From: Synechococcus sp. BIOS-E4-1
GTDB lineage: Bacteria > Cyanobacteriota > Cyanobacteriia > PCC-6307 > Cyanobiaceae
Reading direction: 5' to 3'
Assembly (NCBI RefSeq): GCF_014279995.1
Contig: NZ_CP047935.1
Location: 1,757,494 to 1,821,493, forward strand
DNA length: 64,000 bases
The position numbers and the translations under genes are program-made. The notes under the pieces are model-generated. The model saw nothing but the letters and a program-made list of their open reading frames with translations, had not been told where the DNA came from and did not search any database. Positions 1-64,000 of this stretch are shown here, in pieces (position 1 is the stretch's first letter; each line of letters opens with the position of its first letter).

Positions 1-336
1 TATCAACTCAGAAACAACGACACACAAGAAACAGCAGTCAGGGTTAGAGGTTGCTGATGATGCTGACTCGTAAGACAAACAAAAAATACATCAAAAATAA
101 AACAATAACAGATCTATTGCTAAAGCTGATTCATTAGTACCTCTGCTATATCAGAAAGCGGCTCATGACCTTTCTAATAATAATCAAATAAATACTATTA
201 CTTGGGTGTAGCAAAAAACAGATTTAAGAGGTATGGCATTCACCCAATCAAACTGAGCAATGAAAAAAGACTGTCACAAAGCGAGTTGATCAAGCGAGGT
301 CAGATGTAAGAATATAAAGAGGCATCAATTCAAGCC
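1..336. other. AT-rich stretch without a recognisable gene
   Basis: No open frame with convincing protein character was seen on either strand. The last part presumably holds the promoter of the DUF3764 gene that starts at 337. Confidence 0.4.
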
Positions 337-609
337 ATGGAAACCACTGTCTGGACTTTCAACTTAAGCGTTCCATTCACAGAATGGGTCAAAATATATG
401 ACAGCGAAGATGTCTCCAAGATGCACTCTTCAGTGGGGATCAAAACGCTGTTTCGTGGAGTCAGCAAAAACGATGAATCTAAAGTCTGTGCCGTTCAACA
501 AGCCCCAGTTGGTGTAGCACAAAAACTGTTCGAAGATAACAAAGAGATGATTAGAGGAGCTGGTCATATCATTGAAAGTACAGTGATAACTGCCTATTCA
601 GAGAATTAA
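337..609 (+). CDS. DUF3764 family protein
   Basis: A 90-residue soluble protein that I recognise as DUF3764, a small family of unknown function common in marine Synechococcus and Prochlorococcus. Typical features are the opening METTVWTF, the motif FTEWVKIYDSED near residues 14-25, HSSVGIKTLFRGVS around 30-43 and a VxQQAPVGVAQK stretch near 53-63. No signal peptide, membrane segment or cysteine cluster is visible. It stands alone in AT-rich DNA without an operon partner. The function is unknown; assignment rests on remembered family motifs. Confidence 0.85.
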   Translation: METTVWTFNLSVPFTEWVKIYDSEDVSKMHSSVGIKTLFRGVSKNDESKVCAVQQAPVGVAQKLFEDNKEMIRGAGHIIESTVITAYSEN

Positions 610-977
610 TATCAACATCAGAGCGTGTTATAAGACTGAATCTCAACCATAGCCAAAGAAAGTTTAACAGAATAATAAACAACTTTATTGTTGAATTAAA
701 TCAAGGATAGCTTCACTCATTCAGCAAGATTCGCAACAACTAGTGTGCGAGTCATAACTTAAAAGCATATATGTTAGTAGAAGAAAGCGGCATTTAAGTA
801 CATGCTAAACAGAAATCAGTTGGATTAATTAAATAAATCCTAGACATCAAAAATAGAAGAATCATAATAATACAATAAATCAGCAAGGAATGTAAACCAA
901 TATAATTTTATAATTCGCACGAATTGTGAATAAAACCACCATGAGTCGTATAATGGACTAAGACCCCACTAGAAACA
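610..977. other. Intergenic AT-rich region
   Basis: Many stops in all frames; no gene, hairpin terminator or repeat could be supported. Confidence 0.4.
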
Positions 978-1244
978 ATGAATTTTGATATTGTAATTCT
1001 TGATGAGTTCATCAAAAGCTATCCAGAAATAAAATGGAAAAATTGGAAAGACTATGTGAGAGAGCAAATGATCAGCCAGGGAGATCACTGGTCAACAGCA
1101 TCATTATCGGGAAAAGATATTTGGGATTGCCTAGACAAGCATCAAATTAATCCTCTTCACCTCGTGCAGTGGAAACCAACTGTGGACACTCTTTATCAGG
1201 TGAGCTTACCGGACCATCCACACCCGTTCGATCATCCGTTGTAA
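978..1244 (+). CDS. Hypothetical protein, 88 aa
   Basis: I do not recognise a family. The product is hydrophilic, with a tryptophan/lysine patch (IKWKNWKDYV, residues about 18-27), a central ISGKDIWDCL-like segment and a proline/histidine-rich tail. There is no signal peptide or membrane segment. The composition is protein-like rather than random and the frame is clean between stop-rich flanks, so it is probably a real orphan gene. Confidence 0.5.
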   Translation: MNFDIVILDEFIKSYPEIKWKNWKDYVREQMISQGDHWSTASLSGKDIWDCLDKHQINPLHLVQWKPTVDTLYQVSLPDHPHPFDHPL

Positions 1245-1727
1245 ATTATTTATATGGATTGTTTGTACAATGCGATTCAAAAATAGATTTGCTTTTAATA
1301 GCCTAGGACTAGGAGCCTTACCTAGCAATAAAAAATTGTCTTGACGTGAATTTAACCATCAATAAAAACACTTAAGACACGGTAAGCCTAAGAGGCCAAT
1401 AAAAATTGAGCAACTTGTCACAAATGAGAATCATCAATAGCGCAGTTTAGACAGACCAAAGCACACATCTCAAGCCTATTGTTCGTAGCCTGAAGCATCT
1501 TGTGAAACCAGTATGAGTCAACGCAAAGCACCTTATTTTCCTCTAAGCAACCAATATTTCTACCTGGTCTTTTCTGTAATTCTATCTTTTTTGTTTGGGT
1601 GGTCACTGGAGGTCCATCTATTAACATCTAGCGGCTTGTTAGATTAATAAACGGTTAGATACTGACCAGAGCATATAAAGAGAATAGATATAAGTAAAAT
1701 ACAAACTCTACAGTAGACAAAGATCCC
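1245..1727. other. Intergenic region, no supported gene
   Basis: A 69-codon frame on the minus strand (1418-1627) lacks a ribosome-binding site and protein-like composition. Nothing else was identified. Confidence 0.35.
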
Positions 1728-1928
1728 ATGGTTATAATGAAAAATATATACCGGATCGAAGAGTTAAACCCCTTCCACGAATGGCATTTTCATGGATCAA
1801 CAGTAGACCAACAGGAAGCAATTAACTGGGCACAAGACCTATGCACTCAGATCAAACGATCAGTGCGCGTTCTGGATCAAACAGACAACATAGTAAAACA
1901 ATTTGATGCTGAAAAGTTAACAAAGTAG
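1728..1928 (+). CDS. Hypothetical small protein, 66 aa
   Basis: Small hydrophilic protein with the pattern YRIEELNPFHEWHFHGST followed by an amphipathic helix and a (R)VLDQTDNIV segment. It resembles small picocyanobacterial orphans with an xxNPFxEWxFHGS start, which I recognise only loosely. An alternative start at 1737 (MKNIYRIEE) is equally possible. No membrane segment or cysteine motif apart from one Cys. Confidence 0.55.
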   Translation: MVIMKNIYRIEELNPFHEWHFHGSTVDQQEAINWAQDLCTQIKRSVRVLDQTDNIVKQFDAEKLTK

Positions 1929-2321
1929 GGACTATGGAGGACTGATGGGAGAAGTATTCATAAGCATAAAATAACCTACATGGGAAATGTTCGATAAAAC
2001 CTAACTTTCAATGATTCAGAATGATGACGACAGGTGATTGAATTGATCTAAGAATAGACGGCTAGACAAAAGATGCCAATTAGACTGAAGACTTCTGACA
2101 ATTACAAATGCTCGACAAATATACCTGCTGAACTATCGTGCGAGTGAAATAATCGATAGCCTTAGAACGCAAAATTTTAGACTCATTGCGAGAACAAGAC
2201 ATTTAAAGAGATACGACGTCCAAATCAACCAACAATAGTTTAAAGTATTAAAACATTAAAATGTCAACAGTAAATAATGAGCAAAAGAAATTAGCACAAA
2301 TAACCAATTGCAAATAATATC
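1929..2321. other. Intergenic region, no supported gene
   Basis: AT-rich, with stops in every frame. Nothing was identified. Confidence 0.35.
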
Positions 2322-2807
2322 CTAATGGGTCCCGGATACTTTATTTTCATCACATGGCTTCCAATAATTACCAACTTTGAAAACAGTATTACAACCCATT
2401 CTTTGAGCAGCAAGACGTGCGAGTTTTTCGTTTGAATACATCAGTTGACTTTCAAGATGAGATTTCTTTAATGCATGGGGATGTGAATGATGAATATGAG
2501 GCATTTGTTGCTTAGATCCGCTTAAATTAACGAAACCCATGCTCAACGGACCAGCGGTCCAGACCGCCATAGTGTTTAAACCAACAGAAAGTAATCCCAT
2601 ACCGACAACAGACGCAGTAATAGCTCCCATGGAAACAAGTCCAATGCCAACAACACCCATTGGCACAATGCCAATACAAACTACGCCCATAGGAACAATA
2701 CCGATAGCTACAACTCCGAGTGGTGCAATGCCAAATGCAATTTTCTTAGGTTTTGAGCCACAGTGCTCTGATGTATTGGAGTTAGAAGCTGATGATTCAG
2801 TAGCCAT
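2322..2807 (-). CDS. Hydrophobic GxxxMGxV-repeat protein with C-terminal DUF3721-like motif
   Basis: 161 residues. After a Ser/Asn/Lys-rich start, residues about 24-100 form a near-periodic array of about ten-residue units of the type IGIVPMGVVC, rich in Gly, Met and branched residues. A His-rich linker (HIHHSHPHA) follows. The C-terminus (LMYSNEKLARLAAQ, then KVGNYWKPC) resembles the short DUF3721 motif of marine cyanobacteria (xMYxxxxxAxxxAxxxGCxxxxxxGxxWxPC). The repeats could form membrane-embedded helices or a repetitive beta structure. Function is unknown. Confidence 0.7.
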   Translation of the reverse strand: MATESSASNSNTSEHCGSKPKKIAFGIAPLGVVAIGIVPMGVVCIGIVPMGVVGIGLVSMGAITASVVGMGLLSVGLNTMAVWTAGPLSMGFVNLSGSKQQMPHIHHSHPHALKKSHLESQLMYSNEKLARLAAQRMGCNTVFKVGNYWKPCDENKVSGTH

Positions 2808-2935
2808 TAGTCCGAATAGTATCTCTCTCGTACACTAGACATAGGAGTAACAGTCGAACATTACATTTAGCAGTTGACCATCAAAAGAACTGAATGGGAC
2901 TCACATGAAACTGATCTAACAATCAAAAAGCACAG

Positions 2936-3256
2936 TCAGCTTGATTGCGATTGGGTGGCAACGACATGTATTTCCTCCGCCAGTTTTTTGATAGCCGCTA
3001 GCGTTTCTCGATCAGTCTGGGCCTGTTGTTCAGCGATTTCACTTTGTATATTCTGACCAACAATAATGATTGACAACAAAACCAGCTGGAGAAATGTTTC
3101 AGCAATCCAGGAAACAATTTCTAAAGGATCTTCTGATGACAATGCTTCGGGCAACGAGATCAGCGCTATGAAGGCAAAAAGATAGGCGCAAGTCATTGTA
3201 CCTACTTTTTCTGTGACAAAAAGAGCAACTTGTTTATTGAAGTCTCGGAGAGGCAT
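2936..3256 (-). CDS. Small membrane protein, two predicted TM helices
   Basis: 106 residues. Two hydrophobic segments are visible, CAYLFAFIALISLP (about 23-36) and FLQLVLLSIIIVGQN (about 55-69), followed by a charged, coiled-coil-like tail (SEIAEQQAQTDRETLAAIKKLAEEI). The TM-TM-charged-tail layout recalls DUF1003-type proteins, but I cannot confirm membership. It ends just after the divergently read gene at 3273 begins, so the two starts lie back to back. Confidence 0.65.
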   Translation of the reverse strand: MPLRDFNKQVALFVTEKVGTMTCAYLFAFIALISLPEALSSEDPLEIVSWIAETFLQLVLLSIIIVGQNIQSEIAEQQAQTDRETLAAIKKLAEEIHVVATQSQSS

Positions 3257-3272
3257 AATAGGAGATGATCTG

Positions 3273-3560
3273 ATGGCGAATTTACAACTTATAACTCATG
3301 AAAGTGTGAATTACCAGAATTGTTTGGATATAAAGTCATATTCAATTAAAACGACGGCTGATGTAAAAGAATGGATCATAAATCATAACCTGTCGAATGT
3401 GAACATGCTCAAGAGCACAATCACAATTAGAGAAAGAGCTCATTTAATCCAAAGATTCACAGATACTCTGAAGACTTTTCAGACGTCAATCGAATCAATG
3501 CGAATGCAATGGAGAACAAATGCGAAAAACTTTTATGATGAGCAAAATCAACGTAAATGA
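3273..3560 (+). CDS. Hypothetical protein, 95 aa
   Basis: The start is taken at the ATG at 3273 because a purine-rich AGGAGA-like site lies 8-10 bases upstream; the longer frame from 3213 would overlap the divergent neighbour. The product is soluble, opening MANLQLITHESVNYQNC, with a helical C-terminal half. I do not recognise the family. Confidence 0.5.
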   Translation: MANLQLITHESVNYQNCLDIKSYSIKTTADVKEWIINHNLSNVNMLKSTITIRERAHLIQRFTDTLKTFQTSIESMRMQWRTNAKNFYDEQNQRK

Positions 3561-3986
3561 AGCCAGACGAATCATTGTGGAGCCACAGTCCATTCTAAAG
3601 ACTCCCAGCCAAGACAAAGCAATCATGATCGAAATCCTTACGTCCATCTAATGCCTTGCATTGAACATAAAAAAATACAAGCTTTGAAAGGGGTAGTTTT
3701 AATCAAGCGAGTTTTGGTAATAAAATGTGCGCCGCTGAGAGACACAGCAAAAAAAGTATGCCCTTAAAGGGTTAGCCATAATGCTTAAATTGTTCTAAGC
3801 GGAGATAAAATGAGATAAGACCACGACGATTTTCATCATGATGAAGACAACATCAATGAAGGAATCTATGAATTCAGGAGAAGATTCTATCAGATTCATT
3901 ACAAACAGGAGCTAATGGTAAGACCATCATGCAGCATAAAAAGCACCACTAAGCACTCTCAATTCAGATGAATCTAATTTCTGGAT
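3561..3986. other. Intergenic region, no supported gene
   Basis: No frame with protein-like composition was seen. Confidence 0.35.
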
Positions 3987-4220
3987 TCAGGTCTGACGCT
4001 TGAAGGTATAGCAACCTCCGTGGTAGCCGGTGAAGGGCTGGGCGTAGGTGACCAGTTCCCAGCCTTGAGCACCGAGTTCATTCATCAGCTGAACAAGGCT
4101 GACCTGCTGCGGATGGTTTCTTGAGATCAAGGGCTTGTCGTCCAGCCAGAGCTCCTCAATCTCGCCAGTCCAGCTCTTGCCACGGGGAACGAAGCGCAGC
4201 TGTGTGTATTCCCAGGCCAT
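3987..4220 (-). CDS. DUF4177-like small protein
   Basis: 77 residues beginning MAWEYTQLRF. The signature LMNELGAQGWELV (about residues 45-57) is the hallmark of DUF4177-type proteins of unknown function, with an aromatic C-terminus (GGCYTFKR). Of the two adjacent start codons (4223 and 4220), the second is chosen because MAWEY matches the family's usual opening. The gene is GC-richer than its flanks. No membrane segment. Confidence 0.7.
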   Translation of the reverse strand: MAWEYTQLRFVPRGKSWTGEIEELWLDDKPLISRNHPQQVSLVQLMNELGAQGWELVTYAQPFTGYHGGCYTFKRQT

Positions 4221-4223
4221 CAA

Positions 4224-4638
4224 CGCTTTATGAGTCGATGGACTCTAAAGCCATGAGCTAAAAATTGAGCGCATCGCCCCCCACCGCGTGATTCAAAAAA
4301 CATGAAACGGACCAAACGGTTTTTGCTGGAGGGGCAGTGCGATCATTGAAAACAGTCACAGGCAAAACAATTCCAGGCAAGAGACCAGCAACACGATGGC
4401 CAGCTCTGAAACGTGACAACGCTTGAAAGGACACCACCTATCAAAACCATGTCATGCTGTAGTTCCTGAACCTGAGGTCAACGGTGGACCGTGAAGGTTG
4501 GTTCAAGGGACTGACCAACTCGAGCAGAAGCGGCAGAGCAACGCTCACGAACAGTTGTTCCCGCTCAGCATGACGGATCAGGATCGAATGACTGAATGCA
4601 GAAGCGTTGTGCTGCATTACAAATCTAAAATTTGAGCA
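4224..4638. other. Intergenic region, no supported gene
   Basis: Holds a 15-codon frame (4301, MKRTKRFLLEGQ) that could be the remnant of a small basic protein. No terminator or RNA could be supported. Confidence 0.3.
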
Positions 4639-5235
4639 ATGAACAAAAATCCGAGGCTATTTCTGGTTGTTCTAGGAGGGAGAAGCGCCGATTGTCACAT
4701 TGAACTGCACGATGTTCGTTGGGTTGTGGGAGCAAACATTGAGGAGACAATTCCGAAGCTGAGACAAGAATGGTTTGGATTAACCACCGGACTGCATATC
4801 GACAGTTACAAGGTAATCCAGCATGTTGATGGCTACACCATTGAGCTATTCGAGAGACACGAGGAAGAAAACTCGAAACAAACGACGTCGTTAACCGCAA
4901 AGAACGAAAAGCTTTGGTTCATCAACCTAGGAGGCTACGACAGAAACTCGTTACAGGAATTGCATCAATTCGGCCTGGTCGTGGCTCCCAGTAAACAAGC
5001 TGCAAAGGCACGGGCACGTCAGCGTTGGCTAAACACAGCCTTGCAGGTCCATAAGGATGACTTACACAGCATCAACAATCTGGGTGCAGTCGATGACTGT
5101 TTACCCATCTTCCAGCTTGAAGGATGGCAAATCCTGCTAAAAGCTGAGCCAGGAATACCTGAAACGGAGCTAAAGCCAGATTGGTTTGGATATTGGCGAA
5201 TCGATGGAAGAGTGCCGAAACCCCGGCCTGAGTAA
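4639..5235 (+). CDS. DUF1543 domain protein
   Basis: 198 residues. The N-terminal half carries the DUF1543 signature: LFLVVLGGRSADCHIELHD (about 7-25), VRWVVGANIEETIPKLR and WFGLTTGLHIDSY (about 45-57). A second similar half starts LWFINLGGYDRNSLQELHQF (about 92), suggesting an internal duplication of the fold, as is common in this family. Function is unknown; cytoplasmic. It stands alone with no operon partner. Confidence 0.85.
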   Translation: MNKNPRLFLVVLGGRSADCHIELHDVRWVVGANIEETIPKLRQEWFGLTTGLHIDSYKVIQHVDGYTIELFERHEEENSKQTTSLTAKNEKLWFINLGGYDRNSLQELHQFGLVVAPSKQAAKARARQRWLNTALQVHKDDLHSINNLGAVDDCLPIFQLEGWQILLKAEPGIPETELKPDWFGYWRIDGRVPKPRPE

Positions 5236-5691
5236 CGGAGGTTTTGATCAGTCAATGATCAAGAGCAGATGTAAAGTCAAGTGAAACTAAGGAGTTGGCT
5301 CACCTAAATCAGAGCATGGCTCGGAGTGATTTCAGTCATATTTAACCTGAACATAGATCTTCAGTAGATCATCGCTTTAAGAACTGTTCATTTGTCCTGG
5401 CCATGATCTCAACGAACAAGTGTCCTGATGATAGGGGTGAGGGAAACGGACTAAGTGCAAACGAATAGCTTTCCAGAGTAGAGAAGGAACGTTAACAATA
5501 GTACGAAATAATATAGACAAAACAAGGCAAAAAATAGAATTTAGAGTCAAATAAAATCAGCAGAAGAATGAAAATTCAATTCGGAAAATATCTACAAAAA
5601 AACAGCCCAACAGCAAAGAGCCTAGCAGCACTATGAGAAACAACAAACTTCCGAGTAATTGACAGCTAAATTAAATCTGTAGAAATATATG
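5236..5691. other. Intergenic AT-rich region
   Basis: Nothing supportable was seen on either strand. Confidence 0.35.
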
Positions 5692-5877
5692 CTAAAAAAC
5701 AGAAAAGCAATTAATACGCTCGGGAAGACGAGGAAATTCTCCCAAATAAAGCTCTTGAATCAAAGCTCGAGCACCTTCTTTATTGCTGGTATCAATCAAC
5801 AAAGAAATACGACTCTTCCACCAAGCCCTAATGGGACCTGCATGTCGTTTAATAAAGACATGAGAAGGAAAATCCAT
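5692..5877 (-). CDS. Possible small protein or C-terminal gene remnant, 61 aa
   Basis: The C-terminal part (WWKSRISLLIDTSNKEGA, then LIQELYLGEFPRLPERI) looks protein-like, unlike the opposite strand. There is no clear ribosome-binding site and no family match, so it may be the tail of a decayed gene rather than an intact one. The start at 5877 (MDFPSHVF) is arbitrary. Confidence 0.35.
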   Translation of the reverse strand: MDFPSHVFIKRHAGPIRAWWKSRISLLIDTSNKEGARALIQELYLGEFPRLPERINCFSVF

Positions 5878-6732
5878 GAAAAGCAAGTGAACGAGAACTA
5901 ATATTAGATGAGACATTATTTATAGAGGCATACTTGTAGAAAGTCAGTAGCAGAAACTACAAAATTGTGACAATAAAAATCACACCCGCATTTTTAACCA
6001 ATAGTGTAGAAGAAAGAGAGCAGTAATATTGGAGAACTTTTAAAATTGGACTCAGGAGATCAAAAACGCCATTAAAGCCATTCTCACCCAAATCAAACCT
6101 GCATTTCCAAAAAATTGGAAAACAATCGTGTACAACATTCTCGTTAATCTTATGCAAAATGAAAATGACCAATACACTTATTTGCAACGCGAAATTCCGA
6201 AAAATGGAGAACCCCATGAAACATCACGCTGGTACCGTAAAATGAACAAGCCTGGTCAAGTAATGTTCAGTCGACTTATTAGCCTTTCATGTCCTGGCAA
6301 CACAGACCTGGACTTAAACCATTGTGATCAACATGAATTCAATCAGATAAATACAGTAGTACCATTAGCAAAACACGCCGCTAATTGTTAGCGCTGAAGT
6401 ACCAAAATAGTTTAAATCAGTTCGGCAGGATCATCATGCCTGCAATGCAAGTTCAAAGTTAGGTTGAGCAGAATTGAATAACCAATTCATATTGCCTCAT
6501 GCGTGAAGATGGTAAAGAAATAATTTAAACCGCTCGATCAAGTTTCGTTTGGACAAAATATTAATCCCAGGATAAGAAGAATAAGTAGAGTAAGGAATCA
6601 ATTCAATCCATTCGCACGTTCACCATATATGCAACCATTAACATATATAGACGCAGATGCAAGAGAAACATTATAAAAAGGGTTGCCAAACTATCTGGAT
6701 GAATTGAAATATTGTGAGTTTTCACTAAAAAT
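5878..6732. other. Long region without a convincing gene
   Basis: Contains opposing frames of 86-87 codons (5957-6217 minus, 6128-6391 plus). Neither shows family motifs or a ribosome-binding site. Probably decayed accessory DNA. Confidence 0.3.
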
Positions 6733-6903
6733 TTATTTATTATTCTTCCATAATTTTGAACCGTCCCAACCGACGAAGAAGGCAAAGATGATCGCCCCGT
6801 ATGCACTAGGCACAATGACGCCCTCCTTCACCATGGAAATGAATGCCAACACAAGAAACACTAACCACGAAACAAAAGACCACCTATCCTTTTGAGATGA
6901 CAC
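6733..6903 (-). CDS. Small two-TM membrane protein, 56 aa, GTG start
   Basis: Read from a GTG at 6903, the product opens MSSQKDRWSFVSWLVFLVL, continues FISMVKEGVIVPSAYG and ends with a second hydrophobic stretch (AIIFAFFVGWDG) and a short charged tail. The pattern charged-TM-loop-TM-charged is typical of genuine small membrane proteins. Function and family are unknown; it could equally be the C-terminal part of a larger decayed gene. Confidence 0.55.
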   Translation of the reverse strand: MSSQKDRWSFVSWLVFLVLAFISMVKEGVIVPSAYGAIIFAFFVGWDGSKLWKNNK

Positions 6904-7274
6904 GATGACAGTTGCAAGTGCTCAAATTCTAGACACTGCACCGGATACGATCATGCACTAGCTGATTCCCGCTCAGCCCTATCTGTAGCTACGAGTCTCT
7001 GGTCTAAGGGCGTTAAACTTGCTTGATTATCAGGCTCAAACGCCTCACCCAATAACTTGACCAATCGAAAATCTGTCGCCTCATTGTCCAATATCTAGAA
7101 TTGAATCATTTCAATGCTTAAAGCCAGCACTCCCATCGAACAGAATAAATAAGAGACCATTCAACAAAACACAATTGCACCAATTGCATGATCTAAATAG
7201 TTCTCAAATATTTTTGTTGCAATTAGATAACTGACAGGAATCAATACAAACTACAAAGAAGTGATTTGCTAGAG
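6904..7274. other. Intergenic region, no supported gene
   Basis: No protein-like frame was found. Confidence 0.35.
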
Positions 7275-7976
7275 TCATGTAATAACAAAATGCCACCAAA
7301 CTTCAAGTCTTTCTGGAGTGAAATAACATTTGGAGCCAAACAATCCCCCATGGGCTGTGTCATGAAGGATGTGATGGCGAGCATCTCGAAGCAAGGCTGA
7401 ATCCACTGGCACCAGACCATCACCCGTAACATCCACGGCTCCAGCAATACCGCGATAGCTGCCTTTGGCGCTGCGCCGACTGAAAGGAGAGGCGATTTCA
7501 CTCTGCAAATCGAGATCGCCGGCAATGGCCACATAATCAACGTTAGGCTCATGACATCCAGGGAAACATCGATCAACCATGGCCCGAAGCGGTGTAGCAC
7601 GAACAGCCTGGTGTGGACTGCCCAAGGTGATCAGCCGATCACATCGGGTAGCTCCTGCATAGGAGCGTCCTTGAAAGAGTTGACGACTGAGATAAGGCCG
7701 GAGCATCACCCCCCCAGAGCTATGGCCGATCAAAGTGACATGAGCTGACGATGACTTGGCTTGGAGGCGCTTCACCATCTCATCAACACGATCCAGAACT
7801 CGGCGCCATCCAAACCCCCAACTCGTGAGAAGCCAGTCATAGCGGCTAACTGGGACAATCTGAACGTCGATCACTCCCTGTTGCCGCAGCCATTCGGCCA
7901 TAGGCTTATAAGCCTCTTCAGTGATCAGGAAACCACCGAGAATCACAACAGGCTGAAGTGGGTCAACAGGATCCAT
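7275..7976 (-). CDS. Alpha/beta-hydrolase (lipase/esterase-like)
   Basis: 233 residues from the ATG at 7976 (a TTG six codons upstream is possible). The fold signature is clear: a hydrophobic strand PVVILGGFLI near the N-terminus with the oxyanion GG, the nucleophile elbow GHSSGG at about 84-89 (Ser86), an Asp in GDGLVPVDSA (about 186) and His in HDTAHGG (about 209). This matches cyanobacterial esterase/lipase proteins that hydrolyse carboxylic esters; the true substrate is unknown. No signal peptide, so probably cytoplasmic. It is divergently transcribed from the DUF427 gene. Confidence 0.85.
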   Translation of the reverse strand: MDPVDPLQPVVILGGFLITEEAYKPMAEWLRQQGVIDVQIVPVSRYDWLLTSWGFGWRRVLDRVDEMVKRLQAKSSSAHVTLIGHSSGGVMLRPYLSRQLFQGRSYAGATRCDRLITLGSPHQAVRATPLRAMVDRCFPGCHEPNVDYVAIAGDLDLQSEIASPFSRRSAKGSYRGIAGAVDVTGDGLVPVDSALLRDARHHILHDTAHGGLFGSKCYFTPERLEVWWHFVIT

Positions 7977-8023
7977 AACTCCGATCGGGCCCAAACAACG
8001 CCATCATCTCTGTAATCGAGAAC

Positions 8024-8500
8024 ATGGCCATGACAAAAGAAAGAGTTGCTGACTATCCGCGACCTCCAAAGCTTGAGCTTAGTTCCGACCATGTACTAGT
8101 GAAGGTAGGAGGAGAAATACTCTTCGATGGCAGCGGTTGTCAGCGTGTGCTAGAAACCTTTCATCCACCCACTTACTACCTTCCCCCAACAAGCACAAAC
8201 GTGAATCTGTTGATTCCCGCAGCTGGTCGCAGCTTCTGCGAATGGAAGGGAGTTGCTGAATATTTCGATGTCATAGCTGGAGGTCATCGCATACACCGCG
8301 CAGTATGGCGCTACCCATCTCCCACAGAATCCTTTCAAGCAATTGCTGGTTGGTTTGCTCTTTATCCAGGATTAATGGATGGGTGTTGGCTGAATGGGGA
8401 AGAAGTCACTGCTCAACCAGGAGGTTTTTACGGAGGCTGGATCAGCTCAGCAGTTGAAGGTCCATTCAAGGGAGACCCTAGCCATCCAGAACTGATCTAG
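8024..8500 (+). CDS. DUF427 domain protein
   Basis: 158 residues. The central motifs LETFHPPTYYLPPTS (about 44-58), LIPAAGRSFCEWKGVAEYF (about 63-81) and AVWRYPSPTESF are diagnostic of DUF427, a small beta-barrel family of unknown function common in actinobacteria and cyanobacteria. The FCEWKG cysteine corresponds to the family's conserved C.yKG motif. A second start lies at 8030. The gene diverges from the esterase gene across a short intergenic gap. Confidence 0.88.
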   Translation: MAMTKERVADYPRPPKLELSSDHVLVKVGGEILFDGSGCQRVLETFHPPTYYLPPTSTNVNLLIPAAGRSFCEWKGVAEYFDVIAGGHRIHRAVWRYPSPTESFQAIAGWFALYPGLMDGCWLNGEEVTAQPGGFYGGWISSAVEGPFKGDPSHPELI

Positions 8501-8559
8501 TCAACAGAATTAATTAGTTAAGCAGAATTGATCACGGGAAGGCACCTGTAGTAAAGATC

Positions 8560-9069
8560 TCATAAATCATTCGACCATTGCATTTTTAATTGCTCGTACA
8601 AAAGCCGTTGCCTGGAAGTCGTCACCAAGCTGTCAAGACAAAGCTTATATCCGGATTTTGGGTTACAGAAAATTTTTTGCGAGGTTTCAGCAATCCACTC
8701 AATAAATCTCGATGCACCAGATTCGGGTAGTTTAAAAATTTCAGTGTACTTTTGTGTTTCCACTTCCTGCAAGTAAGGAAGGATTTCTCGATAATCAGAA
8801 AGTTGGTAGAGAAGAAACTGCTCACCGAGCCAACAATCCTTTAAAGAAAGGCTGGTGCGCTTTTCACAAATTTCAGGATCAGCACAAGTAATATACCTAA
8901 GTCTGCCAAGATATGAAATCGATTGAAGCTGCTCAACCTGAACAAGAGGGCAATAACTAATAGTAATTAGTTCAGGATGCTGGTTGATTTCAGCAACATA
9001 TAACGCTGCATGAGCATCGCCTTCATCAATAACGTCGCCAAGCCAATTAACAATAGAAGGAATTCCCAT
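8560..9069 (-). CDS. Hypothetical protein, 169 aa
   Basis: Soluble protein with an acidic N-terminal half (IVNWLGDVIDEGDAHAALYV) and helical C-terminal half; four scattered cysteines but no metal-site spacing. I do not recognise the family. Codon use and composition are protein-like over the full length, with no competing frame. Confidence 0.6.
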   Translation of the reverse strand: MGIPSIVNWLGDVIDEGDAHAALYVAEINQHPELITISYCPLVQVEQLQSISYLGRLRYITCADPEICEKRTSLSLKDCWLGEQFLLYQLSDYREILPYLQEVETQKYTEIFKLPESGASRFIEWIAETSQKIFCNPKSGYKLCLDSLVTTSRQRLLYEQLKMQWSNDL

Positions 9070-9106
9070 ATCGAGCGAACTAATCCCATATTCTAAGAAG
9101 TCAAGG

Positions 9107-9265
9107 ATGGAGCCAAGTGCTCAATTGAGTTATGGAGATGTGTCTTATCGTCAATACAGATCAGTGGGGGCAAAAGCAATTCTTGTGCTTGAAGGAAAGA
9201 GGCTAGACAGCAAAATCATGGAAGTCAAAATAGCTGAAAAAATTAAAGAACTGCCGCTCCCTTGA
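9107..9265 (+). CDS. Small hypothetical protein, 52 aa
   Basis: ATG at 9107 preceded by AAGG. The product runs MEPSAQLSYGDVSYRQYRSV, then AKAILVLEGKRLDSKIMEV and ends in a Lys/Glu-rich helix. The composition is protein-like: a short beta-prone first half and an amphipathic second half. It starts just upstream of the divergent 169-aa gene and ends 37 bases before the exported protein at 9303. Function unknown. Confidence 0.5.
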   Translation: MEPSAQLSYGDVSYRQYRSVGAKAILVLEGKRLDSKIMEVKIAEKIKELPLP

Positions 9266-9302
9266 ATCGTTGCTATATTAAAAAAAGATATATTTTTTAA
9301 AC

Positions 9303-9527
9303 ATGAAAATTGTGTTTGGAGTACTAGCGAGTCTTGTTCTTATTGGCATCGCCACTTCCAGCAATGCCGGATCAGTAACAGGAACAGGATTCGACAAATC
9401 AGCAATCATTGATGACCTCAAAACGAATGTGCCACAAGGCTCGGAGATCACAGAAACAAACTGTGAAACAGTCGGCGTACCTTCAGGTGGCGACAATAAA
9501 TATCGCTGTACTCTTGTGTGGGAATAA
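9303..9527 (+). CDS. Small exported protein, 74 aa
   Basis: A classical signal peptide is visible: a Lys, a hydrophobic core (IVFGVLASLVLIGIA) and an Ala-x-Ala-like end (SSNAG) near residue 23. The mature part is acidic with two cysteines (NCETVG and YRCTLVW) that probably form one disulfide after export. The C-terminal YRCTLVWE recalls a recurrent motif of small secreted picocyanobacterial proteins. Function unknown. An AT-rich promoter-like region (TTGCTATATT) lies about 30 bases upstream. Confidence 0.7.
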   Translation: MKIVFGVLASLVLIGIATSSNAGSVTGTGFDKSAIIDDLKTNVPQGSEITETNCETVGVPSGGDNKYRCTLVWE

Positions 9528-9781
9528 TTACTCTGAACAATGGATACCCAATGAAAGTGAATTCAAGTCTATAGCTCTGAAGATATTTAAATCAATAGCT
9601 ATATGCAGGAAGTAGAAACTCCTGACAAATCTTAAAGCTGTAGATAGAGATCAAATAAACCTCTAATTTATTGCAAAATCAAATCCATTAATGCCTTCAA
9701 GTTTATCAGTTTTAACGACGTTACAAAGCAAACAATTCCTGGCATAGATAGAATTGCTGGTCAACACACCCCTTTTCAAGC

Positions 9782-10321
9782 ATGGATACATTGATTCGCC
9801 TGTTAAGAGAACAGCCGAGGAATGACAGGATTCCCGAGCTCGTTATGACAGCAGAGAAACGGTCCAACGTTGATCTAAGCCAGACTGAGAATCTGCTGAT
9901 GGGTGTCTGGGAACTTCGATGGAGCAGCGCAAAACAACCATGGCTGAAACAAGCAAACTGGCTTGAGAATATCCAGGTTCTAGATCCAGCAAATGCTCGA
10001 GGCATGAATCTGCTGCGTCTTGCCGGACCGTTGGGAGCGGTAGCTGCAGTAACCGTCGAAGCAGAGCTCACTACTGATAAAACAAATCGAATCGGCGTGA
10101 GATTTCGCAAAGGTGGGTGGAGAGGCCCTGGGTTGCCAGGTGGACGACGACTCGAATTGCTCAAGAGCGTAAACCAATCGTTTCCTGCATGGCTTGATAT
10201 CACGACACTTTCAAATGATCTAAGAATCTGCCGAGGCAATGCTGGAACGACATTCGCCCTTCTCAAACGGCATGACATGTCAGTCTCTGACTTCTTTCAT
10301 CCATCCACAAACCAGCAGTGA
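9782..10321 (+). CDS. PAP/fibrillin family protein
   Basis: 179 residues. The motif LLMGVWELRWSSAKQPWL (about 39-56), the NIQVLDPANARGMNLLRLAGPLG stretch and the GVRFRKGGW segment mark this as a plastid-lipid-associated/fibrillin protein. Cyanobacterial members are thylakoid or plastoglobule-associated lipid-binding lipocalin-like proteins linked to photoprotection. That role is family knowledge; the sequence itself shows only the domain. No signal peptide or TM segment. Confidence 0.85.
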   Translation: MDTLIRLLREQPRNDRIPELVMTAEKRSNVDLSQTENLLMGVWELRWSSAKQPWLKQANWLENIQVLDPANARGMNLLRLAGPLGAVAAVTVEAELTTDKTNRIGVRFRKGGWRGPGLPGGRRLELLKSVNQSFPAWLDITTLSNDLRICRGNAGTTFALLKRHDMSVSDFFHPSTNQQ

Positions 10322-10819
10322 GAGATTTTTTGTATGGAATGTTCCAGAAGTACGTTCCACAAATTTCTATAATCAAGCTCAAACAACCAGTTGTCACCGA
10401 CAGATCGCCTGACCAGAACATCTAGAACATCAGAGTGTTTATGTCAGATGATCATGCAACCGAAAATGCAGCAAGGACGCTCGGTTTTGATCAAACTTTT
10501 TAAGAGGTGTATGCAGATCAACTCTTCTGTCAGTGCCCATAGAGAACTCGCGTGGAAGCCAAGCAATCCATCAGCCAGCCGAAGTGTCACTGTTAGGATT
10601 AGTGCAGGACTAGGGGAAACCAGGATCCTTGCTGGATGAGCGGAAGGTATGAAACTCCATCAACGCTTGAAGGGGACAGATTGAGGAAGGCAATTGGGTT
10701 TCAGACCGACTTACTGAGTGCCAGGTGGTCTTCTCCGCTGCAGCAGACATGGATATCAGTCCAGTCATGCCAGACGATGCCAAATAGGCAAAACTAGTCC
10801 CTGCTGGCACGAAAAAAGG
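10322..10819. other. Region without a supported gene
   Basis: Overlapping frames on both strands (for instance 10391-10639 plus, 10610-10948 minus) lack protein-like composition. Possibly decayed DNA. Confidence 0.3.
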
Positions 10820-11002
10820 ATGGACGGGATGGTGAAGATTCTGCAAATAGGAACGCTTGCAGTGCTTGCCCTGGTGACTGTTGTTGTGTTGGGAGTCGAT
10901 CAAGGCAGACAGCCAAACAGCGATCGACCAGCCGAAAGCAAAGGACAACTGGAACGGTTAAGGCAGGAGCATCTTGACGATGCGGTGCCACTAAAAAAAT
11001 GA
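10820..11002 (+). CDS. Single-TM small membrane protein, 60 aa
   Basis: Starts MDGMVKILQIGTLAVLALV with one strong TM helix (about residues 7-24), then a charged, Gln/Arg-rich tail (QGRQPNSDRPAES, RLRQEHLDDAVPLKK). Two start codons are possible (10820, 10829). It overlaps by four bases (ATGA) a 27-codon frame, which hints at translational coupling. Family unknown; likely membrane-anchored with a cytoplasmic or lumenal tail. Confidence 0.5.
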   Translation: MDGMVKILQIGTLAVLALVTVVVLGVDQGRQPNSDRPAESKGQLERLRQEHLDDAVPLKK

Positions 11003-11082
11003 CCGAAGGTGATGTGTACCCAACAAAAGATCCGGATGTCTTCCGGGACCCAAGGTGCAAGACGTTTCACTGTGGAAGCTGA
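10999..11082 (+). CDS. Possible coupled micro-ORF, 27 aa
   Basis: The ATG overlaps the stop of the preceding TM protein (ATGA). The product (MTEGDVYPTKDPDVFRDPRC and a short tail ending HCGS) is hydrophilic. The overlap and composition favour coding, but its length makes this uncertain. Confidence 0.3.
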   Translation: MTEGDVYPTKDPDVFRDPRCKTFHCGS

Positions 11083-11682
11083 TACCTACTGACACGAGAA
11101 GCTTCTCCTACTGGGTAGATGCTGGAGAGGTTGGTGACCGAAGAGCAAGACAAGAAGAAAGCCAATGAAAAGGATCAGCGCAAAACAAGAGATAACTGAG
11201 GTCAATTTAAGGAGTGTATCTTGTGGAATAATTAAACATCAACTATGTCTTCATAAGCTGCGCGTAGTGGTGACGTTTTCTCATAACTAAACTAGTAAAG
11301 ATATTGATCTATCACTAAAAAAAAGCAAGGAATCCATGAAAGACACAAAGGTGTAAACATGAAAGTTGTTACACCGAGCGAATAGCATCACACCCATCAG
11401 ACGGTCGACAGTTGAGCCAGCTCCAAGACTGGAGTTGGCTCATTTGTTGTCGGCACTGTCATCCGCTATACACACGACAGGCAACATGCACCTGACGACA
11501 CACCGAAAGCTGCAAGAAGTCGCTGATCAGGAATGGTTCGTGACGACGAGGATGCTGGCGAAAGCGCTGAAACCGTCAATTCATCTCTGCATGCCTGGAG
11601 TTCAGCAACGAAGCTCCTGGAGTTCTCTATTGAACGGACTGGAGAACGGGGCATGTTCCATATGGTGAGGCTTCAGTGCCCC
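11083..11682. other. Region without a supported gene
   Basis: Frames on both strands around 11366-11668 look random. The region ends in the long inverted repeat at 11683. Confidence 0.3.
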
Positions 11683-11731
11683 GTGACCAACCTCACAGAA
11701 CTGCCTCCAGGAGGGATGTGAGGTTGGTCAC
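11683..11731. repeat. Long perfect inverted repeat
   Basis: GTGACCAACCTCACA (11683-11697) is exactly complementary to TGTGAGGTTGGTCAC (11717-11731). The 19-base loop contains a second palindrome, CCTCCAGGAGG. No T-run follows on either strand. It lies just downstream of the minus-strand DUF3104 remnant, so it could once have been that gene's transcription end, or an element border. Confidence 0.8.
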
Positions 11732-11738
11732 ACCGCCC

Positions 11739-11870
11739 TTAGATCGCAGGAAGGATGTGAGTCACCAGATCAGCGTTGACCCAGCGGATCACGCCAGAAT
11801 CCACATCAGCGATCTGGAACAGGTTGTGCATGGAGCGGTGGTGAGGAACCGCTGCAACATGCGCTGCCTG
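11739..11870 (-). pseudogene. Truncated DUF3104 protein fragment
   Basis: Reading from an in-frame stop near 11871, the last 43 codons include SMHNLFQIADVDSG and RWVNADLVTHI, almost identical to the C-terminal half of the DUF3104 gene at 34839-35120. The N-terminal half is missing or scrambled and an in-frame TAA precedes the homology. It is a paralogous remnant next to precursor cluster 1, just as the intact copy lies next to cluster 2. Confidence 0.8.
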
Positions 11871-12011
11871 TTAGAGGTGGGCTCCCTCAAGATCCCCCAA
11901 AAGCCCCTTGACCACATCACCTGATCGGGTGATTCCGAAAGCCTTTCTGAACTCGCTTGACCACACCTCTCACCCTGTCTTAGTACGTCTGCACTACAGC
12001 AGAGAGGAGCG

Positions 12012-12242
12012 ATGGAGGAGTGGGACTTTGTGGACGAGAAAGAGCTGCAGAACTGGAAAGGAGCCCGGATTTGCCTGACTTGCCAGCACTTCGCCTATGG
12101 AGTGGATGGCCACTGCCGAACGATGGTGGCCTGCAATCTCAGGCAACAGCAGCTCCAGCAGGGCGATCACCTGATCAAGCGTTGCCGCCACTGGACTCCC
12201 ACCTGGCAAGACCAGGCCGGATGGTGCCCGGAGTTCGGGTGA
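12012..12242 (+). CDS. Cysteine-containing small protein, 76 aa
   Basis: MEEWDFVDEKELQNWKG leads into ICLTCQHFAYGVDGHCRTMV, then a Gln-rich helix and RCRHWTP, WCPEF. Cysteines at about residues 21, 24, 35, 41, 58 and 73 in CxxC and single arrangement suggest a zinc or iron-sulfur site. I recall similar small proteins in marine Synechococcus but no named family. GC content is higher than in the preceding 2 kb. No membrane segment. Confidence 0.65.
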   Translation: MEEWDFVDEKELQNWKGARICLTCQHFAYGVDGHCRTMVACNLRQQQLQQGDHLIKRCRHWTPTWQDQAGWCPEFG

Positions 12243-12288
12243 CGCTGCAGCTGGCCATGGCTAAGCCTTCTGTACTGGCCAGCCACCC

Positions 12289-12560
12289 AAGTCAGAAGAG
12301 CAACTCAAAGCTTTTCTAGAAAAGGTCAAAGCTGACACCAGCCTTCAGGAAAAGCTCAAAGCAGCTGCTGATGTTTAAGCAGCTCTTGCGATTGCAAAGA
12401 GGCGGGATTTATGATTTCTGCCGTCGACTTGGATAACACTAAATCGGAGATTTAAGAAGAAAAGCTTAAAGGCGTTTCTGGTGGTAGCGCAGACAGTTTC
12501 TGGAAAAATACAAACACGGTATTAAAAGATTGTGGGACTGGTTTCGGCTGGCTGGATTAG
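12289..12560 (+). pseudogene. Prochlorosin precursor pseudogene
   Basis: Homologous throughout to an MSEEQLKAFLEKV precursor, but the start codon has become AAG (12289), codon 31 is TAA and one base is lost at the GCAAAGAGG site. A further TAA lies near the end of the leader. The last part still reads GVSGG followed by a 24-residue core with one Cys. It is the first unit of cluster 1 and keeps its terminator downstream (12611). Confidence 0.9.
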
Positions 12561-12610
12561 TCCTGGAGACTAAGATTACCTCTACTGCCCTGAAGCCTAC
12601 TCATCAAAGT

Positions 12611-12634
12611 CCCTGCAAACGCAGGGGCTTTTTA
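12611..12634 (+). terminator. Rho-independent terminator
   Basis: CCCTGC-AAAC-GCAGGG followed by GCTTTTTAA. The same hairpin type ends several precursor units in the three clusters. Confidence 0.8.
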
Positions 12635-12760
12635 ATGCTTCAATCACTCCAAAAAGACCAACAATCAGCCCCCGATACCTGGCACGATTAAGTGCAGTAT
12701 ATATTATCAAAAGCCTCTTCAGCAGACCGTTGCTATGACTACTGAACAGACCTGCTACCC

Positions 12761-13033
12761 ATGTCAGAAGAACAACTCAAAGCGTTTCTCGAAAAACTCA
12801 AAGAAGATACCAGGCTTCAGGAGAAACTCAATGCTGCCACCACTCCAGAAGAGGCGATCACCATTGCTAAAGATGTAGGATTTTCTATTTCTGCAGAGGA
12901 TATTCAGACATATGGAGACATGACGGACGCTGAACTGGAAGGTGCGGCTGGAGGGGATTACTGTACGGTGGAAGCTGCTACTGTCTGTTATACGCGGGAG
13001 CCTGGCTGTGATACATCTGGCTATGGATGCTGA
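12761..13033 (+). CDS. procA: Prochlorosin precursor (Nif11-type leader), 4-Cys core
   Basis: Typical precursor of a class II lanthipeptide: a 65-residue Nif11-like leader ending ELEGAAGG and a 25-residue core. The core starts DYCTVEAATVC and ends SGYGC, with Cys at core positions 3, 11, 18 and 25 and Ser/Thr at 4, 9, 13, 20 and 21. By family knowledge a ProcM-type synthetase would dehydrate the Ser/Thr and join them to Cys, and a double-glycine protease would cut after GG. The leader is slightly divergent (KLKEDTRLQEKL, TTPEEAITIAKD). A TTGCTATGA element at 12730 lies 25 bases before the ATG. Confidence 0.92.
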   Translation: MSEEQLKAFLEKLKEDTRLQEKLNAATTPEEAITIAKDVGFSISAEDIQTYGDMTDAELEGAAGGDYCTVEAATVCYTREPGCDTSGYGC

Positions 13034-13207
13034 TATAGTTGTACTTTCAATCCAGCAAAGCCCGTGCATTAACACGGGTGATCATTGCTTGAATATCCTG
13101 ACTAATCCCGCAAATTAACCTCAATAACTAGCACCATTGATCGCAGTAATTATTGGTTAAACACACTGCGAGATATTTGCTATAACTATTAAAGACTCCC
13201 AGCAGCC

Positions 13208-13462
13208 ATGTCAGAAGAGCAACTCAAAGCCTTCCTTGAAAAAGTCAAAGGCGACACCAGTCTTCAGGAAAGGCTCAAAGCCGCCGTTGATTCAGATGCA
13301 GTTCTTGCAATTGCGAAAGAGGCTGGGTTTAGTATTTCTGCCGACGATTTGAAGAGCACTCAATCGATGACAGAAGGGGAACTGGAAGGTATGGCTGGGG
13401 GCGGATATACTGCAGGCGGGTATATAGATTGTACTGAGAAGGGCTGCTGCTTGACACAGTAA
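13208..13462 (+). CDS. procA: Prochlorosin precursor, 3-Cys core
   Basis: The 65-residue leader ends LEGMAGG. The 19-residue core GYTAGGYIDCTEKGCCLTQ has Cys at 10, 15 and 16 and Thr at 3, 11 and 18. The adjacent CC pair limits possible ring patterns, so nested rings are likely. The GCTATAAC box sits just before the start codon (about 13181). The core is Gly-rich, which would leave flexible ring segments. Confidence 0.93.
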   Translation: MSEEQLKAFLEKVKGDTSLQERLKAAVDSDAVLAIAKEAGFSISADDLKSTQSMTEGELEGMAGGGYTAGGYIDCTEKGCCLTQ

Positions 13463-13641
13463 GAAGAGTTGTACTCATTATCCCCCAAAGATCCTGCATC
13501 GATAGGGATTTTTGATTTCTTCAATAGCCTGACTAACCACATAAATAGGCCTTTAATCCCTGACACGATTGAGCGCTGTACGTATTAGCTGAAGACAATG
13601 CGAAATAGCTTTGCTATGAATGCAGAACCAACCTCATACAC

Positions 13642-13878
13642 ATGTCAGAAGAGCAACTCAAAGCTTTCCTAGAAAAAGTGAAAGCTGACATCACCCTTCA
13701 GGAGAAGCTCAAGGCAGCTGCTGATGTTGAAGCAGCTCTTGCAATTGCGAAAGAGTCTGGTTTTTTAATTTCTGCTGATGACGTTCGGAATTCACTTTTA
13801 GATGATGAGCTGGAAAGGGCGGCTGGAGGTAACAGCACATACTTATGTACATGGCGCGGCTGTTGGGGTGTGGAGTAA
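13642..13878 (+). CDS. procA: Prochlorosin precursor, 2-Cys core
   Basis: Leader of 63 residues ends DELERAAGG, two residues shorter than the cluster norm near the end (NSLLDDELE). The 15-residue core NSTYLCTWRGCWGVE carries Cys 6 and 11 and Ser/Thr at 2, 3 and 7, allowing two rings. Upstream, a copy of the CTGACACGATTGAGCG block lies at about 13559 and TTGCTATGAA at about 13610. Confidence 0.93.
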   Translation: MSEEQLKAFLEKVKADITLQEKLKAAADVEAALAIAKESGFLISADDVRNSLLDDELERAAGGNSTYLCTWRGCWGVE

Positions 13879-14135
13879 CTCATTCTGGGAACATATGTGT
13901 TTCCCATTTACCAATCGAGTTGGACGACTAGTAACTCATTCAACTGAACGAAGGGGACTTGTTTTATAGAGAAGTTTACTCATAAGAGCCCCTGCCGCAG
14001 CTGAGGTTTTTACTTCTTCAATCTCGCCAATAAGCTCATAAATCAGCCCCCGATACATGGCACGATTGATCACAGGTGGAGAGAGATCAAGCGAATAGAC
14101 ACCCTACTTACCTATGTAGTGAAAAGATCTGAACA

Positions 14136-14230
14136 ATTCACCAGAAGCTCACCACGACCTCTTGGGTTCTGAACCAGAGCTGGACAGTGGGCTTCACCAG
14201 AAGAGATGTGATCATGAAGGAGTCGAGGGG
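14136..14230 (+). promoter_or_regulatory. Phased CACCAGA block, copy 1
   Basis: Half-sites begin at 14139, 14150, 14172 (AACCAGA) and 14195, giving 11-, 22- and 23-bp steps. They are followed by the conserved GTGATCATGAAGGAGTCGAGGGG (in parts: GTGAT, GAAGGAGTCGAGGGG). It precedes the short-leader peptide gene at 14273. The same block with identical spacing precedes six other genes in this window. Confidence 0.8.
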
Positions 14231-14272
14231 CAACTCACCAAAACAATTCAAACACTTATCAGTTTTAAAACA

Positions 14273-14452
14273 ATGACTACTTCAATCTTCAATGCTTCGT
14301 TGCACATCAAGGAAGCTGTTCCAACATACACCCCGGCCGAGTCTCAACCGCTCGTTGATCAAGAGTTGGAAGCTACTGCTGGGGGAAGGTACCTCGGCAA
14401 TCTGGATCGACCGCTCGATCGCTGTCTCTCACCTCTGGAAAGATGGTTGTAA
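14273..14452 (+). CDS. Short-leader double-glycine peptide precursor
   Basis: 59 residues. The leader is not Nif11 type: MTTSIFNASLHIKEAVP followed by LVDQELEATAGG. The core of about 21 residues begins RYLGNLDRPLDRC and ends LERWL, with a single Cys and one Ser, so a normal lanthionine set is unlikely. Start at 14273 was chosen because the upstream frame runs through the conserved regulatory block. It is better seen as an unmodified or minimally modified bacteriocin-like peptide; that role is inference. Confidence 0.7.
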   Translation: MTTSIFNASLHIKEAVPTYTPAESQPLVDQELEATAGGRYLGNLDRPLDRCLSPLERWL

Positions 14453-14493
14453 AAACTGAACGCAGGCCTCTCATTGAGTGAGACCAAGTACGC

Positions 14494-14515
14494 GCCGCCA
14501 AGTGCGGGTTTTTTA
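14494..14515 (+). terminator. Weak rho-independent terminator
   Basis: CCGC-CAAGT-GCGG followed by GTTTTTTAA, between the short-leader peptide and the next precursor. Confidence 0.55.
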
Positions 14516-14564
14516 ATTGCCAACAGCCGACCGCTGCTATGACTGCTGAACAGACCTGCCACCC

Positions 14565-14813
14565 ATGTCAGAAGAGCAACTCAAAGCCTTTCTAGAAAAG
14601 GTCAAAGCTGACACCAGCCTTCAGGAAAAGCTCAAAGCAGCTGCTGATGCTGATGCAGTAGTTGCGATTGCGAAAGAGGCGGGATTCAGTATTTCTACTG
14701 ATGATTTCGAAACTCAATCAGAACTTTCAGACGGTGAACTTGAAAAAGTGGCTGGCAGTGGGTTTACACAACAAAAGACCTGTACGAGTATTCTTCTTGA
14801 CAATTGCAAGTGA
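14565..14813 (+). CDS. procA: Prochlorosin precursor with altered cleavage site (GSG)
   Basis: The leader is close to the consensus (MSEEQLKAFLEKVKADTSLQ) but ends ELEKVAGSG instead of ELEGAAGG. The core, counted after AGS, is GFTQQKTCTSILLDNCK with Cys 8 and 16 and Thr/Ser at 3, 7, 9 and 10. Loss of the second glycine at the usual site may slow or shift proteolysis. The upstream block is partly deleted (only CCGTTGCTATGACTGC remains before the ATG), so expression may differ too. Confidence 0.88.
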   Translation: MSEEQLKAFLEKVKADTSLQEKLKAAADADAVVAIAKEAGFSISTDDFETQSELSDGELEKVAGSGFTQQKTCTSILLDNCK

Positions 14814-15074
14814 TTACAACCAAACAGGATGCACATCGATACCTTGACAAGACATCTGAAACAAATCCTATTTGGGCATACTTTTACGTGCAATAAAATA
14901 ATCTAATCAAAAATCAGAAGACATAACCATGAAACAGTAACATTCTTCATGCTTTAAATACACTCTCGATGATCGATGAATTTTCCCTCAACAATTGACT
15001 CGACTGGTCCAATAGCCTTCAGTTGAAGACACTTCAAAGCATCATTGCTATAAAGACTAAATGATCTAGTAGCT

Positions 15075-15314
15075 ATGTCCGAGGAACAGCTCAAAGCTTT
15101 CCTAGATAAGGTCAAAGGCGACACCAGCCTTCAGGAGAAGCTCAAAGCAGCTGCTGATTCTGATGCAGCTCTTGAGATTGCAAGAGAGGCTGGGTTTATG
15201 ATTTCTGCTGATGACATTCAGACCGAGATGTCAGAAGAGGAGCTGGAAGGATTGGCTGGAGGCAAGCAGTGTTGTCTATTATCAGCAGTGGTCTACGATT
15301 CTCATTATGCATAA
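15075..15314 (+). CDS. procA: Prochlorosin precursor, vicinal-Cys core
   Basis: Leader ends LEGLAGG. The 16-residue core KQCCLLSAVVYDSHYA has Cys 3 and 4 N-terminal to Ser 7 and 13, so any lanthionine must run from an upstream Cys to a downstream dehydroalanine. The upstream region is divergent from the usual block: GCACGATTGAGCGC is missing, but TTGCTATAAAG is kept. Confidence 0.92.
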   Translation: MSEEQLKAFLDKVKGDTSLQEKLKAAADSDAALEIAREAGFMISADDIQTEMSEEELEGLAGGKQCCLLSAVVYDSHYA

Positions 15315-15555
15315 GTTGGTAGCAATATATTGTGCACAATCCTAGAGGGACAGGGAGATTTACACGATGAGTAGACAAGGTTGAGTCAGTCTCTCATTAT
15401 CGGCAAAAACTGTTATTTGAGGATTTTTACTTGCATCAGTTACACCCATAAGTCCGTCAATCAGCCTCCAAGACCTGGCATATATGAGCACATTAATTGT
15501 TAACCAAAGACATTTCAGCAAACCTTTGCTATAACAGTGAAAAATCCTGCCACTC

Positions 15556-15795
15556 ATGTCAGCAGAACAACTCAAAGCTTTCCTTGAAAAAGTCAAAGAC
15601 AATGCAATTCTTCAAAAGCAGATCGAGGATGCTGAAAATAGCGAAACCGTTGTCTCAATTGCCAAGGAAGAGGGATTTATAATTTCTGCGGATGATTTAA
15701 AGAAAATTCAATCGGAGGTTTCAGATAAAGAACTGGAAGGAGCGGCTGGTGGATGTGCATGTTTCAAGAAAACCGAGATTTGGTTTAGTCGATAA
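15556..15795 (+). CDS. procA: Prochlorosin precursor, short core
   Basis: The leader is diverged (VKDNAILQKQIEDAENSE) but ends LEGAAGG. The 13-residue core CACFKKTEIWFSR has Cys directly at positions 1 and 3, with Thr 7 and Ser 12 downstream. Cysteine at core position 1 means a ring could begin at the cleavage site itself. TTGCTATAAC lies 26 bases before the ATG. Confidence 0.92.
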   Translation: MSAEQLKAFLEKVKDNAILQKQIEDAENSETVVSIAKEEGFIISADDLKKIQSEVSDKELEGAAGGCACFKKTEIWFSR

Positions 15796-15987
15796 CGATA
15801 AAGCCCAACAGAGTAATCTAAGGGAAAATTGACTCAAATAACCTTTTATTGTGGAATCACTGGCGATCAAAAGCTAGTATAAAATTTTGTTATTCCTGGG
15901 GCATTAGAGGTTAATAACATTCTCAAAGCTAAAGTAGACAACGGTTACTATGAAGAGATAACAAAAGCGGCAAACCTACCAAACTGA

Positions 15988-16228
15988 CAACTAAATGCAT
16001 TGATTGAAAAAAGTGAAACGAAACAAGGATCTTCAAGACAAGATCAAATCAGCAGCTGATGCTGATGCAGTAAGGGCCATTGCGAAAGAAAGTGGATTGA
16101 CAATGGCTGATAACGATCTGAGAATTACTCAATCAAAATCATCAGACGAAGAGCTTGAGGGAACTGCTGAAGTCATAGATGACAGAACCTGGAATGGAAA
16201 AATAATGTTGAAGGGGTGGTATATATGA
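15988..16228 (+). pseudogene. Decayed prochlorosin precursor
   Basis: Homology starts CAACTAAATGCATTGATTG (QLNALI), but the ATG and first codons are lost. The A-run at about 16007 has one base too many, so the leader continues only in the next frame (VKRNKDLQDKIKSAADADA). The leader ends EELEGTAEV without a double glycine, and the tail (IDDRTWNGKIMLKGWYI) has no cysteine. Three independent lesions argue for a pseudogene. Confidence 0.85.
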
Positions 16229-16466
16229 GTGTTGTGATGAGGTGGTGCAGATGAACAACTAAGATCGATGCTGTTTAATCTAAGAACTCGTGAGAAACTT
16301 TTGCCGATAATCATCAACACAACCTGCAGATATAAAAGTCAACTCGACAAACCATCCAGTCAACCATAAATCTAGAATCAATCACTATCAGAATTATGCG
16401 CAAAACTCATCCGGTCTAGACATCGCAAAAGACTATTGCTATAAATAATATAGAAATGTACTTTCC

Positions 16467-16700
16467 ATGCCAGAAGAGCAACTTAAAACGTTCCTAGAGA
16501 AGATCAAAGAAAACAAAAGTCTTCTGGAGAGGCTAAAAGCAGCTGAATCCTCTGATGAAATAAAAGCGATTGCAAGGGAATATGGTCACGAGATCGGAAA
16601 TGACCAAGTCGAAATGCTCAGCGGACAACAGCTGGAAAGTCTTTCCGGATCAGGTGGAACTTGCGCAATTGGACCTAATACACTCGCGTGCACAGAATAA
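16467..16700 (+). CDS. procA: Prochlorosin precursor of the ESSDE leader subgroup
   Basis: MPEEQLKTFLEKIKENKSL opens a diverged leader in which the usual ADADAVVAIAKEAGF is replaced by ESSDEIKAIAREYGHEI. It ends LESLSGSGG; the 13-residue core TCAIGPNTLACTE has Cys 2 and 11 and Thr 1, 8 and 12. The same leader subgroup (SPDE/SSEE, IAKxxGHxF) recurs at 36473, 57988 and 61840, so one lineage is present in all three clusters. Confidence 0.9.
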   Translation: MPEEQLKTFLEKIKENKSLLERLKAAESSDEIKAIAREYGHEIGNDQVEMLSGQQLESLSGSGGTCAIGPNTLACTE

Positions 16701-16939
16701 TTGGCTGATAAAAACTATCAGACTATGCAGCGTTCAGACTATCAAAGATATAAATCAAGCATGAATATCAGATCGTTAAACATAAGCCTTAAAAGTCACA
16801 GGCACATAATTATAAATCCACGACAAGTGTCTTATTGTACATAATTCAGCCGCTACATCCTCTTCAACATGCAATTTCGGACGGAATTTCGCAAGCTATG
16901 TATTAGCACTGACAAACAGGAAGAGGGGCGCTGCTAAAA

Positions 16940-17060
16940 CTGCTATAAAAATCAATATCCAATCAAAGGACCAACTAAAAGCTTTCTTGGGAACGCCTGA
17001 GATAACAGTAGCCTTCAATGAAAGCTCAGAGCCGCTATCGATACCAGTTAATTTCTAGAA
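16940..17060 (+). pseudogene. Remnant of a prochlorosin leader
   Basis: CTGCTATAAAAAT and then AAAGGACCAACTAAAAGCTT match the promoter and leader start of intact precursors. The match continues as GCCTTCAATGAAAGCTCAGA (cf. GCCTTCAGGAAAAGCTCAAA), with frameshifts and stops. No start, double glycine or core can be read. Confidence 0.75.
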
Positions 17061-17524
17061 TAATCCAAAAATTAAACCCTACATCTTTAGTGAATGACCT
17101 CAGGAAGCCGATAACAGAGCTGGCAAAAAAACTTTAAGACATGTCTGAAGGATGCCCCTGTGAATCCTGCGTTTCAGATTTAAACCGTCAATTGACAAAT
17201 CATAAATCGAAGAATCATGAAACAGTCTTATCTAGTGCGCTCTGAATCACTCTAATTTAAGAGCCACTGAAACCATCACGATGAAAAGTGAGAACAATCC
17301 GAGACATACCTATAAAATGTACAAATTTATAGCTATATTCTGAGGCAAATATAGCAACTTACTTGATTCCACACCTCCGGTCAATCTCCAACTTAATTCA
17401 AAAGTAAAATGCATGAAACAATGCCAAACCATCTTCAGGCTGACAAGGTTTATATAATCAATTGAGAACCAGAAGAATCAATCGAGATTGATTAGTAGAG
17501 CCTCAATCAATGGATTTATATGTA
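17061..17524. other. Region without a supported gene
   Basis: Stop-rich on both strands. Probably decayed cluster DNA. Confidence 0.35.
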
Positions 17525-17788
17525 CTATTTTTTGGGGCAGTGTTGGCCAGCTGTCTCTAAACAACAGTGCTTGCCAATGGTATTGGTGTGATCTAAACCA
17601 CCAGCTAAGCCTTCCAGCTCTTGCTCCGTTAACTCTGCTTCTTCGAGATTACCAGCAGTAATGCTGAAACCTGCTTGTGCAGCAAGAGCAACAACCGCAT
17701 TTCTATCAGCTGCCGCTTTAAGCTTCTCCTGAAGACCCTTGTCAACACTGACTTTTGCTAAAAAAGCTTTGAGTTGTTCTAGAGACAT
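17525..17788 (-). CDS. procA: Prochlorosin precursor, 3-Cys core, minus strand
   Basis: The only intact precursor of cluster 1 on the minus strand. The leader opens MSLEQLKAFLAKVSVDKGL, the same opening as the element-borne gene at 36473, and ends LEGLAGG. The 23-residue core begins LDHTNTIGKHCCLETAG and ends HCPKK; Cys at 11, 12 and 20, Thr at 4, 6 and 15. No copy of the usual CTGGCACGATT block was seen upstream, so its expression may be separate. Confidence 0.92.
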   Translation of the reverse strand: MSLEQLKAFLAKVSVDKGLQEKLKAAADRNAVVALAAQAGFSITAGNLEEAELTEQELEGLAGGLDHTNTIGKHCCLETAGQHCPKK

Positions 17789-18101
17789 GAGGGGATAGTC
17801 GTTACAACAGTCTTAGCAACGAACTGATCAAGGTGTACGCCAAGTTGATGGCAACAAAAATCGCAGCCTAGTGAGGGATTGATGTGACTCTTCAGCAAAC
17901 ATTAACCTAATTGGTTCTCAAGCCTCTGATAGAGACCACAATGGGGTGCTCACGCAACAAAAGTCCTCGTCAGCCCGTCAACCAAAGCTGCATCTAATCA
18001 ATCACCCATAAGAGACTTTTCACTGATGGATACTGCTGGATCGACATCAAATACGCTAATTGATAGAGGTACTGCGCCAATTTCTGTATCGGCATTGAAC
18101 T
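17789..18101. other. Intergenic region
   Basis: Presumably holds the promoter of the minus-strand precursor; no other feature was seen. Confidence 0.35.
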
Positions 18102-18308
18102 CTATTTTACTGCCTGAGTATTCGACTGCCCATCAATCATAAAGGCACAGTCGGATTCTACAGACTCATTCGAGTACTTCGGTCTAATAACGAAGGAAAT
18201 TGAACGAATTAGCATCAGATTGCGATTAAAAGGATCAAAATACTTGTCACTGAGTCCATAATCCTGGAATATCTTGAGACAGTCTGAACTTTCACCATCA
18301 TCGATCAC
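18102..18308 (-). CDS. Uncertain small protein, 68 aa
   Basis: The frame DYGLSDKYFDPFNRNLMLIR followed by a beta-prone FVIRPKYSNESV looks partly protein-like, but there is no ribosome-binding site and no family match. It may be a fragment of a decayed gene. Confidence 0.3.
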   Translation of the reverse strand: MIDDGESSDCLKIFQDYGLSDKYFDPFNRNLMLIRSISFVIRPKYSNESVESDCAFMIDGQSNTQAVK

Positions 18309-18644
18309 AGTTCATCAGCTAATCAGTGAATCCTCAAGTCCGATAAATATTCCAGCAAATCGGATAATGACCTAGGTCCTTCTCTCCAGCTGGAAACCGC
18401 TCGTAACTAAGCGACTTATACCGACAAACAAGCAATTTCCCCTAGATCACGAAACAAGGTGAAAAGCATGATTGCAGCCGAAACATTGAATAGATATCTT
18501 TGCAACAACAGAATTAAATTTGCGCATATGCACAAACCCAGCGCAGTAGGATTCATCGATAAAAATTGTTGCATTGTTAAAACCATTATTAAGAACTAAA
18601 AACTCCGCTCAAGCAATTGATAATTGGTGCATAAAGTTGATTTC
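18309..18644. other. Intergenic region
   Basis: No gene was seen; it lies between divergent frames and should hold the oxygenase promoter. Confidence 0.35.
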
Positions 18645-19202
18645 ATGGAACAACAAATTCTGAATTACGACACGAGCAAATACCAGTTTCAGGAATGGGC
18701 ATGTAAAGTTCTAGGCGTTTCAAACCTGGAAGATGTACATGCATCAAACAGAGTTAAACTGTTAAACAAAAGCCCCACATCAAATCAATTGACTGATTCT
18801 TTCAATGAAATCGTTGAGAATTATCGTTTATTTGTATCCGATATTATTATAGGGCAGCTAGGAAGTATTGACTCATACCAGAGTCCACCATCCTTTCGCT
18901 TTCACTACTGCGGCAGAGGAAGTAGTGTTTTTCATAAAGATCGAGACTTTGGGGTTGAAGACGGAAGAATGAACGTTTGGGTTCCTCTGACAAAGGTATG
19001 GGGAAGCAATAGTCTCTGGGTTGAAAGCGACGTTGATGTCAAGGATTTCAAGCCACTAACATTGAGCCCGGGGCAGGCTTTAATCTTTGATGGTGTGAAT
19101 CGTGGCCATGGATCAAAGATCAACACTACAAATCAGAGTCGTATAAGTTTTGACTTTCGGTTCATGCCAGGACCAGGTCCAGCCGTCCCTACCTCGTATT
19201 GA
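18645..19202 (+). CDS. 2-oxoglutarate/Fe(II)-dependent oxygenase-like protein
   Basis: 185 residues from the ATG at 18645 (a TTG seven codons upstream also exists). The iron-site pattern is visible: FHKDRDF (His97, Asp99), GHGSKIN (His155) and an Arg in QSRISFDFRF (about 166) that would bind 2-oxoglutarate. The layout suits the PhyH/StrG-like group, whose members hydroxylate small molecules or peptides. It lies inside precursor cluster 1 with no other enzyme nearby. A role in modifying the peptides is possible but only inferred from position. Confidence 0.75.
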   Translation: MEQQILNYDTSKYQFQEWACKVLGVSNLEDVHASNRVKLLNKSPTSNQLTDSFNEIVENYRLFVSDIIIGQLGSIDSYQSPPSFRFHYCGRGSSVFHKDRDFGVEDGRMNVWVPLTKVWGSNSLWVESDVDVKDFKPLTLSPGQALIFDGVNRGHGSKINTTNQSRISFDFRFMPGPGPAVPTSY

Positions 19203-19931
19203 CTAAAAGTGAAAGAGACGGTGGCTCGAGCAAGCAATCTAAGTTCGCAATCGATTGATCTGAGGTGGGAAATAATATAAGAATTTCTCTAAGTCCCATA
19301 TGTAAATAAGGGATTTTATTGAGTTCCACCTGATTTTTCCTCTGCCTGCTTGATACCACGTCTGTAGAGTCTCAGAGCCATTCAAGAATTCTTTCTGAAT
19401 GAGGTTGACATGCTTTCAACCAGGCTGGCTTTAATCATAGAAGAATATACGCATCGACTTTGATATTTATCAAAGCAAAGACAGGAAACATCTAGTTTCC
19501 CATCAAATAACAGTAATGATTGGATTAAGCATTCTCATGAATGCTGATATGACTAATAGAACTCTAGCTCAAATGGTACCAGCATCAAATTAAAATAAAG
19601 AGATGGCCCCAATGGTTTGCATTTGGCATACGCGGATCGACAAAGTTGAAACTCCGCAACGAATGCGACAGCTGGGGCAGAATCAATCAACATATGAAGT
19701 AAATAAGCGCGCGCTCACTTGACCAACAGCGAACTTTTGCTTCTCTGCAGACCATATTCTCAGACCCGCCACCGGTACGAACAACTGGGGTCGACAACAA
19801 GGCCTCATCGTTAGCTCTGGGCAACCTCAGATCAAATCGAAGCGGCGTTGGCAACGAGGCCCCTGGGCACAAACGATTGGTCGTGTCATTTGCTTCGCCA
19901 GGAGCATTCATTTTCGGACTGGTGAGTTCCA
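19203..19931. other. Region without a supported gene; GC-rich part at about 19600-19920
   Basis: From about 19690 to 19930 both strands stay open for nearly 100 codons, and base composition is clearly richer in G+C than the flanks. The plus frame runs directly into the broken precursor at 19932. It might be a foreign insert; no family is recognised on either strand. Confidence 0.3.
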
Positions 19932-20158
19932 ATGCAAGAAGAACAACTAAAAAATTCCTAGCCCATATCAAAGGCAACAAAAATCTTCAAAAAGAACTGA
20001 ACAGCGAGAGGAATGCACAACCTTTTTTAGATAGCGCCAGAATGAGTAGCTATGAGCTTTCAGTGGATGGAATCACTGAACTCGGCGCTGAGGAACTGAA
20101 AATCGTTGCTGGTGTAGGCAATGGTGGTGCCTGTACGGAAGAGGTCACTAAATTATGA
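19932..20158 (+). pseudogene. Frameshifted Nif11-leader peptide gene
   Basis: ATG at 19932 gives MQEEQLK, then the frame breaks at a run of six A. The rest of the leader (KFLAHIKGNKNLQKELNSE, ending ELKIVAGVGNGG) continues in the next frame, as though one A of seven were lost. The core would be ACTEEVTKL with one Cys. This may be a true lesion, a slippage-dependent gene or a sequencing error. Confidence 0.75.
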
Positions 20159-20320
20159 CTGCGGCCACTCATCCACACGAATGCCTGTATTGAGCATCTG
20201 AATTTGATATCAATGCCATTTCAGCATGTGATTCAGCTCTCAATCAACTATCAAATTATCATCGCATCCAACTTCCAAAAAAACCTTGCTGCGAGACTCT
20301 CTTCATGGAGTAACCAGCGT

Positions 20321-20665
20321 TTAAAATGTAAATTTGCAATGATTACCTGAAAAAATCTTATTAAAATTTTCCATTTCCAATCTATAGCCTTTTATGAATT
20401 GATCAAATTGATATAGATTCTGATTTTCAAACCAAAGTTGATATTTGGCTAAGATTTCGTCTCCATCAATTTTAGAGAGATTGCCTTTCAGCGCTTCATA
20501 ACACATATAGTTTGCCACTCCCGCACCATATCCCAAAGAAAAACTGCTGATTCTGTCAGCGCTATCTTCAACAAAGCTTTTTGATAGTGGGGGGACAACC
20601 TGTGCAGTTGCTACTGACGTGGTGAAAATTGAAGCCGTTAGGGCAACTACAATAGGTTCAGCCTT
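20321..20665 (-). CDS. Exported hypothetical protein, 114 aa
   Basis: The start at 20665 (MKAEPIVVALTASIF) gives a good signal peptide ending near TAQVV. The mature part is helical with two cysteines (NYMCYEAL and NHCKF) and an acidic/aromatic middle (KYQLWFENQNLYQF). Unknown family; probably periplasmic or lumenal. The secreted protein at 56474 has the same general build (signal peptide, two Cys, small helical domain). Confidence 0.65.
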   Translation of the reverse strand, partial: KAEPIVVALTASIFTTSVATAQVVPPLSKSFVEDSADRISSFSLGYGAGVANYMCYEALKGNLSKIDGDEILAKYQLWFENQNLYQFDQFIKGYRLEMENFNKIFSGNHCKFTF

Positions 20666-20887
20666 CATAAGGCCTGTAAGTTGTTCAGGAAGCATTAGCA
20701 GAAACGTAATGGATCAGTCTTAGCGCGAAGTACAAGCGAAAACAGTATTAACCCGATTTGCGTTGAATGTCTCTGGCTAGCAACGAATACCGGCAGTAGT
20801 AACTCACTAATATTGATCGGTACATAATCAGCCAGCTTTGATTATTGCTGACCAATGAATTGGCATAACATCATCAGCCCAACGAGA

Positions 20888-21136
20888 TTAATCCTCTAAA
20901 TATACTTTCACCCTAAGCTTAAAAACTCGCTTGTATGGAAAAACAATCCAAAATCGCCACAGTCCCCATGCCAATAGCCAACCAAATCCACCTGCGATAA
21001 GGCCAACCAAAAAAGAATAACCGACCAAAAAATGGCCAGTATATTCCAAGTGAAATAAAGCAACAAGAAATGCTGAACAAACAGCCACTAAATAAGTTGG
21101 GATTTTGGAGTGAAGTTTACTACGTTGTTCAGACAT
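20888..21136 (-). CDS. Two-TM membrane protein, 82 aa
   Basis: MSEQRSKLHSKIPTY precedes the TM segments AVCSAFLVALFHL (about 18-30) and FLVGLIAGGFGWLLAWGLW (about 42-60), ending in a basic tail (KRVFKLRVKVY). Glycines in the second helix suggest helix packing. Function and family unknown. Confidence 0.65.
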   Translation of the reverse strand: MSEQRSKLHSKIPTYLVAVCSAFLVALFHLEYTGHFLVGYSFLVGLIAGGFGWLLAWGLWRFWIVFPYKRVFKLRVKVYLED

Positions 21137-21166
21137 GATGCTCTGTTTCTTTCCTGGTCATCGTCA

Positions 21167-21574
21167 TCATCTTGGGTCAGTCGGTACAAGCTTCCATTCA
21201 GCCCCTTCAGGAATCTCGGGGCCAACATTGATGTCTGCGGGCTCTTCAAACACCACCCGCCAATCAGCTACACGGGAGGCGACGTAGTCACCTCTCTCGA
21301 TGCGGATGCCTCCAAGGGTCGATGGAGCTCCATAAAAACCACTGATCCACTCGGATTCAACTCCTAAGCCTCCCCTAAACCAGACCCAACAACGACAGTT
21401 GGGCTGTGTGGTGGATTGCTTGGCTACCACGTGGAGTTCCCCATAAGCACGAAAGATAGGCGGCTGACGGCGGTCAAATCTGTTGCTTTCCAGTGGGTTC
21501 ACTTGCCCGCCGACCCGCCGACTGCCAGAACGTTTGTACCGAGGGTGAAGCCATGGGTGGCAGACAAGTGACAC
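21167..21574 (-). CDS. Hypothetical protein, up to 135 aa
   Basis: The C-terminal two thirds read like a real protein (NCRCWVWFRGGLG, GIRIERGDYVASRVADWRVV, EEPADINVGPEIPEGAEWK). The first 30 residues are Arg/Pro-rich and may not be coding, so the true start is uncertain. It follows the frame at 21585-21827 on the same strand with an 11-base gap. Family unknown. Confidence 0.5.
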   Translation of the reverse strand: MSLVCHPWLHPRYKRSGSRRVGGQVNPLESNRFDRRQPPIFRAYGELHVVAKQSTTQPNCRCWVWFRGGLGVESEWISGFYGAPSTLGGIRIERGDYVASRVADWRVVFEEPADINVGPEIPEGAEWKLVPTDPR

Positions 21575-21584
21575 CTACACACTC

Positions 21585-21827
21585 TCAGGGCTTGCAACGG
21601 CCCGCGCCTGACTTGCTGGCAGTCAGATCAGACCAGGAAACTTCGTGGTAGTCGGAACTTCTCAGCACAGTGCTGGGCTCTTCAACGATGACTGGTGAAT
21701 GGGACCAATCATCTGATGTGAGAGCGAAGCCCTTAAACCCAGAGCCAAGTCTCTCTTGCAAGTGGCAAATGTTGACGGTGTCTCCTTGCACTGGGTCAAC
21801 GCGATTGCAGTAACCCACGTTCTGCAC
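21585..21827 (-). CDS. Hypothetical protein or fragment, 80 aa, GTG start
   Basis: From GTG at 21827 the frame gives MQNVGYCNRVDPVQGDTVN, then CHLQERLGSGFKGFALTSDD. The frame is open further upstream (SLFITNAIECVQN) to a TAA without another good start, so this could be the mature part of a secreted protein whose signal sequence has been lost. Two Cys near the start. Probable gene or pseudogene. Confidence 0.45.
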   Translation of the reverse strand: MQNVGYCNRVDPVQGDTVNICHLQERLGSGFKGFALTSDDWSHSPVIVEEPSTVLRSSDYHEVSWSDLTASKSGAGRCKP

Positions 21828-22002
21828 GCACTCGATGGCGTTGGTGATGAACAGTGATTCGACCGCGTCTTATGGCTGAAAGCAAACGGTCATCACCACA
21901 TTGGGACTTCATGCGCAAAAAAAGCAATGAGCGATTCGACTGATGCCAAAGCCCCCATCGCTGTTGGATAGTGATCAGATCAACGGGATTTGGAGGAGTT
22001 CA

Positions 22003-22107
22003 ATGAGTAACGACGGTCCAACTGAGCACCAATTAGAAGCTGCCTGACTGGCCCGACAAGCCATACAGCCAGACGCTTCGACCCGCCCTACTCAGCCGTC
22101 TGAGTAA
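22003..22107 (+). pseudogene. Micro-gene interrupted by TGA
   Basis: A strong GGAGGAG site precedes ATG at 22003. The frame reads MSNDGPTEHQLEAA, then TGA, then LARQAIQPDASTRPTQPSE and TAA. A single CGA-to-TGA change would explain the break in an original 34-residue protein. The intact terminator follows directly at 22128. Confidence 0.65.
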
Positions 22108-22127
22108 TGGGTTTGAGCATCATTCAG

Positions 22128-22163
22128 AAAAGCCGTCTTCCTCTCACGGAGGGCGGCTTTTCT
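22128..22163 (+). terminator. Rho-independent terminator
   Basis: AAAAGCCGTCTTCC / GGAGGGCGGCTTTT stem with a short loop, followed by CTT. It ends the interrupted micro-gene. Confidence 0.85.
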
Positions 22164-22553
22164 TGTGGGTATGCCTTGACACGGGGGATGGCGAGGCACC
22201 CATCAAAACCCAAAAAGCTGCTCATCATTCCAATAAAAAACGGATTGAGATGCACTGGTCATAACCAGAGTGGTATTTTTCTCAGCAAACATGATTCAAA
22301 ATGTCGCTCAACATTGCGTTGACCGACTTCAGGCAGCTTGCTCATGAGCACATGAGTTAGCATCGCTGGCCTTACAAAAGACATATACAGTTTGCTTCTC
22401 TTTTGGTTTTGCCAAGCCAAAAATCAATTTCGATTTTACATGACCCAATCAATGCCCGATATGCTTTCATGATCAGACCAGGATAAAGCTTTAAATCAAA
22501 ACAACTGTTGGCCAAAAATCAGTATCCAGAGAAAAGAGCTTTTGCAACAAGCA
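22164..22553. other. Intergenic region
   Basis: No supported gene was seen. Confidence 0.35.
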
Positions 22554-22997
22554 TTACGCATCATCATCATCCTCATAATCACTAAATGAGATCAGATATT
22601 CATCATTGTCGTTCTTTTCAATCACCCATGCGAACACCCAACCGTTTCCTTCACCCGTGTAAACGGTTCCAGACCATGATTCATCTTCATCTTCGACTTC
22701 AAGAATATCGTCTTCAGAGATACGAGCAGCCTTGGGAAACAGCTTCATGAACACCATTCCGGCCAACATCGATGCCTGGTCATCGCTCATGTAACTCAAC
22801 TCATCCTGCGAGAACTGCTTGCCATCGCCAGCAAAATCAGCCTCAAGCAGATTTCCCTTGAGAGGGATGTTCTTGGCGTGACCCAAGCCGACCTGAATTC
22901 GCGCTTCATGGTCCGGACATCTTTCAGCCAGTGCGATGCGCTCTTTGGAGTCCGAGGCGAGGCTCCTGATTTTGGCGACGAATTGTTCGAATTCCAT
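22554..22997 (-). CDS. Acidic hypothetical protein, 147 aa
   Basis: The start at 22997 (MEFEQFVAKIRSLASDSKER) is preferred over the longer frame, whose extra N-terminus looks non-coding. The protein has two helical halves, an acidic hinge (EDDILEVEDEDESW), a beta-rich part (GTVYTGEGNGWVFAWVIEK) and a tail of five Asp residues. Cytoplasmic; family unknown. It diverges from the Nudix gene. Confidence 0.65.
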   Translation of the reverse strand: MEFEQFVAKIRSLASDSKERIALAERCPDHEARIQVGLGHAKNIPLKGNLLEADFAGDGKQFSQDELSYMSDDQASMLAGMVFMKLFPKAARISEDDILEVEDEDESWSGTVYTGEGNGWVFAWVIEKNDNDEYLISFSDYEDDDDA

Positions 22998-23214
22998 GCT
23001 GTGAATGGTGGCTGAGCCGTGGTCACTTGTCATTGGCTGGACCCAACCGATTGTCGCAATGCTATGGCTGAAATGACTTGTCATCCCAAGCCAGATCAGA
23101 GCTGGCATTCAGCACGGAACGCAGTAGGTTTGACTCCGACAGACATTTTTAAGAAAGCTGTTATACCTCTGATGAATCTCGACACCTTCACATCACTCTC
23201 CAGACCTAGAACGA

Positions 23215-23670
23215 ATGTCTCGGTCTCAACTGAAGAAAGCGATGACCGTTGAAGTCGCACTGGCAATGCTTCAGAAGGAAGACCGATGGCTACTGCAATT
23301 GCGTGATGAAGACCCAAAGATCGTTGCGCCTGGATGCTGGGGGTTGTTTGGTGGACATCTCGAGCCCGGAGAAAGCGCGCTCATCGCTATACGACGAGAA
23401 CTCGACGAAGAGATCGGTTGGTGTCCGGATCAACTGAACTTCTGGTTCAGGCATCAGGATGAGCAGCGCATCGTCCACGTGTTCACAGGCAAGCTCAACG
23501 TGCCACTTCAACAGCTTCAACTGCTTGAAGGCCAGGACATGACTTTGGCCAGCCCCGAACAGATTCGCTGTGGTCGGCTCTGGAGCAGAAAATTGAATCA
23601 GGAGCGTCCTCTGGCATCAGCACTGTCCATGCTGGTCAACAAACTCGATGAAATCACTCAGGCGGACTGA
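23215..23670 (+). CDS. Nudix hydrolase
   Basis: 151 residues with a complete Nudix box at about 47-69 (GHLEPGES, then RRELDEEIGW), fitting Gx5Ex7REUxEExGU. The glutamates bind divalent metal for hydrolysis of nucleoside diphosphate-X substrates. The preceding PGCWGLFGG strand is typical of MutT-like members. The actual substrate cannot be told. The 3' end overlaps the convergent zinc-ribbon gene by 13 bases. Confidence 0.9.
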   Translation: MSRSQLKKAMTVEVALAMLQKEDRWLLQLRDEDPKIVAPGCWGLFGGHLEPGESALIAIRRELDEEIGWCPDQLNFWFRHQDEQRIVHVFTGKLNVPLQQLQLLEGQDMTLASPEQIRCGRLWSRKLNQERPLASALSMLVNKLDEITQAD

Positions 23671-23894
23671 AACAACAGCACGAGACCCAAAGCGACCAAA
23701 GCCAGCAGAATCCAGAACCAGAAACCACCGGATCTGATTCCGGACGTTCGGATTGGTCGTCCTCCACCGCTTGATCGTCGCACCTGTTGATCCGCCGGAA
23801 CTCCACAGTGGGAACAAACCAGGCGGCCACCAAGCGATCGATCAGCGCGGAAGCTGGTGGAACCACAACGGGCACAACGACGATCAAACATCAA
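23658..23894 (-). CDS. Zinc-ribbon membrane protein, 78 aa
   Basis: CARCGSTSF (Cys7, Cys10) and LVCSHCG (Cys27, Cys30) form a treble-clef-like zinc ribbon. An Arg/Gly-rich linker is followed by one C-terminal TM helix (FWFWILLALVALGLVLLF). A cytoplasmic zinc ribbon tethered to the membrane is likely; the partner is unknown. This is the last host gene before the integrase. Confidence 0.75.
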   Translation of the reverse strand: MMFDRRCARCGSTSFRADRSLGGRLVCSHCGVPADQQVRRSSGGGRPIRTSGIRSGGFWFWILLALVALGLVLLFQSA

Positions 23895-23939
23895 CAGGAA
23901 CTCGCGACAGGGCCAGAATCATCCGATGAATACAGCCTG

Positions 23940-24036
23940 TAGTGACCGTTGAATCAGCAGTCATAGTACAAATCTCAGCTGTATCAGTGGATTTCAGCAA
24001 CAGAGAATGGCTAGAGTGGTCACTAACCGGTCACTA
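23940..24036. promoter_or_regulatory. GGTCACTA octamers beside the integrase; left element border candidate
   Basis: TAGTGACC (23940-23947) and two GGTCACTA copies at 24018 and 24029, exactly 11 bp apart, precede the integrase start. The 11-mer AACCGGTCACT (24025-24035) recurs at 50467. This could be an attachment or arm site of the recombinase, or the binding site of a repressor of int. Confidence 0.5.
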
Positions 24037-24047
24037 CAACCCCGGAA

Positions 24048-25667
24048 ATGCCACGCAAGACGCAGCTTTTGCCGTACCTCCAGGCTAGTGCTGGCCGAAA
24101 CGTCACCTACGTCAGGCGAATACCCGCTGAATTGCAGGAATTCATGGACGGGCAGCGGTGGATACGCCGATCGCTGGGCATTAGGGCCACCGATTGCAAA
24201 GATCCAAACCTCATCAGCGCCTGGTCTGGGGTACATGCGGAGGTGGAAGAGCAGTTAGCCAAGGCAAGAGCCGCACAACAGCATGCATCGACCTCAGAGG
24301 GGCAGGAGACGGCCTTACGCCCGCGAGATGTGGCAGCAATTGCAGCTGAACCTTGGCTTCAGATCCGTAACGCCATGGAATCTGGGCAGATCAGCACGGA
24401 TATCCAGGCAGCAATGGTGGAAAAAATCCCTGAGACCTTGGCTCAAAGAGTCCTTGAGCTGAGATCGGTGCTTGAGAAGATAAAGCGAGGGGAAGTCATC
24501 GATATGGATCAGTTACTGGATCGTGTGACTGCAATAGAAACCCTGACGCTCGAACCAATCCTCAAATCACTGGACATATCTCCTAGTGCTGCAGATATGC
24601 GGGCAATCGTTAGACAGATGTTGCGCTATGCACCAGATGCCAGAGCCGACATAACAAAACTACAAGAGGGAGACTTCAGTCCACCGTCATTGGCAGCGAA
24701 GGCTCCACCACTGCCCACGAAACAGCTGACATGGGACGAAATGATGGAGCAATACAAGATATCAACGGGTGGAATTACAGAAGAGGACGGTGTTGGCGTA
24801 AGCAAAACTCGTGTCGCTCAATACGAGCTAGCGATTCGAGAGATATGTCTGTCATCTGGAAAATTCTTTCCACTTGAAATTACAAGAGACGATGTCCGCA
24901 AGTTTGTCAATGAGTTGCAAACGAGCGACAGAGCAATTAGCACTCAACTAAAACGACTGGACTCACTAAGAAACTTATTCAATGTTGGCATCCAATCAGC
25001 GTTGGTTGATGAGAATCCCTTCCTTGGATTCAAGATTATGAAACCGAGAGGGGCAGAAACAAATACCTATCGCAGCTTTACAAGAGATGAGCTGAAAGCC
25101 ATCAGGAAAGAGGTGCGATCACAGGAGAATCCAGACAGAAACTGGGTGATAGATGCCCTAATCTGTACTGGTGCTCGTGCTAATGAGATTGTCAAGCTAA
25201 GAACAGACGACATCAAACAGAGTGACAGCAGTGTCTGGTTCTTTGACTTTAAGCACGAGCCTCAAGCCCAGTATCCGACATCACTGAAGGGAGCACAGGC
25301 GAGCGAACGACGCACACCCCTCCATACATTCCTAATTCAGCAGGGATACCTGACTTATCTAAAACGAAAGCCCGAAGGATACGTAATTGAATTAAGTAAG
25401 GACACAACAGCATGGAGCAAGTGGTTCAAGGAGCGAGTACTAGAAAAGTTGGGCATATGGGAGAAGCACATCACTGGTCTGCACTCATTGAGGAACACAG
25501 CAATAGATATGTGGAGAGAAGAAGGCGTATCAGCAGAGGTGCGCAGAGCTTTGGTTGCTCACGCAGCAAAAGATGTACAAGACAGAGTCTATGGTGAGGG
25601 CGTGAAGAATATGCCTGATGTTTTGTTCGAAGAGCTAAAAACAGTAGACCTAAGTTGGCTGCCGTGA
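24048..25667 (+). CDS. Tyrosine recombinase/integrase
   Basis: 539 residues with a long N-terminal part, an SAM-like core-binding domain (about 228-330) and a C-terminal catalytic domain. Catalytic residues are visible: Arg377 (TGARANEIV), His479-Arg482 (HSLR), His505 (LVAHAAKD) and Tyr515 (DRVYG). Such enzymes integrate phages, satellites and other elements by strand exchange at att sites. It is the first gene of the 24-50.5 kb element and points inward. Large integrases of this type are known from picocyanobacterial tycheposons, which suits this element, but that link is inference. Confidence 0.95.
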   Translation: MPRKTQLLPYLQASAGRNVTYVRRIPAELQEFMDGQRWIRRSLGIRATDCKDPNLISAWSGVHAEVEEQLAKARAAQQHASTSEGQETALRPRDVAAIAAEPWLQIRNAMESGQISTDIQAAMVEKIPETLAQRVLELRSVLEKIKRGEVIDMDQLLDRVTAIETLTLEPILKSLDISPSAADMRAIVRQMLRYAPDARADITKLQEGDFSPPSLAAKAPPLPTKQLTWDEMMEQYKISTGGITEEDGVGVSKTRVAQYELAIREICLSSGKFFPLEITRDDVRKFVNELQTSDRAISTQLKRLDSLRNLFNVGIQSALVDENPFLGFKIMKPRGAETNTYRSFTRDELKAIRKEVRSQENPDRNWVIDALICTGARANEIVKLRTDDIKQSDSSVWFFDFKHEPQAQYPTSLKGAQASERRTPLHTFLIQQGYLTYLKRKPEGYVIELSKDTTAWSKWFKERVLEKLGIWEKHITGLHSLRNTAIDMWREEGVSAEVRRALVAHAAKDVQDRVYGEGVKNMPDVLFEELKTVDLSWLP

Positions 25668-25684
25668 TGCATTGCTAACTCTAA

Positions 25685-25696
25685 TTAGTTAACAAA
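25685..25696. promoter_or_regulatory. TTAGTTAACAAA box
   Basis: The 12-mer TTAGTTAACAAA lies 43 bases before the RHH-like gene. The identical 12-mer (48999-49010) lies between the divergent genes at 48951 and 49044. Shared promoter or operator within the element is likely. Confidence 0.5.
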
Positions 25697-25738
25697 AATC
25701 TCAGCTAGAATAGAGATATTAATAGGGAAAGAATAGGG

Positions 25739-25909
25739 ATGAAAGTTGTCAATCCACTGACCAAGCGTGATCAACTTATTGCAGCAAGAGCATCGACCGA
25801 AGACAGGCTGCGTGCTGATCAATTGATGTCACGTCTAAACCTCAGTTCACACGGTGCATTGGTGCGTCAGTTGTTGGCAGAGAAAGCAAATGAATTAGGT
25901 GTGAAGTGA
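25739..25909 (+). CDS. Small ribbon-helix-helix-like protein, 56 aa
   Basis: KRDQLIAARASTEDRLRADQ, LMSRLNLSSHGALVRQLL and EKANELG fit the strand-helix-helix plan of Arc/CopG-type DNA-binding proteins, though the first strand is weak. AATAGGG lies just before the ATG. The stop overlaps the ATG of the 644-aa gene (TGATG), so translation is probably coupled. It may regulate the downstream structural-type operon. Confidence 0.6.
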   Translation: MKVVNPLTKRDQLIAARASTEDRLRADQLMSRLNLSSHGALVRQLLAEKANELGVK

Positions 25910-27843
25910 TGGACCCACAGCAGAGAGCAGCGAAAGAACAAGGCATCTTGGGTCAAATCAAGAGAGGACTATCCGAAGGATTCAGGGTGACACCAGAGGA
26001 TCGGCGTGATCTTCTGTGGGAAATCCGTGATGCTGAAGGAAAGTCTGAACCTCCACGGGGAACACAGGTCTTTGGCACACAGCCTCTCTTCGATGCTGCA
26101 CGTCAAGCAAAGACCGTTGACCCACAGCAGTTTGGCTGGCTGCCTGTTGATGCAATCAATAATGAGTCGTTCATCAGAAGAGCGAACGCTGGATTGAACT
26201 TCGGGCCATCACCAATGGATTTAATTGGTGAGCAAGTTACTGAAACAAACCTCCCCCGATACAAGGAGGCTCTGCACAATCAAGGCTTTGCTCGTAAGGC
26301 CGCATACCTTGGAGGTACTGTCGCATCGGACATAGTTAATGATGGTGCCAGGTCTATTTGGTGGTTGCTTAATGCACCTCAAGCTACGACTAACGTCATC
26401 AACGAACAGCTTGGAGCAACACTCAATCCAGACTTATTCGCTAACAGGGTTGTACCCCTTGAAGAAGCACAGAAGAAAGGGTGGGTTGCTTATGTTGAAC
26501 CTCAGCTTGATCCCGAAGTATTCCAAGCGCGAGTCAAAAAGATTCGAGATGCCCGCTCAGGAGAAGTATTCAACGCAATGGCAGACAGCCAGTTGGATAT
26601 GGACAACATTGAAGAAGCATTAGATGCTTTTGATCAAGGCGTAGAAACAGAGGCAAGAAGGGAACTACTAGAAGAAGCCAAGAAAGAGCCTGTCAATTAC
26701 AAGCGGACACGTCCTGGCGTAAAGATCAGAAGCAACCGCATCTACAAACGGAGGTTCAATCCAAACCTGGTGACAGCTGCCACCTTGATTCCAGCGGGGG
26801 TTGCAATCAATAGTGGGATTGGATTGCTCGGCAGACAAGAAGGCTATGCAGTGACAGTGCCACAGGAGGACGATCCGTTCAGCACTGACAATGTCGTAGC
26901 TGAGGTGGCAGCTCGTTACCTCACAGGCCGTGAGGGTCGATTGCTTGAGGCTGAAGATTTCTTATTAGAAAGACCCGACGTTTCTTACGGTGAATACCAG
27001 AAGTACAAAGGCTATCTAAGAGACCGTGATGTGGATTTGAATCCATTTGATGACGGCAGGATCAACCTAGGCGGAATCCTTAAGACAAATCCAGATGGCA
27101 TCAGAGGTGCAGAGGTCTCATTCATGGGCAAGACGCTGCCTGTCAACGACACACTGCTAGGAACTGGTGGCGCAATTCTTGGCGCTGCAGGTGGTGCAGC
27201 CCTTACCAACCTTGGATCAATTCGATTTAGAGGTGGGATGCGAGGGCGCAAGGGTCTCGGAAAGTTGGGTGCCTTTGTTCCTGAGGTGATGCCCCGTCAA
27301 AGTGATGGCACCAGAATTCAAGCCCATCCCAACAACAAGTTCATCAACAACATGCAAGCTGAGTTCGATAAGGACGATGGCTGGCAGCACAACGCACGTG
27401 TGTTGGGCACGGTGTTTGGTGGAGGAATGCTTGGCTTAACTGCAGGTGAAGTCACAGGCAACGCAATCGAAGACGAGCGACGTCGCCGTAACTTTGAAGA
27501 GCGCAACCCTGGCATTGACTATGAAACATACAGAGCAAATGCAAAGCAGTTGCTGAAAGATAAGTACGACCTGATGAAAGCTAATCCCAGTGCTGCAGAG
27601 GAAAGAGAGAAGTCACGCACAGGTTTCTCAAAGCGTAGTCAGCAGCAAGCATTGAACACCAAGGCACTACAACAGCAGACGTTGGTTGATCAAATTGTTG
27701 ACCAAGACTTGAGGCAACAAGCAGACAAAGCAATGAGCACACAGCAGTGGGCACTTGGCAAGTCACAAGCTATCGACGAAGAGATTGGTCGGCGGCGTGC
27801 CCGCAAGCAGGAAGAGGAGCAGCCTATGACTATTCCCTTCTAA
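25909..27843 (+). CDS. Large glycine-zipper protein of the element, 644 aa
   Basis: No family recognised. Mostly charged and helical, with three hydrophobic Gly/Ala-rich segments: LVTAATLIPAGVAINSGIG (about 293-311), LLGTGGAILGAAGGAALTNL (about 416-435) and VLGTVFGGGMLGLTAGEVTG (about 500-519), the last followed by Arg-rich DERRRRNFEER. The C-terminus is Gln-rich. Such GxxxG stretches are found in membrane-inserting or virion-internal proteins. It heads a four-gene plus-strand run (25909-29576) and shares its style with 27904 and 48256. A structural or membrane-active role is inferred. Confidence 0.75.
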   Translation: MDPQQRAAKEQGILGQIKRGLSEGFRVTPEDRRDLLWEIRDAEGKSEPPRGTQVFGTQPLFDAARQAKTVDPQQFGWLPVDAINNESFIRRANAGLNFGPSPMDLIGEQVTETNLPRYKEALHNQGFARKAAYLGGTVASDIVNDGARSIWWLLNAPQATTNVINEQLGATLNPDLFANRVVPLEEAQKKGWVAYVEPQLDPEVFQARVKKIRDARSGEVFNAMADSQLDMDNIEEALDAFDQGVETEARRELLEEAKKEPVNYKRTRPGVKIRSNRIYKRRFNPNLVTAATLIPAGVAINSGIGLLGRQEGYAVTVPQEDDPFSTDNVVAEVAARYLTGREGRLLEAEDFLLERPDVSYGEYQKYKGYLRDRDVDLNPFDDGRINLGGILKTNPDGIRGAEVSFMGKTLPVNDTLLGTGGAILGAAGGAALTNLGSIRFRGGMRGRKGLGKLGAFVPEVMPRQSDGTRIQAHPNNKFINNMQAEFDKDDGWQHNARVLGTVFGGGMLGLTAGEVTGNAIEDERRRRNFEERNPGIDYETYRANAKQLLKDKYDLMKANPSAAEEREKSRTGFSKRSQQQALNTKALQQQTLVDQIVDQDLRQQADKAMSTQQWALGKSQAIDEEIGRRRARKQEEEQPMTIPF

Positions 27844-27903
27844 TCATTAATCAACACTGACAATCAATCAACCTTAGAATCAAACAATAGGAGTATTAAA
27901 CAA

Positions 27904-28650
27904 ATGGCAAGATCACGTAAGCACTTAGGACAACACCCATCGCCACCAGAAAACAGGGGATGGTTCCGTGGCCCCGATCCTGAGGAGGTGAGTCAATATC
28001 AAGAGAAAGTTTTCAAGCGCAACGAACGTGAAGCGTTCAACGAAAAGGTTGCTGAGCGACGTCGCATGATGGCGGGATTGCCTCAAGGAATGAACAACGG
28101 ATTCACTCGTGACATTGGTGATGCTGTTGTTGATGCAAGGGGAGCAGTCCGCAACATCAATACACCTGCAGCCATTGCACTCGGTGCCGGTGGTGCAGCA
28201 GCAGGTATCGCTGGACTGAATGCCTACTACCAGCAGAACGCTGAAGGTCTGCCGAATGATGGGTACAACGTGGCGGGCAGAGCAGTGAACAACGCCCTGG
28301 CTGGACTGGCCGGTGGAGTAGGGCTTGATCCCTTGGCTGAAGCAAGGAACAACGTACGTGAAGCAGGCACAGTGCTTGGCTCACCCAATCTGCTTGAAGC
28401 CGTAGCCGCAGATGAATTGCTGGCAATGGATGAGGCAACACAAGCACTGGAAGCAGAGGGAGTTGGCACTGGACCAGCTGGCTTGAGCGAAGGTCAGTTC
28501 ATGCAGATGGTTGACGCACGAGCACAGCAACTGCAACAAGTACCCATTCAGAAGTCGGATGGTTCAGTCGCACCTATGGGTTACGACAGTGCTATTCGTT
28601 TCGCACAAGAGCAGGTCTACAACGACCTGAGAGCACAAGGAATTATCTAA
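27904..28650 (+). CDS. Glycine-zipper protein of the element, 248 aa
   Basis: Starts MARSRKHLGQHPSPPENRGW, then a charged helix with KRNEREAFNEKVAERRRM. Two Gly/Ala-rich stretches follow: AIALGAGGAAAGIAGLNAYY (about 97-116) and ALAGLAGGVGLDPL (about 131-144). The rest is acidic and Gln-rich. No known domain. It has the same layout as the 644- and 231-aa proteins, suggesting common ancestry or a common membrane-facing function. Confidence 0.75.
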   Translation: MARSRKHLGQHPSPPENRGWFRGPDPEEVSQYQEKVFKRNEREAFNEKVAERRRMMAGLPQGMNNGFTRDIGDAVVDARGAVRNINTPAAIALGAGGAAAGIAGLNAYYQQNAEGLPNDGYNVAGRAVNNALAGLAGGVGLDPLAEARNNVREAGTVLGSPNLLEAVAADELLAMDEATQALEAEGVGTGPAGLSEGQFMQMVDARAQQLQQVPIQKSDGSVAPMGYDSAIRFAQEQVYNDLRAQGII

Positions 28651-28674
28651 TCACTACTAACTAGAGGAATACCG

Positions 28675-29055
28675 ATGAACAATTCATTTACACAAGACCA
28701 GTTGGTCACACTGATCCAAGACCTGCAACAGCAGGGGGCCAGTGCTGAGCAGATCAAATCACTCGTCAAACAACTGACGGGTGGTGAGCCTGAGATGACT
28801 CAGCGTGATGGCGTAACGATGCAGCGCAACGAACCAGAAGCACCCGCTGCTTATGAGTCTGCCTACAGCAAGCTTCAGGACTTTTACGCAAGCTCACCTC
28901 GTGGAGAGCAGACGTACACCAACGGACAGCAACGGGTGCCTGGGTTCTATCAGAACCTGAACGTGCCAGTGGTGCCAATGAGTAATCCCAATTCTCGTGT
29001 TGAAGAACCACGTACTCAAACCGTGGATGACCGTGGCAACGTGGTGATCTACTAA
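28675..29055 (+). CDS. Gln/Pro-rich hypothetical protein, 126 aa
   Basis: The N-terminus is a helical UBA-like stretch (TQDQLVTLIQDLQQQGAS, EQIKSLVKQL). The rest is low-complexity, polar and Pro/Gln-rich (VPGFYQNLNVPVVPMSNPNS). AACTAGAGGAAT precedes the ATG. Its stop overlaps the ATG of the next gene by one base (TAATG). Unknown function in the element's plus-strand run. Confidence 0.65.
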   Translation: MNNSFTQDQLVTLIQDLQQQGASAEQIKSLVKQLTGGEPEMTQRDGVTMQRNEPEAPAAYESAYSKLQDFYASSPRGEQTYTNGQQRVPGFYQNLNVPVVPMSNPNSRVEEPRTQTVDDRGNVVIY

Positions 29056-29576
29056 TGAGTGACGTCGTACAAAGCGCTGACAATGAAGAGCAAGTCCGTG
29101 ATCTGGCTCAACAGATTGCAGGCATGAGCAAGGCAGATAAAGACAAGATCCTCTGGGAACTCGTTAATGCTGAGACGTTCGAGAGGATCAAAGAATGGTC
29201 ACTCGCAGGTATCAACTACTTCGATCACGAGATAGGCATCAACAACTACGAAACAGGTACTGCTGATACAAAGCCAGTGCTTGGTTTCCTGATGGCAGCA
29301 GCAGCAATGACGAAGCAAAGCGCTGATTCAATGGCACGTGCAGAGATGCAGACGATGCGTGAAGCCTCACAGTATGGCTCACGTATTGCTGAATCAATCT
29401 CCGATGTGGCGAATGAAATTCAAGGGGCAACACAAGAATTGATTGCACTGCATTGTGCTTACAACGCTGTGCTTTGCGGACGTCAACGGAATGTGCACTA
29501 CCTAGATGTTGATGGCAACAGTGAACCGTTCTCAGATGAAGAGCGCTTTCGCAAGACGTTGCGGTTAGAAGGATAG
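29055..29576 (+). CDS. Helical hypothetical protein, 173 aa
   Basis: An acidic, almost all-helical protein: VRDLAQQIAGMSKADKDKIL, a middle hydrophobic patch (VLGFLMAAAAMTKQ) and a long heptad-like stretch (RIAESISDVANEIQGATQEL). Two Cys near the end. Coupled to the preceding gene through TAATG. No family recognised; coiled-coil assembly is plausible. Last gene of the run. Confidence 0.65.
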   Translation: MSDVVQSADNEEQVRDLAQQIAGMSKADKDKILWELVNAETFERIKEWSLAGINYFDHEIGINNYETGTADTKPVLGFLMAAAAMTKQSADSMARAEMQTMREASQYGSRIAESISDVANEIQGATQELIALHCAYNAVLCGRQRNVHYLDVDGNSEPFSDEERFRKTLRLEG

Positions 29577-29584
29577 AAAAAGAA

Positions 29585-29604
29585 CCCTCGCTACTAAGCG
29601 AGGG
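29585..29604. terminator. Bidirectional hairpin between converging genes
   Basis: CCCTCGC-TACTAA-GCGAGGG. A T-rich tract (TTCTTTTTC) follows when read on the minus strand, so it mainly ends the 31-aa minus-strand gene. Confidence 0.75.
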
Positions 29605-29611
29605 CAAAGAG

Positions 29612-29707
29612 CTACAGGATTGAATGACCTTCTCGATATCCAATCACCGTTATCAATGTGATTATCGAGAGCAGTCCACATACACCAGCCCAATTGACAT
29701 TAGCCAT
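29612..29707 (-). CDS. Single-TM micro-protein, 31 aa
   Basis: A GGAGG ribosome-binding site stands seven bases before the ATG at 29707. The product begins MANVNWAGVCGLLSIITL, contains one TM helix (about 6-23) and ends with a short charged tail (GYREGHS). Good start signal, membrane character and an adjacent terminator make it likely real. It resembles the small one-helix proteins of photosynthetic membranes only in size. Confidence 0.6.
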   Translation of the reverse strand: MANVNWAGVCGLLSIITLITVIGYREGHSIL

Positions 29708-29803
29708 CCGCTTACCTCCGGGTCCTTCTGCACCCATTAAAGGACGGATGGGTGATTGGCACAAGGCGAAGAAACCGAATGACACACTCGAACCTTGAGG
29801 AAA

Positions 29804-29830
29804 TAAAAAAGCCCCCGCGTTAGCAAGGGC
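29804..29830 (-). terminator. Terminator of the Hli gene
   Basis: Read on the minus strand: GCCCTTGC-TAAC-GCGGGGGC with G-T pairs, followed by TTTTTTATTT. Confidence 0.75.
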
Positions 29831-29869
29831 AAGAGGTGTTAGTTGGCTGAATTGATGGAGCCAAGTGAA

Positions 29870-30100
29870 TCAACTGAAGATTCCAACACAGCTGAACATC
29901 ACACCCAGCAATTTGTTAACACCAGATAAATCAATCGTAGATGCTTGATTGAAGATGCTGACTTGCTCGATAATGCCCTTGCCGGTCAGGGCTTCGACAG
30001 CCAAACCAATACCGAGGCCAAGCATTGCAGCTCGTCCGTTCAGCTTTTCACTGAAAGACTTGTATGGGTCAGGCGTGAACTTGTTAGTTGCTTCGGACAT
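29870..30100 (-). CDS. hli: High-light-inducible (Hli) protein
   Basis: 76 residues with the chlorophyll a/b-binding-like helix FSEKLNGRAAMLGLGIGL then EALTGKG: Glu18, Asn21 and Arg23 match the ExxNGRxAMxG motif that ligates chlorophyll. Hli proteins bind pigments and protect photosystems under light or nutrient stress. The C-terminal extension (about 44-76) is unlike most host Hlis. Hli genes are common cargo of cyanophages and genomic islands; its place inside an integrase-bearing element fits that pattern. Confidence 0.93.
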   Translation of the reverse strand: MSEATNKFTPDPYKSFSEKLNGRAAMLGLGIGLAVEALTGKGIIEQVSIFNQASTIDLSGVNKLLGVMFSCVGIFS

Positions 30101-30237
30101 AGGACGGAAAGCGATAAAACAATATTAACGAATGTAACGGGCAGTGCGTGGTATAGAAGAATGCCTGTCACCTACTGGCTTTACGGATGGTCAGGTGATT
30201 TAAGTAGGTGGTAATGCTTACGAGAGCAAATAGAAAT

Positions 30238-30257
30238 CCCCCGCCGTTAGGCGAGGG
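30238..30257 (-). terminator. Hairpin with GTTA/TAAC loop
   Basis: CCCCCGCC-GTTA-GGCGAGGG, read on the minus strand just after the stop at 30267. One of a family of hairpins with the same loop in this element. Confidence 0.7.
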
Positions 30258-30266
30258 CAAGGGGTG

Positions 30267-31010
30267 TTACTTGGAGGCAATCTCCTTTGAAGACGAACGC
30301 TTCTTGGTGATGCGCTTCTTTGGTTGCTGGATTTCTGCAAGCAAATTATCCAGCTCCTCAGCAGGTACTTCAAAGGGAAGCTCTTCAGTGTCTACCTGTT
30401 CAGCAACAGTCTCTGACTCAGGATTTTCCTGAGCTGTTCTGTTGACATAGGTAATCACGTCGAGGCATTCGTCATACCCAAGTTTGCGACCGAGGTCAGC
30501 CTTGGGAATGGAGACACGCTCAAACGTGGAGAGATCAGGCTGGATCGTGCTGAGATTGACGAAGGTTGCCCTGCCCTTACCGGTCAAGGTGACTTGTACT
30601 TGTTCAGCGTGCTGCTCCCTGGTCATTGCCTTGAGGCAAGTCAAGAACGAGCTAGCCGTCCAGCTGTTCAACCCGCAGCGGTAGACGTAGTTACATCCAT
30701 CGCTTGCAGTCACAGACACAAGCAGCTTCTCCACTGGGTCAAAGCTTTCGTATGTCTGCGTCACCACAGCCAAGTCCGTGATCCAGCAGCGCAAGGTGTT
30801 GGGTAGCCACAGGCGGCTGCCATCTTCACCAAGCATGTAGCTGCAACGTCCTTCACTCTGAGCAGAAGCACCAGAGATAAAGATCGTTGTCATCATCTGC
30901 TTTCTCAGCAGGTCCTGCGCTTCATCACTGAAGCCCGTGAGGTTCTGAGCCAGCTGGTCGAAACCATCGGCATCAACATCAACGGTGTGGAACTGAGTTG
31001 TGTCAGTCAT
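30267..31010 (-). CDS. Hypothetical element protein, 247 aa
   Basis: Start at 31010 (MTDTTQFHTVDVDADGFDQL); the longer frame runs through a hairpin and is unlikely. The middle is beta-rich with several Cys (GRCSYMLGEDGSRLWL, GCNYVYRCGLNSW). The C-terminal third is acidic, then basic (KKRITKKRSSSKE). The acidic/basic tail suggests nucleic-acid or protein binding. No family recognised. Confidence 0.65.
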   Translation of the reverse strand: MTDTTQFHTVDVDADGFDQLAQNLTGFSDEAQDLLRKQMMTTIFISGASAQSEGRCSYMLGEDGSRLWLPNTLRCWITDLAVVTQTYESFDPVEKLLVSVTASDGCNYVYRCGLNSWTASSFLTCLKAMTREQHAEQVQVTLTGKGRATFVNLSTIQPDLSTFERVSIPKADLGRKLGYDECLDVITYVNRTAQENPESETVAEQVDTEELPFEVPAEELDNLLAEIQQPKKRITKKRSSSKEIASK

Positions 31011-31036
31011 TTGAATATCACAATGGACACGAAAGA

Positions 31037-31058
31037 AAAAAGCCTCCGTTAGGAGGCG
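31037..31058 (-). terminator. Hairpin with GTTA loop
   Basis: GCCTCC-GTTA-GGAGGC; on the minus strand it is followed by TTTTTTC. It ends the gene at 31066-31431. Confidence 0.75.
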
Positions 31059-31065
31059 AGGGTCT

Positions 31066-31431
31066 TCAGTATTCGTCAGGCCACAAGCAACAGGTGTTGC
31101 AGTGAGGGCCGCCGAAATCTTCAGTGATGATCCATAGTTTGGGGAAGCCTGACCTGTGCCACACACTCATCAGACGTCCGCCGCAACCGGGGTTGTTGAA
31201 GACCTCATCGTTTAGTGCTGCATCCTCAGGACAGGTGTCTCCCCATGAGCCTTCGGCGTGAGAGACAACACAGACAGTGAGCCAGTGACGTCTCCAATCC
31301 AAACCGAGCGTGCCGGGTAGAGGCTCATCGTCATAAGGCATAACCCCTGTATCGATGAAGTCAGCAACGCTTCGGGTCAGTACGAAGCGTCCAAGCTTTA
31401 GCAACTTGCTTGGGGTTGAGGTTGTGGTCAT
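31066..31431 (-). CDS. Plasmid-related protein family, 121 aa
   Basis: The motif GSWGDTCPEDAALNDE (about 61-76), then GGRLMSVWHRSGFPKLWIIT and the C-terminal CLWPDEY, match the widespread 'plasmid-related protein' family (GDWGDLCPED...NRLLSAY...LWIITEADRSVTTILLPEEY). This family is typical of plasmids and integrative elements; its function is unknown. This copy carries extra cysteines near the C-terminus (CNTCC). Confidence 0.75.
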   Translation of the reverse strand: MTTTSTPSKLLKLGRFVLTRSVADFIDTGVMPYDDEPLPGTLGLDWRRHWLTVCVVSHAEGSWGDTCPEDAALNDEVFNNPGCGGRLMSVWHRSGFPKLWIITEDFGGPHCNTCCLWPDEY

Positions 31432-31460
31432 GAGGGTTCATAAGAAGAACACTCAAGAAC

Positions 31461-31482
31461 AAAGCCGCTGTTAAGCGGCGGT
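31461..31482. repeat. Hairpin with GTTA loop
   Basis: GCCGCT-GTTA-AGCGGC between the minus-strand gene at 31431 and cyAbrB. It is upstream of the former, not after a gene, so it may be a leftover terminator from a gene displaced by cyAbrB. Confidence 0.6.
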
Positions 31483-31540
31483 TTGAGTAGTTGACGACGC
31501 CCGATTTCTGAGTCATAAATGAAGCAACAGAGAAAAAATT

Positions 31541-31906
31541 GTGCTCACTGGATCTGAACTGCTTACCAAAGTCAAAGACCTTGGTGATGTCTCAAAGACT
31601 GATCTTGCAACAGCTTGTGGTTACGTCTCTAAAAAGAAAGACGGCAGTGACCGTGTGAATTTCACAGCTTTCTACGAAGCCTTGCTCAATGCAAAAGGCA
31701 TTGACTTGGGCGGCTCTGCGAGTATGGGCAAAGGTGGACGCACGCTCAGCTACAAAGCGACAGTGCAAGGCAACGGCAATCTGCTGGTCGGCAAGGCCTA
31801 CACAGCGATGCTTGATCTACAGCCAGGCGATGAGTTCGAAATCAAGCTGAGCAAGAAGAGCGTTCGTTTGATTCCAGTTGGAGCAGAGGAAGAAACAGAA
31901 GAGTGA
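31541..31906 (+). CDS. abrB: cyAbrB-type transcriptional regulator
   Basis: 121 residues from GTG at 31541. The N-terminal LTGSELLTKVKDLGDVSKTD, ATACGYVSKKKDGSDRVNF and the C-terminal AbrB strand set (VQGNGNLLVGKAYTAML, PGDEFEIKLSKK) match the cyanobacterial AbrB family, global regulators acting on carbon/nitrogen and some toxin genes. A copy in a mobile element could regulate the element or the host. Terminator-like CTGCCTCTTAAGAGGTGGGG follows at about 31940. Confidence 0.92.
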   Translation: MLTGSELLTKVKDLGDVSKTDLATACGYVSKKKDGSDRVNFTAFYEALLNAKGIDLGGSASMGKGGRTLSYKATVQGNGNLLVGKAYTAMLDLQPGDEFEIKLSKKSVRLIPVGAEEETEE

Positions 31907-32035
31907 GACCCTGAGACAACATCGATCTCACCTACTGCCCTGCCTCTTAAGAGGTGGGGTTTTTAGTTTGAAAAGAGGGGGCTTACACAGCAGTGCACTG
32001 ACTACCACGTAGGTACAAGGCTGATGCCCAGCTTA

Positions 32036-32179
32036 TTAGCTATTGGTGAGTAGTAAACGCAGGCGCTCATGGCGTTCTGCTGCGTTCTCCAAGTCAATCA
32101 TCAAGCGATATTCAAGGTCTCTGACGTATCTCTTGCGGTCATATGGCTTCAGCTCTGGCGGCATTATCTGTAGAGGCAT
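32036..32179 (-). CDS. Small helical protein, 47 aa
   Basis: ATG at 32179 overlaps the stop of the upstream minus-strand membrane protein gene (TGATG). The product MPLQIMPPELKPYDRKRYVR continues as RDLEYRLMIDLENAAERHER, a charged coiled-coil-like helix, and ends LRLLLTNS. The overlap and composition support coding. Function unknown. Confidence 0.6.
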   Translation of the reverse strand: MPLQIMPPELKPYDRKRYVRDLEYRLMIDLENAAERHERLRLLLTNS

Positions 32180-32433
32180 CAGTCTTCAGCAGCAAGCTTG
32201 GTTTTCGTAGCCCGCCTACGGCGTGCGGCGCGGGGTTTTACAGGCGTTACCGCTTCAGTCACGGTGACTGGTGTGGCTGGTACAAGAACGAGCTGAGGCT
32301 GAGCGTCAGCAGGAGCAAGCGTCTGCTCCAGGTAGCCGATGATTAACAAGGCAGCAGGCTGAACGACACGCTCAAAGAAGACCGTGGTGATAGCTAAGGC
32401 ATAGGCCATCACGGTTAGAAGTGAATTAGTCAT
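32179..32433 (-). CDS. Membrane protein with basic tail, 84 aa
   Basis: Start at 32433 (MTNSLLTVMAYALAITTVFF) gives one TM segment, a second amphipathic stretch (PAALLIIGYLEQTL), a Pro/Val-rich linker (PQLVLVPATPVTVTEAV) and a basic tail (RAARRRRATKTK). It is a possible single-pass protein whose tail could touch nucleic acid. It is the first gene of a coupled pair with the 47-aa gene. Confidence 0.6.
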   Translation of the reverse strand: MTNSLLTVMAYALAITTVFFERVVQPAALLIIGYLEQTLAPADAQPQLVLVPATPVTVTEAVTPVKPRAARRRRATKTKLAAED

Positions 32434-32460
32434 TGGAGTAATAAGCAAAGGGAATTAGTA

Positions 32461-32480
32461 GCCCGCCAATAACGACGGGC
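32461..32480 (-). terminator. Hairpin after the 173-aa gene
   Basis: GCCCGCC-AATAAC-GACGGGC with one mismatch, next to the stop at 32489. Confidence 0.6.
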
Positions 32481-32488
32481 AGTAGATA

Positions 32489-33010
32489 TCAAGCACCAGC
32501 AGGAGCAGGAGCACCGCCGAACTCTTCGGGCAAATCAACGCCTACCTCTGTTGCTTTGACGGTGATGGCTTGTCGCTGGTCTTCGGAGAGAGCCGACCAA
32601 CCAGTACGCACTAAGCGCACAGCCATTACGCCTCCGCCTACAAGGCCGCCGATACCTGCCACTGGAGCAAGCCAAGGACAGATACCCAGCACGGCAGCAA
32701 GTATGAGGACGGTGGGAACGCTTGTCTTGGTTGCTTCCCAAGCACGGTTCATAATCACCTCACGCTGTTCGGCTGCGGTGATTTCACCTGCTCGTCTCGC
32801 GGGCGTTGTCTCAAGTGCCGCCATTACTGCGGAGTAGATGGCGTAGGAAAGGAAGCCACCAGTGGCGACCTCACCTGCGGTTTCAATACCGCTAAGTGAG
32901 CCAGGGTCTCCCAAGTCAGGAGCAAAGCCAGCGCCGAAAGCCGCAGCCTCAACACCAGGCTTTCGTGGAGTGATGGTGTAACTACCATCGGAGTTTCTTT
33001 GGATAGACAT
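32489..33010 (-). CDS. Membrane protein with Gly-rich hydrophobic segment, 173 aa
   Basis: MSIQRNSDGSYTITPRKPGV opens a soluble N-terminus. One central helix (FLSYAIYSAVMAALE) is followed by VPTVLILAAVLGICPWLAPV and GIGGLVGGGVMAVRLV, a long hydrophobic, glycine-rich stretch. The tail is polar. Another small membrane-active protein of the element; no family recognised. AAGTAGTGAAAG lies upstream of the start. Confidence 0.65.
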   Translation of the reverse strand: MSIQRNSDGSYTITPRKPGVEAAAFGAGFAPDLGDPGSLSGIETAGEVATGGFLSYAIYSAVMAALETTPARRAGEITAAEQREVIMNRAWEATKTSVPTVLILAAVLGICPWLAPVAGIGGLVGGGVMAVRLVRTGWSALSEDQRQAITVKATEVGVDLPEEFGGAPAPAGA

Positions 33011-33105
33011 AGGTTTAAGTAGTGAAAGTATTTATGGGGTTCAAAGAGTTGCCGTCCTCGTACGCTGTGACGCTCCAGCTGTTATCTCCTTGAACCACGA
33101 AGGAA

Positions 33106-33125
33106 CAAAGCGACCGTTAGGTCGC
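33106..33125 (-). terminator. Hairpin with GTTA loop
   Basis: GCGACC-GTTA-GGTCGC; read on the minus strand, TTTGTTCC follows. Ends the 33141-33442 gene pair. Confidence 0.75.
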
Positions 33126-33140
33126 GGATTAAGGCTGTTA

Positions 33141-33266
33141 TTAACTGACGTAGTTACACAGTTCGCGAGTGACTGTGCCTTTGAACTGGAACCTGCTGTC
33201 GTCATCACGAGTAATGGTTCCACCCAGTTCGGTGAAGTCACCGCCGAGGTCACCAAGCAGGTTCAT
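33141..33266 (-). CDS. Micro-protein, 41 aa
   Basis: ATG at 33266 overlaps the preceding stop (TGATG). The product MNLLGDLGGDFTELGGTITR continues DDSRFQFKGTVTRELCNYVS. Its beta-prone pattern, coupling and following hairpin support coding. Function unknown. Confidence 0.6.
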   Translation of the reverse strand: MNLLGDLGGDFTELGGTITRDDDSRFQFKGTVTRELCNYVS

Positions 33267-33442
33267 CAGAAGTCAGCGTTAGCATTAGCAAGCGCTTCCC
33301 ACTTGTGAGGGTTGAACTGAAGATACTGTGTGATTGCTTGAAAGCAGACGTCAGCATCATCTACTAGGTATAGAGCGAACTCTTCACAGTTAGGTAGAGC
33401 ATCAATCTCGGCTAGGTCAAAGAGTTTTTCGTTTAAAGTCAT
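33266..33442 (-). CDS. Small acidic protein, 58 aa
   Basis: MTLNEKLFDLAEIDALPNCE opens an acidic all-helical protein with EEFALYLVDDADVCFQAIT and QYLQFNPHKWEALANAN. A purine-rich site (GAAACACT) precedes the ATG. Translation is coupled to the 41-aa gene. The style recalls small inhibitor proteins of phages, but no family is recognised. Confidence 0.65.
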   Translation of the reverse strand: MTLNEKLFDLAEIDALPNCEEFALYLVDDADVCFQAITQYLQFNPHKWEALANANADF

Positions 33443-33630
33443 AGTGTTTCTCGGTGGTGTTCCGGATGTTTAGCAGAACCCTTGCCTGCTCTTTATCGAT
33501 ACTTATATAAGAGCATAAATTATCAACTATGTGAGGTTAATTGTACCTATAAAGAGAGCAAGAGTGAAGCAAAGTAAGACTAATTGTGACCGCAATAAAA
33601 CCACGGGCGACGAACGGAGCGAGATAATAA

Positions 33631-33656
33631 AGCCACCTTCAAAGAAGAAGGTAGCC
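33631..33656 (-). terminator. Terminator of the 33671-33987 gene pair
   Basis: GCCACCTTC-AAAGAA-GAAGGTAGC; on the minus strand TTTATTAT follows. Confidence 0.75.
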
Positions 33657-33670
33657 CTGTTTGTTACTCG

Positions 33671-33829
33671 TTAGTTGAACTCATTAACCTTGGCCTGAGC
33701 CAGGCACAGAAGCACAGTCCAGGCAACCTCTCCAGACAGCAGGTGGTCATCACAGAGGTAAGCGACGGTGTCTTCAAACGTGCCTGTTAACTCACGGAAT
33801 TGTTCGTAGCTAATAGTGGTGGACAACAT
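33671..33829 (-). CDS. Small acidic protein, 52 aa
   Basis: MLSTTISYEQFRELTGTFED continues TVAYLCDDHLLSGEVAWTVL and ends LCLAQAKVNEFN. Helical, with two Cys. The ATG at 33829 overlaps the upstream stop (TGATG). Clear protein character, unknown family. Confidence 0.65.
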   Translation of the reverse strand: MLSTTISYEQFRELTGTFEDTVAYLCDDHLLSGEVAWTVLLCLAQAKVNEFN

Positions 33830-33987
33830 CAGGCTGCTCCACCGATGGAAGAGCTGCGTCGCTTGCGGACATAGTGTTGGACTTCAGCTGTAGCAGTTGC
33901 TGTCATCAATGAGCCAACGGTGTAGCGACGTTCAATAGAAGAACGACCACCAAAGGACTGGCAAGAAGTACGAGTACGTACAGACAT
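33829..33987 (-). CDS. Small basic protein, 52 aa
   Basis: MSVRTRTSCQSFGGRSSIER then RYTVGSLMTATATAEVQHYV and a basic end (RKRRSSSIGGAA). Arg/Ser-rich, so nucleic-acid binding is possible. Upstream partner of the coupled acidic 52-aa protein, reminiscent of small two-gene modules, though no toxin-antitoxin family is recognised. Confidence 0.6.
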   Translation of the reverse strand: MSVRTRTSCQSFGGRSSIERRYTVGSLMTATATAEVQHYVRKRRSSSIGGAA

Positions 33988-34712
33988 TGGAATAGTTAGC
34001 TGTGTGTATATGTCTTCTTCGCTAAAGCCAGGTGCTCATAGGACCTGAGACTTGGTCCGCTGGCTACAGGTTGTTTGCTTAGGACGAGTGCGACACTCGC
34101 TACCCCACGGCCTCAGTAACCTTAGCGTTGGCACCCCTGCCTCTGCGTCATCGGTTTCATCTGAAGTCAGAATGACACAGGACAAAGCCACACGTCAACA
34201 CCGTAAGTACAAACGGTTATGTCCTCAGTCACAGTTTAGTAACATGTACATAGACACAGAGATAGGGAGGGATAGGTGGTAGGGATGGCTGGCATCTACA
34301 TCAAAGAAAGTAATTACATCAAGGCATGCTGCTCCCTGCTAGTCACACACAAGTTAAGCAACACAAGACAACAACAGATGAACAACGCAAGCTCACATAG
34401 AATTATTTCTACTGCTCAACTCAAGTGCTTACTGTTGTCTCTTGCTGTTGTTGATGACTGACGACGAGCGTTGCTATATCTAGTTTATTTTTTGTTTGAC
34501 ACCCATCCACGGTACGTAAGGTATTTAAGGTGTCTAAAATTCTGTATCACTTTTAGCCTCCTATAGACCGTTCTTGCCAATAGTCAAAACGTATATAGCC
34601 ATCTAATTTTTTATTGACTATTTAGGGTCGCATAGGGCTTTTGTATATACCCCAATCGTCAAGCAATGGAATCTCTAATTACTTACAATTAGTGAGTATT
34701 TGAAGGGGAAGA
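33988..34712. other. 725-bp gap without a supported gene
   Basis: No protein-like frame is evident. A perfect hairpin CGAGTG-CGA-CACTCG lies at about 34084-34098 in a GC-richer stretch, which might be part of a small RNA. The right part is AT-rich and should carry promoters for the micro-gene at 34713. Confidence 0.35.
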
Positions 34713-34814
34713 ATGTCGGGACCTAACGCAAAGAAAATTGTTCAGCTGTATCAGCCAACTGAAGGAGCACACAGCATTAGTGCAGATGGAAAAACAGTAT
34801 TCATTGGTGGCTAG
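34713..34814 (+). CDS. Possible micro-protein, 33 aa
   Basis: GAAGGGG lies seven bases before the ATG. The product MSGPNAKKIVQLYQPTEGAH continues SISADGKTVFIGG, a plausible short beta protein. It lies just upstream of the DUF3104 gene. Confidence 0.45.
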   Translation: MSGPNAKKIVQLYQPTEGAHSISADGKTVFIGG

Positions 34815-34838
34815 TACTGGTGTCCCAGTTTTATAAGA

Positions 34839-35120
34839 ATGACAGTCGATCACGGGATCTACAACCAACAGGACCCCTCAGAGCAGCCGGTCTTCCTGGA
34901 TGTCGCTCCAGGGATGACGGTTGTGGTGCGGCATGACCCCATGACTGGAGAGAAAGCCGACAAGGATTGGTGGATGGGGCAGGTCATCCACTGCGGCGGT
35001 GCTGCCCGTGATCCCTCCATGCACAACCTGTTCCAGATCGCCGATGTGGACTCAGGAGTGGTCCGCTGGGTGAACGCTGATCTGGTGACGCACATCGTTC
35101 CGAAGGAGCCAGGGCAATAA
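34839..35120 (+). CDS. DUF3104 domain protein
   Basis: 93 residues. VFLDVAPGMTVVVRHDP (about 18-34), DKDWWMGQVIHCGGAARDPS (about 41-60) and LFQIADVDSGVVRWVNADLV (about 63-82) are the DUF3104 signature, a small SH3-like family of marine picocyanobacteria with unknown function. GC content is higher than the flanks. A truncated paralogue lies beside precursor cluster 1 (11739-11870), so this gene and precursor arrays seem to travel together. Confidence 0.85.
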   Translation: MTVDHGIYNQQDPSEQPVFLDVAPGMTVVVRHDPMTGEKADKDWWMGQVIHCGGAARDPSMHNLFQIADVDSGVVRWVNADLVTHIVPKEPGQ

Positions 35121-35141
35121 AAAACCCCGCACTTGACGGGG
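35118..35141 (-). terminator. Terminator of the 35184 peptide gene
   Basis: On the minus strand CCCCG-TCAAGTG-CGGGG is followed by TTTTTTATTG. Confidence 0.8.
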
Positions 35142-35183
35142 CTGGTGATCAGATTGTGAATGAGGCGATTGGGTACTCAGGAG

Positions 35184-35363
35184 TCATGCCAGGGGGCCAC
35201 GTCCACCGTTTAACCATTCAAAGATCCGAAGAGTGGGGGAGCCATTCCGGACATGTTCATACATGCCCCGAACGAGATCCCGACCGAAATTGCCTCCTTG
35301 GGCTGCTTCGAGTTGATCGTCAGTCAGTTCAATGATTTGATCTTGAGTGTTGAATGTAGTCAT
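35184..35363 (-). CDS. Bacteriocin-like double-glycine peptide, 59 aa
   Basis: Start at 35363, after the phased CACCAGA block. The leader MTTFNTQDQIIELTDDQLEA ends AAQGG (24 residues), a short classical double-glycine leader rather than a Nif11 domain. The 35-residue core starts NFGRDLVRGMYEHVRNG and ends LNGGRGPLA; it has no Cys, so lanthionines cannot form. It is probably exported and cleaved by the same type of GG-peptidase transporter and used unmodified, as in class II bacteriocins. Confidence 0.75.
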   Translation of the reverse strand: MTTFNTQDQIIELTDDQLEAAQGGNFGRDLVRGMYEHVRNGSPTLRIFEWLNGGRGPLA

Positions 35364-35410
35364 GGTTTTGAAGTGAGTGAGTTGAGTGTGTCTTAGAGGC
35401 GCTGCCCCCT

Positions 35411-35508
35411 CGACTCCTTCAAGATCACAGCCTTTCTGGTGAACCCCAGTACATGGATGTGGTGTGGATGTAGGCAAGTTCTGGTGGTGCTCTGGTGATC
35501 AGCTCAGA
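35411..35508 (-). promoter_or_regulatory. Phased CACCAGA block, copy 2 (minus strand)
   Basis: Half-sites read on the minus strand begin at 35497, 35486, 35464 and 35441 (steps 11, 22, 23), followed by CTTGAAGGAGTCGAGGGG. It precedes the peptide gene at 35363. Confidence 0.8.
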
Positions 35509-35556
35509 ACCCAAGCAAAACCTTGTTTATGGGTCCACTCCTCCTGCAGGCAGACA

Positions 35557-35590
35557 ATAAAAAACCCCGCTTGTGGCGGGGCTTTTTATT
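35557..35590. terminator. Bidirectional terminator
   Basis: AATAAAAAACCCCGC-TTGTG-GCGGGGCTTTTTATT has T-runs on both strands; it ends the precursor at 35626. Confidence 0.85.
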
Positions 35591-35625
35591 GCCAAAACAG
35601 AAAAGATTGACCATAAAGCAGGAGG

Positions 35626-35898
35626 TTATTTTAGGGGAACACCTGTGGTAATGAAGGCGGTAAAAATACATCCTCCATAGCTGCACCAGGCACCACCAGC
35701 AGCCTGCTCAAGATCATCGTCTAAGAGATACTTAACGCGTTCGTCGGGTGCCTGCATTGAGACACTTCCGCTCGCAACCTCTTTGGACAAAAGCAGCTGC
35801 TCCATGGCTTCAGTCGTCTTGACTGTACGGAGCTGTTCCTGAAGATGCGGGTCAGATGCGACCTGTTCAATGAGAGACTTGAGTTGATTTTGAGTCAT
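35626..35898 (-). CDS. procA: Divergent Nif11-leader precursor, 2-Cys core
   Basis: Leader MTQNQLKSLIEQVASDPHLQ is Nif11-like but far from the cluster consensus (KTTEAMEQLLLSKEV, DERVKYLLDDDLEQAAGG). The 21-residue core starts AWCSYGGCIFTAFITTG; Cys 3 and 8, Ser 4 and Thr 11, 15, 16. It begins with MT like the genes under the CACCAGA block, but no block of that kind is directly upstream; the bacteriocin-like gene 35931 precedes it by 32 bases, so the two may be cotranscribed. Confidence 0.85.
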   Translation of the reverse strand: MTQNQLKSLIEQVASDPHLQEQLRTVKTTEAMEQLLLSKEVASGSVSMQAPDERVKYLLDDDLEQAAGGAWCSYGGCIFTAFITTGVPLK

Positions 35899-35930
35899 TG
35901 TCTTAATGCGAAAGAAGCTGGAAGTGGGGA

Positions 35931-36125
35931 TTAGGACTTGTAGCTATTGATGTTGTCGATGTTTTGGCCAGTGCTTCCGCCCCAAAGTGAAGCAATTGTG
36001 TTCATCTGACCAATTACAGGGATGAAGTTCATTCCGACATCGACCCAAGTGCCAACAGTTTTGCCGCCTTGGATTGCTTCGAGCTGGTCGTTGGTCAGTT
36101 CTGCAGATTGATTGTTGTTAGTCAT
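35931..36125 (-). CDS. Class IIb bacteriocin-like peptide, 64 aa
   Basis: A 21-residue leader, MTNNNQSAELTNDQLEAIQG with a final G, precedes a 43-residue core. The core contains KTVGTWVDVGMNFIPVIG and LWGGSTG, with GxxxG-like spacings and no Cys, resembling helical subunits of two-peptide bacteriocins. It lies under a phased CACCAGA block. Pairing with the 35-residue core at 35184 is an attractive but untested idea. Confidence 0.75.
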   Translation of the reverse strand: MTNNNQSAELTNDQLEAIQGGKTVGTWVDVGMNFIPVIGQMNTIASLWGGSTGQNIDNINSYKS

Positions 36126-36169
36126 GGTTTTGAAGTGAGTTGAGTGAGTGATGTGTGGGGTGTTGCCCC

Positions 36170-36272
36170 CTCGACTCCTTCAAGATCACAGCCCTACTGG
36201 TGAACCCCACTGCACAGCTCTGGTGTAGACCCCATGAGGTTCTGGTGCGCTTCTGGTGAATCGCTCAGAACT
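36170..36272 (-). promoter_or_regulatory. Phased CACCAGA block, copy 3 (minus strand)
   Basis: Half-sites begin at 36258, 36247, 36225 and 36202 on the minus strand (11, 22, 23). Upstream of it lies a CGCTCAATCGTGCCAGG copy (about 36313-36330), the other type of precursor block. Confidence 0.8.
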
Positions 36273-36384
36273 CAGTCACCACCTTTTGAAAAATGTTTTC
36301 ATCTGCCTGATAACTGCTCAACTGCGCTCAATCGTGCCAGGCATTGAAGGCTGATTTATGAGCTTATTGGCGAGGTTGAAGAAG

Positions 36385-36410
36385 TAAAAAGCCCCTGTGG
36401 GTGCAGGGGC
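36385..36410 (-). terminator. Terminator of the 36473 precursor
   Basis: Minus strand: GCCCCTGC-ACCCAC-AGGGGC followed by TTTTTAC. Confidence 0.8.
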
Positions 36411-36472
36411 TGTGAGTGTGTGTAGCCTGTGGGTTGGCGTGAAGCTTCTATTTGCGTGAAGCTTCTAATGTT

Positions 36473-36700
36473 TTATCCTGTACACATATTATCACCACCT
36501 ACGTGTGATATTCCACCTCCGCTAACGCCTTCCAGCTCCTCTTGACTGAGCTCTTCGATCTTATCAGCAGTGAATTCATGACCATGTTCTTTTGCAATTC
36601 CTACGACATCGTCAGGTGACTTAGCTGCTTTTAGTTTCACTTGAAGATTGGAATCACCTTTGACCTTGGCGAGGAATGCCTTGAGTTGTTCTAGCGACAT
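36473..36700 (-). CDS. procA: Prochlorosin precursor with minimal 1-Cys core
   Basis: Start at 36700 (MSLEQLKAFLAKVKGD); leader of the SPDD subgroup (KSPDDVVGIAKEHGHEF), ending LEGVSGG. The 13-residue core GISHVGGDNMCTG has one Cys (11) and Ser3/Thr12, so only one ring is possible, most simply Ser3 to Cys11. It is a close relative of the chromosomal genes at 17525 (same MSLEQLKAFLAKV start) and 57988 (same leader middle). Confidence 0.9.
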   Translation of the reverse strand: MSLEQLKAFLAKVKGDSNLQVKLKAAKSPDDVVGIAKEHGHEFTADKIEELSQEELEGVSGGGISHVGGDNMCTG

Positions 36701-36849
36701 GGGTGTCAAGTCTGTTGAGTAATCATAGCGACGGTCTGCTGCAGCGTCTTTGGCTAATACTCCTGGGCTCAATCGTGCCAGGTATGGCGACGAAGTCGTC
36801 ACCTATTGAAGGCTTGATTTGTGGGGTTTTTGGTGTGATTGAAGCAATA

Positions 36850-36875
36850 AAAAACCCCTACGGCGGCAGGGGGTT
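36850..36875 (-). terminator. Terminator of the 36966 precursor
   Basis: Minus strand: ACCCCCTGCC-GCC-GTAGGGGT followed by TTTTTATTG. Confidence 0.75.
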
Positions 36876-36965
36876 TGAGTGTGTAAACTTAAATCCATTC
36901 AAAATAGAAAGCATAGCCCAAGATACCAGTAGAAAGTGACACCGCCACGCTAGTAGTAGACGGAG

Positions 36966-37214
36966 TTAACAGTCCCACAGGCGGCACCTCCACGTACAGC
37001 TGTTCTGAAAGGAAAGGCCACCAGCCGCGCCCTCTAGCTCTTGGTCTGAAAGTTCGGATTGAGCCTTAGTTAGGTCATCAGCAGAGATACTGAAACCTGC
37101 TTCCTTGGCAATCGCTGCAACAGCATTGGCATCAGCTGCTGCCTTGAGCTTCTCCTGAAGGCTGGTGTCTGCTTCGACCTTCTCCAGGAAGGCTTTGAGC
37201 TGATCTTCTGACAT
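36966..37214 (-). CDS. procA: Prochlorosin precursor, 3-Cys core
   Basis: The leader (MSEDQLKAFLEKVEADTSLQ) ends LEGAAGG. Core LSFQNSCTWRCRLWDC has Cys 7, 11 and 16 and Ser/Thr 2, 6 and 8; two Trp and two Arg make it unusually aromatic and basic. The block upstream (37281, ACTGCGCTCAATCGTGCCAG) and the box TTATAGCAACGG in reverse are the usual type. Confidence 0.93.
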   Translation of the reverse strand: MSEDQLKAFLEKVEADTSLQEKLKAAADANAVAAIAKEAGFSISADDLTKAQSELSDQELEGAAGGLSFQNSCTWRCRLWDC

Positions 37215-37340
37215 AGGTATCGGGGGTCTTTACCGGTTATAGCAACGGTCTTCTGAAGAGACTTTGGATAATATTTACTGCGCTCAATCGTGCCAGGTAT
37301 TGAAGGCTGATTTATGAGCTTATTGGCGAGGTTGAAGAAG

Positions 37341-37370
37341 TAAAAAGCCCCTGCGGTTGCAGGGGCTTTG
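37341..37370 (-). terminator. Terminator of the 37433 precursor
   Basis: Minus strand: AGCCCCTGC-AACC-GCAGGGGCT followed by TTTTAC. Confidence 0.85.
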
Positions 37371-37432
37371 ATGAGTATGCTCACATTGATGAGTCGCCAA
37401 CCTTAGAAACGGTTACGGTCTTACCTCCCGCC

Positions 37433-37705
37433 TCACGGACACCCACTAAACCTACAAGTCCAAAATCTACCACCCGTATTTACTAACAAACCACCCGCCA
37501 CGCCTTCCAGTCCTTCGTCTGAAATCTCTGGCGATTGTTCTTCAAGTCGTCGAGCGTTCTTCAAGTCATCAGCGAAGATACTAAATCCAGCTTCTTTTGC
37601 AATCGCAACTACTGCATCAGCATCCGAAGCAGCTTTGAGCTTCTCCTGAAGCGTGGTGTCGCCTTTGACCTTTTCTAGGAAGGCTTTGAGTTGCTCTTCT
37701 GACAT
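37433..37705 (-). CDS. procA: Prochlorosin precursor, 2-Cys core
   Basis: Leader near consensus, with an eight-residue insertion before the end (NARRLEEQSPEISDE), ending LEGVAGG. The core LLVNTGGRFWTCRFSGCP has Cys 12 and 17 and Thr5, Thr11, Ser15. It is the most upstream gene of the element's precursor block; 170 bases separate it from the terminator of the ssDNA-binding-like gene. Confidence 0.93.
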   Translation of the reverse strand: MSEEQLKAFLEKVKGDTTLQEKLKAASDADAVVAIAKEAGFSIFADDLKNARRLEEQSPEISDEGLEGVAGGLLVNTGGRFWTCRFSGCP

Positions 37706-37774
37706 GGGTTTCAGGCCTGTTCAGCAGTCATAGCAGCTGTCGACCTAGGTGTACCCCAAACTTCAAGACAATAA

Positions 37775-37802
37775 AAAAACCCGCAGTGTCTAAGGGCGGG
37801 TA
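37775..37802 (-). terminator. Hairpin after the ssDNA-binding-like gene region
   Basis: ACCCGC-AGTGTCTAAG-GGCGGGT preceded by AATAAAAAA. On the minus strand the T-run follows the stem. It separates the replication genes from the cargo peptides. Confidence 0.6.
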
Positions 37803-37878
37803 GTGAATCGATATCTGTATTGGGACTTACATCAGTGACGGCAGAAGTGTTGATGTTATGCCGATGAATGCCCAGTGA

Positions 37879-38556
37879 TCAGAACTCTGAGTCAGCAGTG
37901 TCAGTGGTGAACTCAGCAGCAGGTTTGATGAACGGATGGGAGCCTTCAGTTAGCGAGGCCACGTTCATCTCACGAACCTCTGCCATTGCTTCTGTCTCTG
38001 TCTTAGTGACCTTGATTGGCTTGGGCAGAACTGAATAGCTGGTGTCGAGACCAGTGCCACGACGGGAGATCTTCAAAACGAACTCGGCTACTGCGTCATC
38101 GTTGAAGCCGTAGTCGCCGTCTTGCAGTGCTTCGGTGATGCCTTCACGCAGACCGCGTTGCTCAAGGATCAGAAGCTCAGGACGCTTGCGCTCAACAGAC
38201 CAGGCAATCCAGACGAGTGCTTTCTTGGGTTTGACAAATTCGTTGTCGAGCTTGGGACGAGCAGGGTTGGACCAATCCACAGCACGGGCAATGCCTTCAG
38301 GCTGAGCGCCTGGATAGTCAGTTGTGTAGCGGAAGCCAGCGAACTTCAGTTCTCCGTCTTTCATTTGTTCGATTGGATAACGCCAGAGGACGCCTGCATG
38401 TCCAGTGCCATAAGCACCGAGCAGACGGAACTGTTCCGACTGTCCATCGGTCAGCGAGGACGGGAAGAACTCTTGCCGATCAAACTTCTTAGCTGATGCA
38501 GCAGGCTTTGAGGACTCATCAGTTGTAAGTCCAGGGGGAATAATTTGTAGTGTCAT
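37879..38556 (-). CDS. Phage-type ssDNA-binding-like protein, 225 aa
   Basis: The middle shows GYGTGHAGVLWRYPIEQM-like beta segments. The stretch KKALVWIAWSVERKRPELLI, LEQRGLREGITEALQDGDYG and RRGTGLDTSYSVLPKP resembles ssDNA-binding proteins of cyanobacterial plasmids and phages (a W-x-x-x-R..P-E-L-L-I-L-x-Q-R pattern). The C-terminus is acidic (TTDTADSEF), as in many SSBs. Its place beside the replication module supports the role; the assignment is by resemblance. Confidence 0.6.
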   Translation of the reverse strand: MTLQIIPPGLTTDESSKPAASAKKFDRQEFFPSSLTDGQSEQFRLLGAYGTGHAGVLWRYPIEQMKDGELKFAGFRYTTDYPGAQPEGIARAVDWSNPARPKLDNEFVKPKKALVWIAWSVERKRPELLILEQRGLREGITEALQDGDYGFNDDAVAEFVLKISRRGTGLDTSYSVLPKPIKVTKTETEAMAEVREMNVASLTEGSHPFIKPAAEFTTDTADSEF

Positions 38557-38664
38557 TTAGTGTGATTGTAATTTGACGTTTATATAATTGACGCTTGTTA
38601 AAGCATCTTGCTACCAATACTTGGTGCCTATTAAATCTAACGCGAAAGCTGTATAAACGTGGGG

Positions 38665-39153
38665 TCAAGCAAAGGTATATTCTTTGCCATCGTGTAGGTA
38701 GCTGCCTGTCTTCCTAAGGCTATGGCGAATGCTTTGATAGCTATTGAATTCACCTAACTGATCTGCAAGCTGCCGTATAGACGGGAAGTTATCTCCAGTC
38801 TCCTTACAAATGATCTTCCGCTGAGATCGGTTTCTCATGCCGCAGCTCAGACATTGGGTTGAACGACCAGCCTCAATATTTATTAGGCTGACTTTAGAGA
38901 TTTCATTACACAGAAGGCAGACTGCATCTACCTTTTGATCATCTCTTGACTCAGCCTTGTCAGAGGGCAAGACAAACCAACTACCGTGTCGCTTGAACGC
39001 ATATCGATAGCGCTCTATATCAGGCTGAAAGCGCAGGATATACTCTCGTATCTTAGGCGTGAGTTTAATCTCTAGCTCCCTTGAGGCACTAGCTACTGTC
39101 CCACCCTTGAGAAGTATATGTTCAATAATCTTTGTGGCATCACTAACATACAT
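38665..39153 (-). CDS. Zinc-finger/NUMOD-type DNA-binding protein, 162 aa
   Basis: A central four-Cys knuckle (VCLLCNEI at about 78-85; QCLSCGMRN at about 99-107) is followed by CKETGDNFPSIRQLADQLG and YQSIRHSLRKTGSYLHDG, a NUMOD1/IENR1-like DNA-binding helix-turn repeat found in homing endonucleases and phage regulators. No nuclease motif is seen. It lies beside the iteron clusters, so it might act at the replication origin. Confidence 0.6.
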   Translation of the reverse strand: MYVSDATKIIEHILLKGGTVASASRELEIKLTPKIREYILRFQPDIERYRYAFKRHGSWFVLPSDKAESRDDQKVDAVCLLCNEISKVSLINIEAGRSTQCLSCGMRNRSQRKIICKETGDNFPSIRQLADQLGEFNSYQSIRHSLRKTGSYLHDGKEYTFA

Positions 39154-39225
39154 AACTATAGCTCTTATTAATTTAATTGTATAAAGGCTGACAAGAATGT
39201 GTGGGGAATAGAGGTGGAGGGGTAT

Positions 39226-39328
39226 GGTTTCCGAGAGAGTGGAAACTATGGAAACTTGGAAACTCCCCTGCGCCGCAAGGGATTTAAAGAATGGTTAATG
39301 GAAACTCGTTGGAAACCATGGAAACCTA
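39226..39328. repeat. GGAAAC iteron-like cluster 1
   Basis: Six GGAAAC hexamers in about 90 bp (GTGGAAACTATGGAAACTTG and ATGGAAACTCG, TTGGAAACCATGGAAACC), plus one reversed GGTTTCC at the left edge. Spacings of 8-11 bp recur. Together with cluster 2 it flanks a small gene and stands upstream of the RecA-fold ATPase. Candidate replication origin or operator. Confidence 0.75.
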
Positions 39329-39510
39329 CACAATTGCAATTAGACTGTTTACACTTAGAGCCCCCAAGTCACACTTAAATCTTATATAGTAGAGAGTAGG
39401 GGGAGTAGTAGTATTTATGAATATAGAAAGCAAGTCTATTAAAAAGCTATGTGAAGCCTGCTTGCATCTTTAAGCTCAATATCTAGATTGCAAAACCAAA
39501 GAGAACACGA

Positions 39511-39669
39511 ATGCTTGAGAGCATCCCTGAGCATATATTCAACAAAGATATTGATATCGATACGCTGCAGTGGTTCAGAGCGCATGTACTTTGCCTAGAG
39601 ATAGATGAAGACTACGAAGATGTTGACGCCTTGATTGCTGAATTTGTTCTCAATTCACGACGGCGATAA
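39511..39669 (+). CDS. Small acidic protein between the repeat clusters, 52 aa
   Basis: ATG at 39511 follows GAGAACACGA. The product MLESIPEHIFNKDIDIDTLQ, then WFRAHVLCLEIDEDYEDVDA and LIAEFVLNSRRR is strongly acidic and helical, with a basic end. Being enclosed by GGAAAC repeats suggests a replication or copy-control role, which is inference. Confidence 0.6.
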   Translation: MLESIPEHIFNKDIDIDTLQWFRAHVLCLEIDEDYEDVDALIAEFVLNSRRR

Positions 39670-39707
39670 AAGCAATTACTCACTCTTTTGTGTACTTAGG
39701 CAACATC

Positions 39708-39796
39708 TAGTTTCCATAGTTTCCAAGTAGTTTCCAAATGGAAACTCTGAAACCCTAGTCATACCAGTGGAGTTTCCAAGTTTCCATAGTTTCCAT
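39708..39796. repeat. GGAAAC iteron-like cluster 2
   Basis: Seven copies: GTTTCC (reverse orientation) at about 39710, 39719, 39730, 39772, 39780 and 39789, and one direct GGAAAC at about 39740. The unit TTTCCATAGTTTCCA occurs twice. It ends just before the ATPase stop codon. Confidence 0.75.
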
Positions 39797-39816
39797 CATC
39801 TCAGAAGGGTGGGGGG

Positions 39817-41292
39817 TCAGTAGTCCTCGCTGAACTTCTGCTTGATGAAGTAGGTGACTTCATAGTGTTTGCTCCCGTCCGCTTCAATCTCAGCAATCAA
39901 AGGTGTGCCTTGGAATCGCTCTTCCTTCAATGCACTGAGGCTCTTGCTGACAGTTCCTTTGTTGAGGCTGTGGTCTGCAACCAACGTTGCTTGTGACACT
40001 GGTGCCTCATATGAGTAGAGAGCATCAAAGACGGCCCGCTTACCTGCGCTTAAGCAGCCCACAACAGCGTGAATGGTCGTCGTATCGAAGACATCGTCTA
40101 TATCTGCTTGAGCTTCGATAGCGAAGAGTGCGTCATAGAAGTCTCCGTGACTCTTCACTGAACCATTCTCAAAGTCCAGCTCCACAAGCAGATCGATTGG
40201 AGTGCCCCGGTGACCGGCTACCATCCTGCGCTTGGCTGACTTGCGATCAGGGATGGCCTTGCCGTTGACCTTGGACTTCTGGTCCAGGAAGTTGAGCGTG
40301 ATGATCTGACCAGCAAAGGCAGGGATAGACCCGTGACCACGGAGGCTGTCAGCACCAGTGAACTCTTGTGTGCTCTCTTTCTTTTGGTGAGCCAGGACAA
40401 TCGGCGTTGCGTTATGCCTCTCGCAAACCAGCTTTAGATCCATGATGCGGGCGGCCATCATCGGTGAGTTCTCATCCACACCGCTGCTGGAGATAGCAGC
40501 GAGCAGTGAGTCCACAACAACTATTGAGTTGGGATGCTCCTTCAGTCGAGTCTCCAGCTTGTCGAGGTTGCTACTGCTGATGCTCCACCCACTCTCGTTA
40601 GGGATGAAGTTGAAATTGGGCACAGCTCCCTTCTCGTTGATCAGTCCTGTGTTGCGGAAGATGGGGGTATAGACATTGCGTCCTCCATCAAGGCCAATGA
40701 AGAACACTTGGTTCACTTGATCACGGTTCACTCTGTAGCCAAGGAACCTGGGCTCTCGCTCTGGGTTGAGTAGAGCACTGAGAAGCATCGCAGTGAAGTT
40801 CGTCTTGGCTGCTCCAGACAAGCCACCAATGATGTTGAGTTCGCCCTTGGTGATGAGGTCTTCAATGATGTGGCTCTCACCGTGCTCAAACCACTGGGAG
40901 CCTTGCTCAGAGTTGATGAGGATTAGGTCTGAGCCGTACTTGTTTCGGCTGTGATGCTCAAGCAAGACCTGAACAATACGGTTGTCAGTGAGCTGATGCC
41001 CTGACTGCCTGGAAGCAAACTTGATTAGGTCAGTCTTCTGCTCAGACGTCAGTAGGTCATCACTGCAGATCTCAGTGATCTTCGATTGAAGTTCAAGCAG
41101 TACTGCTTTGTAGCCTTCGACTGTGGGCTCAGGAGAACGCCTTGACTTCGAGGTCTTCCTACCTTTGAAGGGATTGCTTGTCTGTGGCTCAAGATTAGGA
41201 AGTGGCTCTTCATAAGCCGTTTCACTTACTGAGTTTTGAAAATCTATAAAGTCAAAATCGACCTCATGGTCGTCGCTGTTTTGTATGGACAT
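39817..41292 (-). CDS. RecA-fold replicative ATPase/helicase-like protein
   Basis: 491 residues. Walker A GGLSGAAKT (156-164) and Walker B SIVVVDS (256-262, Asp261) frame a RecA-like core; IVLAHQKK (about 298-305) is the usual downstream motif of RepA/DnaB-type and AAA_25 proteins. The N-terminus is acidic, and the C-terminal 120 residues look like a winged-helix part (VSQATLVADHSLNKGTVSKS). Probable helicase or loader of the element's replication, flanked by iteron-like repeats. Confidence 0.8.
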   Translation of the reverse strand: MSIQNSDDHEVDFDFIDFQNSVSETAYEEPLPNLEPQTSNPFKGRKTSKSRRSPEPTVEGYKAVLLELQSKITEICSDDLLTSEQKTDLIKFASRQSGHQLTDNRIVQVLLEHHSRNKYGSDLILINSEQGSQWFEHGESHIIEDLITKGELNIIGGLSGAAKTNFTAMLLSALLNPEREPRFLGYRVNRDQVNQVFFIGLDGGRNVYTPIFRNTGLINEKGAVPNFNFIPNESGWSISSSNLDKLETRLKEHPNSIVVVDSLLAAISSSGVDENSPMMAARIMDLKLVCERHNATPIVLAHQKKESTQEFTGADSLRGHGSIPAFAGQIITLNFLDQKSKVNGKAIPDRKSAKRRMVAGHRGTPIDLLVELDFENGSVKSHGDFYDALFAIEAQADIDDVFDTTTIHAVVGCLSAGKRAVFDALYSYEAPVSQATLVADHSLNKGTVSKSLSALKEERFQGTPLIAEIEADGSKHYEVTYFIKQKFSEDY

Positions 41293-41493
41293 AGTTTCTG
41301 TTCATGCGTATTGAATAAAAGTTGTGCTTGGCGAGCACGATCTAGGTTGCAACAATGAATACGATAGCCATACAGGTGTATAAACTTTGCGAATATTTGA
41401 TGCTGCATATCCATACTAACGGCCTAAATAAATAAAAGTGGAGACGCCTCTTTATACATCTGCATTGGCTAGACTAAATCCAATAAAATAGAG

Positions 41494-42045
41494 ATGACGG
41501 ATAGGAGTAACTCTGTGTCCTCGAAAAATACAATGACCAAAGAAGAGTATCTGTATGCACAGGAAAGGTTGCTAGACGAAGCAATGGAGGGAAACCTCTG
41601 TCAAATCAAGGTGTACCCAGCGCAGAACCGACAGCTGTGGCTGATGGATAAGTCATATAAAACTGTTGGACTGATTCATCGCTGGCTTTTCTTCTCTGAT
41701 TATCTAAAGCCAGGGCTTGAGCCTGAAGAACGCGTGTTCTCTGTCTATACGTTTGCCTCACTTCTGCAGAAGGCAGTCAGGTACAAAGGTGCTGAGCATC
41801 CTCGCCGTGACTTCATTGAGTTTGCAGAGGAAGCACTGCACAAGATGGCAGAGAAAGGAATCGTAGAACTGCTCACATTGGACAATGGTTTCTTGGCTGC
41901 GTGTATTAAGTGCACAGGCAAGAGGACTGCTGATATTGAGGCAGGTAAAGCTAGGTATGAAGATGCCAAAGCCCTTCGAGAGATTGAGTTGCAGGACAAT
42001 GTCACGCTACTTACTCGCTGCTTTAAAATCTCCACGAGCAGCTGA
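41494..42045 (+). CDS. Hypothetical protein, 183 aa
   Basis: MTDRSNSVSSKNTMTKEEYL opens a helical protein with YLYAQERLLDEAMEGNLCQI and VYTFASLLQKAVRYKGAEHP. No recognised family. A second possible start is MTKEEYLYAQ. It is divergent from the ATPase gene and upstream of the highly translatable gene at 42320; a regulatory or replication-accessory role is possible. Confidence 0.6.
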   Translation: MTDRSNSVSSKNTMTKEEYLYAQERLLDEAMEGNLCQIKVYPAQNRQLWLMDKSYKTVGLIHRWLFFSDYLKPGLEPEERVFSVYTFASLLQKAVRYKGAEHPRRDFIEFAEEALHKMAEKGIVELLTLDNGFLAACIKCTGKRTADIEAGKARYEDAKALREIELQDNVTLLTRCFKISTSS

Positions 42046-42138
42046 GGTCATTGCTAAAATGGTAGTAAGTCAAAAGTTTTTCCGACTTACCTTCTGTACG
42101 CGTTAAAAGTAATCTAGGCAGTGGCTGGCCCCACTGAA

Positions 42139-42172
42139 AGGACGCACGAGCAATTGCTTATGCGTCTTTTTT
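42139..42172 (+). terminator. Rho-independent terminator
   Basis: GACGCA / TGCGTC with a 14-base loop (itself containing AGCAATTGCT) followed by TTTTTT. Ends the 183-aa gene. Confidence 0.8.
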
Positions 42173-42319
42173 AATGCGTCAGAATATCTGCACTAGTTTT
42201 TGATATTACCCCACGTAGTTAAATTCAACCTGTTAATGTAGGTGTATAAACGAATTAACGTTTATATGGCGTAAGCCTTTCCTCGTACACGAACAATTAC
42301 CTCATAAGGAGAATTAACA

Positions 42320-43171
42320 ATGTTCAATATCACTACTTCCGTGCGGCCTATTGCCGTGCTTGAAGCACCTGCTTTTTACAAAGGGAATACATATCAAGTT
42401 GCTGTAGCAGCAACGGTTCCTTTGGCAGATAAGGATGTTCCTCTGATGGCAGCAGTTCTCAGCCCTATTGAGAGCAATCAATCACGGATCATCAATGAAG
42501 TATTTAAGGCATATCAAGAACTCCCAGCTGTAGATCAAGAGACCACTGTGCTGAATGTCGGTGGCCTTGGATGGGTGTCTGATCACTATCGCCTGAACAA
42601 CAAAGGCAACGACAAGTACGAGGCCTACCAAGAAGCGATGGAGTTCTCGATGATTCCTGCTGAAGCCCTTGGTGATGCAGGTGATGCTGTGTTCCCAGAC
42701 ATCGTGCTGTTTGGAGACACGCTTGAGGTCACCACTACCGATAGCTTGCAGTCCTACTTCTCAACTGACTGCGGCTATCTCATTGTCGAAGAGTCCAAAG
42801 GTGGAGACACCAACTGGTACAAGCTGCAGTCGCGTGGCCCTTCTGTTGGAGAAGAGGGCACCACGAACCCACGGTTCAATGTGTCCTGCACCAAAGCTAT
42901 TGCGCGTCAGTTCGAGATCTTCCAGGTAGACACCACTGTGCAAGGTGCATTTGCTGGGAACCTTGGTGGATACATCGGTCAAGACGGGACGCTAAAAATC
43001 CGCTTCTCAGTCAGCCGTTTCTTCTATGCCAAAACGTTCAGCAACTCAGGTGGTGTGCAGCGGGAGACGATGCAGCGTCCTCAAGTAGGACAAGCATCAA
43101 TCAATCCAGCTGTTGCAGCACTCCGTAATCGGATGCCTAAGGCCCAAGAGGTCGCGGTCGATGACTATTGA
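42320..43171 (+). CDS. Hypothetical beta-rich protein, 283 aa
   Basis: A strong AAGGAG site nine bases before the ATG suggests high expression. The product starts MFNITTSVRPIAVLEAPAFY; the middle is beta-rich (VLNVGGLGWVSDHYRLNNKG, GYLIVEESKGGDTNWYKLQS) and the C-terminus is basic and polar. No family recognised; an ssDNA-binding, capsid-like or decoy protein are all conceivable. Its stop overlaps the primase-like gene by 11 bases, so the two are coupled. Confidence 0.65.
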   Translation: MFNITTSVRPIAVLEAPAFYKGNTYQVAVAATVPLADKDVPLMAAVLSPIESNQSRIINEVFKAYQELPAVDQETTVLNVGGLGWVSDHYRLNNKGNDKYEAYQEAMEFSMIPAEALGDAGDAVFPDIVLFGDTLEVTTTDSLQSYFSTDCGYLIVEESKGGDTNWYKLQSRGPSVGEEGTTNPRFNVSCTKAIARQFEIFQVDTTVQGAFAGNLGGYIGQDGTLKIRFSVSRFFYAKTFSNSGGVQRETMQRPQVGQASINPAVAALRNRMPKAQEVAVDDY

Positions 43172-44219
43172 ACTGCCTCTGTATCAGTTCTCCTACAACG
43201 AAGGCTTTGGAAAGAACGGCTCACCGAAGAAGCCATTCAATACAAGGTCATATGGGGAGGGCTGGATACACAGCGTTGAGTCGCTGACAGGTGTGATGGA
43301 GCACGCCCAGCAAATGCATGGCTGGTCTGGTGCAGTGTTCCAAGACGGAAAGAGAGACGGCAAGCACTGGTTCGCTAGTGGCCTGCTGGTATGTGAGTTC
43401 GATACCGTCAAGTATCCCGATTCAGATGCAATTGATTGGGAGAGAACCATTGCCAGCAACCCACGCATTGAAGACATCGAGAAGATCCCCTTCATTGCTG
43501 CTGCCTATCTCTCACAAAGCTGCGACCCCAGCAAGGACGTGTTTGTTGGGCGGATCATTGCGACCATCAGCCAGCCAATCACTGACCCTTACGAATTCAA
43601 AGCAGCTGCCGAGCTATTTCACCAAGACGTCGAGACAGCAACAGGCTGCGTCATCACTGATCGGTGTGGATGCGACAAGGTTCGTTGGTGGGGCGGGTTG
43701 AAGTCACCAGAGCATTTGCTCTTTGTCAGACCTGAGCTGGTGTCTTACGAAACCCCTGAGCTGATTGAGCGAGCACAGGTTGAGGTAGTCCAGAAGAACC
43801 CCTACCAGTACCAGCCACGAGATAACTCTGAAGCCGTAGCTGAGGGCTCAGTCTCTCCAGCAACCGTATGGATACTGCGTTGGATCTTTCGAACCATCCT
43901 TCCGCCTCCTGATGCTGAGGCATACAACAGCTTGGTTACTCCAGCGAAAGCATTGGCACGACTGGTGTCACCACAGCTTGATCAGGAGTTCTGCGACTGG
44001 ATGTCTCTGTCTGAGTACCGGATGGAAAAGGTCAACAACGACCCACTCGACTTTCTCTACAAGGGAGAGAGCTTTGATAACGCATCAGTTGGTTGGTTCA
44101 TACGTGCCGTAGATAAGCAGGTTCCTGATTGGAGGGATTTGTTTGAGGTCGAATACGGTGCTTATCCAGGATTGGATTGCTTCAATCCCAGTAAACGACA
44201 ACCAGGGATGGTGAACTAA
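43161..44219 (+). CDS. Primase-like replication protein, 352 aa
   Basis: Start at 43161 (MTIELPLYQFSYNEG), overlapping the previous gene. A strand GLLVCEFDTVKYPDSDA (about 74-90, acidic residues Glu79, Asp81) and VRWWGGLKSPEHLLFVRPEL (about 189-208) recall the catalytic core of archaeo-eukaryotic-type primases or PrimPol proteins of plasmids and satellites. The motifs are only partly recognisable. Its position directly before a VapE-type helicase strengthens the call. Confidence 0.55.
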   Translation: MTIELPLYQFSYNEGFGKNGSPKKPFNTRSYGEGWIHSVESLTGVMEHAQQMHGWSGAVFQDGKRDGKHWFASGLLVCEFDTVKYPDSDAIDWERTIASNPRIEDIEKIPFIAAAYLSQSCDPSKDVFVGRIIATISQPITDPYEFKAAAELFHQDVETATGCVITDRCGCDKVRWWGGLKSPEHLLFVRPELVSYETPELIERAQVEVVQKNPYQYQPRDNSEAVAEGSVSPATVWILRWIFRTILPPPDAEAYNSLVTPAKALARLVSPQLDQEFCDWMSLSEYRMEKVNNDPLDFLYKGESFDNASVGWFIRAVDKQVPDWRDLFEVEYGAYPGLDCFNPSKRQPGMVN

Positions 44220-44265
44220 ACAGCTTCTCAAAGTTGTTTAGATTGGAATAACGAAGGAGAAAAGT

Positions 44266-45618
44266 ATGACACTTACACCACACAGAAAGATAACTGTTAT
44301 GGGATATAGCAATCAGTCAGAGGATGATGATCTTGATTTGCTTGAGTTTCAAGAACACTTGAAAGCAGAGACGCAAACAAGGAAGCAAGCCAAGAGAGGG
44401 CGTCCTGTTGGGTCAACGAATGATGCGTCAATCATTGCCAAGCAGCAGAAGGAGCACAGGGAAATGGTTCTCCGTGCTTTGCCTGGCCTTGGGTTTGATA
44501 TCCGTAGGCAAGCAAGCATCTATAGAGACAAGAAGAAGCTTGGAGTGAAGGTGCTGTCTGCATCCCAGATCAAGAACGTTCATCACTTAATTGGTGAAGT
44601 CCTTGGCGAAAGCATGCGGGGAGAGCACGCTCGCTCTGCTGTTGAGTACCTACTCGCAGCCAACCAAGTCGATCCTGTTGTCGAGTATCTGGAGAGCTGC
44701 CGTGGTCGTGCCTTGTCGATGAGCTGGAAAGAAATCACCAAGCGTGTCTTCAAGACTGACGGACCACTCGCTGTCGAGATCTTCCGCAAATGGATGGTCG
44801 GTGCTGCCAAACGCCCTCTTCAACCAGGGTGCGTGATGGATTGGCTGATGATCATCTGCGGTGCTCAAGGGATTGGCAAGAGCGCGTTCGGTCGGTCACT
44901 CATCCCTAGCTCTGATTGGTACGGCGAACTCAGCAGCGACGTTGACCTTCTGGTGAAAGAGCCCAGCCGCATGCAGATGAGCTGGCTCAATGAACTAGCC
45001 GAGGTGGACTCGATGACCTGCGGACGTAAGAGCGACAGAGAGAAGATGAAGAACCTGATCAGCATCAGGGAGGACGTCACTCGTCTGCCATACGCACCTC
45101 ACCCTGAGCGTGTGCCTCGTGCCTTTGTGTTCTACGGCAACACCAACCGCACTGAGTTCATTACTGATGTTGAAAGCCGACGCACCTTCATGATCTCCGT
45201 ACCTGAAGGAGAGACCATCGACTTCCTGTGGGTACAAGCGAACCGTGATGGTCTATGGGCCAAGGCTCTTGAAGAGATTGAGCAAGGCACAAGCTGCACC
45301 TGGACCCGCGCTGAGTACGAGCAAGTCCATGAGCACACAATGCAGTACCGGATTGAAGACCCAATCGAAGTCCTGCTTGATGAGTTCTTGGCAACACGGA
45401 ACAAGGTCTCGATTGGAGAGGTCATTCGGTGTGTGCTGCAGGTCCCACCACATATGCAGGAGCTGACCCACAGCAGGCGTGTCTCTGAACTGATGCGTGC
45501 CAGGGGATGGAGCAAGTCCGTCACCAGCATCAAAGACGAGACAGGAAGAAGTAAGTCAGCACGAGTGTTTAAGAGACCACAGAATCAACCACAAGTAAAT
45601 GAGAACCTGGAGTATTAA
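44266..45618 (+). CDS. VapE/D5-like superfamily 3-type helicase
   Basis: 450 residues. The N-terminal KQAKRGRPVGSTND resembles an AT-hook-like basic patch. Walker A CGAQGIGKS (198-206), an acidic motif WLNELAEVD (240-248), VTRLPYAPHPERVPR (271-285), FYGNTN (289-294) and ESRRTFMISV (303-312) match the virulence-associated E / D5-like ATPase group, which unwinds DNA for satellite and phage replication. With the preceding primase-like gene it forms the element's replication module. Confidence 0.88.
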   Translation: MTLTPHRKITVMGYSNQSEDDDLDLLEFQEHLKAETQTRKQAKRGRPVGSTNDASIIAKQQKEHREMVLRALPGLGFDIRRQASIYRDKKKLGVKVLSASQIKNVHHLIGEVLGESMRGEHARSAVEYLLAANQVDPVVEYLESCRGRALSMSWKEITKRVFKTDGPLAVEIFRKWMVGAAKRPLQPGCVMDWLMIICGAQGIGKSAFGRSLIPSSDWYGELSSDVDLLVKEPSRMQMSWLNELAEVDSMTCGRKSDREKMKNLISIREDVTRLPYAPHPERVPRAFVFYGNTNRTEFITDVESRRTFMISVPEGETIDFLWVQANRDGLWAKALEEIEQGTSCTWTRAEYEQVHEHTMQYRIEDPIEVLLDEFLATRNKVSIGEVIRCVLQVPPHMQELTHSRRVSELMRARGWSKSVTSIKDETGRSKSARVFKRPQNQPQVNENLEY

Positions 45619-45620
45619 AA

Positions 45621-45941
45621 ATGAATGACAAGCACCTCTATAAAGAGCTACAGCTGCGCACTGGCTCACAAGCAGTTCAAGAACTAGTCACACACCTGTC
45701 TGATGTCTTGAATAAAGATCCAAGCTTTGCGATTGCTGCAACAGTTGATTCAATGCGAGCACTCGATGCTCTACTTACTCAACACACGAATGCCGACAGA
45801 TCCAGTATTGATATGGCTTGTGCTGTCTTCATAACTGCACTAACCAACGCATCAACACTAGGTTCAGCAAAGCTAGTTCACTGTAATCCAGATGAGCAGA
45901 TCGTTGATTACACAAATCATGATGATTACCTGATGGAGTAA
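45621..45941 (+). CDS. Hypothetical protein, 106 aa
   Basis: Begins two bases after the helicase stop, so it is in the same operon. Helical: LYKELQLRTGSQAVQELVTH, then a middle FAIAATVDSMRALDALLTQH and an acidic tail (YTNHDDYLME). Unknown family; replication accessory by position. Confidence 0.65.
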   Translation: MNDKHLYKELQLRTGSQAVQELVTHLSDVLNKDPSFAIAATVDSMRALDALLTQHTNADRSSIDMACAVFITALTNASTLGSAKLVHCNPDEQIVDYTNHDDYLME

Positions 45942-45975
45942 TCTACTGTAGCTCCTGTCTGCGAGAGCAAAGACA

Positions 45976-46434
45976 ATGCTTCGTTCAGCGATTACATCTA
46001 GCGTCTCTCTCCTGGCAATAGCTCTTGCGAATCCTCTATTAAATGCAAATGCTCAGAGGGCTGGGGGTGAGTTCTTCTGGTGCGAAGCGAAAGGCTTCAC
46101 CACATTTACTTATGCGGCAGGCAATCAACCCCCGCGAGAGAAGGCCGAGATCCGGTTGATGGTCGAAGTCGATGAACCAAACGGGAATGTGAAGTTTCGC
46201 GAGCCTATCGAAGGAGATGATTGGGGTCCTTGGGGTCCTTGGCGTCCTGCCATCTTTGACCGGGATGCATCCGGACGTTGGGAGGGACTTGAACTTTGGG
46301 AGCATATAATGAACACAAAAACAGAGTTCACGATATTCAGAAATGAAGGGGGGAAGTTTGGTTTTATGAGAACGCAGAGCACGGTGTTTCCAAAGTTTGT
46401 AACCACAGCCGAAGGGGCTTGCAGACGTTATTGA
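45976..46434 (+). CDS. Exported hypothetical protein, 152 aa
   Basis: Signal peptide: LRSAITSSVSLLAIALANPL, ending near NANAQ (about residue 27). The mature part has three Cys and a tandem GPWGPWRP motif from an 11-bp direct repeat (GGGGTCCTTGG twice, about 46223-46244). Probably periplasmic. No family. A secreted protein next to replication genes might serve superinfection exclusion or be unrelated cargo. Confidence 0.65.
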   Translation: MLRSAITSSVSLLAIALANPLLNANAQRAGGEFFWCEAKGFTTFTYAAGNQPPREKAEIRLMVEVDEPNGNVKFREPIEGDDWGPWGPWRPAIFDRDASGRWEGLELWEHIMNTKTEFTIFRNEGGKFGFMRTQSTVFPKFVTTAEGACRRY

Positions 46435-46564
46435 TTAATGCAAGTCCCGATGACTATCTAGTAGAATAAACCTGTCAGCTGTATGAGCTTTCCACTGACA
46501 TAGCCTACGGGCAGAATAAGTAATCTCGAAAGCAGAGAGTAGATGCAGCTCTCAAATACAGACT

Positions 46565-46595
46565 GAGCCCCGACACATACGTGTGCTGGGGCTTT
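46565..46595 (+). terminator. Rho-independent terminator
   Basis: AGCCCCGACACA-TACG-TGTGCTGGGGCT followed by TTG. Ends the replication operon, about 130 bases after the secreted-protein gene. Confidence 0.75.
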
Positions 46596-46736
46596 GTTGT
46601 TAGTGAAGAAGTCAGCCCAATAAAAAAGAGGAAGGCTCCGCCCTTCCTCAGCACCTCATCAGTGTCACGCTTTAGGTGACTCCGAAAATATAAAAATTGC
46701 CACTATCTTTTGCAAAGGCAATGCAAATGCCGCATA

Positions 46737-46763
46737 AAAAAGACCCGGACGTCTGTCGGGTCT
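46737..46763. terminator. Terminator-like hairpin
   Basis: AAAAAAGACCCGGA-CGTC-TGTCGGGTCTC; the run of A before the stem makes it a terminator on the minus strand. Confidence 0.6.
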
Positions 46764-46945
46764 CGGGGGTGTGAGGAGTTGGGTATCTCGGTGAGGAGAA
46801 AACCAACTGACTCAGGTATAGCCCAAGCTTGTGCCGTTCACCTCACTGGTTACAACTGGTTGCATACCGGTAGCTAGTCAATGAAATCCAAAGGTGAGGA
46901 GAAAAGCTCACGGGGTGGAAACAAGGACACACTCCCGCAGAGTTT

Positions 46946-47236
46946 TCAAAACCCCTGCCTTTGGCGGGGGTTTCTTTTGGTCTTACTTCGGCGCCGCTGA
47001 TCGACTTGCTTCGCCAGAAATTCAAAAGCGTCTTCGATCAATTGCTGGGAGTCAGTCAGCTCTGGATGGAGCCGTGAATAAACATTCAGGGTGTTGACCC
47101 GCAGGCGGTTAGTGGCATCACCATCTTCTTCAGGCACCAGGCCGAGGAGGTGCCGTGCCTCCTCAATGGTCTTGATCTGTTGGGGAGAAGGAACCCAGCC
47201 CGCCAATCTTGGATTGGTACTGAATGGTTTGGTCAT
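46946..47236 (-). CDS. Hypothetical helical protein, 96 aa
   Basis: MTKPFSTNPRLAGWVPSPQQ, then IKTIEEARHLLGLVPEEDGD, a helical bundle pattern (LNVYSRLHPELTDSQQLIED) and a basic tail (RRRSKTKRNPRQRQ). Small soluble protein; nucleic-acid binding through the tail is possible. The hairpin ACCCCTGCC-TTT-GGCGGGGGT lies at its 3' end. Unknown family. Confidence 0.6.
   Translation of the reverse strand: MTKPFSTNPRLAGWVPSPQQIKTIEEARHLLGLVPEEDGDATNRLRVNTLNVYSRLHPELTDSQQLIEDAFEFLAKQVDQRRRSKTKRNPRQRQGF
46947..46978. terminator. Hairpin at the 3' end of the 96-aa gene
   Basis: AAACCCCTGCC-TTT-GGCGGGGGTTTCTTTT overlaps the last codons of the minus-strand gene and would end transcription coming from the left (plus strand). 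Confidence 0.6.
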
Positions 47237-47418
47237 TCCACCATTGGACTCAAGTGACCGACTGACACCCAGCTCTTATCGCCTGATGACCTATAGAAAT
47301 ATCAGAAGAGTGAAGAGAAACGGTGAGAAAAGTCACTAGAGCATCCCCAAAATGGCCCGAATGGGGGATCACAGATTTGAATCCAGATCCGATGCTGTTA
47401 GCGATATGAGGTATCGGT

Positions 47419-47622
47419 GTGCTTACCGACTGGCATTGGTATAAAGACCTCACTGACGAGCAAAGAAGCTTGTATGAGGAACTGGTCCAGATAGAGACCG
47501 AGATCTACCTCTCTCCGCGTGAATGCAAGCAACTGGTCAAAGGTCTTACACGGATAGGAGTCAGAACCCCAAAAGAACTCAGAGAATGGTTTAGAGCCTT
47601 AGCCGAAGCAAAAGATGACTAA
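47419..47622 (+). CDS. Hypothetical protein, 67 aa, GTG start
   Basis: LTDWHWYKDLTDEQRSLYEE then LVQIETEIYLSPRECKQLVK and a helical end (TPKELREWFRALAEAKDD). Charged and helical; typical of small phage proteins. Unknown function. Confidence 0.55.
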   Translation: MLTDWHWYKDLTDEQRSLYEELVQIETEIYLSPRECKQLVKGLTRIGVRTPKELREWFRALAEAKDD

Positions 47623-47637
47623 TCAACGAGGGTTGGA

Positions 47638-48114
47638 TCATTCATCGCTTGAATGCTGTTCAAACACTGAAGGCTTTGGGTTTTCCAATGCCTTCTGAAA
47701 GGCTGAAGCAGCTGAGCTTTGGCAGGAACCTTTTACAACCACTCTCATTGATACTTCATCATTGGAAGTTGTGGTATCCATATCCACTACTCCAGGAGGA
47801 GAGATCTGCATGGATGAGTAGCCTTTGAGAGTAAAACCATCTTCGACAATATCGAAATTATGAATAACAACACCATCGACAATATTTGCTTCCGCCCATT
47901 CAGCCGTATTTGCCATCATCATCCTGCTATTGGCTGTATCAACTTTATAGTATTCAACTAGTGAATTCTCCTCCACATCGACTTGATCCCTAAATGGAAA
48001 CTCATAAGTGCGAGTCATTTCGACATTACACTTCAAATAAATAAAGTCGTCAGCAACGGCAGGTGCTGCTGAGAGGAGTAGAACACCAAGGAGTAGGGGA
48101 TATTTCATATTCAC
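47638..48114 (-). CDS. Exported hypothetical protein, 158 aa
   Basis: Signal peptide MNMKYPLLLGVLLLSAAPAV with cleavage near AVADD. The mature protein is beta-rich with two Cys (YLKCNVEMT, KGSCQSS). No family; small secreted beta proteins of this type are common in picocyanobacterial islands. The third exported product of the region (with 45976 and the chromosomal 56474). Confidence 0.65.
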   Translation of the reverse strand: MNMKYPLLLGVLLLSAAPAVADDFIYLKCNVEMTRTYEFPFRDQVDVEENSLVEYYKVDTANSRMMMANTAEWAEANIVDGVVIHNFDIVEDGFTLKGYSSMQISPPGVVDMDTTTSNDEVSMRVVVKGSCQSSAASAFQKALENPKPSVFEQHSSDE

Positions 48115-48255
48115 AGGCTAGAGACGACTACCAATTCCATCTACCACCTAAATGATGCTCTGTGGAAGTTGACTCCAACAGATCCCAGATAACACCGAGA
48201 AGACCGGTGCTTATTGAGAACGTCTACAGAAATCACACTACATAGTGATTAAGAA

Positions 48256-48951
48256 TCAGACGTAGGTGTTCTGTTGCCCAGGGTCGTTGTTACGCAGTTG
48301 GTTTGCAAGAGCAAGCAACGCACCACCAGTTGCACCAATAGCCGCACCTCTTAAACCCCTACGTCTGGCAGCACCAAGCTGTTCGACCTGGTCGAGAGGT
48401 CGTACGCGTACTGCTTGAGGTTGATTGCCAATCGAAAGTGTTTGCTGCGCAGGTGTTGTGTAGAAACCTGTCAAACCGCCAGCACCTAATCCCATTGCAG
48501 TGCCGAGAGCTGCTTGAGAATAAGGATTATCAGTTAATCCTCCTTGGTCATCACTCTGTAGATAATTGACAGCCAATCCACCAGTACCAGCAAGAGCAGC
48601 ACCAATAGCAGCACGCCTGCCGAAACGTCCCAGGTCCATATGACCCAGCTTCTCTTGAATGAGCTGATGAGCTACACGTTCATCGTTACGCATACGCCGT
48701 GCTTCACCACCCATACGCTTGTAATTACCTTCCTGTCTGACAAGGGCACCGCCCTTAGCTTCCTTGCGCTTGGCGTTCTCCTTGCTGATGGTTTCGTTAA
48801 TAGATTCGACATCAACAACAGCATCAGCAGCAAGTGGGTCACCGGCATACAAGCCCGTGTCATACATGGGATGCACACCTTCTTGAGCAGCCATCAACAG
48901 CGCTGCATCATCAAAGCCAATGTTACCGATATCAAAGAGATCAAACATCAC
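48256..48951 (-). CDS. Glycine-zipper protein of the element, 231 aa
   Basis: MMFDLFDIGNIGFDDAALLM, a charged helical part (KENAKRKEAKGG), then three Gly/Ala-rich segments: RRAAIGAALAGTGGLAVNYL (about 112-131), ALGTAMGLGAGGLTGFY (about 148-164) and RGAAIGATGGALLALANQL (about 201-219), each preceded by basic residues. Same style as the proteins at 25909 and 27904. Membrane-active or virion-associated function is inferred. It shares the TTAGTTAACAAA box upstream. Confidence 0.75.
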   Translation of the reverse strand: MMFDLFDIGNIGFDDAALLMAAQEGVHPMYDTGLYAGDPLAADAVVDVESINETISKENAKRKEAKGGALVRQEGNYKRMGGEARRMRNDERVAHQLIQEKLGHMDLGRFGRRAAIGAALAGTGGLAVNYLQSDDQGGLTDNPYSQAALGTAMGLGAGGLTGFYTTPAQQTLSIGNQPQAVRVRPLDQVEQLGAARRRGLRGAAIGATGGALLALANQLRNNDPGQQNTYV

Positions 48952-48998
48952 AACTAACTGCTAATCATTTACCTATTCTAACGCTTTGCTATTACTGA

Positions 48999-49010
48999 TT
49001 AGTTAACAAA
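48999..49010. promoter_or_regulatory. TTAGTTAACAAA box between divergent genes
   Basis: Identical to the 12-mer at 25685. Lies midway between the starts at 48951 and 49044 and could control both. Confidence 0.5.
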
Positions 49011-49043
49011 CAGAGTACACTAGTAATAGCAAGGCAAATACTT

Positions 49044-49697
49044 ATGACTGCTAGCAATACAAGCAAGAGAAAAAGAGGAAGACCACCGAAACAGAAAGTG
49101 TTCAGTGCCGCTGAACTACAGGCTAGAAGCACGGAATTCATGAAGATAAGTCAGCAGAGAAGGCAAGGCGCAATCAATTACGTAGAAGCTGAGAAGGTCG
49201 TAAGCCTGATGAGCGATAGCAGCAAGGTTCAAAATCTCACTCAAGATGAAGTACTTGCATTAAGAGAAGAAGCAACAAAGCTTTGGGAACTACTGGGCTA
49301 CACAGAAGAGTATGAAACGGAGAGATACAAGCCTGTGACTGAGCAGCTGTCGGATGAAGAGTTCCTAGACACACCGTCCATTGACGGACAGATGAGCCGA
49401 AAGGACTGGATAGAAGCACACGCATTCTTAAAGCCGAAGCGAAAGAACGCACGACTGCCCAAGTCAATCAGAGATATCAAGCAGAATAAGTTTGATGCTT
49501 ATGGATTAACAGACGAGAAGCCCGAGCCAATCGACCACGCAGCGATGGAAGCAGAGCTTGAGAAGAAACTAATGGACCGTGCTTGTGAAGAGCGAGCTGA
49601 AGCAAAGAAACAACTAGGTCACGTCGGCAAACGACTGAGGCAGCCAGCACCGCAAGGTCGCAAACACAAGGTTGATACCAGCAAGTTCTGGACTTAA
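49044..49697 (+). CDS. AT-hook-like basic/acidic protein, 217 aa
   Basis: SKRKRGRPPKQKV (about 7-19) contains the AT-hook core RGRP followed by PK. The middle is helical and acidic (TQDEVLALREEATKLWELLG) and the C-terminus is charged. No known domain beyond the hook. Probable DNA-binding protein of the element, perhaps a packaging or regulatory factor. Confidence 0.65.
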   Translation: MTASNTSKRKRGRPPKQKVFSAAELQARSTEFMKISQQRRQGAINYVEAEKVVSLMSDSSKVQNLTQDEVLALREEATKLWELLGYTEEYETERYKPVTEQLSDEEFLDTPSIDGQMSRKDWIEAHAFLKPKRKNARLPKSIRDIKQNKFDAYGLTDEKPEPIDHAAMEAELEKKLMDRACEERAEAKKQLGHVGKRLRQPAPQGRKHKVDTSKFWT

Positions 49698-50166
49698 TGG
49701 TTAGTTTGTACTACCAATAAGCGAAGGAGACATACAGTCAGCTATATATGAAAAGAACTCAAAGATTATTCTTCAAATAATTTGAGGTTCTTAAAGAGCC
49801 AAGGTATTACATTCGTGTATTCCACTGCGTTCTTAACGAATATACCGTGGCTGTGTAATAATTGATAATGAAAACTAATATCAATTGACAAACAATTAGC
49901 GGTGTGTCGACGCTAATAACAATCGATAATACTTGTGCCTCACAAGGATTAACCAAAGAGGCAACTAGCGTTGAGCAATAAGGGAAGCAGCAGTCAGCAC
50001 CAACAAGTAAGCGCGACTCATTGGGGTACAGCTGTTGAGTGCACTGCAAATAAACGGTAGTGAAACTAGGCACTCGGATAAGACACGGATTAGTAACGGA
50101 TACGTGCCGTCTTCCTGCTTGTTAGGCAGAAGTTTTCTACAAAAGAATGAGTCGTGGGATTTTTCC
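49698..50166. other. Gap without a supported gene
   Basis: Frames on both strands look random. A hairpin CTGCTTGTTAGGCAG lies at about 50117-50131. It is the last non-coding part inside the presumed element. Confidence 0.35.
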
Positions 50167-50415
50167 CTAAACATCTACGTCTTCACCCCAGACAGGTGCT
50201 GTCACTTGCCATCCGTAGGAGCGAAGGTCCTTCCACAGCAATGTGGCCTCATCAAGCCGCAAATATCTACGGCTTTTCAGGAGTGCTGGCTCTCCATTGG
50301 GCATCCTCCGTCCGTGATCGACGAAGACATATGGGTCTCTAATCCAGCTCTTCTGGTCGCGATGAAAGCGCACGCTCCAGTAGCTGTTGTTATCAATGAG
50401 CCAACCCTCTTGCAT
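50167..50415 (-). CDS. DUF1651 domain protein
   Basis: The ATG at 50415 is chosen (MQEGWLIDNNSYW); a TTG lies seven codons upstream. The motifs GWLIDNNSYWSVRFHRDQKS (about 4-23), WIRDPYVFVDHGRRMPNGEP and ALLKSRRYLRLDEATLLW are the DUF1651 signature of marine Synechococcus/Prochlorococcus. Function unknown. It sits just inside the candidate right border, so it could be element cargo or the first host gene. Confidence 0.85.
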   Translation of the reverse strand: MQEGWLIDNNSYWSVRFHRDQKSWIRDPYVFVDHGRRMPNGEPALLKSRRYLRLDEATLLWKDLRSYGWQVTAPVWGEDVDV

Positions 50416-50466
50416 GCCTACTTGGCGGTAGTACAAAAATACTATGGCCGCGTCTAGGCGCTCGTC

Positions 50467-50505
50467 AACCGGTCACTTCCTGGGTGCTACGTCGTAGTGA
50501 CCACT
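50467..50505. promoter_or_regulatory. Right element border candidate
   Basis: AACCGGTCACT (50467-50477) repeats the motif at 24025 in the same orientation, and TAGTGACCACT (50495-50505) is the complement of AGTGGTCACTA at 24015-24025. Shared short motifs at both ends suggest recombinase sites; the exact crossover point cannot be read. Confidence 0.45.
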
Positions 50506-50583
50506 TGCTCACTGAAACTGTAATCACCTGCACTGCAATGAGTCTCAATCCTATCCAACCATAGACACTGGAAGAATCAACCG

Positions 50584-51393
50584 ATGGAGCTTGATCAGGC
50601 AAAAGATACAGGTTCAGCCTGGCTGGATTGTCAGGCCATTGAGGCCTGGATCAATGGTCATCAGGTTGTCAAAGACCTCACGCTTCGTCTCCGAAGTGGA
50701 GAGTCAACGGCTGTGCTCGGTCCCAACGGTGCTGGCAAGACCACACTGGTGAAGTTGATCAGCCGCAGTCTTTACCCGGTGGTCAAACCGGGATCGCATC
50801 TGCGCTTGTTCGGATCTGAGACGGTCAATCTCTGGACACTGCGCCAACGACTTGGGGTCGTCAGCAACGAAGTGGAACAACGCATCCCCGCTTCGCTCAC
50901 GGGCCGGGAGCTGTTGCTGGCAGCTTTCTTCGGTGCCATCGGTCTTGGCAGGGACAGAACACCCACAGCTGAACAGAGGTCGCGCACTGAAACATTGCTC
51001 AAGAGCATGGATCTTGACGGTCTGGCTGACGAGAACTATGGGCAGCTGTCTGAAGGCCAGAGGAGACGTCTTTTGATTGCCAGAGCACTGGTGCATGAAC
51101 CGGAAGTGCTTGTGCTGGATGAACCAACCAATGCTCTGGATCTGCGCGCAAGACACAAGTTGTTGAGAATCATGCGGGGTTTGTGTCAGCAAGGAACCAC
51201 TCTGGTGCTGGTGACGCACCAGGTGGATGCCATCATTCCCGAGATTCAGAGAGTTGTGGGCCTGCAGGACTGTCTCGTTAACCTTGATGGCTCAGCCGAA
51301 GACATACTCACCGGACCCAGACTTTCCAAACTGTTCGACACTCCATTGACTGTTGTGCAGGCCGGTGGGTACAGACAGGTCTTGCCAGGATGA
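50584..51393 (+). CDS. ABC transporter ATP-binding protein
   Basis: 269 residues with Walker A GPNGAGKT (46-53), signature LSEGQ (155-159), Walker B VLVLDEPT (175-182) and switch His212 (THQ). It is probably the motor of an import system. No ABC permease follows; the next gene, overlapping the operon, is a ZIP-like permease, so the partner permease is unclear. With the porin downstream the locus looks like metal uptake. Confidence 0.9.
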   Translation: MELDQAKDTGSAWLDCQAIEAWINGHQVVKDLTLRLRSGESTAVLGPNGAGKTTLVKLISRSLYPVVKPGSHLRLFGSETVNLWTLRQRLGVVSNEVEQRIPASLTGRELLLAAFFGAIGLGRDRTPTAEQRSRTETLLKSMDLDGLADENYGQLSEGQRRRLLIARALVHEPEVLVLDEPTNALDLRARHKLLRIMRGLCQQGTTLVLVTHQVDAIIPEIQRVVGLQDCLVNLDGSAEDILTGPRLSKLFDTPLTVVQAGGYRQVLPG

Positions 51394-51424
51394 CACTGTC
51401 CGATGTTGTGCTCTCGAGGCTGAT

Positions 51425-52129
51425 GTGCTTCTGATCCTCCCGGCCATCAGCATGGCCTTCGGCGGTCTGCTCGGCAGTCGCATCAGACCTGGCAAACGCT
51501 TTCGAGGTGTTGTTGCCCATCTTGTGGGCGGTCTGGTCCTTGGCATCGCAGCTGCGGATCTGATGCCGGCTGCCAGCGATAGCGGTCACCCATTGGCTCT
51601 GGCCATAGGTTTCTGCCTCGGCTTCTCACTGTTGCTGGTGATTAATGCGGTCCTGGAGGACCCCGATGAAAGCGCTGAACAAAGTCGACCACGGCCGATG
51701 CTGCTGCTGATGTTGCCCTTTCTCGTTGACAGCCTGATCGACGGGCTTGTGGTGGGTATCAGCAGCAATGCGGCAGAGCAGCAGTGGGTGATTCCCGTAG
51801 CCGTTGCCCTCGAAATGGGATTGGCGACTCTCGGACTCGGGACTCTGCTTGGACGTGGCGCAGGTCGCTGGCGAAGCGGAGTCTCAGGTGTCCTGATGGC
51901 TCTCACCTATGTGATGGGTCTCAGCATCAGCCTGGTGATCACCAATGGGTTGCAGGGACCTGCCCTGACCGGCACACTCGCTTTCGGTACCGCTGCTCTG
52001 ATCTACCTGGTGGTGGAAGAGGTGATGAAGGAAGCCCATGCAGGCGGAGAGGATGATTCGGGTCCCGTCAATGTGGCTTTTTTCATTGGTCTGCTTTGCA
52101 TTTGGCTGCTGGACTCAGTCACCTCCTGA
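51425..52129 (+). CDS. ZIP-like metal permease
   Basis: Start at the GTG at 51425 (MLLILPAISMAFGGLLG), 31 bases after the ABC gene. About seven TM segments. The segments LPFLVDSLIDGLVVGIS and VALEMGLATLGLG stand where ZIP transporters have the metal-binding HNxPEG and HExPH motifs, but here the histidines are replaced by Asp and Glu. LVVEEVMKEAHAGG keeps acidic/His residues. A diverged ZIP-family protein is likely; substrate unknown. Confidence 0.65.
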   Translation: MLLILPAISMAFGGLLGSRIRPGKRFRGVVAHLVGGLVLGIAAADLMPAASDSGHPLALAIGFCLGFSLLLVINAVLEDPDESAEQSRPRPMLLLMLPFLVDSLIDGLVVGISSNAAEQQWVIPVAVALEMGLATLGLGTLLGRGAGRWRSGVSGVLMALTYVMGLSISLVITNGLQGPALTGTLAFGTAALIYLVVEEVMKEAHAGGEDDSGPVNVAFFIGLLCIWLLDSVTS

Positions 52130-52132
52130 GCT

Positions 52133-53617
52133 GTGAGCTGTCTCAAATCACAACACTGGATCCGCACTGCAACATTTGCGGTGATGGTTGCGACTCAGGC
52201 TCTCTCAGGTATTGCCCAGCCTCAACAAATCGAGCAATCATCAAAACCGGTCACCCCACTGCTGCAGGAGCTGTTTCGAAAAGCCGATTGCCAATCGGCG
52301 CAGCTTCTGCGAGATCGCTACCAGGCCGCAGCTGTTCTTCAGCATTGCCTGGAGAAGGCAAACAGCATCTCCGATCCGCTGAGACGTCTTCTAAGCGAGC
52401 TTGAAGCTGAACTAACCACGCTCAACTTGCAGCTCGAGGGGGTTGAGCAACGAACCAATGAGCTGGAGAACCTCTCTTTTGCTCCAACCACGCACTTGCG
52501 TGGAGTGAGCACTTTCATCCTCGGAGGCAACGTCTTTTCTGGAACAGAGGGAGATCTCCTGAACTCTGCCCGCAGCGGCTATGGAGCTCTGGAATCCGGA
52601 TACGACCAGAAATTGACTCTGCGCACCAGCTTTACCGGAAAAGACCTGCTCAATATCCGGTTGCGGGGTGGAAATCTCGATACAACCAGCGACAGTTTCG
52701 GAGGGGGTGGACCCAGCAAACTCTCCGAACTGGAAGTGGCCTTTCAACAGAGTCGCACTCCCGATCTGATCGGGATCAACCGTGCCTGGTACCAGTTTCC
52801 ACTAAGCCAGGACTGGACCTTCACGCTGGGCAGCAGGGTGAATCAGACCGTCATGCTGGGGATACGACCAAGCGTTTATCCCGAGGACACTGTGCTGGAC
52901 CTGTTCACACAGTCCGGTGCCTCTGGGGCGTACAGCAGCAATCTCGGAGCTGGTGGCGGCGTGATCTGGCAGAGAGGTCCGCTCAGCATCAGTGCGAATT
53001 ACATCGCCTCAAAGGGGCACGAAGGCGCCGATGGTTCCGGGCTGATTGGAGAGGAATCCGGGAGCAGCAGCACATTACAGCTCGGATACGCACAACAGAA
53101 CTGGGGTATCGCTGCGGCATTGGTGGCGATCGAAAATGGTTTCGGAATCATTGATTACGCCAGTCCATACACCCTTCGCAGCTACGAACAACCTGGAATG
53201 ACCACAAGCACCGCGCTCAGCGGTTATTGGCAACCACCTGTCGATGGCTGGTTTCCCTCTGTGAGTCTCGGCTGGGGATGGAACAGCACGCGCTACCGCA
53301 AAGGAGTTGAACACAATGGTCTCGTCGCCATTTCCCAGTCATGGACAGTGGCGGTTCAGTGGAGCGATCTGTTCGACACCGGGGCAGCGATGGGAGCAGC
53401 GGTCGGTCAGCCGATCATTGCCACAGCCCTGGTTGGTGGAACAAGCCCTGACGATGCTGGCTATGCGATGGAGTGGTGGACGATGCTGCCTGTGACTGAT
53501 GCCATCACGGTCACACCGGCTGTGTTTTTTCTAAGCAGACCTCTGGGGGCTGACACTCCCGAAGGCCAGCAACTGAGCCAGCTAGGGGCTCTTGTAAAAA
53601 CCACTCTGCGCTTCTAG
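52133..53617 (+). CDS. Cyanobacterial outer-membrane porin (iron-uptake porin type)
   Basis: 494 residues, GTG start at 52133, three bases after the permease stop, so cotranscribed. A signal peptide (TATFAVMVATQALSGIAQ) is followed by a helical coiled-coil part (about 78-112, LLSELEAELTTLNLQLEGV) and a porin barrel with many WxxF/GxGxG strands, ending TTLRF with the C-terminal Phe of outer-membrane barrels. The SLH domain usual in SomA/iron-uptake porins is absent or reduced. Metal passage across the outer membrane is inferred from the operon. Confidence 0.8.
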   Translation: MSCLKSQHWIRTATFAVMVATQALSGIAQPQQIEQSSKPVTPLLQELFRKADCQSAQLLRDRYQAAAVLQHCLEKANSISDPLRRLLSELEAELTTLNLQLEGVEQRTNELENLSFAPTTHLRGVSTFILGGNVFSGTEGDLLNSARSGYGALESGYDQKLTLRTSFTGKDLLNIRLRGGNLDTTSDSFGGGGPSKLSELEVAFQQSRTPDLIGINRAWYQFPLSQDWTFTLGSRVNQTVMLGIRPSVYPEDTVLDLFTQSGASGAYSSNLGAGGGVIWQRGPLSISANYIASKGHEGADGSGLIGEESGSSSTLQLGYAQQNWGIAAALVAIENGFGIIDYASPYTLRSYEQPGMTTSTALSGYWQPPVDGWFPSVSLGWGWNSTRYRKGVEHNGLVAISQSWTVAVQWSDLFDTGAAMGAAVGQPIIATALVGGTSPDDAGYAMEWWTMLPVTDAITVTPAVFFLSRPLGADTPEGQQLSQLGALVKTTLRF

Positions 53618-53667
53618 TTGATGAGGGAGGCGATGTCATAACCTCGCCTCGCCTGCAGGCTGAAGCC

Positions 53668-53865
53668 TTGAACAGCAACGCCAGAATCGACGCCCTTCAG
53701 TTGATGCTGACCGATCTGCGCATGCGCAACGAGCCGATCCGGCACAAGGCGGCCTTTCGCGGCTGCCAGCCTGAATTTCAGGCCCTGGTGACCAAACTGA
53801 TTGAACAGCTCGAAGCTGAGCTGATGGAAGAGAAACAACGATTCAGAAGCGCTCAACGCGACTGA
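53668..53865 (+). CDS. Small helical protein, 65 aa, TTG start
   Basis: MNSNARIDALQLMLTDLRMR, then NEPIRHKAAFRGCQPEFQAL and a charged coiled-coil end. Helix-rich and charged; typical small picocyanobacterial protein. No ATG is available in frame. It converges with the DUF6737 gene (13-base overlap). Confidence 0.55.
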   Translation: MNSNARIDALQLMLTDLRMRNEPIRHKAAFRGCQPEFQALVTKLIEQLEAELMEEKQRFRSAQRD

Positions 53866-54065
53866 TTGTTGTAGGCAGCAGGAGCGATCACCAGAAACAG
53901 GATCCACCAGATCAGAATGATGGCCGAAACTGGGATGGTGACCCACAACCGATGCAGCACCAACCAACTACCTGAGATGGCGAGAACGCCGGTAAGGATG
54001 ATCGTCCACGGCTGACACCACCAGGGTTTTTCGGCCCAGAGATCCGGTTGAGGAGTATCAGACAC
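53853..54065 (-). CDS. DUF6737-like small membrane protein
   Basis: 70 residues: MSDTPQPDLWAEKPWWCQPW followed by two TM segments (TIILTGVLAISGSWLV, VSAIILIWWILFLVIAP). The opening LWxxKPWWCQPWxIxLTG is characteristic of a small cyanobacterial membrane family (DUF6737). Function unknown. Confidence 0.75.
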   Translation of the reverse strand: MSDTPQPDLWAEKPWWCQPWTIILTGVLAISGSWLVLHRLWVTIPVSAIILIWWILFLVIAPAAYNNQSR

Positions 54066-54650
54066 CGCAGGCTCTCAAGCGCTCCTTGGCAACGGAGCTG
54101 TACACCACCAGTTCATAGCAATGGCTTCACGGCTGCCTGGCACATCCACTTGAAGGTCCAGACACACCAGTTGAAGACTCACAGTTTGCCGGGTAGACGC
54201 AGCTGATCATCAGCGCACAACTGATGCAAGGACCCTTCCAATCCATCGATCCGAAGACAGTGGCAAGCACCTCAAAGGCAACACAATTCAACCACTGTTA
54301 ATCCACGTCGACAGCACACAAAGCAAACAAGCGAGTCTTTTCAATCACGTTTTTTGCATTTAACCCTCCGTTTCAGCAATCTGTTCCAAATTGTTATTAC
54401 TTATTTAGTCGACAAACGACTAGTCAAACTATAATAGAACGAAAATACGACTGGAGAACGAACACAAATGAAGTTCAGGGAGTTCACCTGGAGTCGACCT
54501 CTCACCTTTAACTCATAGGAGCACAGCAACTCAGGCAGAAGCGCACATGAGCCTCATTCGATCTGTTCCATCACTTTGTTTCAAACCTGACCAGCGTCAT
54601 GAAGCTGGCTAGGTTTCAATTCCATCGATCGCCTCAGGCTCCTCAACATC
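54066..54650. other. Gap without a supported gene
   Basis: No protein-like frame, terminator or RNA could be supported. Confidence 0.35.
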
Positions 54651-54860
54651 TTGAGCATCACCAAATGGCTGGAAGCGCGTGCCCAGCTCGCTGAACTGAT
54701 CGAAGCCATGGAGGAAGAGGCATTGGCCTCTGACCTCGACAGCGATCAACTCTGGCCCCCAGGTCGTAGCGTACTCACACCCCTGGACCGCATCAATGCA
54801 CTGCGACATGAGGTTGAGCAGTTATGCATCGAACTCCCGGAACTTCCACATTCGAACTGA
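54651..54860 (+). CDS. Small helical protein, 69 aa, TTG start
   Basis: MSITKWLEARAQLAELIEAM and LDRINALRHEVEQLCIEL form a helical hairpin-like pattern separated by a Pro-rich loop (LWPPGRSVLTP). The frame is open further upstream without ATG. Composition is protein-like; unknown family. Confidence 0.5.
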   Translation: MSITKWLEARAQLAELIEAMEEEALASDLDSDQLWPPGRSVLTPLDRINALRHEVEQLCIELPELPHSN

Positions 54861-54987
54861 TGCTGACCCACAGGAACACGGAGCGGATGGTCTCCCACGC
54901 CGGTGAGAGACCACCCTCACGACAGAAAGCGGATCGCAAGTTAATCGCAATCTGAGTGGACGAGATCGAGACATCTGCGAATCTTTC

Positions 54988-55251
54988 TTAACCGGGTTTT
55001 CGCATCAGAGAGCCGCCCAAGACCATGTAGGCGCAGGGCAAAAGCGCAAGCTTCATGCCTAGAACGCTCAGGCGATTTGAGGGCACCTGCCATATCAGAT
55101 GCACCAAAATCCACGTAAACAGTGCAGATATCAGCGCGATAGCAGAGCCGGTAATTGATCCAATTTTTTTTACTGTTGAGCTCAGTTGAGCAGTAATCAG
55201 GCAGGTAAACCGTTGCCCAACTATGTGTTGACTTGGTTCTGAGCTATTCAC
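54988..55251 (-). CDS. Possible two-TM membrane protein, up to 87 aa
   Basis: The C-terminal two thirds contain GSAIALISALFTWILVHLIW and LGMKLALLPCAYMVLGG, clear TM segments. The first 20 residues lie within the conserved block upstream of the next peptide gene and are probably not coding, so the start is uncertain (possibly near KKIGSITGS). Confidence 0.4.
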   Translation of the reverse strand: MNSSEPSQHIVGQRFTCLITAQLSSTVKKIGSITGSAIALISALFTWILVHLIWQVPSNRLSVLGMKLALLPCAYMVLGGSLMRKPG

Positions 55252-55340
55252 CAGAGGCTCACCAGAAACTCGCAGGGTCTACACCAGAGCTGTGTAGTGG
55301 GGTTCACCAGAAGGGCTGTGATCTTGAAGGAGTCGAGGGG
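55240..55340 (+). promoter_or_regulatory. Phased CACCAGA block, copy 4
   Basis: Half-sites start at 55249, 55260, 55282 and 55305 (11, 22, 23 bp), followed by GGGCTGTGATCTTGAAGGAG and TCGAGGGGG. It precedes the gene at 55373. Confidence 0.85.
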
Positions 55341-55372
55341 GCAAAGCCACCAAACATTCATTCCTTAGAACC

Positions 55373-55603
55373 ATGACTCAAGAACAACTTACAGCTTTTC
55401 TGGCTAACGCCAAAGCCAACACAAACCTTCAGGAGCAGCTCAAAGCAGCGGCTGATACCAATGCTGTAGCTGCCATTGCAAAAGAAGCAGGTTTTAGTAT
55501 CTCTGATGATAACTTGAAAAGCGCTCAATCGAAGATTACTGATGAAGAACTGGAAGGCACGAGTGGTGGCGAGGGCTCCTGGAGAGCAGGTTGGGGGCCA
55601 TGA
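55373..55603 (+). CDS. Nif11-leader peptide without cysteine
   Basis: MTQEQLTAFLANAKANTNLQ opens a Nif11-type leader ending LEGTSGG. The 10-residue core EGSWRAGWGP has one Ser and no Cys, so no lanthionine can form. The leader belongs to the MT-start subgroup together with 57118 and sits under the CACCAGA block. It may be an unmodified peptide or one modified in another way. Confidence 0.85.
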   Translation: MTQEQLTAFLANAKANTNLQEQLKAAADTNAVAAIAKEAGFSISDDNLKSAQSKITDEELEGTSGGEGSWRAGWGP

Positions 55604-55925
55604 CGGGTTCGCCTTTCGATGTCACCGCAGCATAAGAATTGCCAAGGTTAATTACCACGATGGTAAGGTTCAACGAATTGCCACGGTTGTAGGTAATGCT
55701 TGAACAGCATACGCACAAAAACTGTTTGCAATGGTAGGGGGTTAATTTCTTTAATAGCCGGTCCATTCGCGTAAACCTGCCTCCAATACCTGGCACGATT
55801 GAGCGCAGTAATTGTAAGTTAAGGGTAAGTTCCCGTCGCTGAAAGGCTGGAAGCGTTACCCGCCTAGGTGGTGATACAAACCATTGCTATAACCGCTCAA
55901 GACTCCCGTTACCCATGTCAGATGA

Positions 55926-56132
55926 ATGACTCAAAGCCTTCAGGAGAAGATCAAAGCAGCTGATGATATTGATGCTTTTATTGCGATTGCGAAACATGCA
56001 GGTTTTATGATTTCTGTTGACTTCTTGAAGAAAGCTCAATCAGAACTTTCAGATGAGGAACTGGAAGCCACGGCTGGAGGCGGCTGGAACTTTCCAACAA
56101 CAATGTCATGTGACGCATGTAAGAGGTGTTGA
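55926..56132 (+). CDS. procA: Precursor with internally deleted leader
   Basis: An MSDE fragment ends at TGA (55916-55930), because about 45 bases between two similar CTCAAAGC/CTTCAGGAG stretches are missing. A new ATG inside GAATGACTC gives MTQSLQEKIKAADDIDA, a leader lacking its first helix. It still ends LEATAGG with a 3-Cys core, GWNFPTTMSCDACKRC. Translation from the new ATG is plausible but has a poor ribosome-binding site; it may be on the way to a pseudogene. Confidence 0.7.
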   Translation: MTQSLQEKIKAADDIDAFIAIAKHAGFMISVDFLKKAQSELSDEELEATAGGGWNFPTTMSCDACKRC

Positions 56133-56340
56133 GACTCTGGGATGAGGTATTTGATTGAAGTTATCTCATCAAAACCCCTACCATCACAGGTGGTTTTTAT
56201 TAGTTGAATAGCCTGACTAAACTCAAGAATCAGTCTTCAATACCTAACACGAGTGAGCACACTAAGTATTAACCAAATACGCTGCTGCGCATCGTTGCGG
56301 TGGCTAGTTTGTAGTGCTAAACCTAGTCAAGCAATGGGTC

Positions 56341-56441
56341 TGAGCTATTCACCAGAAGCTCACCATAACTTCTTGGGTGCTGCACCATAGCTGTGTAGTG
56401 GGGTTCACCAGTAGAGCTGTGATCTTGAAGGAGTCAAGAGG
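56341..56441 (+). promoter_or_regulatory. Phased CACCAGA block, copy 5
   Basis: Half-sites start at 56350, 56361, 56383 and 56406 (11, 22, 23). The following CTTGAAGGAGTCAAGAGG is slightly diverged. It precedes a secreted protein gene rather than a peptide precursor. Confidence 0.85.
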
Positions 56442-56473
56442 GCGGCACCCCCACACTTCCACTACTTAACGCC

Positions 56474-56878
56474 ATGATGACTTCAGCAATTTATCTTGAT
56501 CACTTCCCTACAATTTTCAAAACATTGATAAAGACAAAGCTCTCAATCATTACTGCAGTAGCAACGATCGTCTGCACTGGTTTATCAGCACAAGCAACAG
56601 AATCAGAGCTTGCTCGCAAGCAAGAGATGATTGGTTTTCTTGCAGCCGGACAGTGCATTGTCAATACCGGAATGGCTACGCAAGAAACAGTAGACGGTTG
56701 GGCTGGTCAATATGTCAATGAAGATCCCGACCGTAAACCTGCCTATCAGTGGGCAACAACATCACCTAATGGCCAAGCAGCCGTACAAGCTACAGTTCCA
56801 TTCTTAACACCTGATTGCGATGGGGTTTCTATTTCTGATGAGCAGTTTGCAAGAGTGATGATGCCTTACTTCAAATAA
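56474..56878 (+). CDS. Exported hypothetical protein, 134 aa
   Basis: An internal hydrophobic segment (KLSIITAVATIVCTGLSAQA) near residues 22-41 looks like a signal peptide with a longer charged start; Ala-x-Ala cleavage near AQATE is likely. The mature part is helical with two Cys (GQCIVNT, TPDCDGV). It has no double-glycine leader, yet its promoter block is the one used by short peptide genes, so it may belong to the same regulon. Unknown family; same build as the protein at 20321. Confidence 0.7.
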   Translation: MMTSAIYLDHFPTIFKTLIKTKLSIITAVATIVCTGLSAQATESELARKQEMIGFLAAGQCIVNTGMATQETVDGWAGQYVNEDPDRKPAYQWATTSPNGQAAVQATVPFLTPDCDGVSISDEQFARVMMPYFK

Positions 56879-56942
56879 CCTACTTCCGACGAAAATCGTC
56901 GTTGGCACATACGCCTGACAAAACAAACTCACACCAATCACA

Positions 56943-56967
56943 CCCCGCCACGAGCGGGGTTTTTGCT
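56943..56967 (+). terminator. Rho-independent terminator
   Basis: CCCCGC-CACGA-GCGGGG followed by TTTTTG. Ends the secreted-protein gene. Confidence 0.85.
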
Positions 56968-56989
56968 GTCTGGCTACCTGCATCAATGC

Positions 56990-57090
56990 GGATCACCAGA
57001 GATTCACTAGAACCTTTGAGTTTCTCCACCAGCGCTGTGTAGTTGGGCTCACCAGAAGGGCTGTGACCTTGAAGGAGTCCAGGGGGCTTC
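56990..57090 (+). promoter_or_regulatory. Phased CACCAGA block, copy 6
   Basis: Half-sites start at 56994, 57005 (CACTAGA), 57027 and 57050 (11, 22, 23). Precedes the precursor at 57118. Confidence 0.85.
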
Positions 57091-57117
57091 ACCCCCAAGC
57101 ACTCACGGCTTAGAACC

Positions 57118-57363
57118 ATGACACAACAACAACTCACAGTTTTCCTGACTAACGCCAAAGGCAACAACAGCCTTCAGGAAAGGCTCAAAGCCGCAGCTGG
57201 TGTCAATGCTGTTGCTACAATTGCTAAAGAAGCAGGATTTGTCATCTATGTTGATGGCCTCAATAAGGCTCAATCAAAACTTTCAGAAAAAGATCTGGAA
57301 GGTGCGGCTGGTGGGGGATCACTGATACCTGGGGCGTTTACATGCAGACAGGGTTGTAGATGA
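57118..57363 (+). CDS. procA: Prochlorosin-like precursor, MT-start subgroup
   Basis: MTQQQLTVFLTNAKGNNSLQ opens the leader, which ends LEGAAGG. The 15-residue core GSLIPGAFTCRQGCR carries Ser2, Thr9, Cys10 and Cys14, so two rings are possible. It is the CACCAGA-controlled precursor with the best lanthipeptide potential, showing the two regulons are not simply modified versus unmodified. Confidence 0.9.
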   Translation: MTQQQLTVFLTNAKGNNSLQERLKAAAGVNAVATIAKEAGFVIYVDGLNKAQSKLSEKDLEGAAGGGSLIPGAFTCRQGCR

Positions 57364-57546
57364 GTTGAGATGGTTATAGAAGTTAACTCATAAGAGCCTA
57401 TGTCACTGCGGGGGCTTTTACTCTTTCAATCACCCCAAAGAGCCCATCATTCAGCCTTCAATACCTAGCACGATTGAGCGCAGTAAATATTAGCCAAAGT
57501 CACTGCAGCAAATCGTTGCTATGACTGCTGTAAAGACCTGCCACTC

Positions 57547-57786
57547 GTGTCAGAAGAACAACTCAAAGCCTTCCTAGAAAAGGTCAAAGCAGACACCAGC
57601 CTTCAGGAAAAGCTCAAAACAGCCGCTGATGTTGACGCAGCTCTTGCAATTGCGAAAGAGGCTGGTTTTGTATTTTCTGCTGATGATTTGAAGAACGCTC
57701 AATCAAAGCGTTCTGATGAGGAACTGGAAGGCGCGGCTGGGGGTATAAATCATACATGGTATACATCTGCTTGTGATATCTGCTGA
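57547..57786 (+). CDS. procA: Prochlorosin precursor, GTG start
   Basis: The usual ATG is GTG here (57547); the leader is otherwise consensus and ends LEGAAGG. Core INHTWYTSACDIC has Cys 10 and 13 and Thr4, Thr7, Ser8. The block with TACCTAGCACGATTGAGCGC lies at about 57461 and TTGCTATGAC at about 57515. Confidence 0.92.
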   Translation: MSEEQLKAFLEKVKADTSLQEKLKTAADVDAALAIAKEAGFVFSADDLKNAQSKRSDEELEGAAGGINHTWYTSACDIC

Positions 57787-57836
57787 TACCTTAAGCTGAC
57801 AACCTTTGCTAGAAGATTTTTCAGCTTAAACACCAA

Positions 57837-57861
57837 CTCCTGCAATGACAGGAGCTTTTTA
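57837..57861 (+). terminator. Rho-independent terminator
   Basis: CTCCTG-CAATGA-CAGGAG followed by CTTTTTATT. Confidence 0.8.
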
Positions 57862-57987
57862 TTACTTCAGTTTCAACTAAAATCTCACAAAGCAGCCCGC
57901 AATCCCTAACACGATTGAGCTCAGTAATTGTAAACTAAAGCCTCTGTGGCACATCGTTGCTATGACTACTGAACAGACCTGCCACCC

Positions 57988-58218
57988 ATGCCAGAAAAGC
58001 AACTCAAAGCTTTCCTTGCCAAAGTCAAAGGCGACTCAATCCTTCAAGAAAAACTAAAAGCAGCTAAGTCACCTGACGAAGTTGTGTCTATCGCTAAAAA
58101 ATATGGGCACAAATTTAGCGCTGATAAGCTAAGTCAGCTCAGCGAAGATGAGCTAGAAGGCCTGGCTGTTGGAGGGTTATGGACTAAAACAGTAATGTGT
58201 GGTCCGTGCGTTGATTAG
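57988..58218 (+). CDS. procA: Prochlorosin precursor of the SPDE subgroup
   Basis: MPEKQLKAFLAKVKGDSILQ with KSPDEVVSIAKKYGHKF in the leader, ending LEGLAVGG (VGG rather than AGG). Core LWTKTVMCGPCVD has Cys 8 and 11 and Thr 3 and 5. Closely related to the element-borne gene at 36473. TTGCTATGAC lies 21 bases before the ATG. Confidence 0.92.
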   Translation: MPEKQLKAFLAKVKGDSILQEKLKAAKSPDEVVSIAKKYGHKFSADKLSQLSEDELEGLAVGGLWTKTVMCGPCVD

Positions 58219-58489
58219 AAGAGCGTGACTCTGGAGTTATAGAAAAGTCAGAGTGATTGACATGCATTTCAATTCTTTGGTCGGACGTAGTGTAGATGAA
58301 GATATTAGACACCCTAAGCTGTGAGAGTGACAAGCCTGCACACCAAAGCAAATGCAAACGTTAAGGGTCTTGATTTAATTAATTATTCTATAAGCTCATA
58401 GAAGGCATTCAATGCCTGGCACGATTGAGCGCAGTTGAGCAGTTATCAGACAGATGAAAACAATCTCCAAAAGGTGGTGGCTGAGTTCT

Positions 58490-58592
58490 AAGCGATTCAC
58501 CAGTTGCTCACCAGAACCTATTGGGGTCTGCACCAGAGCTGCATAGTGGGGTTCACCAGAAGGGCTGTGACCTTGAAGGAGTCGAGGGGAAA
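58490..58592 (+). promoter_or_regulatory. Phased CACCAGA block, copy 7
   Basis: Half-sites start at 58498, 58509, 58531 and 58554 (11, 22, 23), followed by GTGACCTTGAAGGAGTCGAG. About 80 bp upstream lies a copy of CCTGGCACGATTGAGCGCAG; the same order of the two block types is seen, reversed, upstream of 35931 in the element. Confidence 0.85.
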
Positions 58593-58633
58593 CACCCCAC
58601 CACATGTCTCACACCAAACTCACTTGTTAAATC

Positions 58634-58801
58634 ATGACAGCACAAAACACTCAATTTGAAACCATCGACCTGACGGACGACGTTCTTGAAAAAATCTGTG
58701 GAGGTTTTGACGAAGTGGAACCAGAGCCAGGAGAGCCTTATTTGATCGACCGCTTCACGGATCCAAGGTATGCGATTCCACGAATCCAAGGTATGCGATA
58801 G
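58634..58801 (+). CDS. Short-leader double-glycine peptide, 55 aa
   Basis: Leader MTAQNTQFETIDLTDDVLEK ends ICGG (24 residues), similar to the LTDDQLEAAQGG and LTNDQLEAIQGG leaders of the element-borne peptides. The 31-residue core starts FDEVEPEPGEPYLIDRF and is acidic and proline-rich with no Cys. Its last codons derive from a 16-bp sequence repeated with a 23-bp period (58761 and 58784), read in two frames. Bacteriocin-like or signalling peptide; role unknown. Confidence 0.65.
   Translation: MTAQNTQFETIDLTDDVLEKICGGFDEVEPEPGEPYLIDRFTDPRYAIPRIQGMR
58761..58799 (+). repeat. Tandem duplication in the 3' end of a peptide gene
   Basis: ATCCAAGGTATGCGAT occurs at 58761-58776 and 58784-58799. 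The 23-bp period is not a multiple of three, so the duplication rewrote the C-terminus and placed a new TAG stop. Confidence 0.85.
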
Positions 58802-58831
58802 ATGTTTTTTTAAACCGCTAATCATCAATTT

Positions 58832-58856
58832 CCCCGCCAAGTGCGGGGTTTTTATT
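58832..58856 (+). terminator. Rho-independent terminator
   Basis: CCCCGC-CAAGT-GCGGGG followed by TTTTTATTG. Ends the short-leader peptide gene. Confidence 0.88.
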
Positions 58857-58962
58857 GCGTTGATGTGGTCTACCCGAACGGGGGAGTCAGGCGGCTGGCA
58901 GCGTTGCCCGCCTATGTGGTGATTCAGATCAGTGCTATGACTTTTGTACTGGCCAATCACCC

Positions 58963-59247
58963 ATGTCAGAAGAACAACTCAAGGCATTCCTAGAGAAGGT
59001 CAAAGCAGACACCAGTCTTCAGGAAAGATTAAAAGCAGCGGCTGATAATGATGCTGTTGCTGCGATCGCAAAAGAAGCTGGGTTTAGTATTTCTGCTCAC
59101 GATTTGAAGAAGGCTCAATCAGAGATTTCTGAGGAGGAGTTAGAAGGCGCGGCTGGAGGGAATTCCTGGGGCTGGTGCCACGGGTTTACGGGGCGGGAGG
59201 GCTGTTCTGCCTGGTGCCGTCGGTTCTGCCACGTTCAGACCCGCTGA
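58963..59247 (+). CDS. procA: Prochlorosin precursor, long 4-Cys core
   Basis: Consensus leader ending LEGAAGG. The 28-residue core begins NSWGWCHGFTGREGCSAW and ends CHVQTR; Cys at 6, 15, 19 and 23, Ser/Thr at 2, 10, 16 and 27. It is among the longest cores here, Trp- and Arg-rich, with GC content above its neighbours near the end, suggesting the core was exchanged as a block. Confidence 0.92.
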   Translation: MSEEQLKAFLEKVKADTSLQERLKAAADNDAVAAIAKEAGFSISAHDLKKAQSEISEEELEGAAGGNSWGWCHGFTGREGCSAWCRRFCHVQTR

Positions 59248-59274
59248 AAAAGCCTAAAAGCCTACTCATTCCAA

Positions 59275-59302
59275 AGCCCCTGCCGCCGCAGGGGTTTTTA
59301 TT
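59275..59302 (+). terminator. Rho-independent terminator
   Basis: CCCCTGC-CGCC-GCAGGGG followed by TTTTTATTTC. Confidence 0.9.
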
Positions 59303-59444
59303 TCTTCAATCACCCCATACCCACCATCAATCAGACCCAAATAGCATCCGATACCTGGCACGATTGTGCGCAGTAATTGTCAGTCAAAGACACTGCAGGA
59401 GACCGTTGCTATGACTGCTGAACAGACCCATACCTTCTCGTGCA

Positions 59445-59744
59445 ATGGCTGCGATTGATGAGCTGATGGTTGCTCTTAGTAGCAATCCAGAATTGTGGCA
59501 GGCTATGACTAGCGCCACAACTCCAGAAAATGCAGTAAAAGCCGCCGCTGATGCGGGATACAAAGTAACCTCACAGGAGTTGCTAGAAGCCTACAAATCA
59601 AAAATAGTCGATTTGTCTGAAGACGAATTAGCGTCGGTTACTGGGGGGGGGAATAAAAACCACAATCCGGTCGAAAACAATCCGGTCACTGTCCGGAAAA
59701 TCACCGGAAAACTACTCGGTCACTATGCTACTGACGAGTTGTGA
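59445..59744 (+). CDS. Divergent Nif11-leader peptide, Cys-free core
   Basis: MAAIDELMVALSSNPELWQA, with TTPENAVKAAADAGYKV, is a clearly different Nif11-like leader ending LASVTGG (residue 68). The 31-residue core begins GNKNHNPVENNPVTVRK and contains no Cys, with basic and polar residues. A lanthipeptide is excluded; an unmodified peptide is likelier. The upstream block is nevertheless the GGCACGATTGTGCGC/TTGCTATGAC type. Confidence 0.85.
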   Translation: MAAIDELMVALSSNPELWQAMTSATTPENAVKAAADAGYKVTSQELLEAYKSKIVDLSEDELASVTGGGNKNHNPVENNPVTVRKITGKLLGHYATDEL

Positions 59745-59984
59745 ATGGATGATCCGAATGCGAGTAAAAGGGCGCGAAAACTGGATCCGAATCCCAGATA
59801 ACTGGATATTATAAGCCTGATTCACCAGAGCTCCTTCAATAGCACGGGCTTTTTATTTCTTTATTAGCTCTAATAACCGCCCATACCGTCCATCAATATC
59901 TGGCACGATTGAGCGGAGTAAGCATTAACCAAAGTTGCTGCAGAAGACCGTTGCTACAACTACTCAACAGACTTGATGCAAGCA

Positions 59985-60248
59985 ATGTCAGAAGAGCAAC
60001 TCAAAGCCTTCCTGGAGAAGGTCAAAGCAGACACCAGCCTTCAGGAGAAGCTGAAAGCCGCTTCGGATGCTGATGCAGTTCTTGCGATTGCGAAAGAGGC
60101 TGGGTTTAGTGTTTCTGTTGACGACTTGAAAGAGGCTGGGTTTAAGCAATCAGAGATTTCTGACGGGGAGCTGGAAGGCGCGGCTGGTGGTGGCTGTTTG
60201 ATTGCCCTTACTGTTGTCACGGGGTGGTGTTCTAATGGATGTTGCTGA
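59985..60248 (+). CDS. procA: Prochlorosin precursor, 4-Cys core
   Basis: Start at 59985 (MSEEQLKAFLEKV); four extra codons upstream are unlikely. The leader contains a short duplication (DLKEAGFKQSE, a second KEAGF) and ends LEGAAGG. Core GCLIALTVVTGWCSNGCC has Cys 2, 13, 17 and 18 and Thr7, Thr10, Ser14; only three Ser/Thr for four Cys leaves one thiol free or in a disulfide. Confidence 0.93.
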   Translation: MSEEQLKAFLEKVKADTSLQEKLKAASDADAVLAIAKEAGFSVSVDDLKEAGFKQSEISDGELEGAAGGGCLIALTVVTGWCSNGCC

Positions 60249-60286
60249 TTCTGTATTTGGTGATGGATTCTGAGCCTACTCATCAA

Positions 60287-60316
60287 AGCCCCTGCAACGG
60301 CAGGGGTTTTTATTTC
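60287..60316 (+). terminator. Rho-independent terminator
   Basis: GCCCCTGC-AACG-GCAGGGG followed by TTTTTATTTC. Confidence 0.9.
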
Positions 60317-60344
60317 TTCAATCACCCCATACCCACCATCAATC

Positions 60345-60420
60345 AGCCTCCAATACCTGGCACGATTGAGCGCAGTAAGTATTAGCTAAAGACGCTGCAG
60401 CAGACCATTGCTATAACCGT
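60345..60420 (+). promoter_or_regulatory. Type-1 precursor upstream block (reference copy)
   Basis: CCTGGCACGATTGAGCGCAG (about 60356-60375), then CAGCAGACCATTGCTATAAC (about 60397-60416), 23 bases before the ATG at 60439. Further copies of the first part lie near 12677, 13557, 36320 and 36770 and 37290 (minus strand), 55790, 56250, 57461, 57910, 58410, 59354, 59900, 60868, 61306 and 61757. The GCTATAA part resembles a -10 element; the first part would be an activator or upstream element. Confidence 0.7.
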
Positions 60421-60438
60421 TAAAGACTCCTGATACCT

Positions 60439-60702
60439 ATGTCAGAAAAACAACTCAAAGCCTTTTTAGAGAAGGTCAAAGCAGACACCAGCCTGCAGGA
60501 GAAGCTCAAAGCAGCTGTAGATGCCGATGCTATTACTGCGATTGCAAAAGAAGCTGGATTTATGATTTCAGCTGAGGAATTTAAGAAGGCCCAATCAGAG
60601 ATTTCTGAAGAGGAGCTGGAAGGCCTGGCTGCAGCCGGCTGCTGTCTGGGAGCTACTGGTCTGGTATTTGAGCTTTTATCTGGGATAGGTCAAGCCCTGT
60701 AA
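60439..60702 (+). CDS. procA: Prochlorosin precursor lacking the double glycine
   Basis: Leader MSEKQLKAFLEKVKADTSLQ ends LEGLAAAG instead of AGG. Counting after AAG, the core CCLGATGLVFELLSGIGQAL has Cys 1 and 2, Thr6 and Ser14 and is very hydrophobic. The missing GG predicts poor cleavage by a GG-specific protease. The hydrophobic tail might be membrane-active even attached to its leader. Confidence 0.88.
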   Translation: MSEKQLKAFLEKVKADTSLQEKLKAAVDADAITAIAKEAGFMISAEEFKKAQSEISEEELEGLAAAGCCLGATGLVFELLSGIGQAL

Positions 60703-60950
60703 CTCTGGAAATCTTGCCAAGGAGCTTTTCAAGCCTGCATGGTTACGGGGTCGGCGTATGTTGACTCCTCCAGTTTTGTGATACTACTTATCAAGCCTTT
60801 TGCTGACGTAAGTTATTTTTTTATTGCTTCAATCACATCTAAAAAGACCAACAATCAGCCTTCAATACCTGGCACAATTGAGCGCAGTAAGTATTAATCA
60901 AAGACACTGCAGCAGACCATTGCTATAAATGCTTCACCGACCCGATAACC

Positions 60951-61217
60951 ATGTCAGAAGAACAACTCAAAGCCTTCCTAGAAAAGGTCAAAGTAGACAT
61001 CAGCCTTCAGGAAAAGCTCAAAATAACCGCTGATGTTGACGCAGCTCTTGCAATTGCGAAAGAGGCTGGTTTTGTGTTTTCTGCTGATGATTTGAAGAAC
61101 GCTCAACCAGAGATTTCTGAAGAAGAGCTTGAAAATGTGGCTGGGGGTTTTAAGACAATGGAAACGTGTACTTCTTTAAGCCTAATCAAGAAAGATGACT
61201 GCTGCGTCGTGTGCTAG
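60951..61217 (+). CDS. procA: Prochlorosin precursor, 4-Cys core
   Basis: Leader with KVDISLQEKLKITADVDA and end LENVAGG. The 22-residue core starts FKTMETCTSLSLIKKDD and ends CCVVC; Cys 7, 18, 19 and 22, Ser/Thr 3, 6, 8, 9 and 11. All Ser/Thr lie before the C-terminal Cys trio, which favours overlapping rings. The block copy here is CTGGCACAATTGAGCGC (about 60870). Confidence 0.93.
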   Translation: MSEEQLKAFLEKVKVDISLQEKLKITADVDAALAIAKEAGFVFSADDLKNAQPEISEEELENVAGGFKTMETCTSLSLIKKDDCCVVC

Positions 61218-61391
61218 TTTATTTAGAGCTTAAGCCTACTCATTGCAAAACCTCAAGGGTTTTTTATTTCTTCAATCACCCCAAACAGCCACAAATTAGC
61301 CTCCAATATCTGGAACGATTAAGCGCAGTAAATATTAGCCAAAGACACTTCAAGACATTATTGCTATAACCATTAAAGACTCCTGAAAGCT

Positions 61392-61664
61392 TTGTCAGAA
61401 GAGCAGTTGAAAGCCTTTATTGGGAAAGTGCAAGGAGACGACAACCTGCAAGAGAAGCTTAAAGCTGCTGCCGATGTTGACGCAGTTCTTGCGATTGCCA
61501 AAGATGCTGGGTTTAGTATTTCTGCTGATGACTTGAAGAGAGCTCAATCAGAGCTTTCAGAAGAAGAGCTGGAAGGCGCGGCTGGTGGGAACTGCCAAAG
61601 ATGCAATCATAGATCTGCTTGTTCTGTGACTTATGTGCCATGTGTTGTGCTTACCGATATATAA
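61392..61664 (+). CDS. procA: Prochlorosin precursor, TTG start
   Basis: The usual ATG is TTG (61392), so translation may be weaker. Leader MSEEQLKAFIGKVQGDDNLQ ends LEGAAGG. The 24-residue core begins NCQRCNHRSACSVTYVPC and ends VVLTDI; Cys 2, 5, 11 and 18, Ser/Thr 9, 12, 14 and 22. The Cys-first arrangement resembles a CxxC pair and could form a disulfide as well as thioethers. Confidence 0.9.
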   Translation: MSEEQLKAFIGKVQGDDNLQEKLKAAADVDAVLAIAKDAGFSISADDLKRAQSELSEEELEGAAGGNCQRCNHRSACSVTYVPCVVLTDI

Positions 61665-61839
61665 CCGACTGATAGAGAAAGCCTACATATTGCAAAGTCC
61701 CAAAAGGTATTTTATTTGTTCAATTACCCCAAAAGCCTACGAATCAGCATTCAATAGCTGGCACGATTAGGCGGATTAAATGCCAACCAAAGACACTTCA
61801 AATTATTGTTGCTATAACCGTTAAAGACTCCCGATAGCC

Positions 61840-62085
61840 ATGTCAGAGGAACAACTCAAAGCCTTTCTAGAGAAGGTCAAAGATGATTCCACGCTTCAAG
61901 CAAAACTAAAATCAGCTAAGTCCTCTGAAGAAGTCGTGTGTATTGCTAAAAAAGAGGGCTATGAATTCACTGCTGACAAGTTGACTCAGCGACTGAGTAA
62001 CGAGGAGCTAGAGAGCGTGGCTGGTGGTTTTGATACTCGCAACAACACTGGCTGCATTTGGTGTTTTACAGACAATTGCCACTAG
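61840..62085 (+). CDS. procA: Prochlorosin precursor of the SSEE subgroup
   Basis: Leader MSEEQLKAFLEKVKDDSTLQ with KSSEEVVCIAKKEGYEF (one Cys inside the leader, unusual) and end LESVAGG. Core FDTRNNTGCIWCFTDNCH has Cys 9, 12 and 17 and Thr 3, 7 and 14. Last intact gene of cluster 3. Confidence 0.92.
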   Translation: MSEEQLKAFLEKVKDDSTLQAKLKSAKSSEEVVCIAKKEGYEFTADKLTQRLSNEELESVAGGFDTRNNTGCIWCFTDNCH

Positions 62086-62226
62086 AAATGCCGCATGTTA
62101 ATTTATAGCTTGTAAACCCAAATACCAACAAATTTGCCTCTGATTTCAGTTACGATGAAGCACATTGAGAATCAGCAAAAGACTCCGCAACAGACTGATG
62201 CAATGACTCCTTATGGTGCCTGACCA

Positions 62227-62615
62227 TTAATCACAGAAGAACGACTCAAAGCCTCCCTGGAAAAAGTCAAAGACGACTCCAGCCTGCAAGAAAGCCTCAA
62301 AGCTGCGGCCGACTTCGATGCAGTTCTAGCGATTGCGAAGCGGCTGGATTTATGATTTCTTCAGATGACTTTTGGAATGATCTTGCAGTGAATGAACTTG
62401 AAGAAATATCCGGAGAGACACATACTGACTGCTACTACAGGAATACAAAGGGATATGCATTTATTCATGTGAATGTCATGCAGAGTGCACAACACATTAA
62501 GATTATAACAGTTACCCGATACGGCCTCGAAAACGTAGAGCAGTGGGTGTCAGTTAATTGCTATCAATGGAACAACTGCCAAGAGTCAATCAAACACAAA
62601 CAGTCTTGGCAATAA
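62227..62615 (+). pseudogene. Decayed prochlorosin precursor
   Basis: No start codon remains; the leader is readable as ITEERLKASLEKVKDDSSLQ, through VLAIAK. Two bases are lost at GCGAAGCGGCTGG, putting the rest (MISSDDFWNDLAVNELEEIS) in another frame, and the double glycine is now GE. The long tail (to 62615) contains four Cys but is far longer than other cores. Confidence 0.85.
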
Positions 62616-62709
62616 CAGAAGTTCTTCACCTCTTCAATTGCCAAAAAGCCGAGAAGAAGGTTTCATTTATTGCCGCGATTGAACGTAGTTGAGCAGAGAC
62701 AACCAAAGC

Positions 62710-63019
62710 TTAATCAATCATCCAAACCTGCCATCTATGAGGTACTTGGAGCAATCCTCTTTCAACGGAAGCTATCAACGCCGACGCGCTGGCGTTAATG
62801 CCCCAGTGCTGCAGGTAGATGACCCAGTAATTGGCCATGGACTGGCAGATGTCACGATCATTCAACACGATTCGATCAACCGCCTTCACGTAACGGCAGA
62901 GATCAAATCCAGCTGTCTGGCAGGTCAGAGGTCTCAACATCCAGCAGCCAGTCGTCCTCTGGATCAATGTCCAGACTCAATTTCAGGAGGCTGTGATGGA
63001 TTCGGTCGGCGATAGTCAT
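62710..63019 (-). pseudogene. Small helical protein gene split by one extra T
   Basis: From ATG 63019 the frame reads MTIADRIHHSLLKLSLDIDP, then DVETSDLPDSWI and TGA at 62903. If one T of the run ATTTGATC (about 62903-62908) is removed, the frame continues DLCRYVKAVDRIVLNDRDIC, QSMANYWVIYLQHWGINASA and ends HRWQVWMID at 62710, giving about 102 residues. Both parts look protein-like and fit together. True frameshift or sequencing error. Confidence 0.65.
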
Positions 63020-63107
63020 CAACCATCCGAACAGGCGGTTTCGAAAGCTCTGAATCAAGCGGGTCGCTGGGGCTGCCCTCAGTCTGCGCAGCTGAGCAAA
63101 CGATTCA

Positions 63108-63746
63108 CTATCGGGCTGATGCCCCTTGCCCTAACGCCCGAAACTCAGGCTGCAATGAGAGTTCAGCGAGATCGTCATACCCCCCAACAACCTCTCCATC
63201 AATGAAGATCTGGGGAAAGGTGTTCATGCCGCTGCGTTGCCGGAAGGCCTCGAAGCGTTCGTCAGTTTCGATGGTTTCCAGGCGATGGGGGATGGAAAGC
63301 CTCTCCAAAAGCTGCCTGGCCCGAAGACTCCATGGGCATCCTGGAAGCACCGCCAGCTCGACACGCTCAGCCAACTGGGCAGGCTCCTGAACAGGCTGCT
63401 GAATGATCTGAGCAGTGGGAAGACCGCTGAGACCGAGAAGCAGCTGGGCACCCTTAAGAACAACAGTGCCTGGCTCAAGATGTCCTCCCCACACCTGACA
63501 GGCGCCGTCCGAAAGGCTGAGATGAAGATGAACACCTGATGGAGAGAAGGTTCCATTCAGTGTGATGACCTCGAGTTCCCCGCTCATCCGTGTGGGCTGT
63601 TGTTGGCCAGGACAGCGAAACGTGGCCTGGGACAGATTGCCGACCACCCCGAGAACAAATCCACTGAGCTGTTGCTGCATCGCCAGCTCAGACAGGACCA
63701 GATGGAGGTCCTGACCGGGCTCCAGCTCAAGGGGCAGGGTCTCCAT
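63108..63746 (-). CDS. PPC (DUF296)-glutaredoxin fusion protein
   Basis: 212 residues in two domains. Residues about 3-105 resemble a PPC/DUF296 DNA-binding-protein domain (ALxPGQDL, GVVGNLSQATFRCPG, EVITLNGTFSPSGVHLHLSL, GGHLEPGTVV). Residues about 128-200 form a glutaredoxin: active-site CPWS (Cys137-Ser140, a monothiol-like variant), TFPQIFIDG (cis-Pro178) and GGYDDL (188-193). A PPC-Grx fusion suggests redox-linked regulation; function unproven. Cytoplasmic. It diverges from the gene at 63834. Confidence 0.85.
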   Translation of the reverse strand: METLPLELEPGQDLHLVLSELAMQQQLSGFVLGVVGNLSQATFRCPGQQQPTRMSGELEVITLNGTFSPSGVHLHLSLSDGACQVWGGHLEPGTVVLKGAQLLLGLSGLPTAQIIQQPVQEPAQLAERVELAVLPGCPWSLRARQLLERLSIPHRLETIETDERFEAFRQRSGMNTFPQIFIDGEVVGGYDDLAELSLQPEFRALGQGASAR

Positions 63747-63833
63747 CCAGACAGAACAAGAATCCGGGTCAGGTTACGCCACAGAGCCAGGCGCCAATAC
63801 GGTACGTTTTAGATACGATACAAGCACGAAATC

Positions 63834-64000
63834 GTGTCATTCTTGGAAGGATTGCTGCAAGAGCTGCAGGAGCAGCTGCAGCTCGAGTCCGCTGAGGTCA
63901 CAGCCGCCCAGGTCGCTGAGGCTGCAGAGTCGGAACGACTCAATGTGACTCTTGCCGGAGGAGTCATGCAACGCCTCAAGCAGCAAGCGCTTGCCGAGGG
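63834..64000 (+). CDS. Hypothetical protein, N-terminal part only (runs off the window)
   Basis: GTG at 63834. The first residues, MSFLEGLLQELQEQLQLESA, are followed by TAAQVAEAAESERLNVTLAG, an acidic Gln/Ala-rich helical start, and VMQRLKQQALAEG at the window edge. It resembles small hypothetical proteins of marine Synechococcus; the remainder is outside. Confidence 0.55.
   Translation, partial: MSFLEGLLQELQEQLQLESAEVTAAQVAEAAESERLNVTLAGGVMQRLKQQALAE

Follow-up and report, generated by a model that had tools for sequence, protein, structure and literature searches.

Two mirror-image iteron arrays beside an AAA_25 helicase gene

We analyzed a 64,000-nucleotide stretch of the genome of Synechococcus sp. 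BIOS-E4-1 (here called the window), which carries an integrated mobile element. Within the element, a gene on the minus strand (39817-41292) encodes a protein of 491 aa, which we regard as a helicase-like initiator candidate and in which an AAA_25 ATPase domain was recognized (E = 1.2e-9). Next to it, between positions 39227 and 39794, lie 14 exact copies of GGAAAC/GTTTCC, seven in each of two clusters, where about 0.3 would be expected. The whole window holds 41 copies against 31.8 expected from shuffling, and it contains no comparable stretch. An earlier note on this DNA had correctly placed the two clusters beside the ATPase gene and had pointed out that their density is unmatched in the window, although it counted thirteen repeats.

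Twelve of the 14 copies make up two six-site arrays that are mirror images of each other. The left array (39240..39325, plus strand) has its sites at 39241, 39250, 39258, 39300, 39311, and 39320, and the right array (39710..39795, minus strand) has them at 39789, 39780, 39772, 39730, 39719, and 39710. Read on its own strand, each array has exactly the spacing 9-8-42-11-9, and the sequence of the 36-bp gap is unlike between the two arrays despite this identical register. The two extra copies are out of register and on the opposite strand to their array, one at 39227..39232 (minus) and the other within the gap of the right array at 39740..39745 (plus). The arrays face each other, 383 bp apart, and the right array starts about 22 nt past the AAA_25 stop codon.

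To score such arrays, we took six 6-base sites at steps of (8-10)-(8-10)-(41-45)-(10-12)-(8-11), with every position scored and a maximum of 36. The window reaches 36/36; when the 830 bp downstream of the ATPase gene were shuffled 40 times, the score never exceeded 28. No further array was found in the host genome, a single 3.31-Mb contig, so that the window copy is the sole one. The only DnaA box consensus tried, TTWTNCACA, had no match within 39 to 40 kb.

The DNA between the arrays (39326..39709) has an AT content of 0.62, compared with 0.53 for the window, and is a candidate melting region; its most AT-rich 50 bp start at 39406 (AT, 0.76).

Gene content of the element and its nearest relative

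A PDB search with a profile of the AAA_25 protein and three homologues returned only T7 gp4-type primase/helicases, and these weakly (E of about 0.1). The C-terminal part of the protein (approximately residues 411 to 491; 39820..40062, minus strand) appears to be a winged-helix-like domain, for which we propose a role in iteron binding. This tail weakly matches a MarR-like structure (E = 0.84), and the tail of one homologue resembles the LexA winged helix at a subthreshold level (E = 0.002). The AlphaFold model of the helicase was too poor for use (pLDDT, 46), and the winged-helix assignment therefore draws on sequence and these weak matches.

Elsewhere in the element are a tyrosine recombinase/integrase (24048..25667, plus strand), about 14 kb from the arrays; an AbrB-like regulator (31541-31906); a divergent neighbor of the helicase gene that encodes a 183-aa protein of unassigned function (41494..42045, plus strand); and a VapE-type helicase (44266-45618), the second replication-type helicase of the element.

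Among 300 host-family genomes searched, we found one other close homologue of the AAA_25 helicase, 63% identical, at a locus that we call G216; plain protein scans of viral contigs and genome contigs returned no helicase relatives. The G216 locus retains the integrase (41% identity), a 299-aa protein, the AbrB-like protein, the helicase, and the 183-aa neighbor (60%). It has no VapE gene, no counterpart of the zinc-finger protein encoded at 38665, and no 52-aa open reading frame (ORF). Behind the helicase stop codon it carries two mirror-image arrays, about 510 bp apart and facing each other, with the spacings 9-8-42-11-9 and 9-8-42-11 (the final site is degenerate), built from the word TGCAAC and not GGAAAC.

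A block between the arrays (39375..39434, plus strand) is also conserved in G216 (81% over 64 columns), at a near-equal distance from the left array in both. It holds AGTAGGGGGAGTAGTAGTATTT at 39395-39416, which looks like a promoter/Shine-Dalgarno sequence before an 18-codon ORF (39417-39473); in G216, the same sequence lies at about 14711-14732 of contig L036 and precedes a 28-codon frame. The block and its ORF are possibly a leader peptide or the start of a regulatory RNA. The 52-aa gene that the earlier note had placed between the clusters does exist as an open frame (39511..39669, plus strand), but as it has no counterpart at the G216 locus, it is probably not a component of the system.

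The spacing recurs at other AAA_25 loci

We applied the same score to the 830 bp 3' of AAA_25 genes, requiring enough downstream DNA. Arrays at 23 of 44 helicase loci beat all 40 dinucleotide shuffles, a count that, like those below, includes many closely related and hence nonindependent loci. At about half of the AAA_25 homologues, a recognizable array was missing. Since the gap was not to be fixed beforehand, we also varied the central step from 20 to 71 (52 gaps), keeping the other steps near those of the window, at 42 unselected loci that exclude the window and G216. Fifteen of the 42 loci scored at least 31/36, with a best step of 43 (eight loci) or 44 (seven loci), and no shuffle reached 31.

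The commonest form of this spacing, which we call the ruler, was 9-9-43-11-9. The repeated word differed among loci and included GGAAAC, GGATTC, GATTCTT, TCTTTG, CCGTTG, TGTTCC, CGGACA, and GGGTTC. The features that define the group, a six-site array with a central step of 42 to 45 that lies on the 3' side of the helicase gene, no more than 800 bp away, are present in the window, and in the window and its closest-packed relatives the first array starts 5 to 22 nt past the AAA_25 stop codon.

The ruler was not found at the more distant plasmid and S-CBS1 AAA_25 homologues tested, and distant plasmids with AAA_25 proteins carry other repeats. GTGAGTC iterons at 3050-3395 occupy both strands of a small plasmid of Cyanobacterium aponinum (L082, NZ_CP149442.1), with a different ruler (10/12/23/55 spacing), and lie near an unannotated primase-like frame. 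In Caldicellulosiruptor bescii pATHE01 (L084, NC_012036.1), a 9-bp tandem repeat, AATAGAGTG, lies within the AAA ATPase gene at 6442-6560.

The repeated word co-varies with the helicase C-terminal domain

Co-variation was examined in 15 close relatives whose ATPase cores are about 95% identical. Loci that share a word were 0.083 higher in identity over the C-terminal 101 residues (0 of 10,000 permutations), while identity of the ATPase core did not differ with the word (P = 0.54). Seven columns distinguish a word group, and every one of them falls in the C-terminal domain. Synonymous positions of the C-terminal stretch also track the word, and those of the preceding 100 codons do not; linkage, or exchange of domain and array as one piece, thus explains part of the correlation. 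The C-terminal domain and the array seem to form one module that is inherited or exchanged together. Such joint inheritance would fit a binding domain that travels with its sites, with linkage alone as the alternative account.

This evidence points to the ATPase's own C-terminal domain as the candidate iteron binder. The binders put forward in the earlier note, the zinc-finger protein encoded at 38665 and the 52-aa protein, are both absent from the relative that keeps the arrays, which makes them unlikely for this role.

Arrays in viral contigs and beside other helicase classes

A first pattern that required only GNAAC at offsets 0, 9, 17, 59, and 70 matched four IMG/VR contigs (L046, L047, L048, and L049) and one Roseovarius contig. 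Mirror-image pairs with the word TGGAAC are found in the near-identical L046 and L047 and in L049; the word in L048 is TGTAAC. The array pair of L047 lies directly 3' of a gene for an 805-aa Toprim-DUF5906 helicase.

We then took the register 9-9-43-11 from the AAA_25 set and applied it as a prediction. It matched 19 contigs, 12 of which have noncoding arrays that fall into four groups (L097/L103/L106/L111, L100/L101/L112, L098/L104/L110/L114, and L109). In the first two groups, the arrays follow the 3' end of a DUF5906 gene by 219 to 230 nt, and the L109 array follows that of a DUF3987 gene by 219 nt; no helicase gene adjoining the array was identified in the L098 group. The other seven contigs were discarded, because in each the match fell inside a long reading frame, mostly on coding repeats of 9 nt and in one case on collagen.

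The clean spacing control, 9-8-37-11, in which the central step is 5 bp shorter, gave no matches. Reversed spacing is not a control, because it turns into the original ruler, with a flipped word, when the other strand is read. The reversed pattern 11-42-8-9 had no matches and 11-43-9-9 had four, two of which (L116 and L119) proved to be genuine arrays whose word runs in the opposite orientation.

Among 13 named phages picked by DUF5906/VapE homology, five beat all 60 shuffles. Stenotrophomonas phage S1, spaced 9-9-43-12-9, reached 36/36; the arrays of Marinobacter phage PS3 are mirror images of each other. The paired viral arrays point outward from a short center, whereas those of the window and G216 face inward. 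Within the open-access subset of the literature, we found no publication on this spacing.

Comparison with known origins

The origins of PICI/SaPI elements lie immediately 3' of rep, with two iteron sets flanking an AT-rich region; the iterons are recognized by the helicase C-terminal domain, and two hexamers have been proposed (PMC6092414, PMC7581432). The window resembles these elements (e.g., EcCICFT073 and SaPIbov1) in having an array immediately 3' of the candidate initiator gene, 22 nt past its stop codon, and two inverted arrays around DNA with an AT content of 0.62 (window, 0.53). It differs in its initiator, which is of the AAA_25 type, while that of EcCICFT073 is a D5_N/DUF5906/Pox_D5 protein (AAA+ SF3-like). 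The validated EcCICFT073 origin is also off the 9-9-43-11-9 ruler (best score of 28, with shuffles up to 29).

The satellite phage P4 likewise has short type 1 repeats on both strands of ori and crr, and its crr lies 46 nt past the gene for the alpha helicase-primase. Its repeats are arranged otherwise and are off the ruler (best scores of 26 to 28, within the range of shuffles), and the essential sites are divided between ori and crr. P4 alpha is a fused primase/helicase associated with GGTGAACAG-type repeats, whereas the window has an AAA_25 protein with GGAAAC (TGCAAC in the relative).

The broad-host-range IncQ plasmid RSF1010 has a hexameric RecA/DnaB-like helicase, RepA, and its iterons, of the 20-bp class, are bound through winged helices by a separate protein, RepC. 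Compared with this description, the window helicase itself seems to bear the winged-helix-like tail, and its sites are six bases long. In pRN1, the primase-helicase gene is immediately followed by the origin (PMC4234260), which thus adjoins the 3' end of a helicase gene, as the arrays do in the window, but consists of a 100-nt stem-loop without iterons.

The window thus appears to follow the PICI/SaPI origin plan without being a member by initiator type. As the initiator type differs and both EcCICFT073 and P4 are off the ruler, we set it apart as a putative self-loading-helicase origin with an AAA_25 initiator, whose fixed six-site spacing seems to be common to several helicase classes.

A candidate replication origin and its alternatives

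Taken across loci, the comparison shows a fixed ruler (three sites, a step of about 43 bp, and three sites), mirror copies, a location just downstream of the helicase gene, and a word that changes freely yet co-varies with the helicase C-terminal domain. From these sequence relationships, we consider it probable that the two arrays act as the integrated element's replication origin, with the AAA_25 (DnaB/T7-gp4-like) helicase as the iteron-binding initiator. The earlier note had read the repeats as iterons of an origin or of copy-control operators. The kept spacing, the 3' location, and the co-variation of word and C-terminal domain favor the origin half of that reading; the operator half is not borne out, as no promoter or gene arrangement is conserved with the arrays.

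If the arrays were operators, they would be repressor sites for the genes on either side or for the short ORF that they enclose, acting in copy control or a lysogeny-type switch and not in replication. The left array is indeed upstream of a divergent gene (38665-39153), some 75 bp from its start, and the promoter/Shine-Dalgarno-like block is located between the arrays. However, the position of the arrays 3' of a helicase gene is retained even though the flanking genes vary among the window, its relative, and the viruses, the word tracks the helicase C-terminal domain, and a fixed register of six sites over 85 bp is unusual for operators, all of which makes this role improbable. On plasmids, partition and incompatibility sites can likewise consist of iteron arrays, and a parS- or inc-like site would titrate or segregate the element and not start its replication; as the co-varying partner is a helicase and no ParA/ParB-like gene was recognized among the window proteins scanned, we hold this to be very unlikely.

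Mirror arrays around a central conserved block also recall attP arms, and the element has a tyrosine integrase, so that the sites could be arm-type integrase sites around a core or could form the inverted termini of a small transposable insert. Yet both arrays are internal to the integrated element, some 14 kb from the integrase, and beside a helicase gene at a distance that is kept in relatives. With no other array copies in the genome, including at possible element ends, we rejected both forms of this explanation, which we consider highly improbable. The VapE helicase could, alternatively, be the user of the arrays, but G216 keeps the arrays without VapE.

For an origin used by the AAA_25 helicase, we propose that the C-terminal winged helices of the protein bind all six sites in an array and that this binding assembles the protein as a ring, with six sites corresponding to one ring. 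The ring would then melt the AT-richer DNA, either inside the arrays or in the region between them, and start unwinding; two opposed arrays would load two rings, giving two forks. The fixed spacing may mirror the geometry of the assembling ring, which would explain why it outlasts changes of the word.

A broader proposal, for and against which we see equal weight, is a common "origin ruler" by which unrelated ring helicases (AAA_25, DUF5906, and DUF3987) load on six-site arrays of one spacing and any word in cyanobacteria, proteobacteria, and uncultivated viruses. The spacing would reflect ring assembly, and the specificity domain and array would be swapped as a cassette. The origins of mobile elements are usually found singly, each from its own repeat; a word-independent spacing rule would make origins and initiator helicases recognizable from their sequence. 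Changes to the spacing would make the long-open question of how self-loading ring helicases assemble on iterons directly testable, and because the word co-varies with the C-terminal domain, natural pairs from which to derive a recognition code are at hand.

Other open reading frames in and around the element

The VapE gene is preceded by a gene for a 368-aa protein without a Pfam match (43113-44219), and a high-light-inducible-protein-like ORF (29870-30100) adjoins the element genes. Many ORFs for Nif11-leader-like peptides (MSEEQLKAFLEKVK...GG) occur inside the element and on both sides of it (12300-15600, 35600-37700, and 55300-62100). Large glycine-zipper and R/A-GA-rich proteins without family matches are encoded at 25906-27843, 27904-28650, and 48256-48951; they are possibly virion or membrane proteins of the element.
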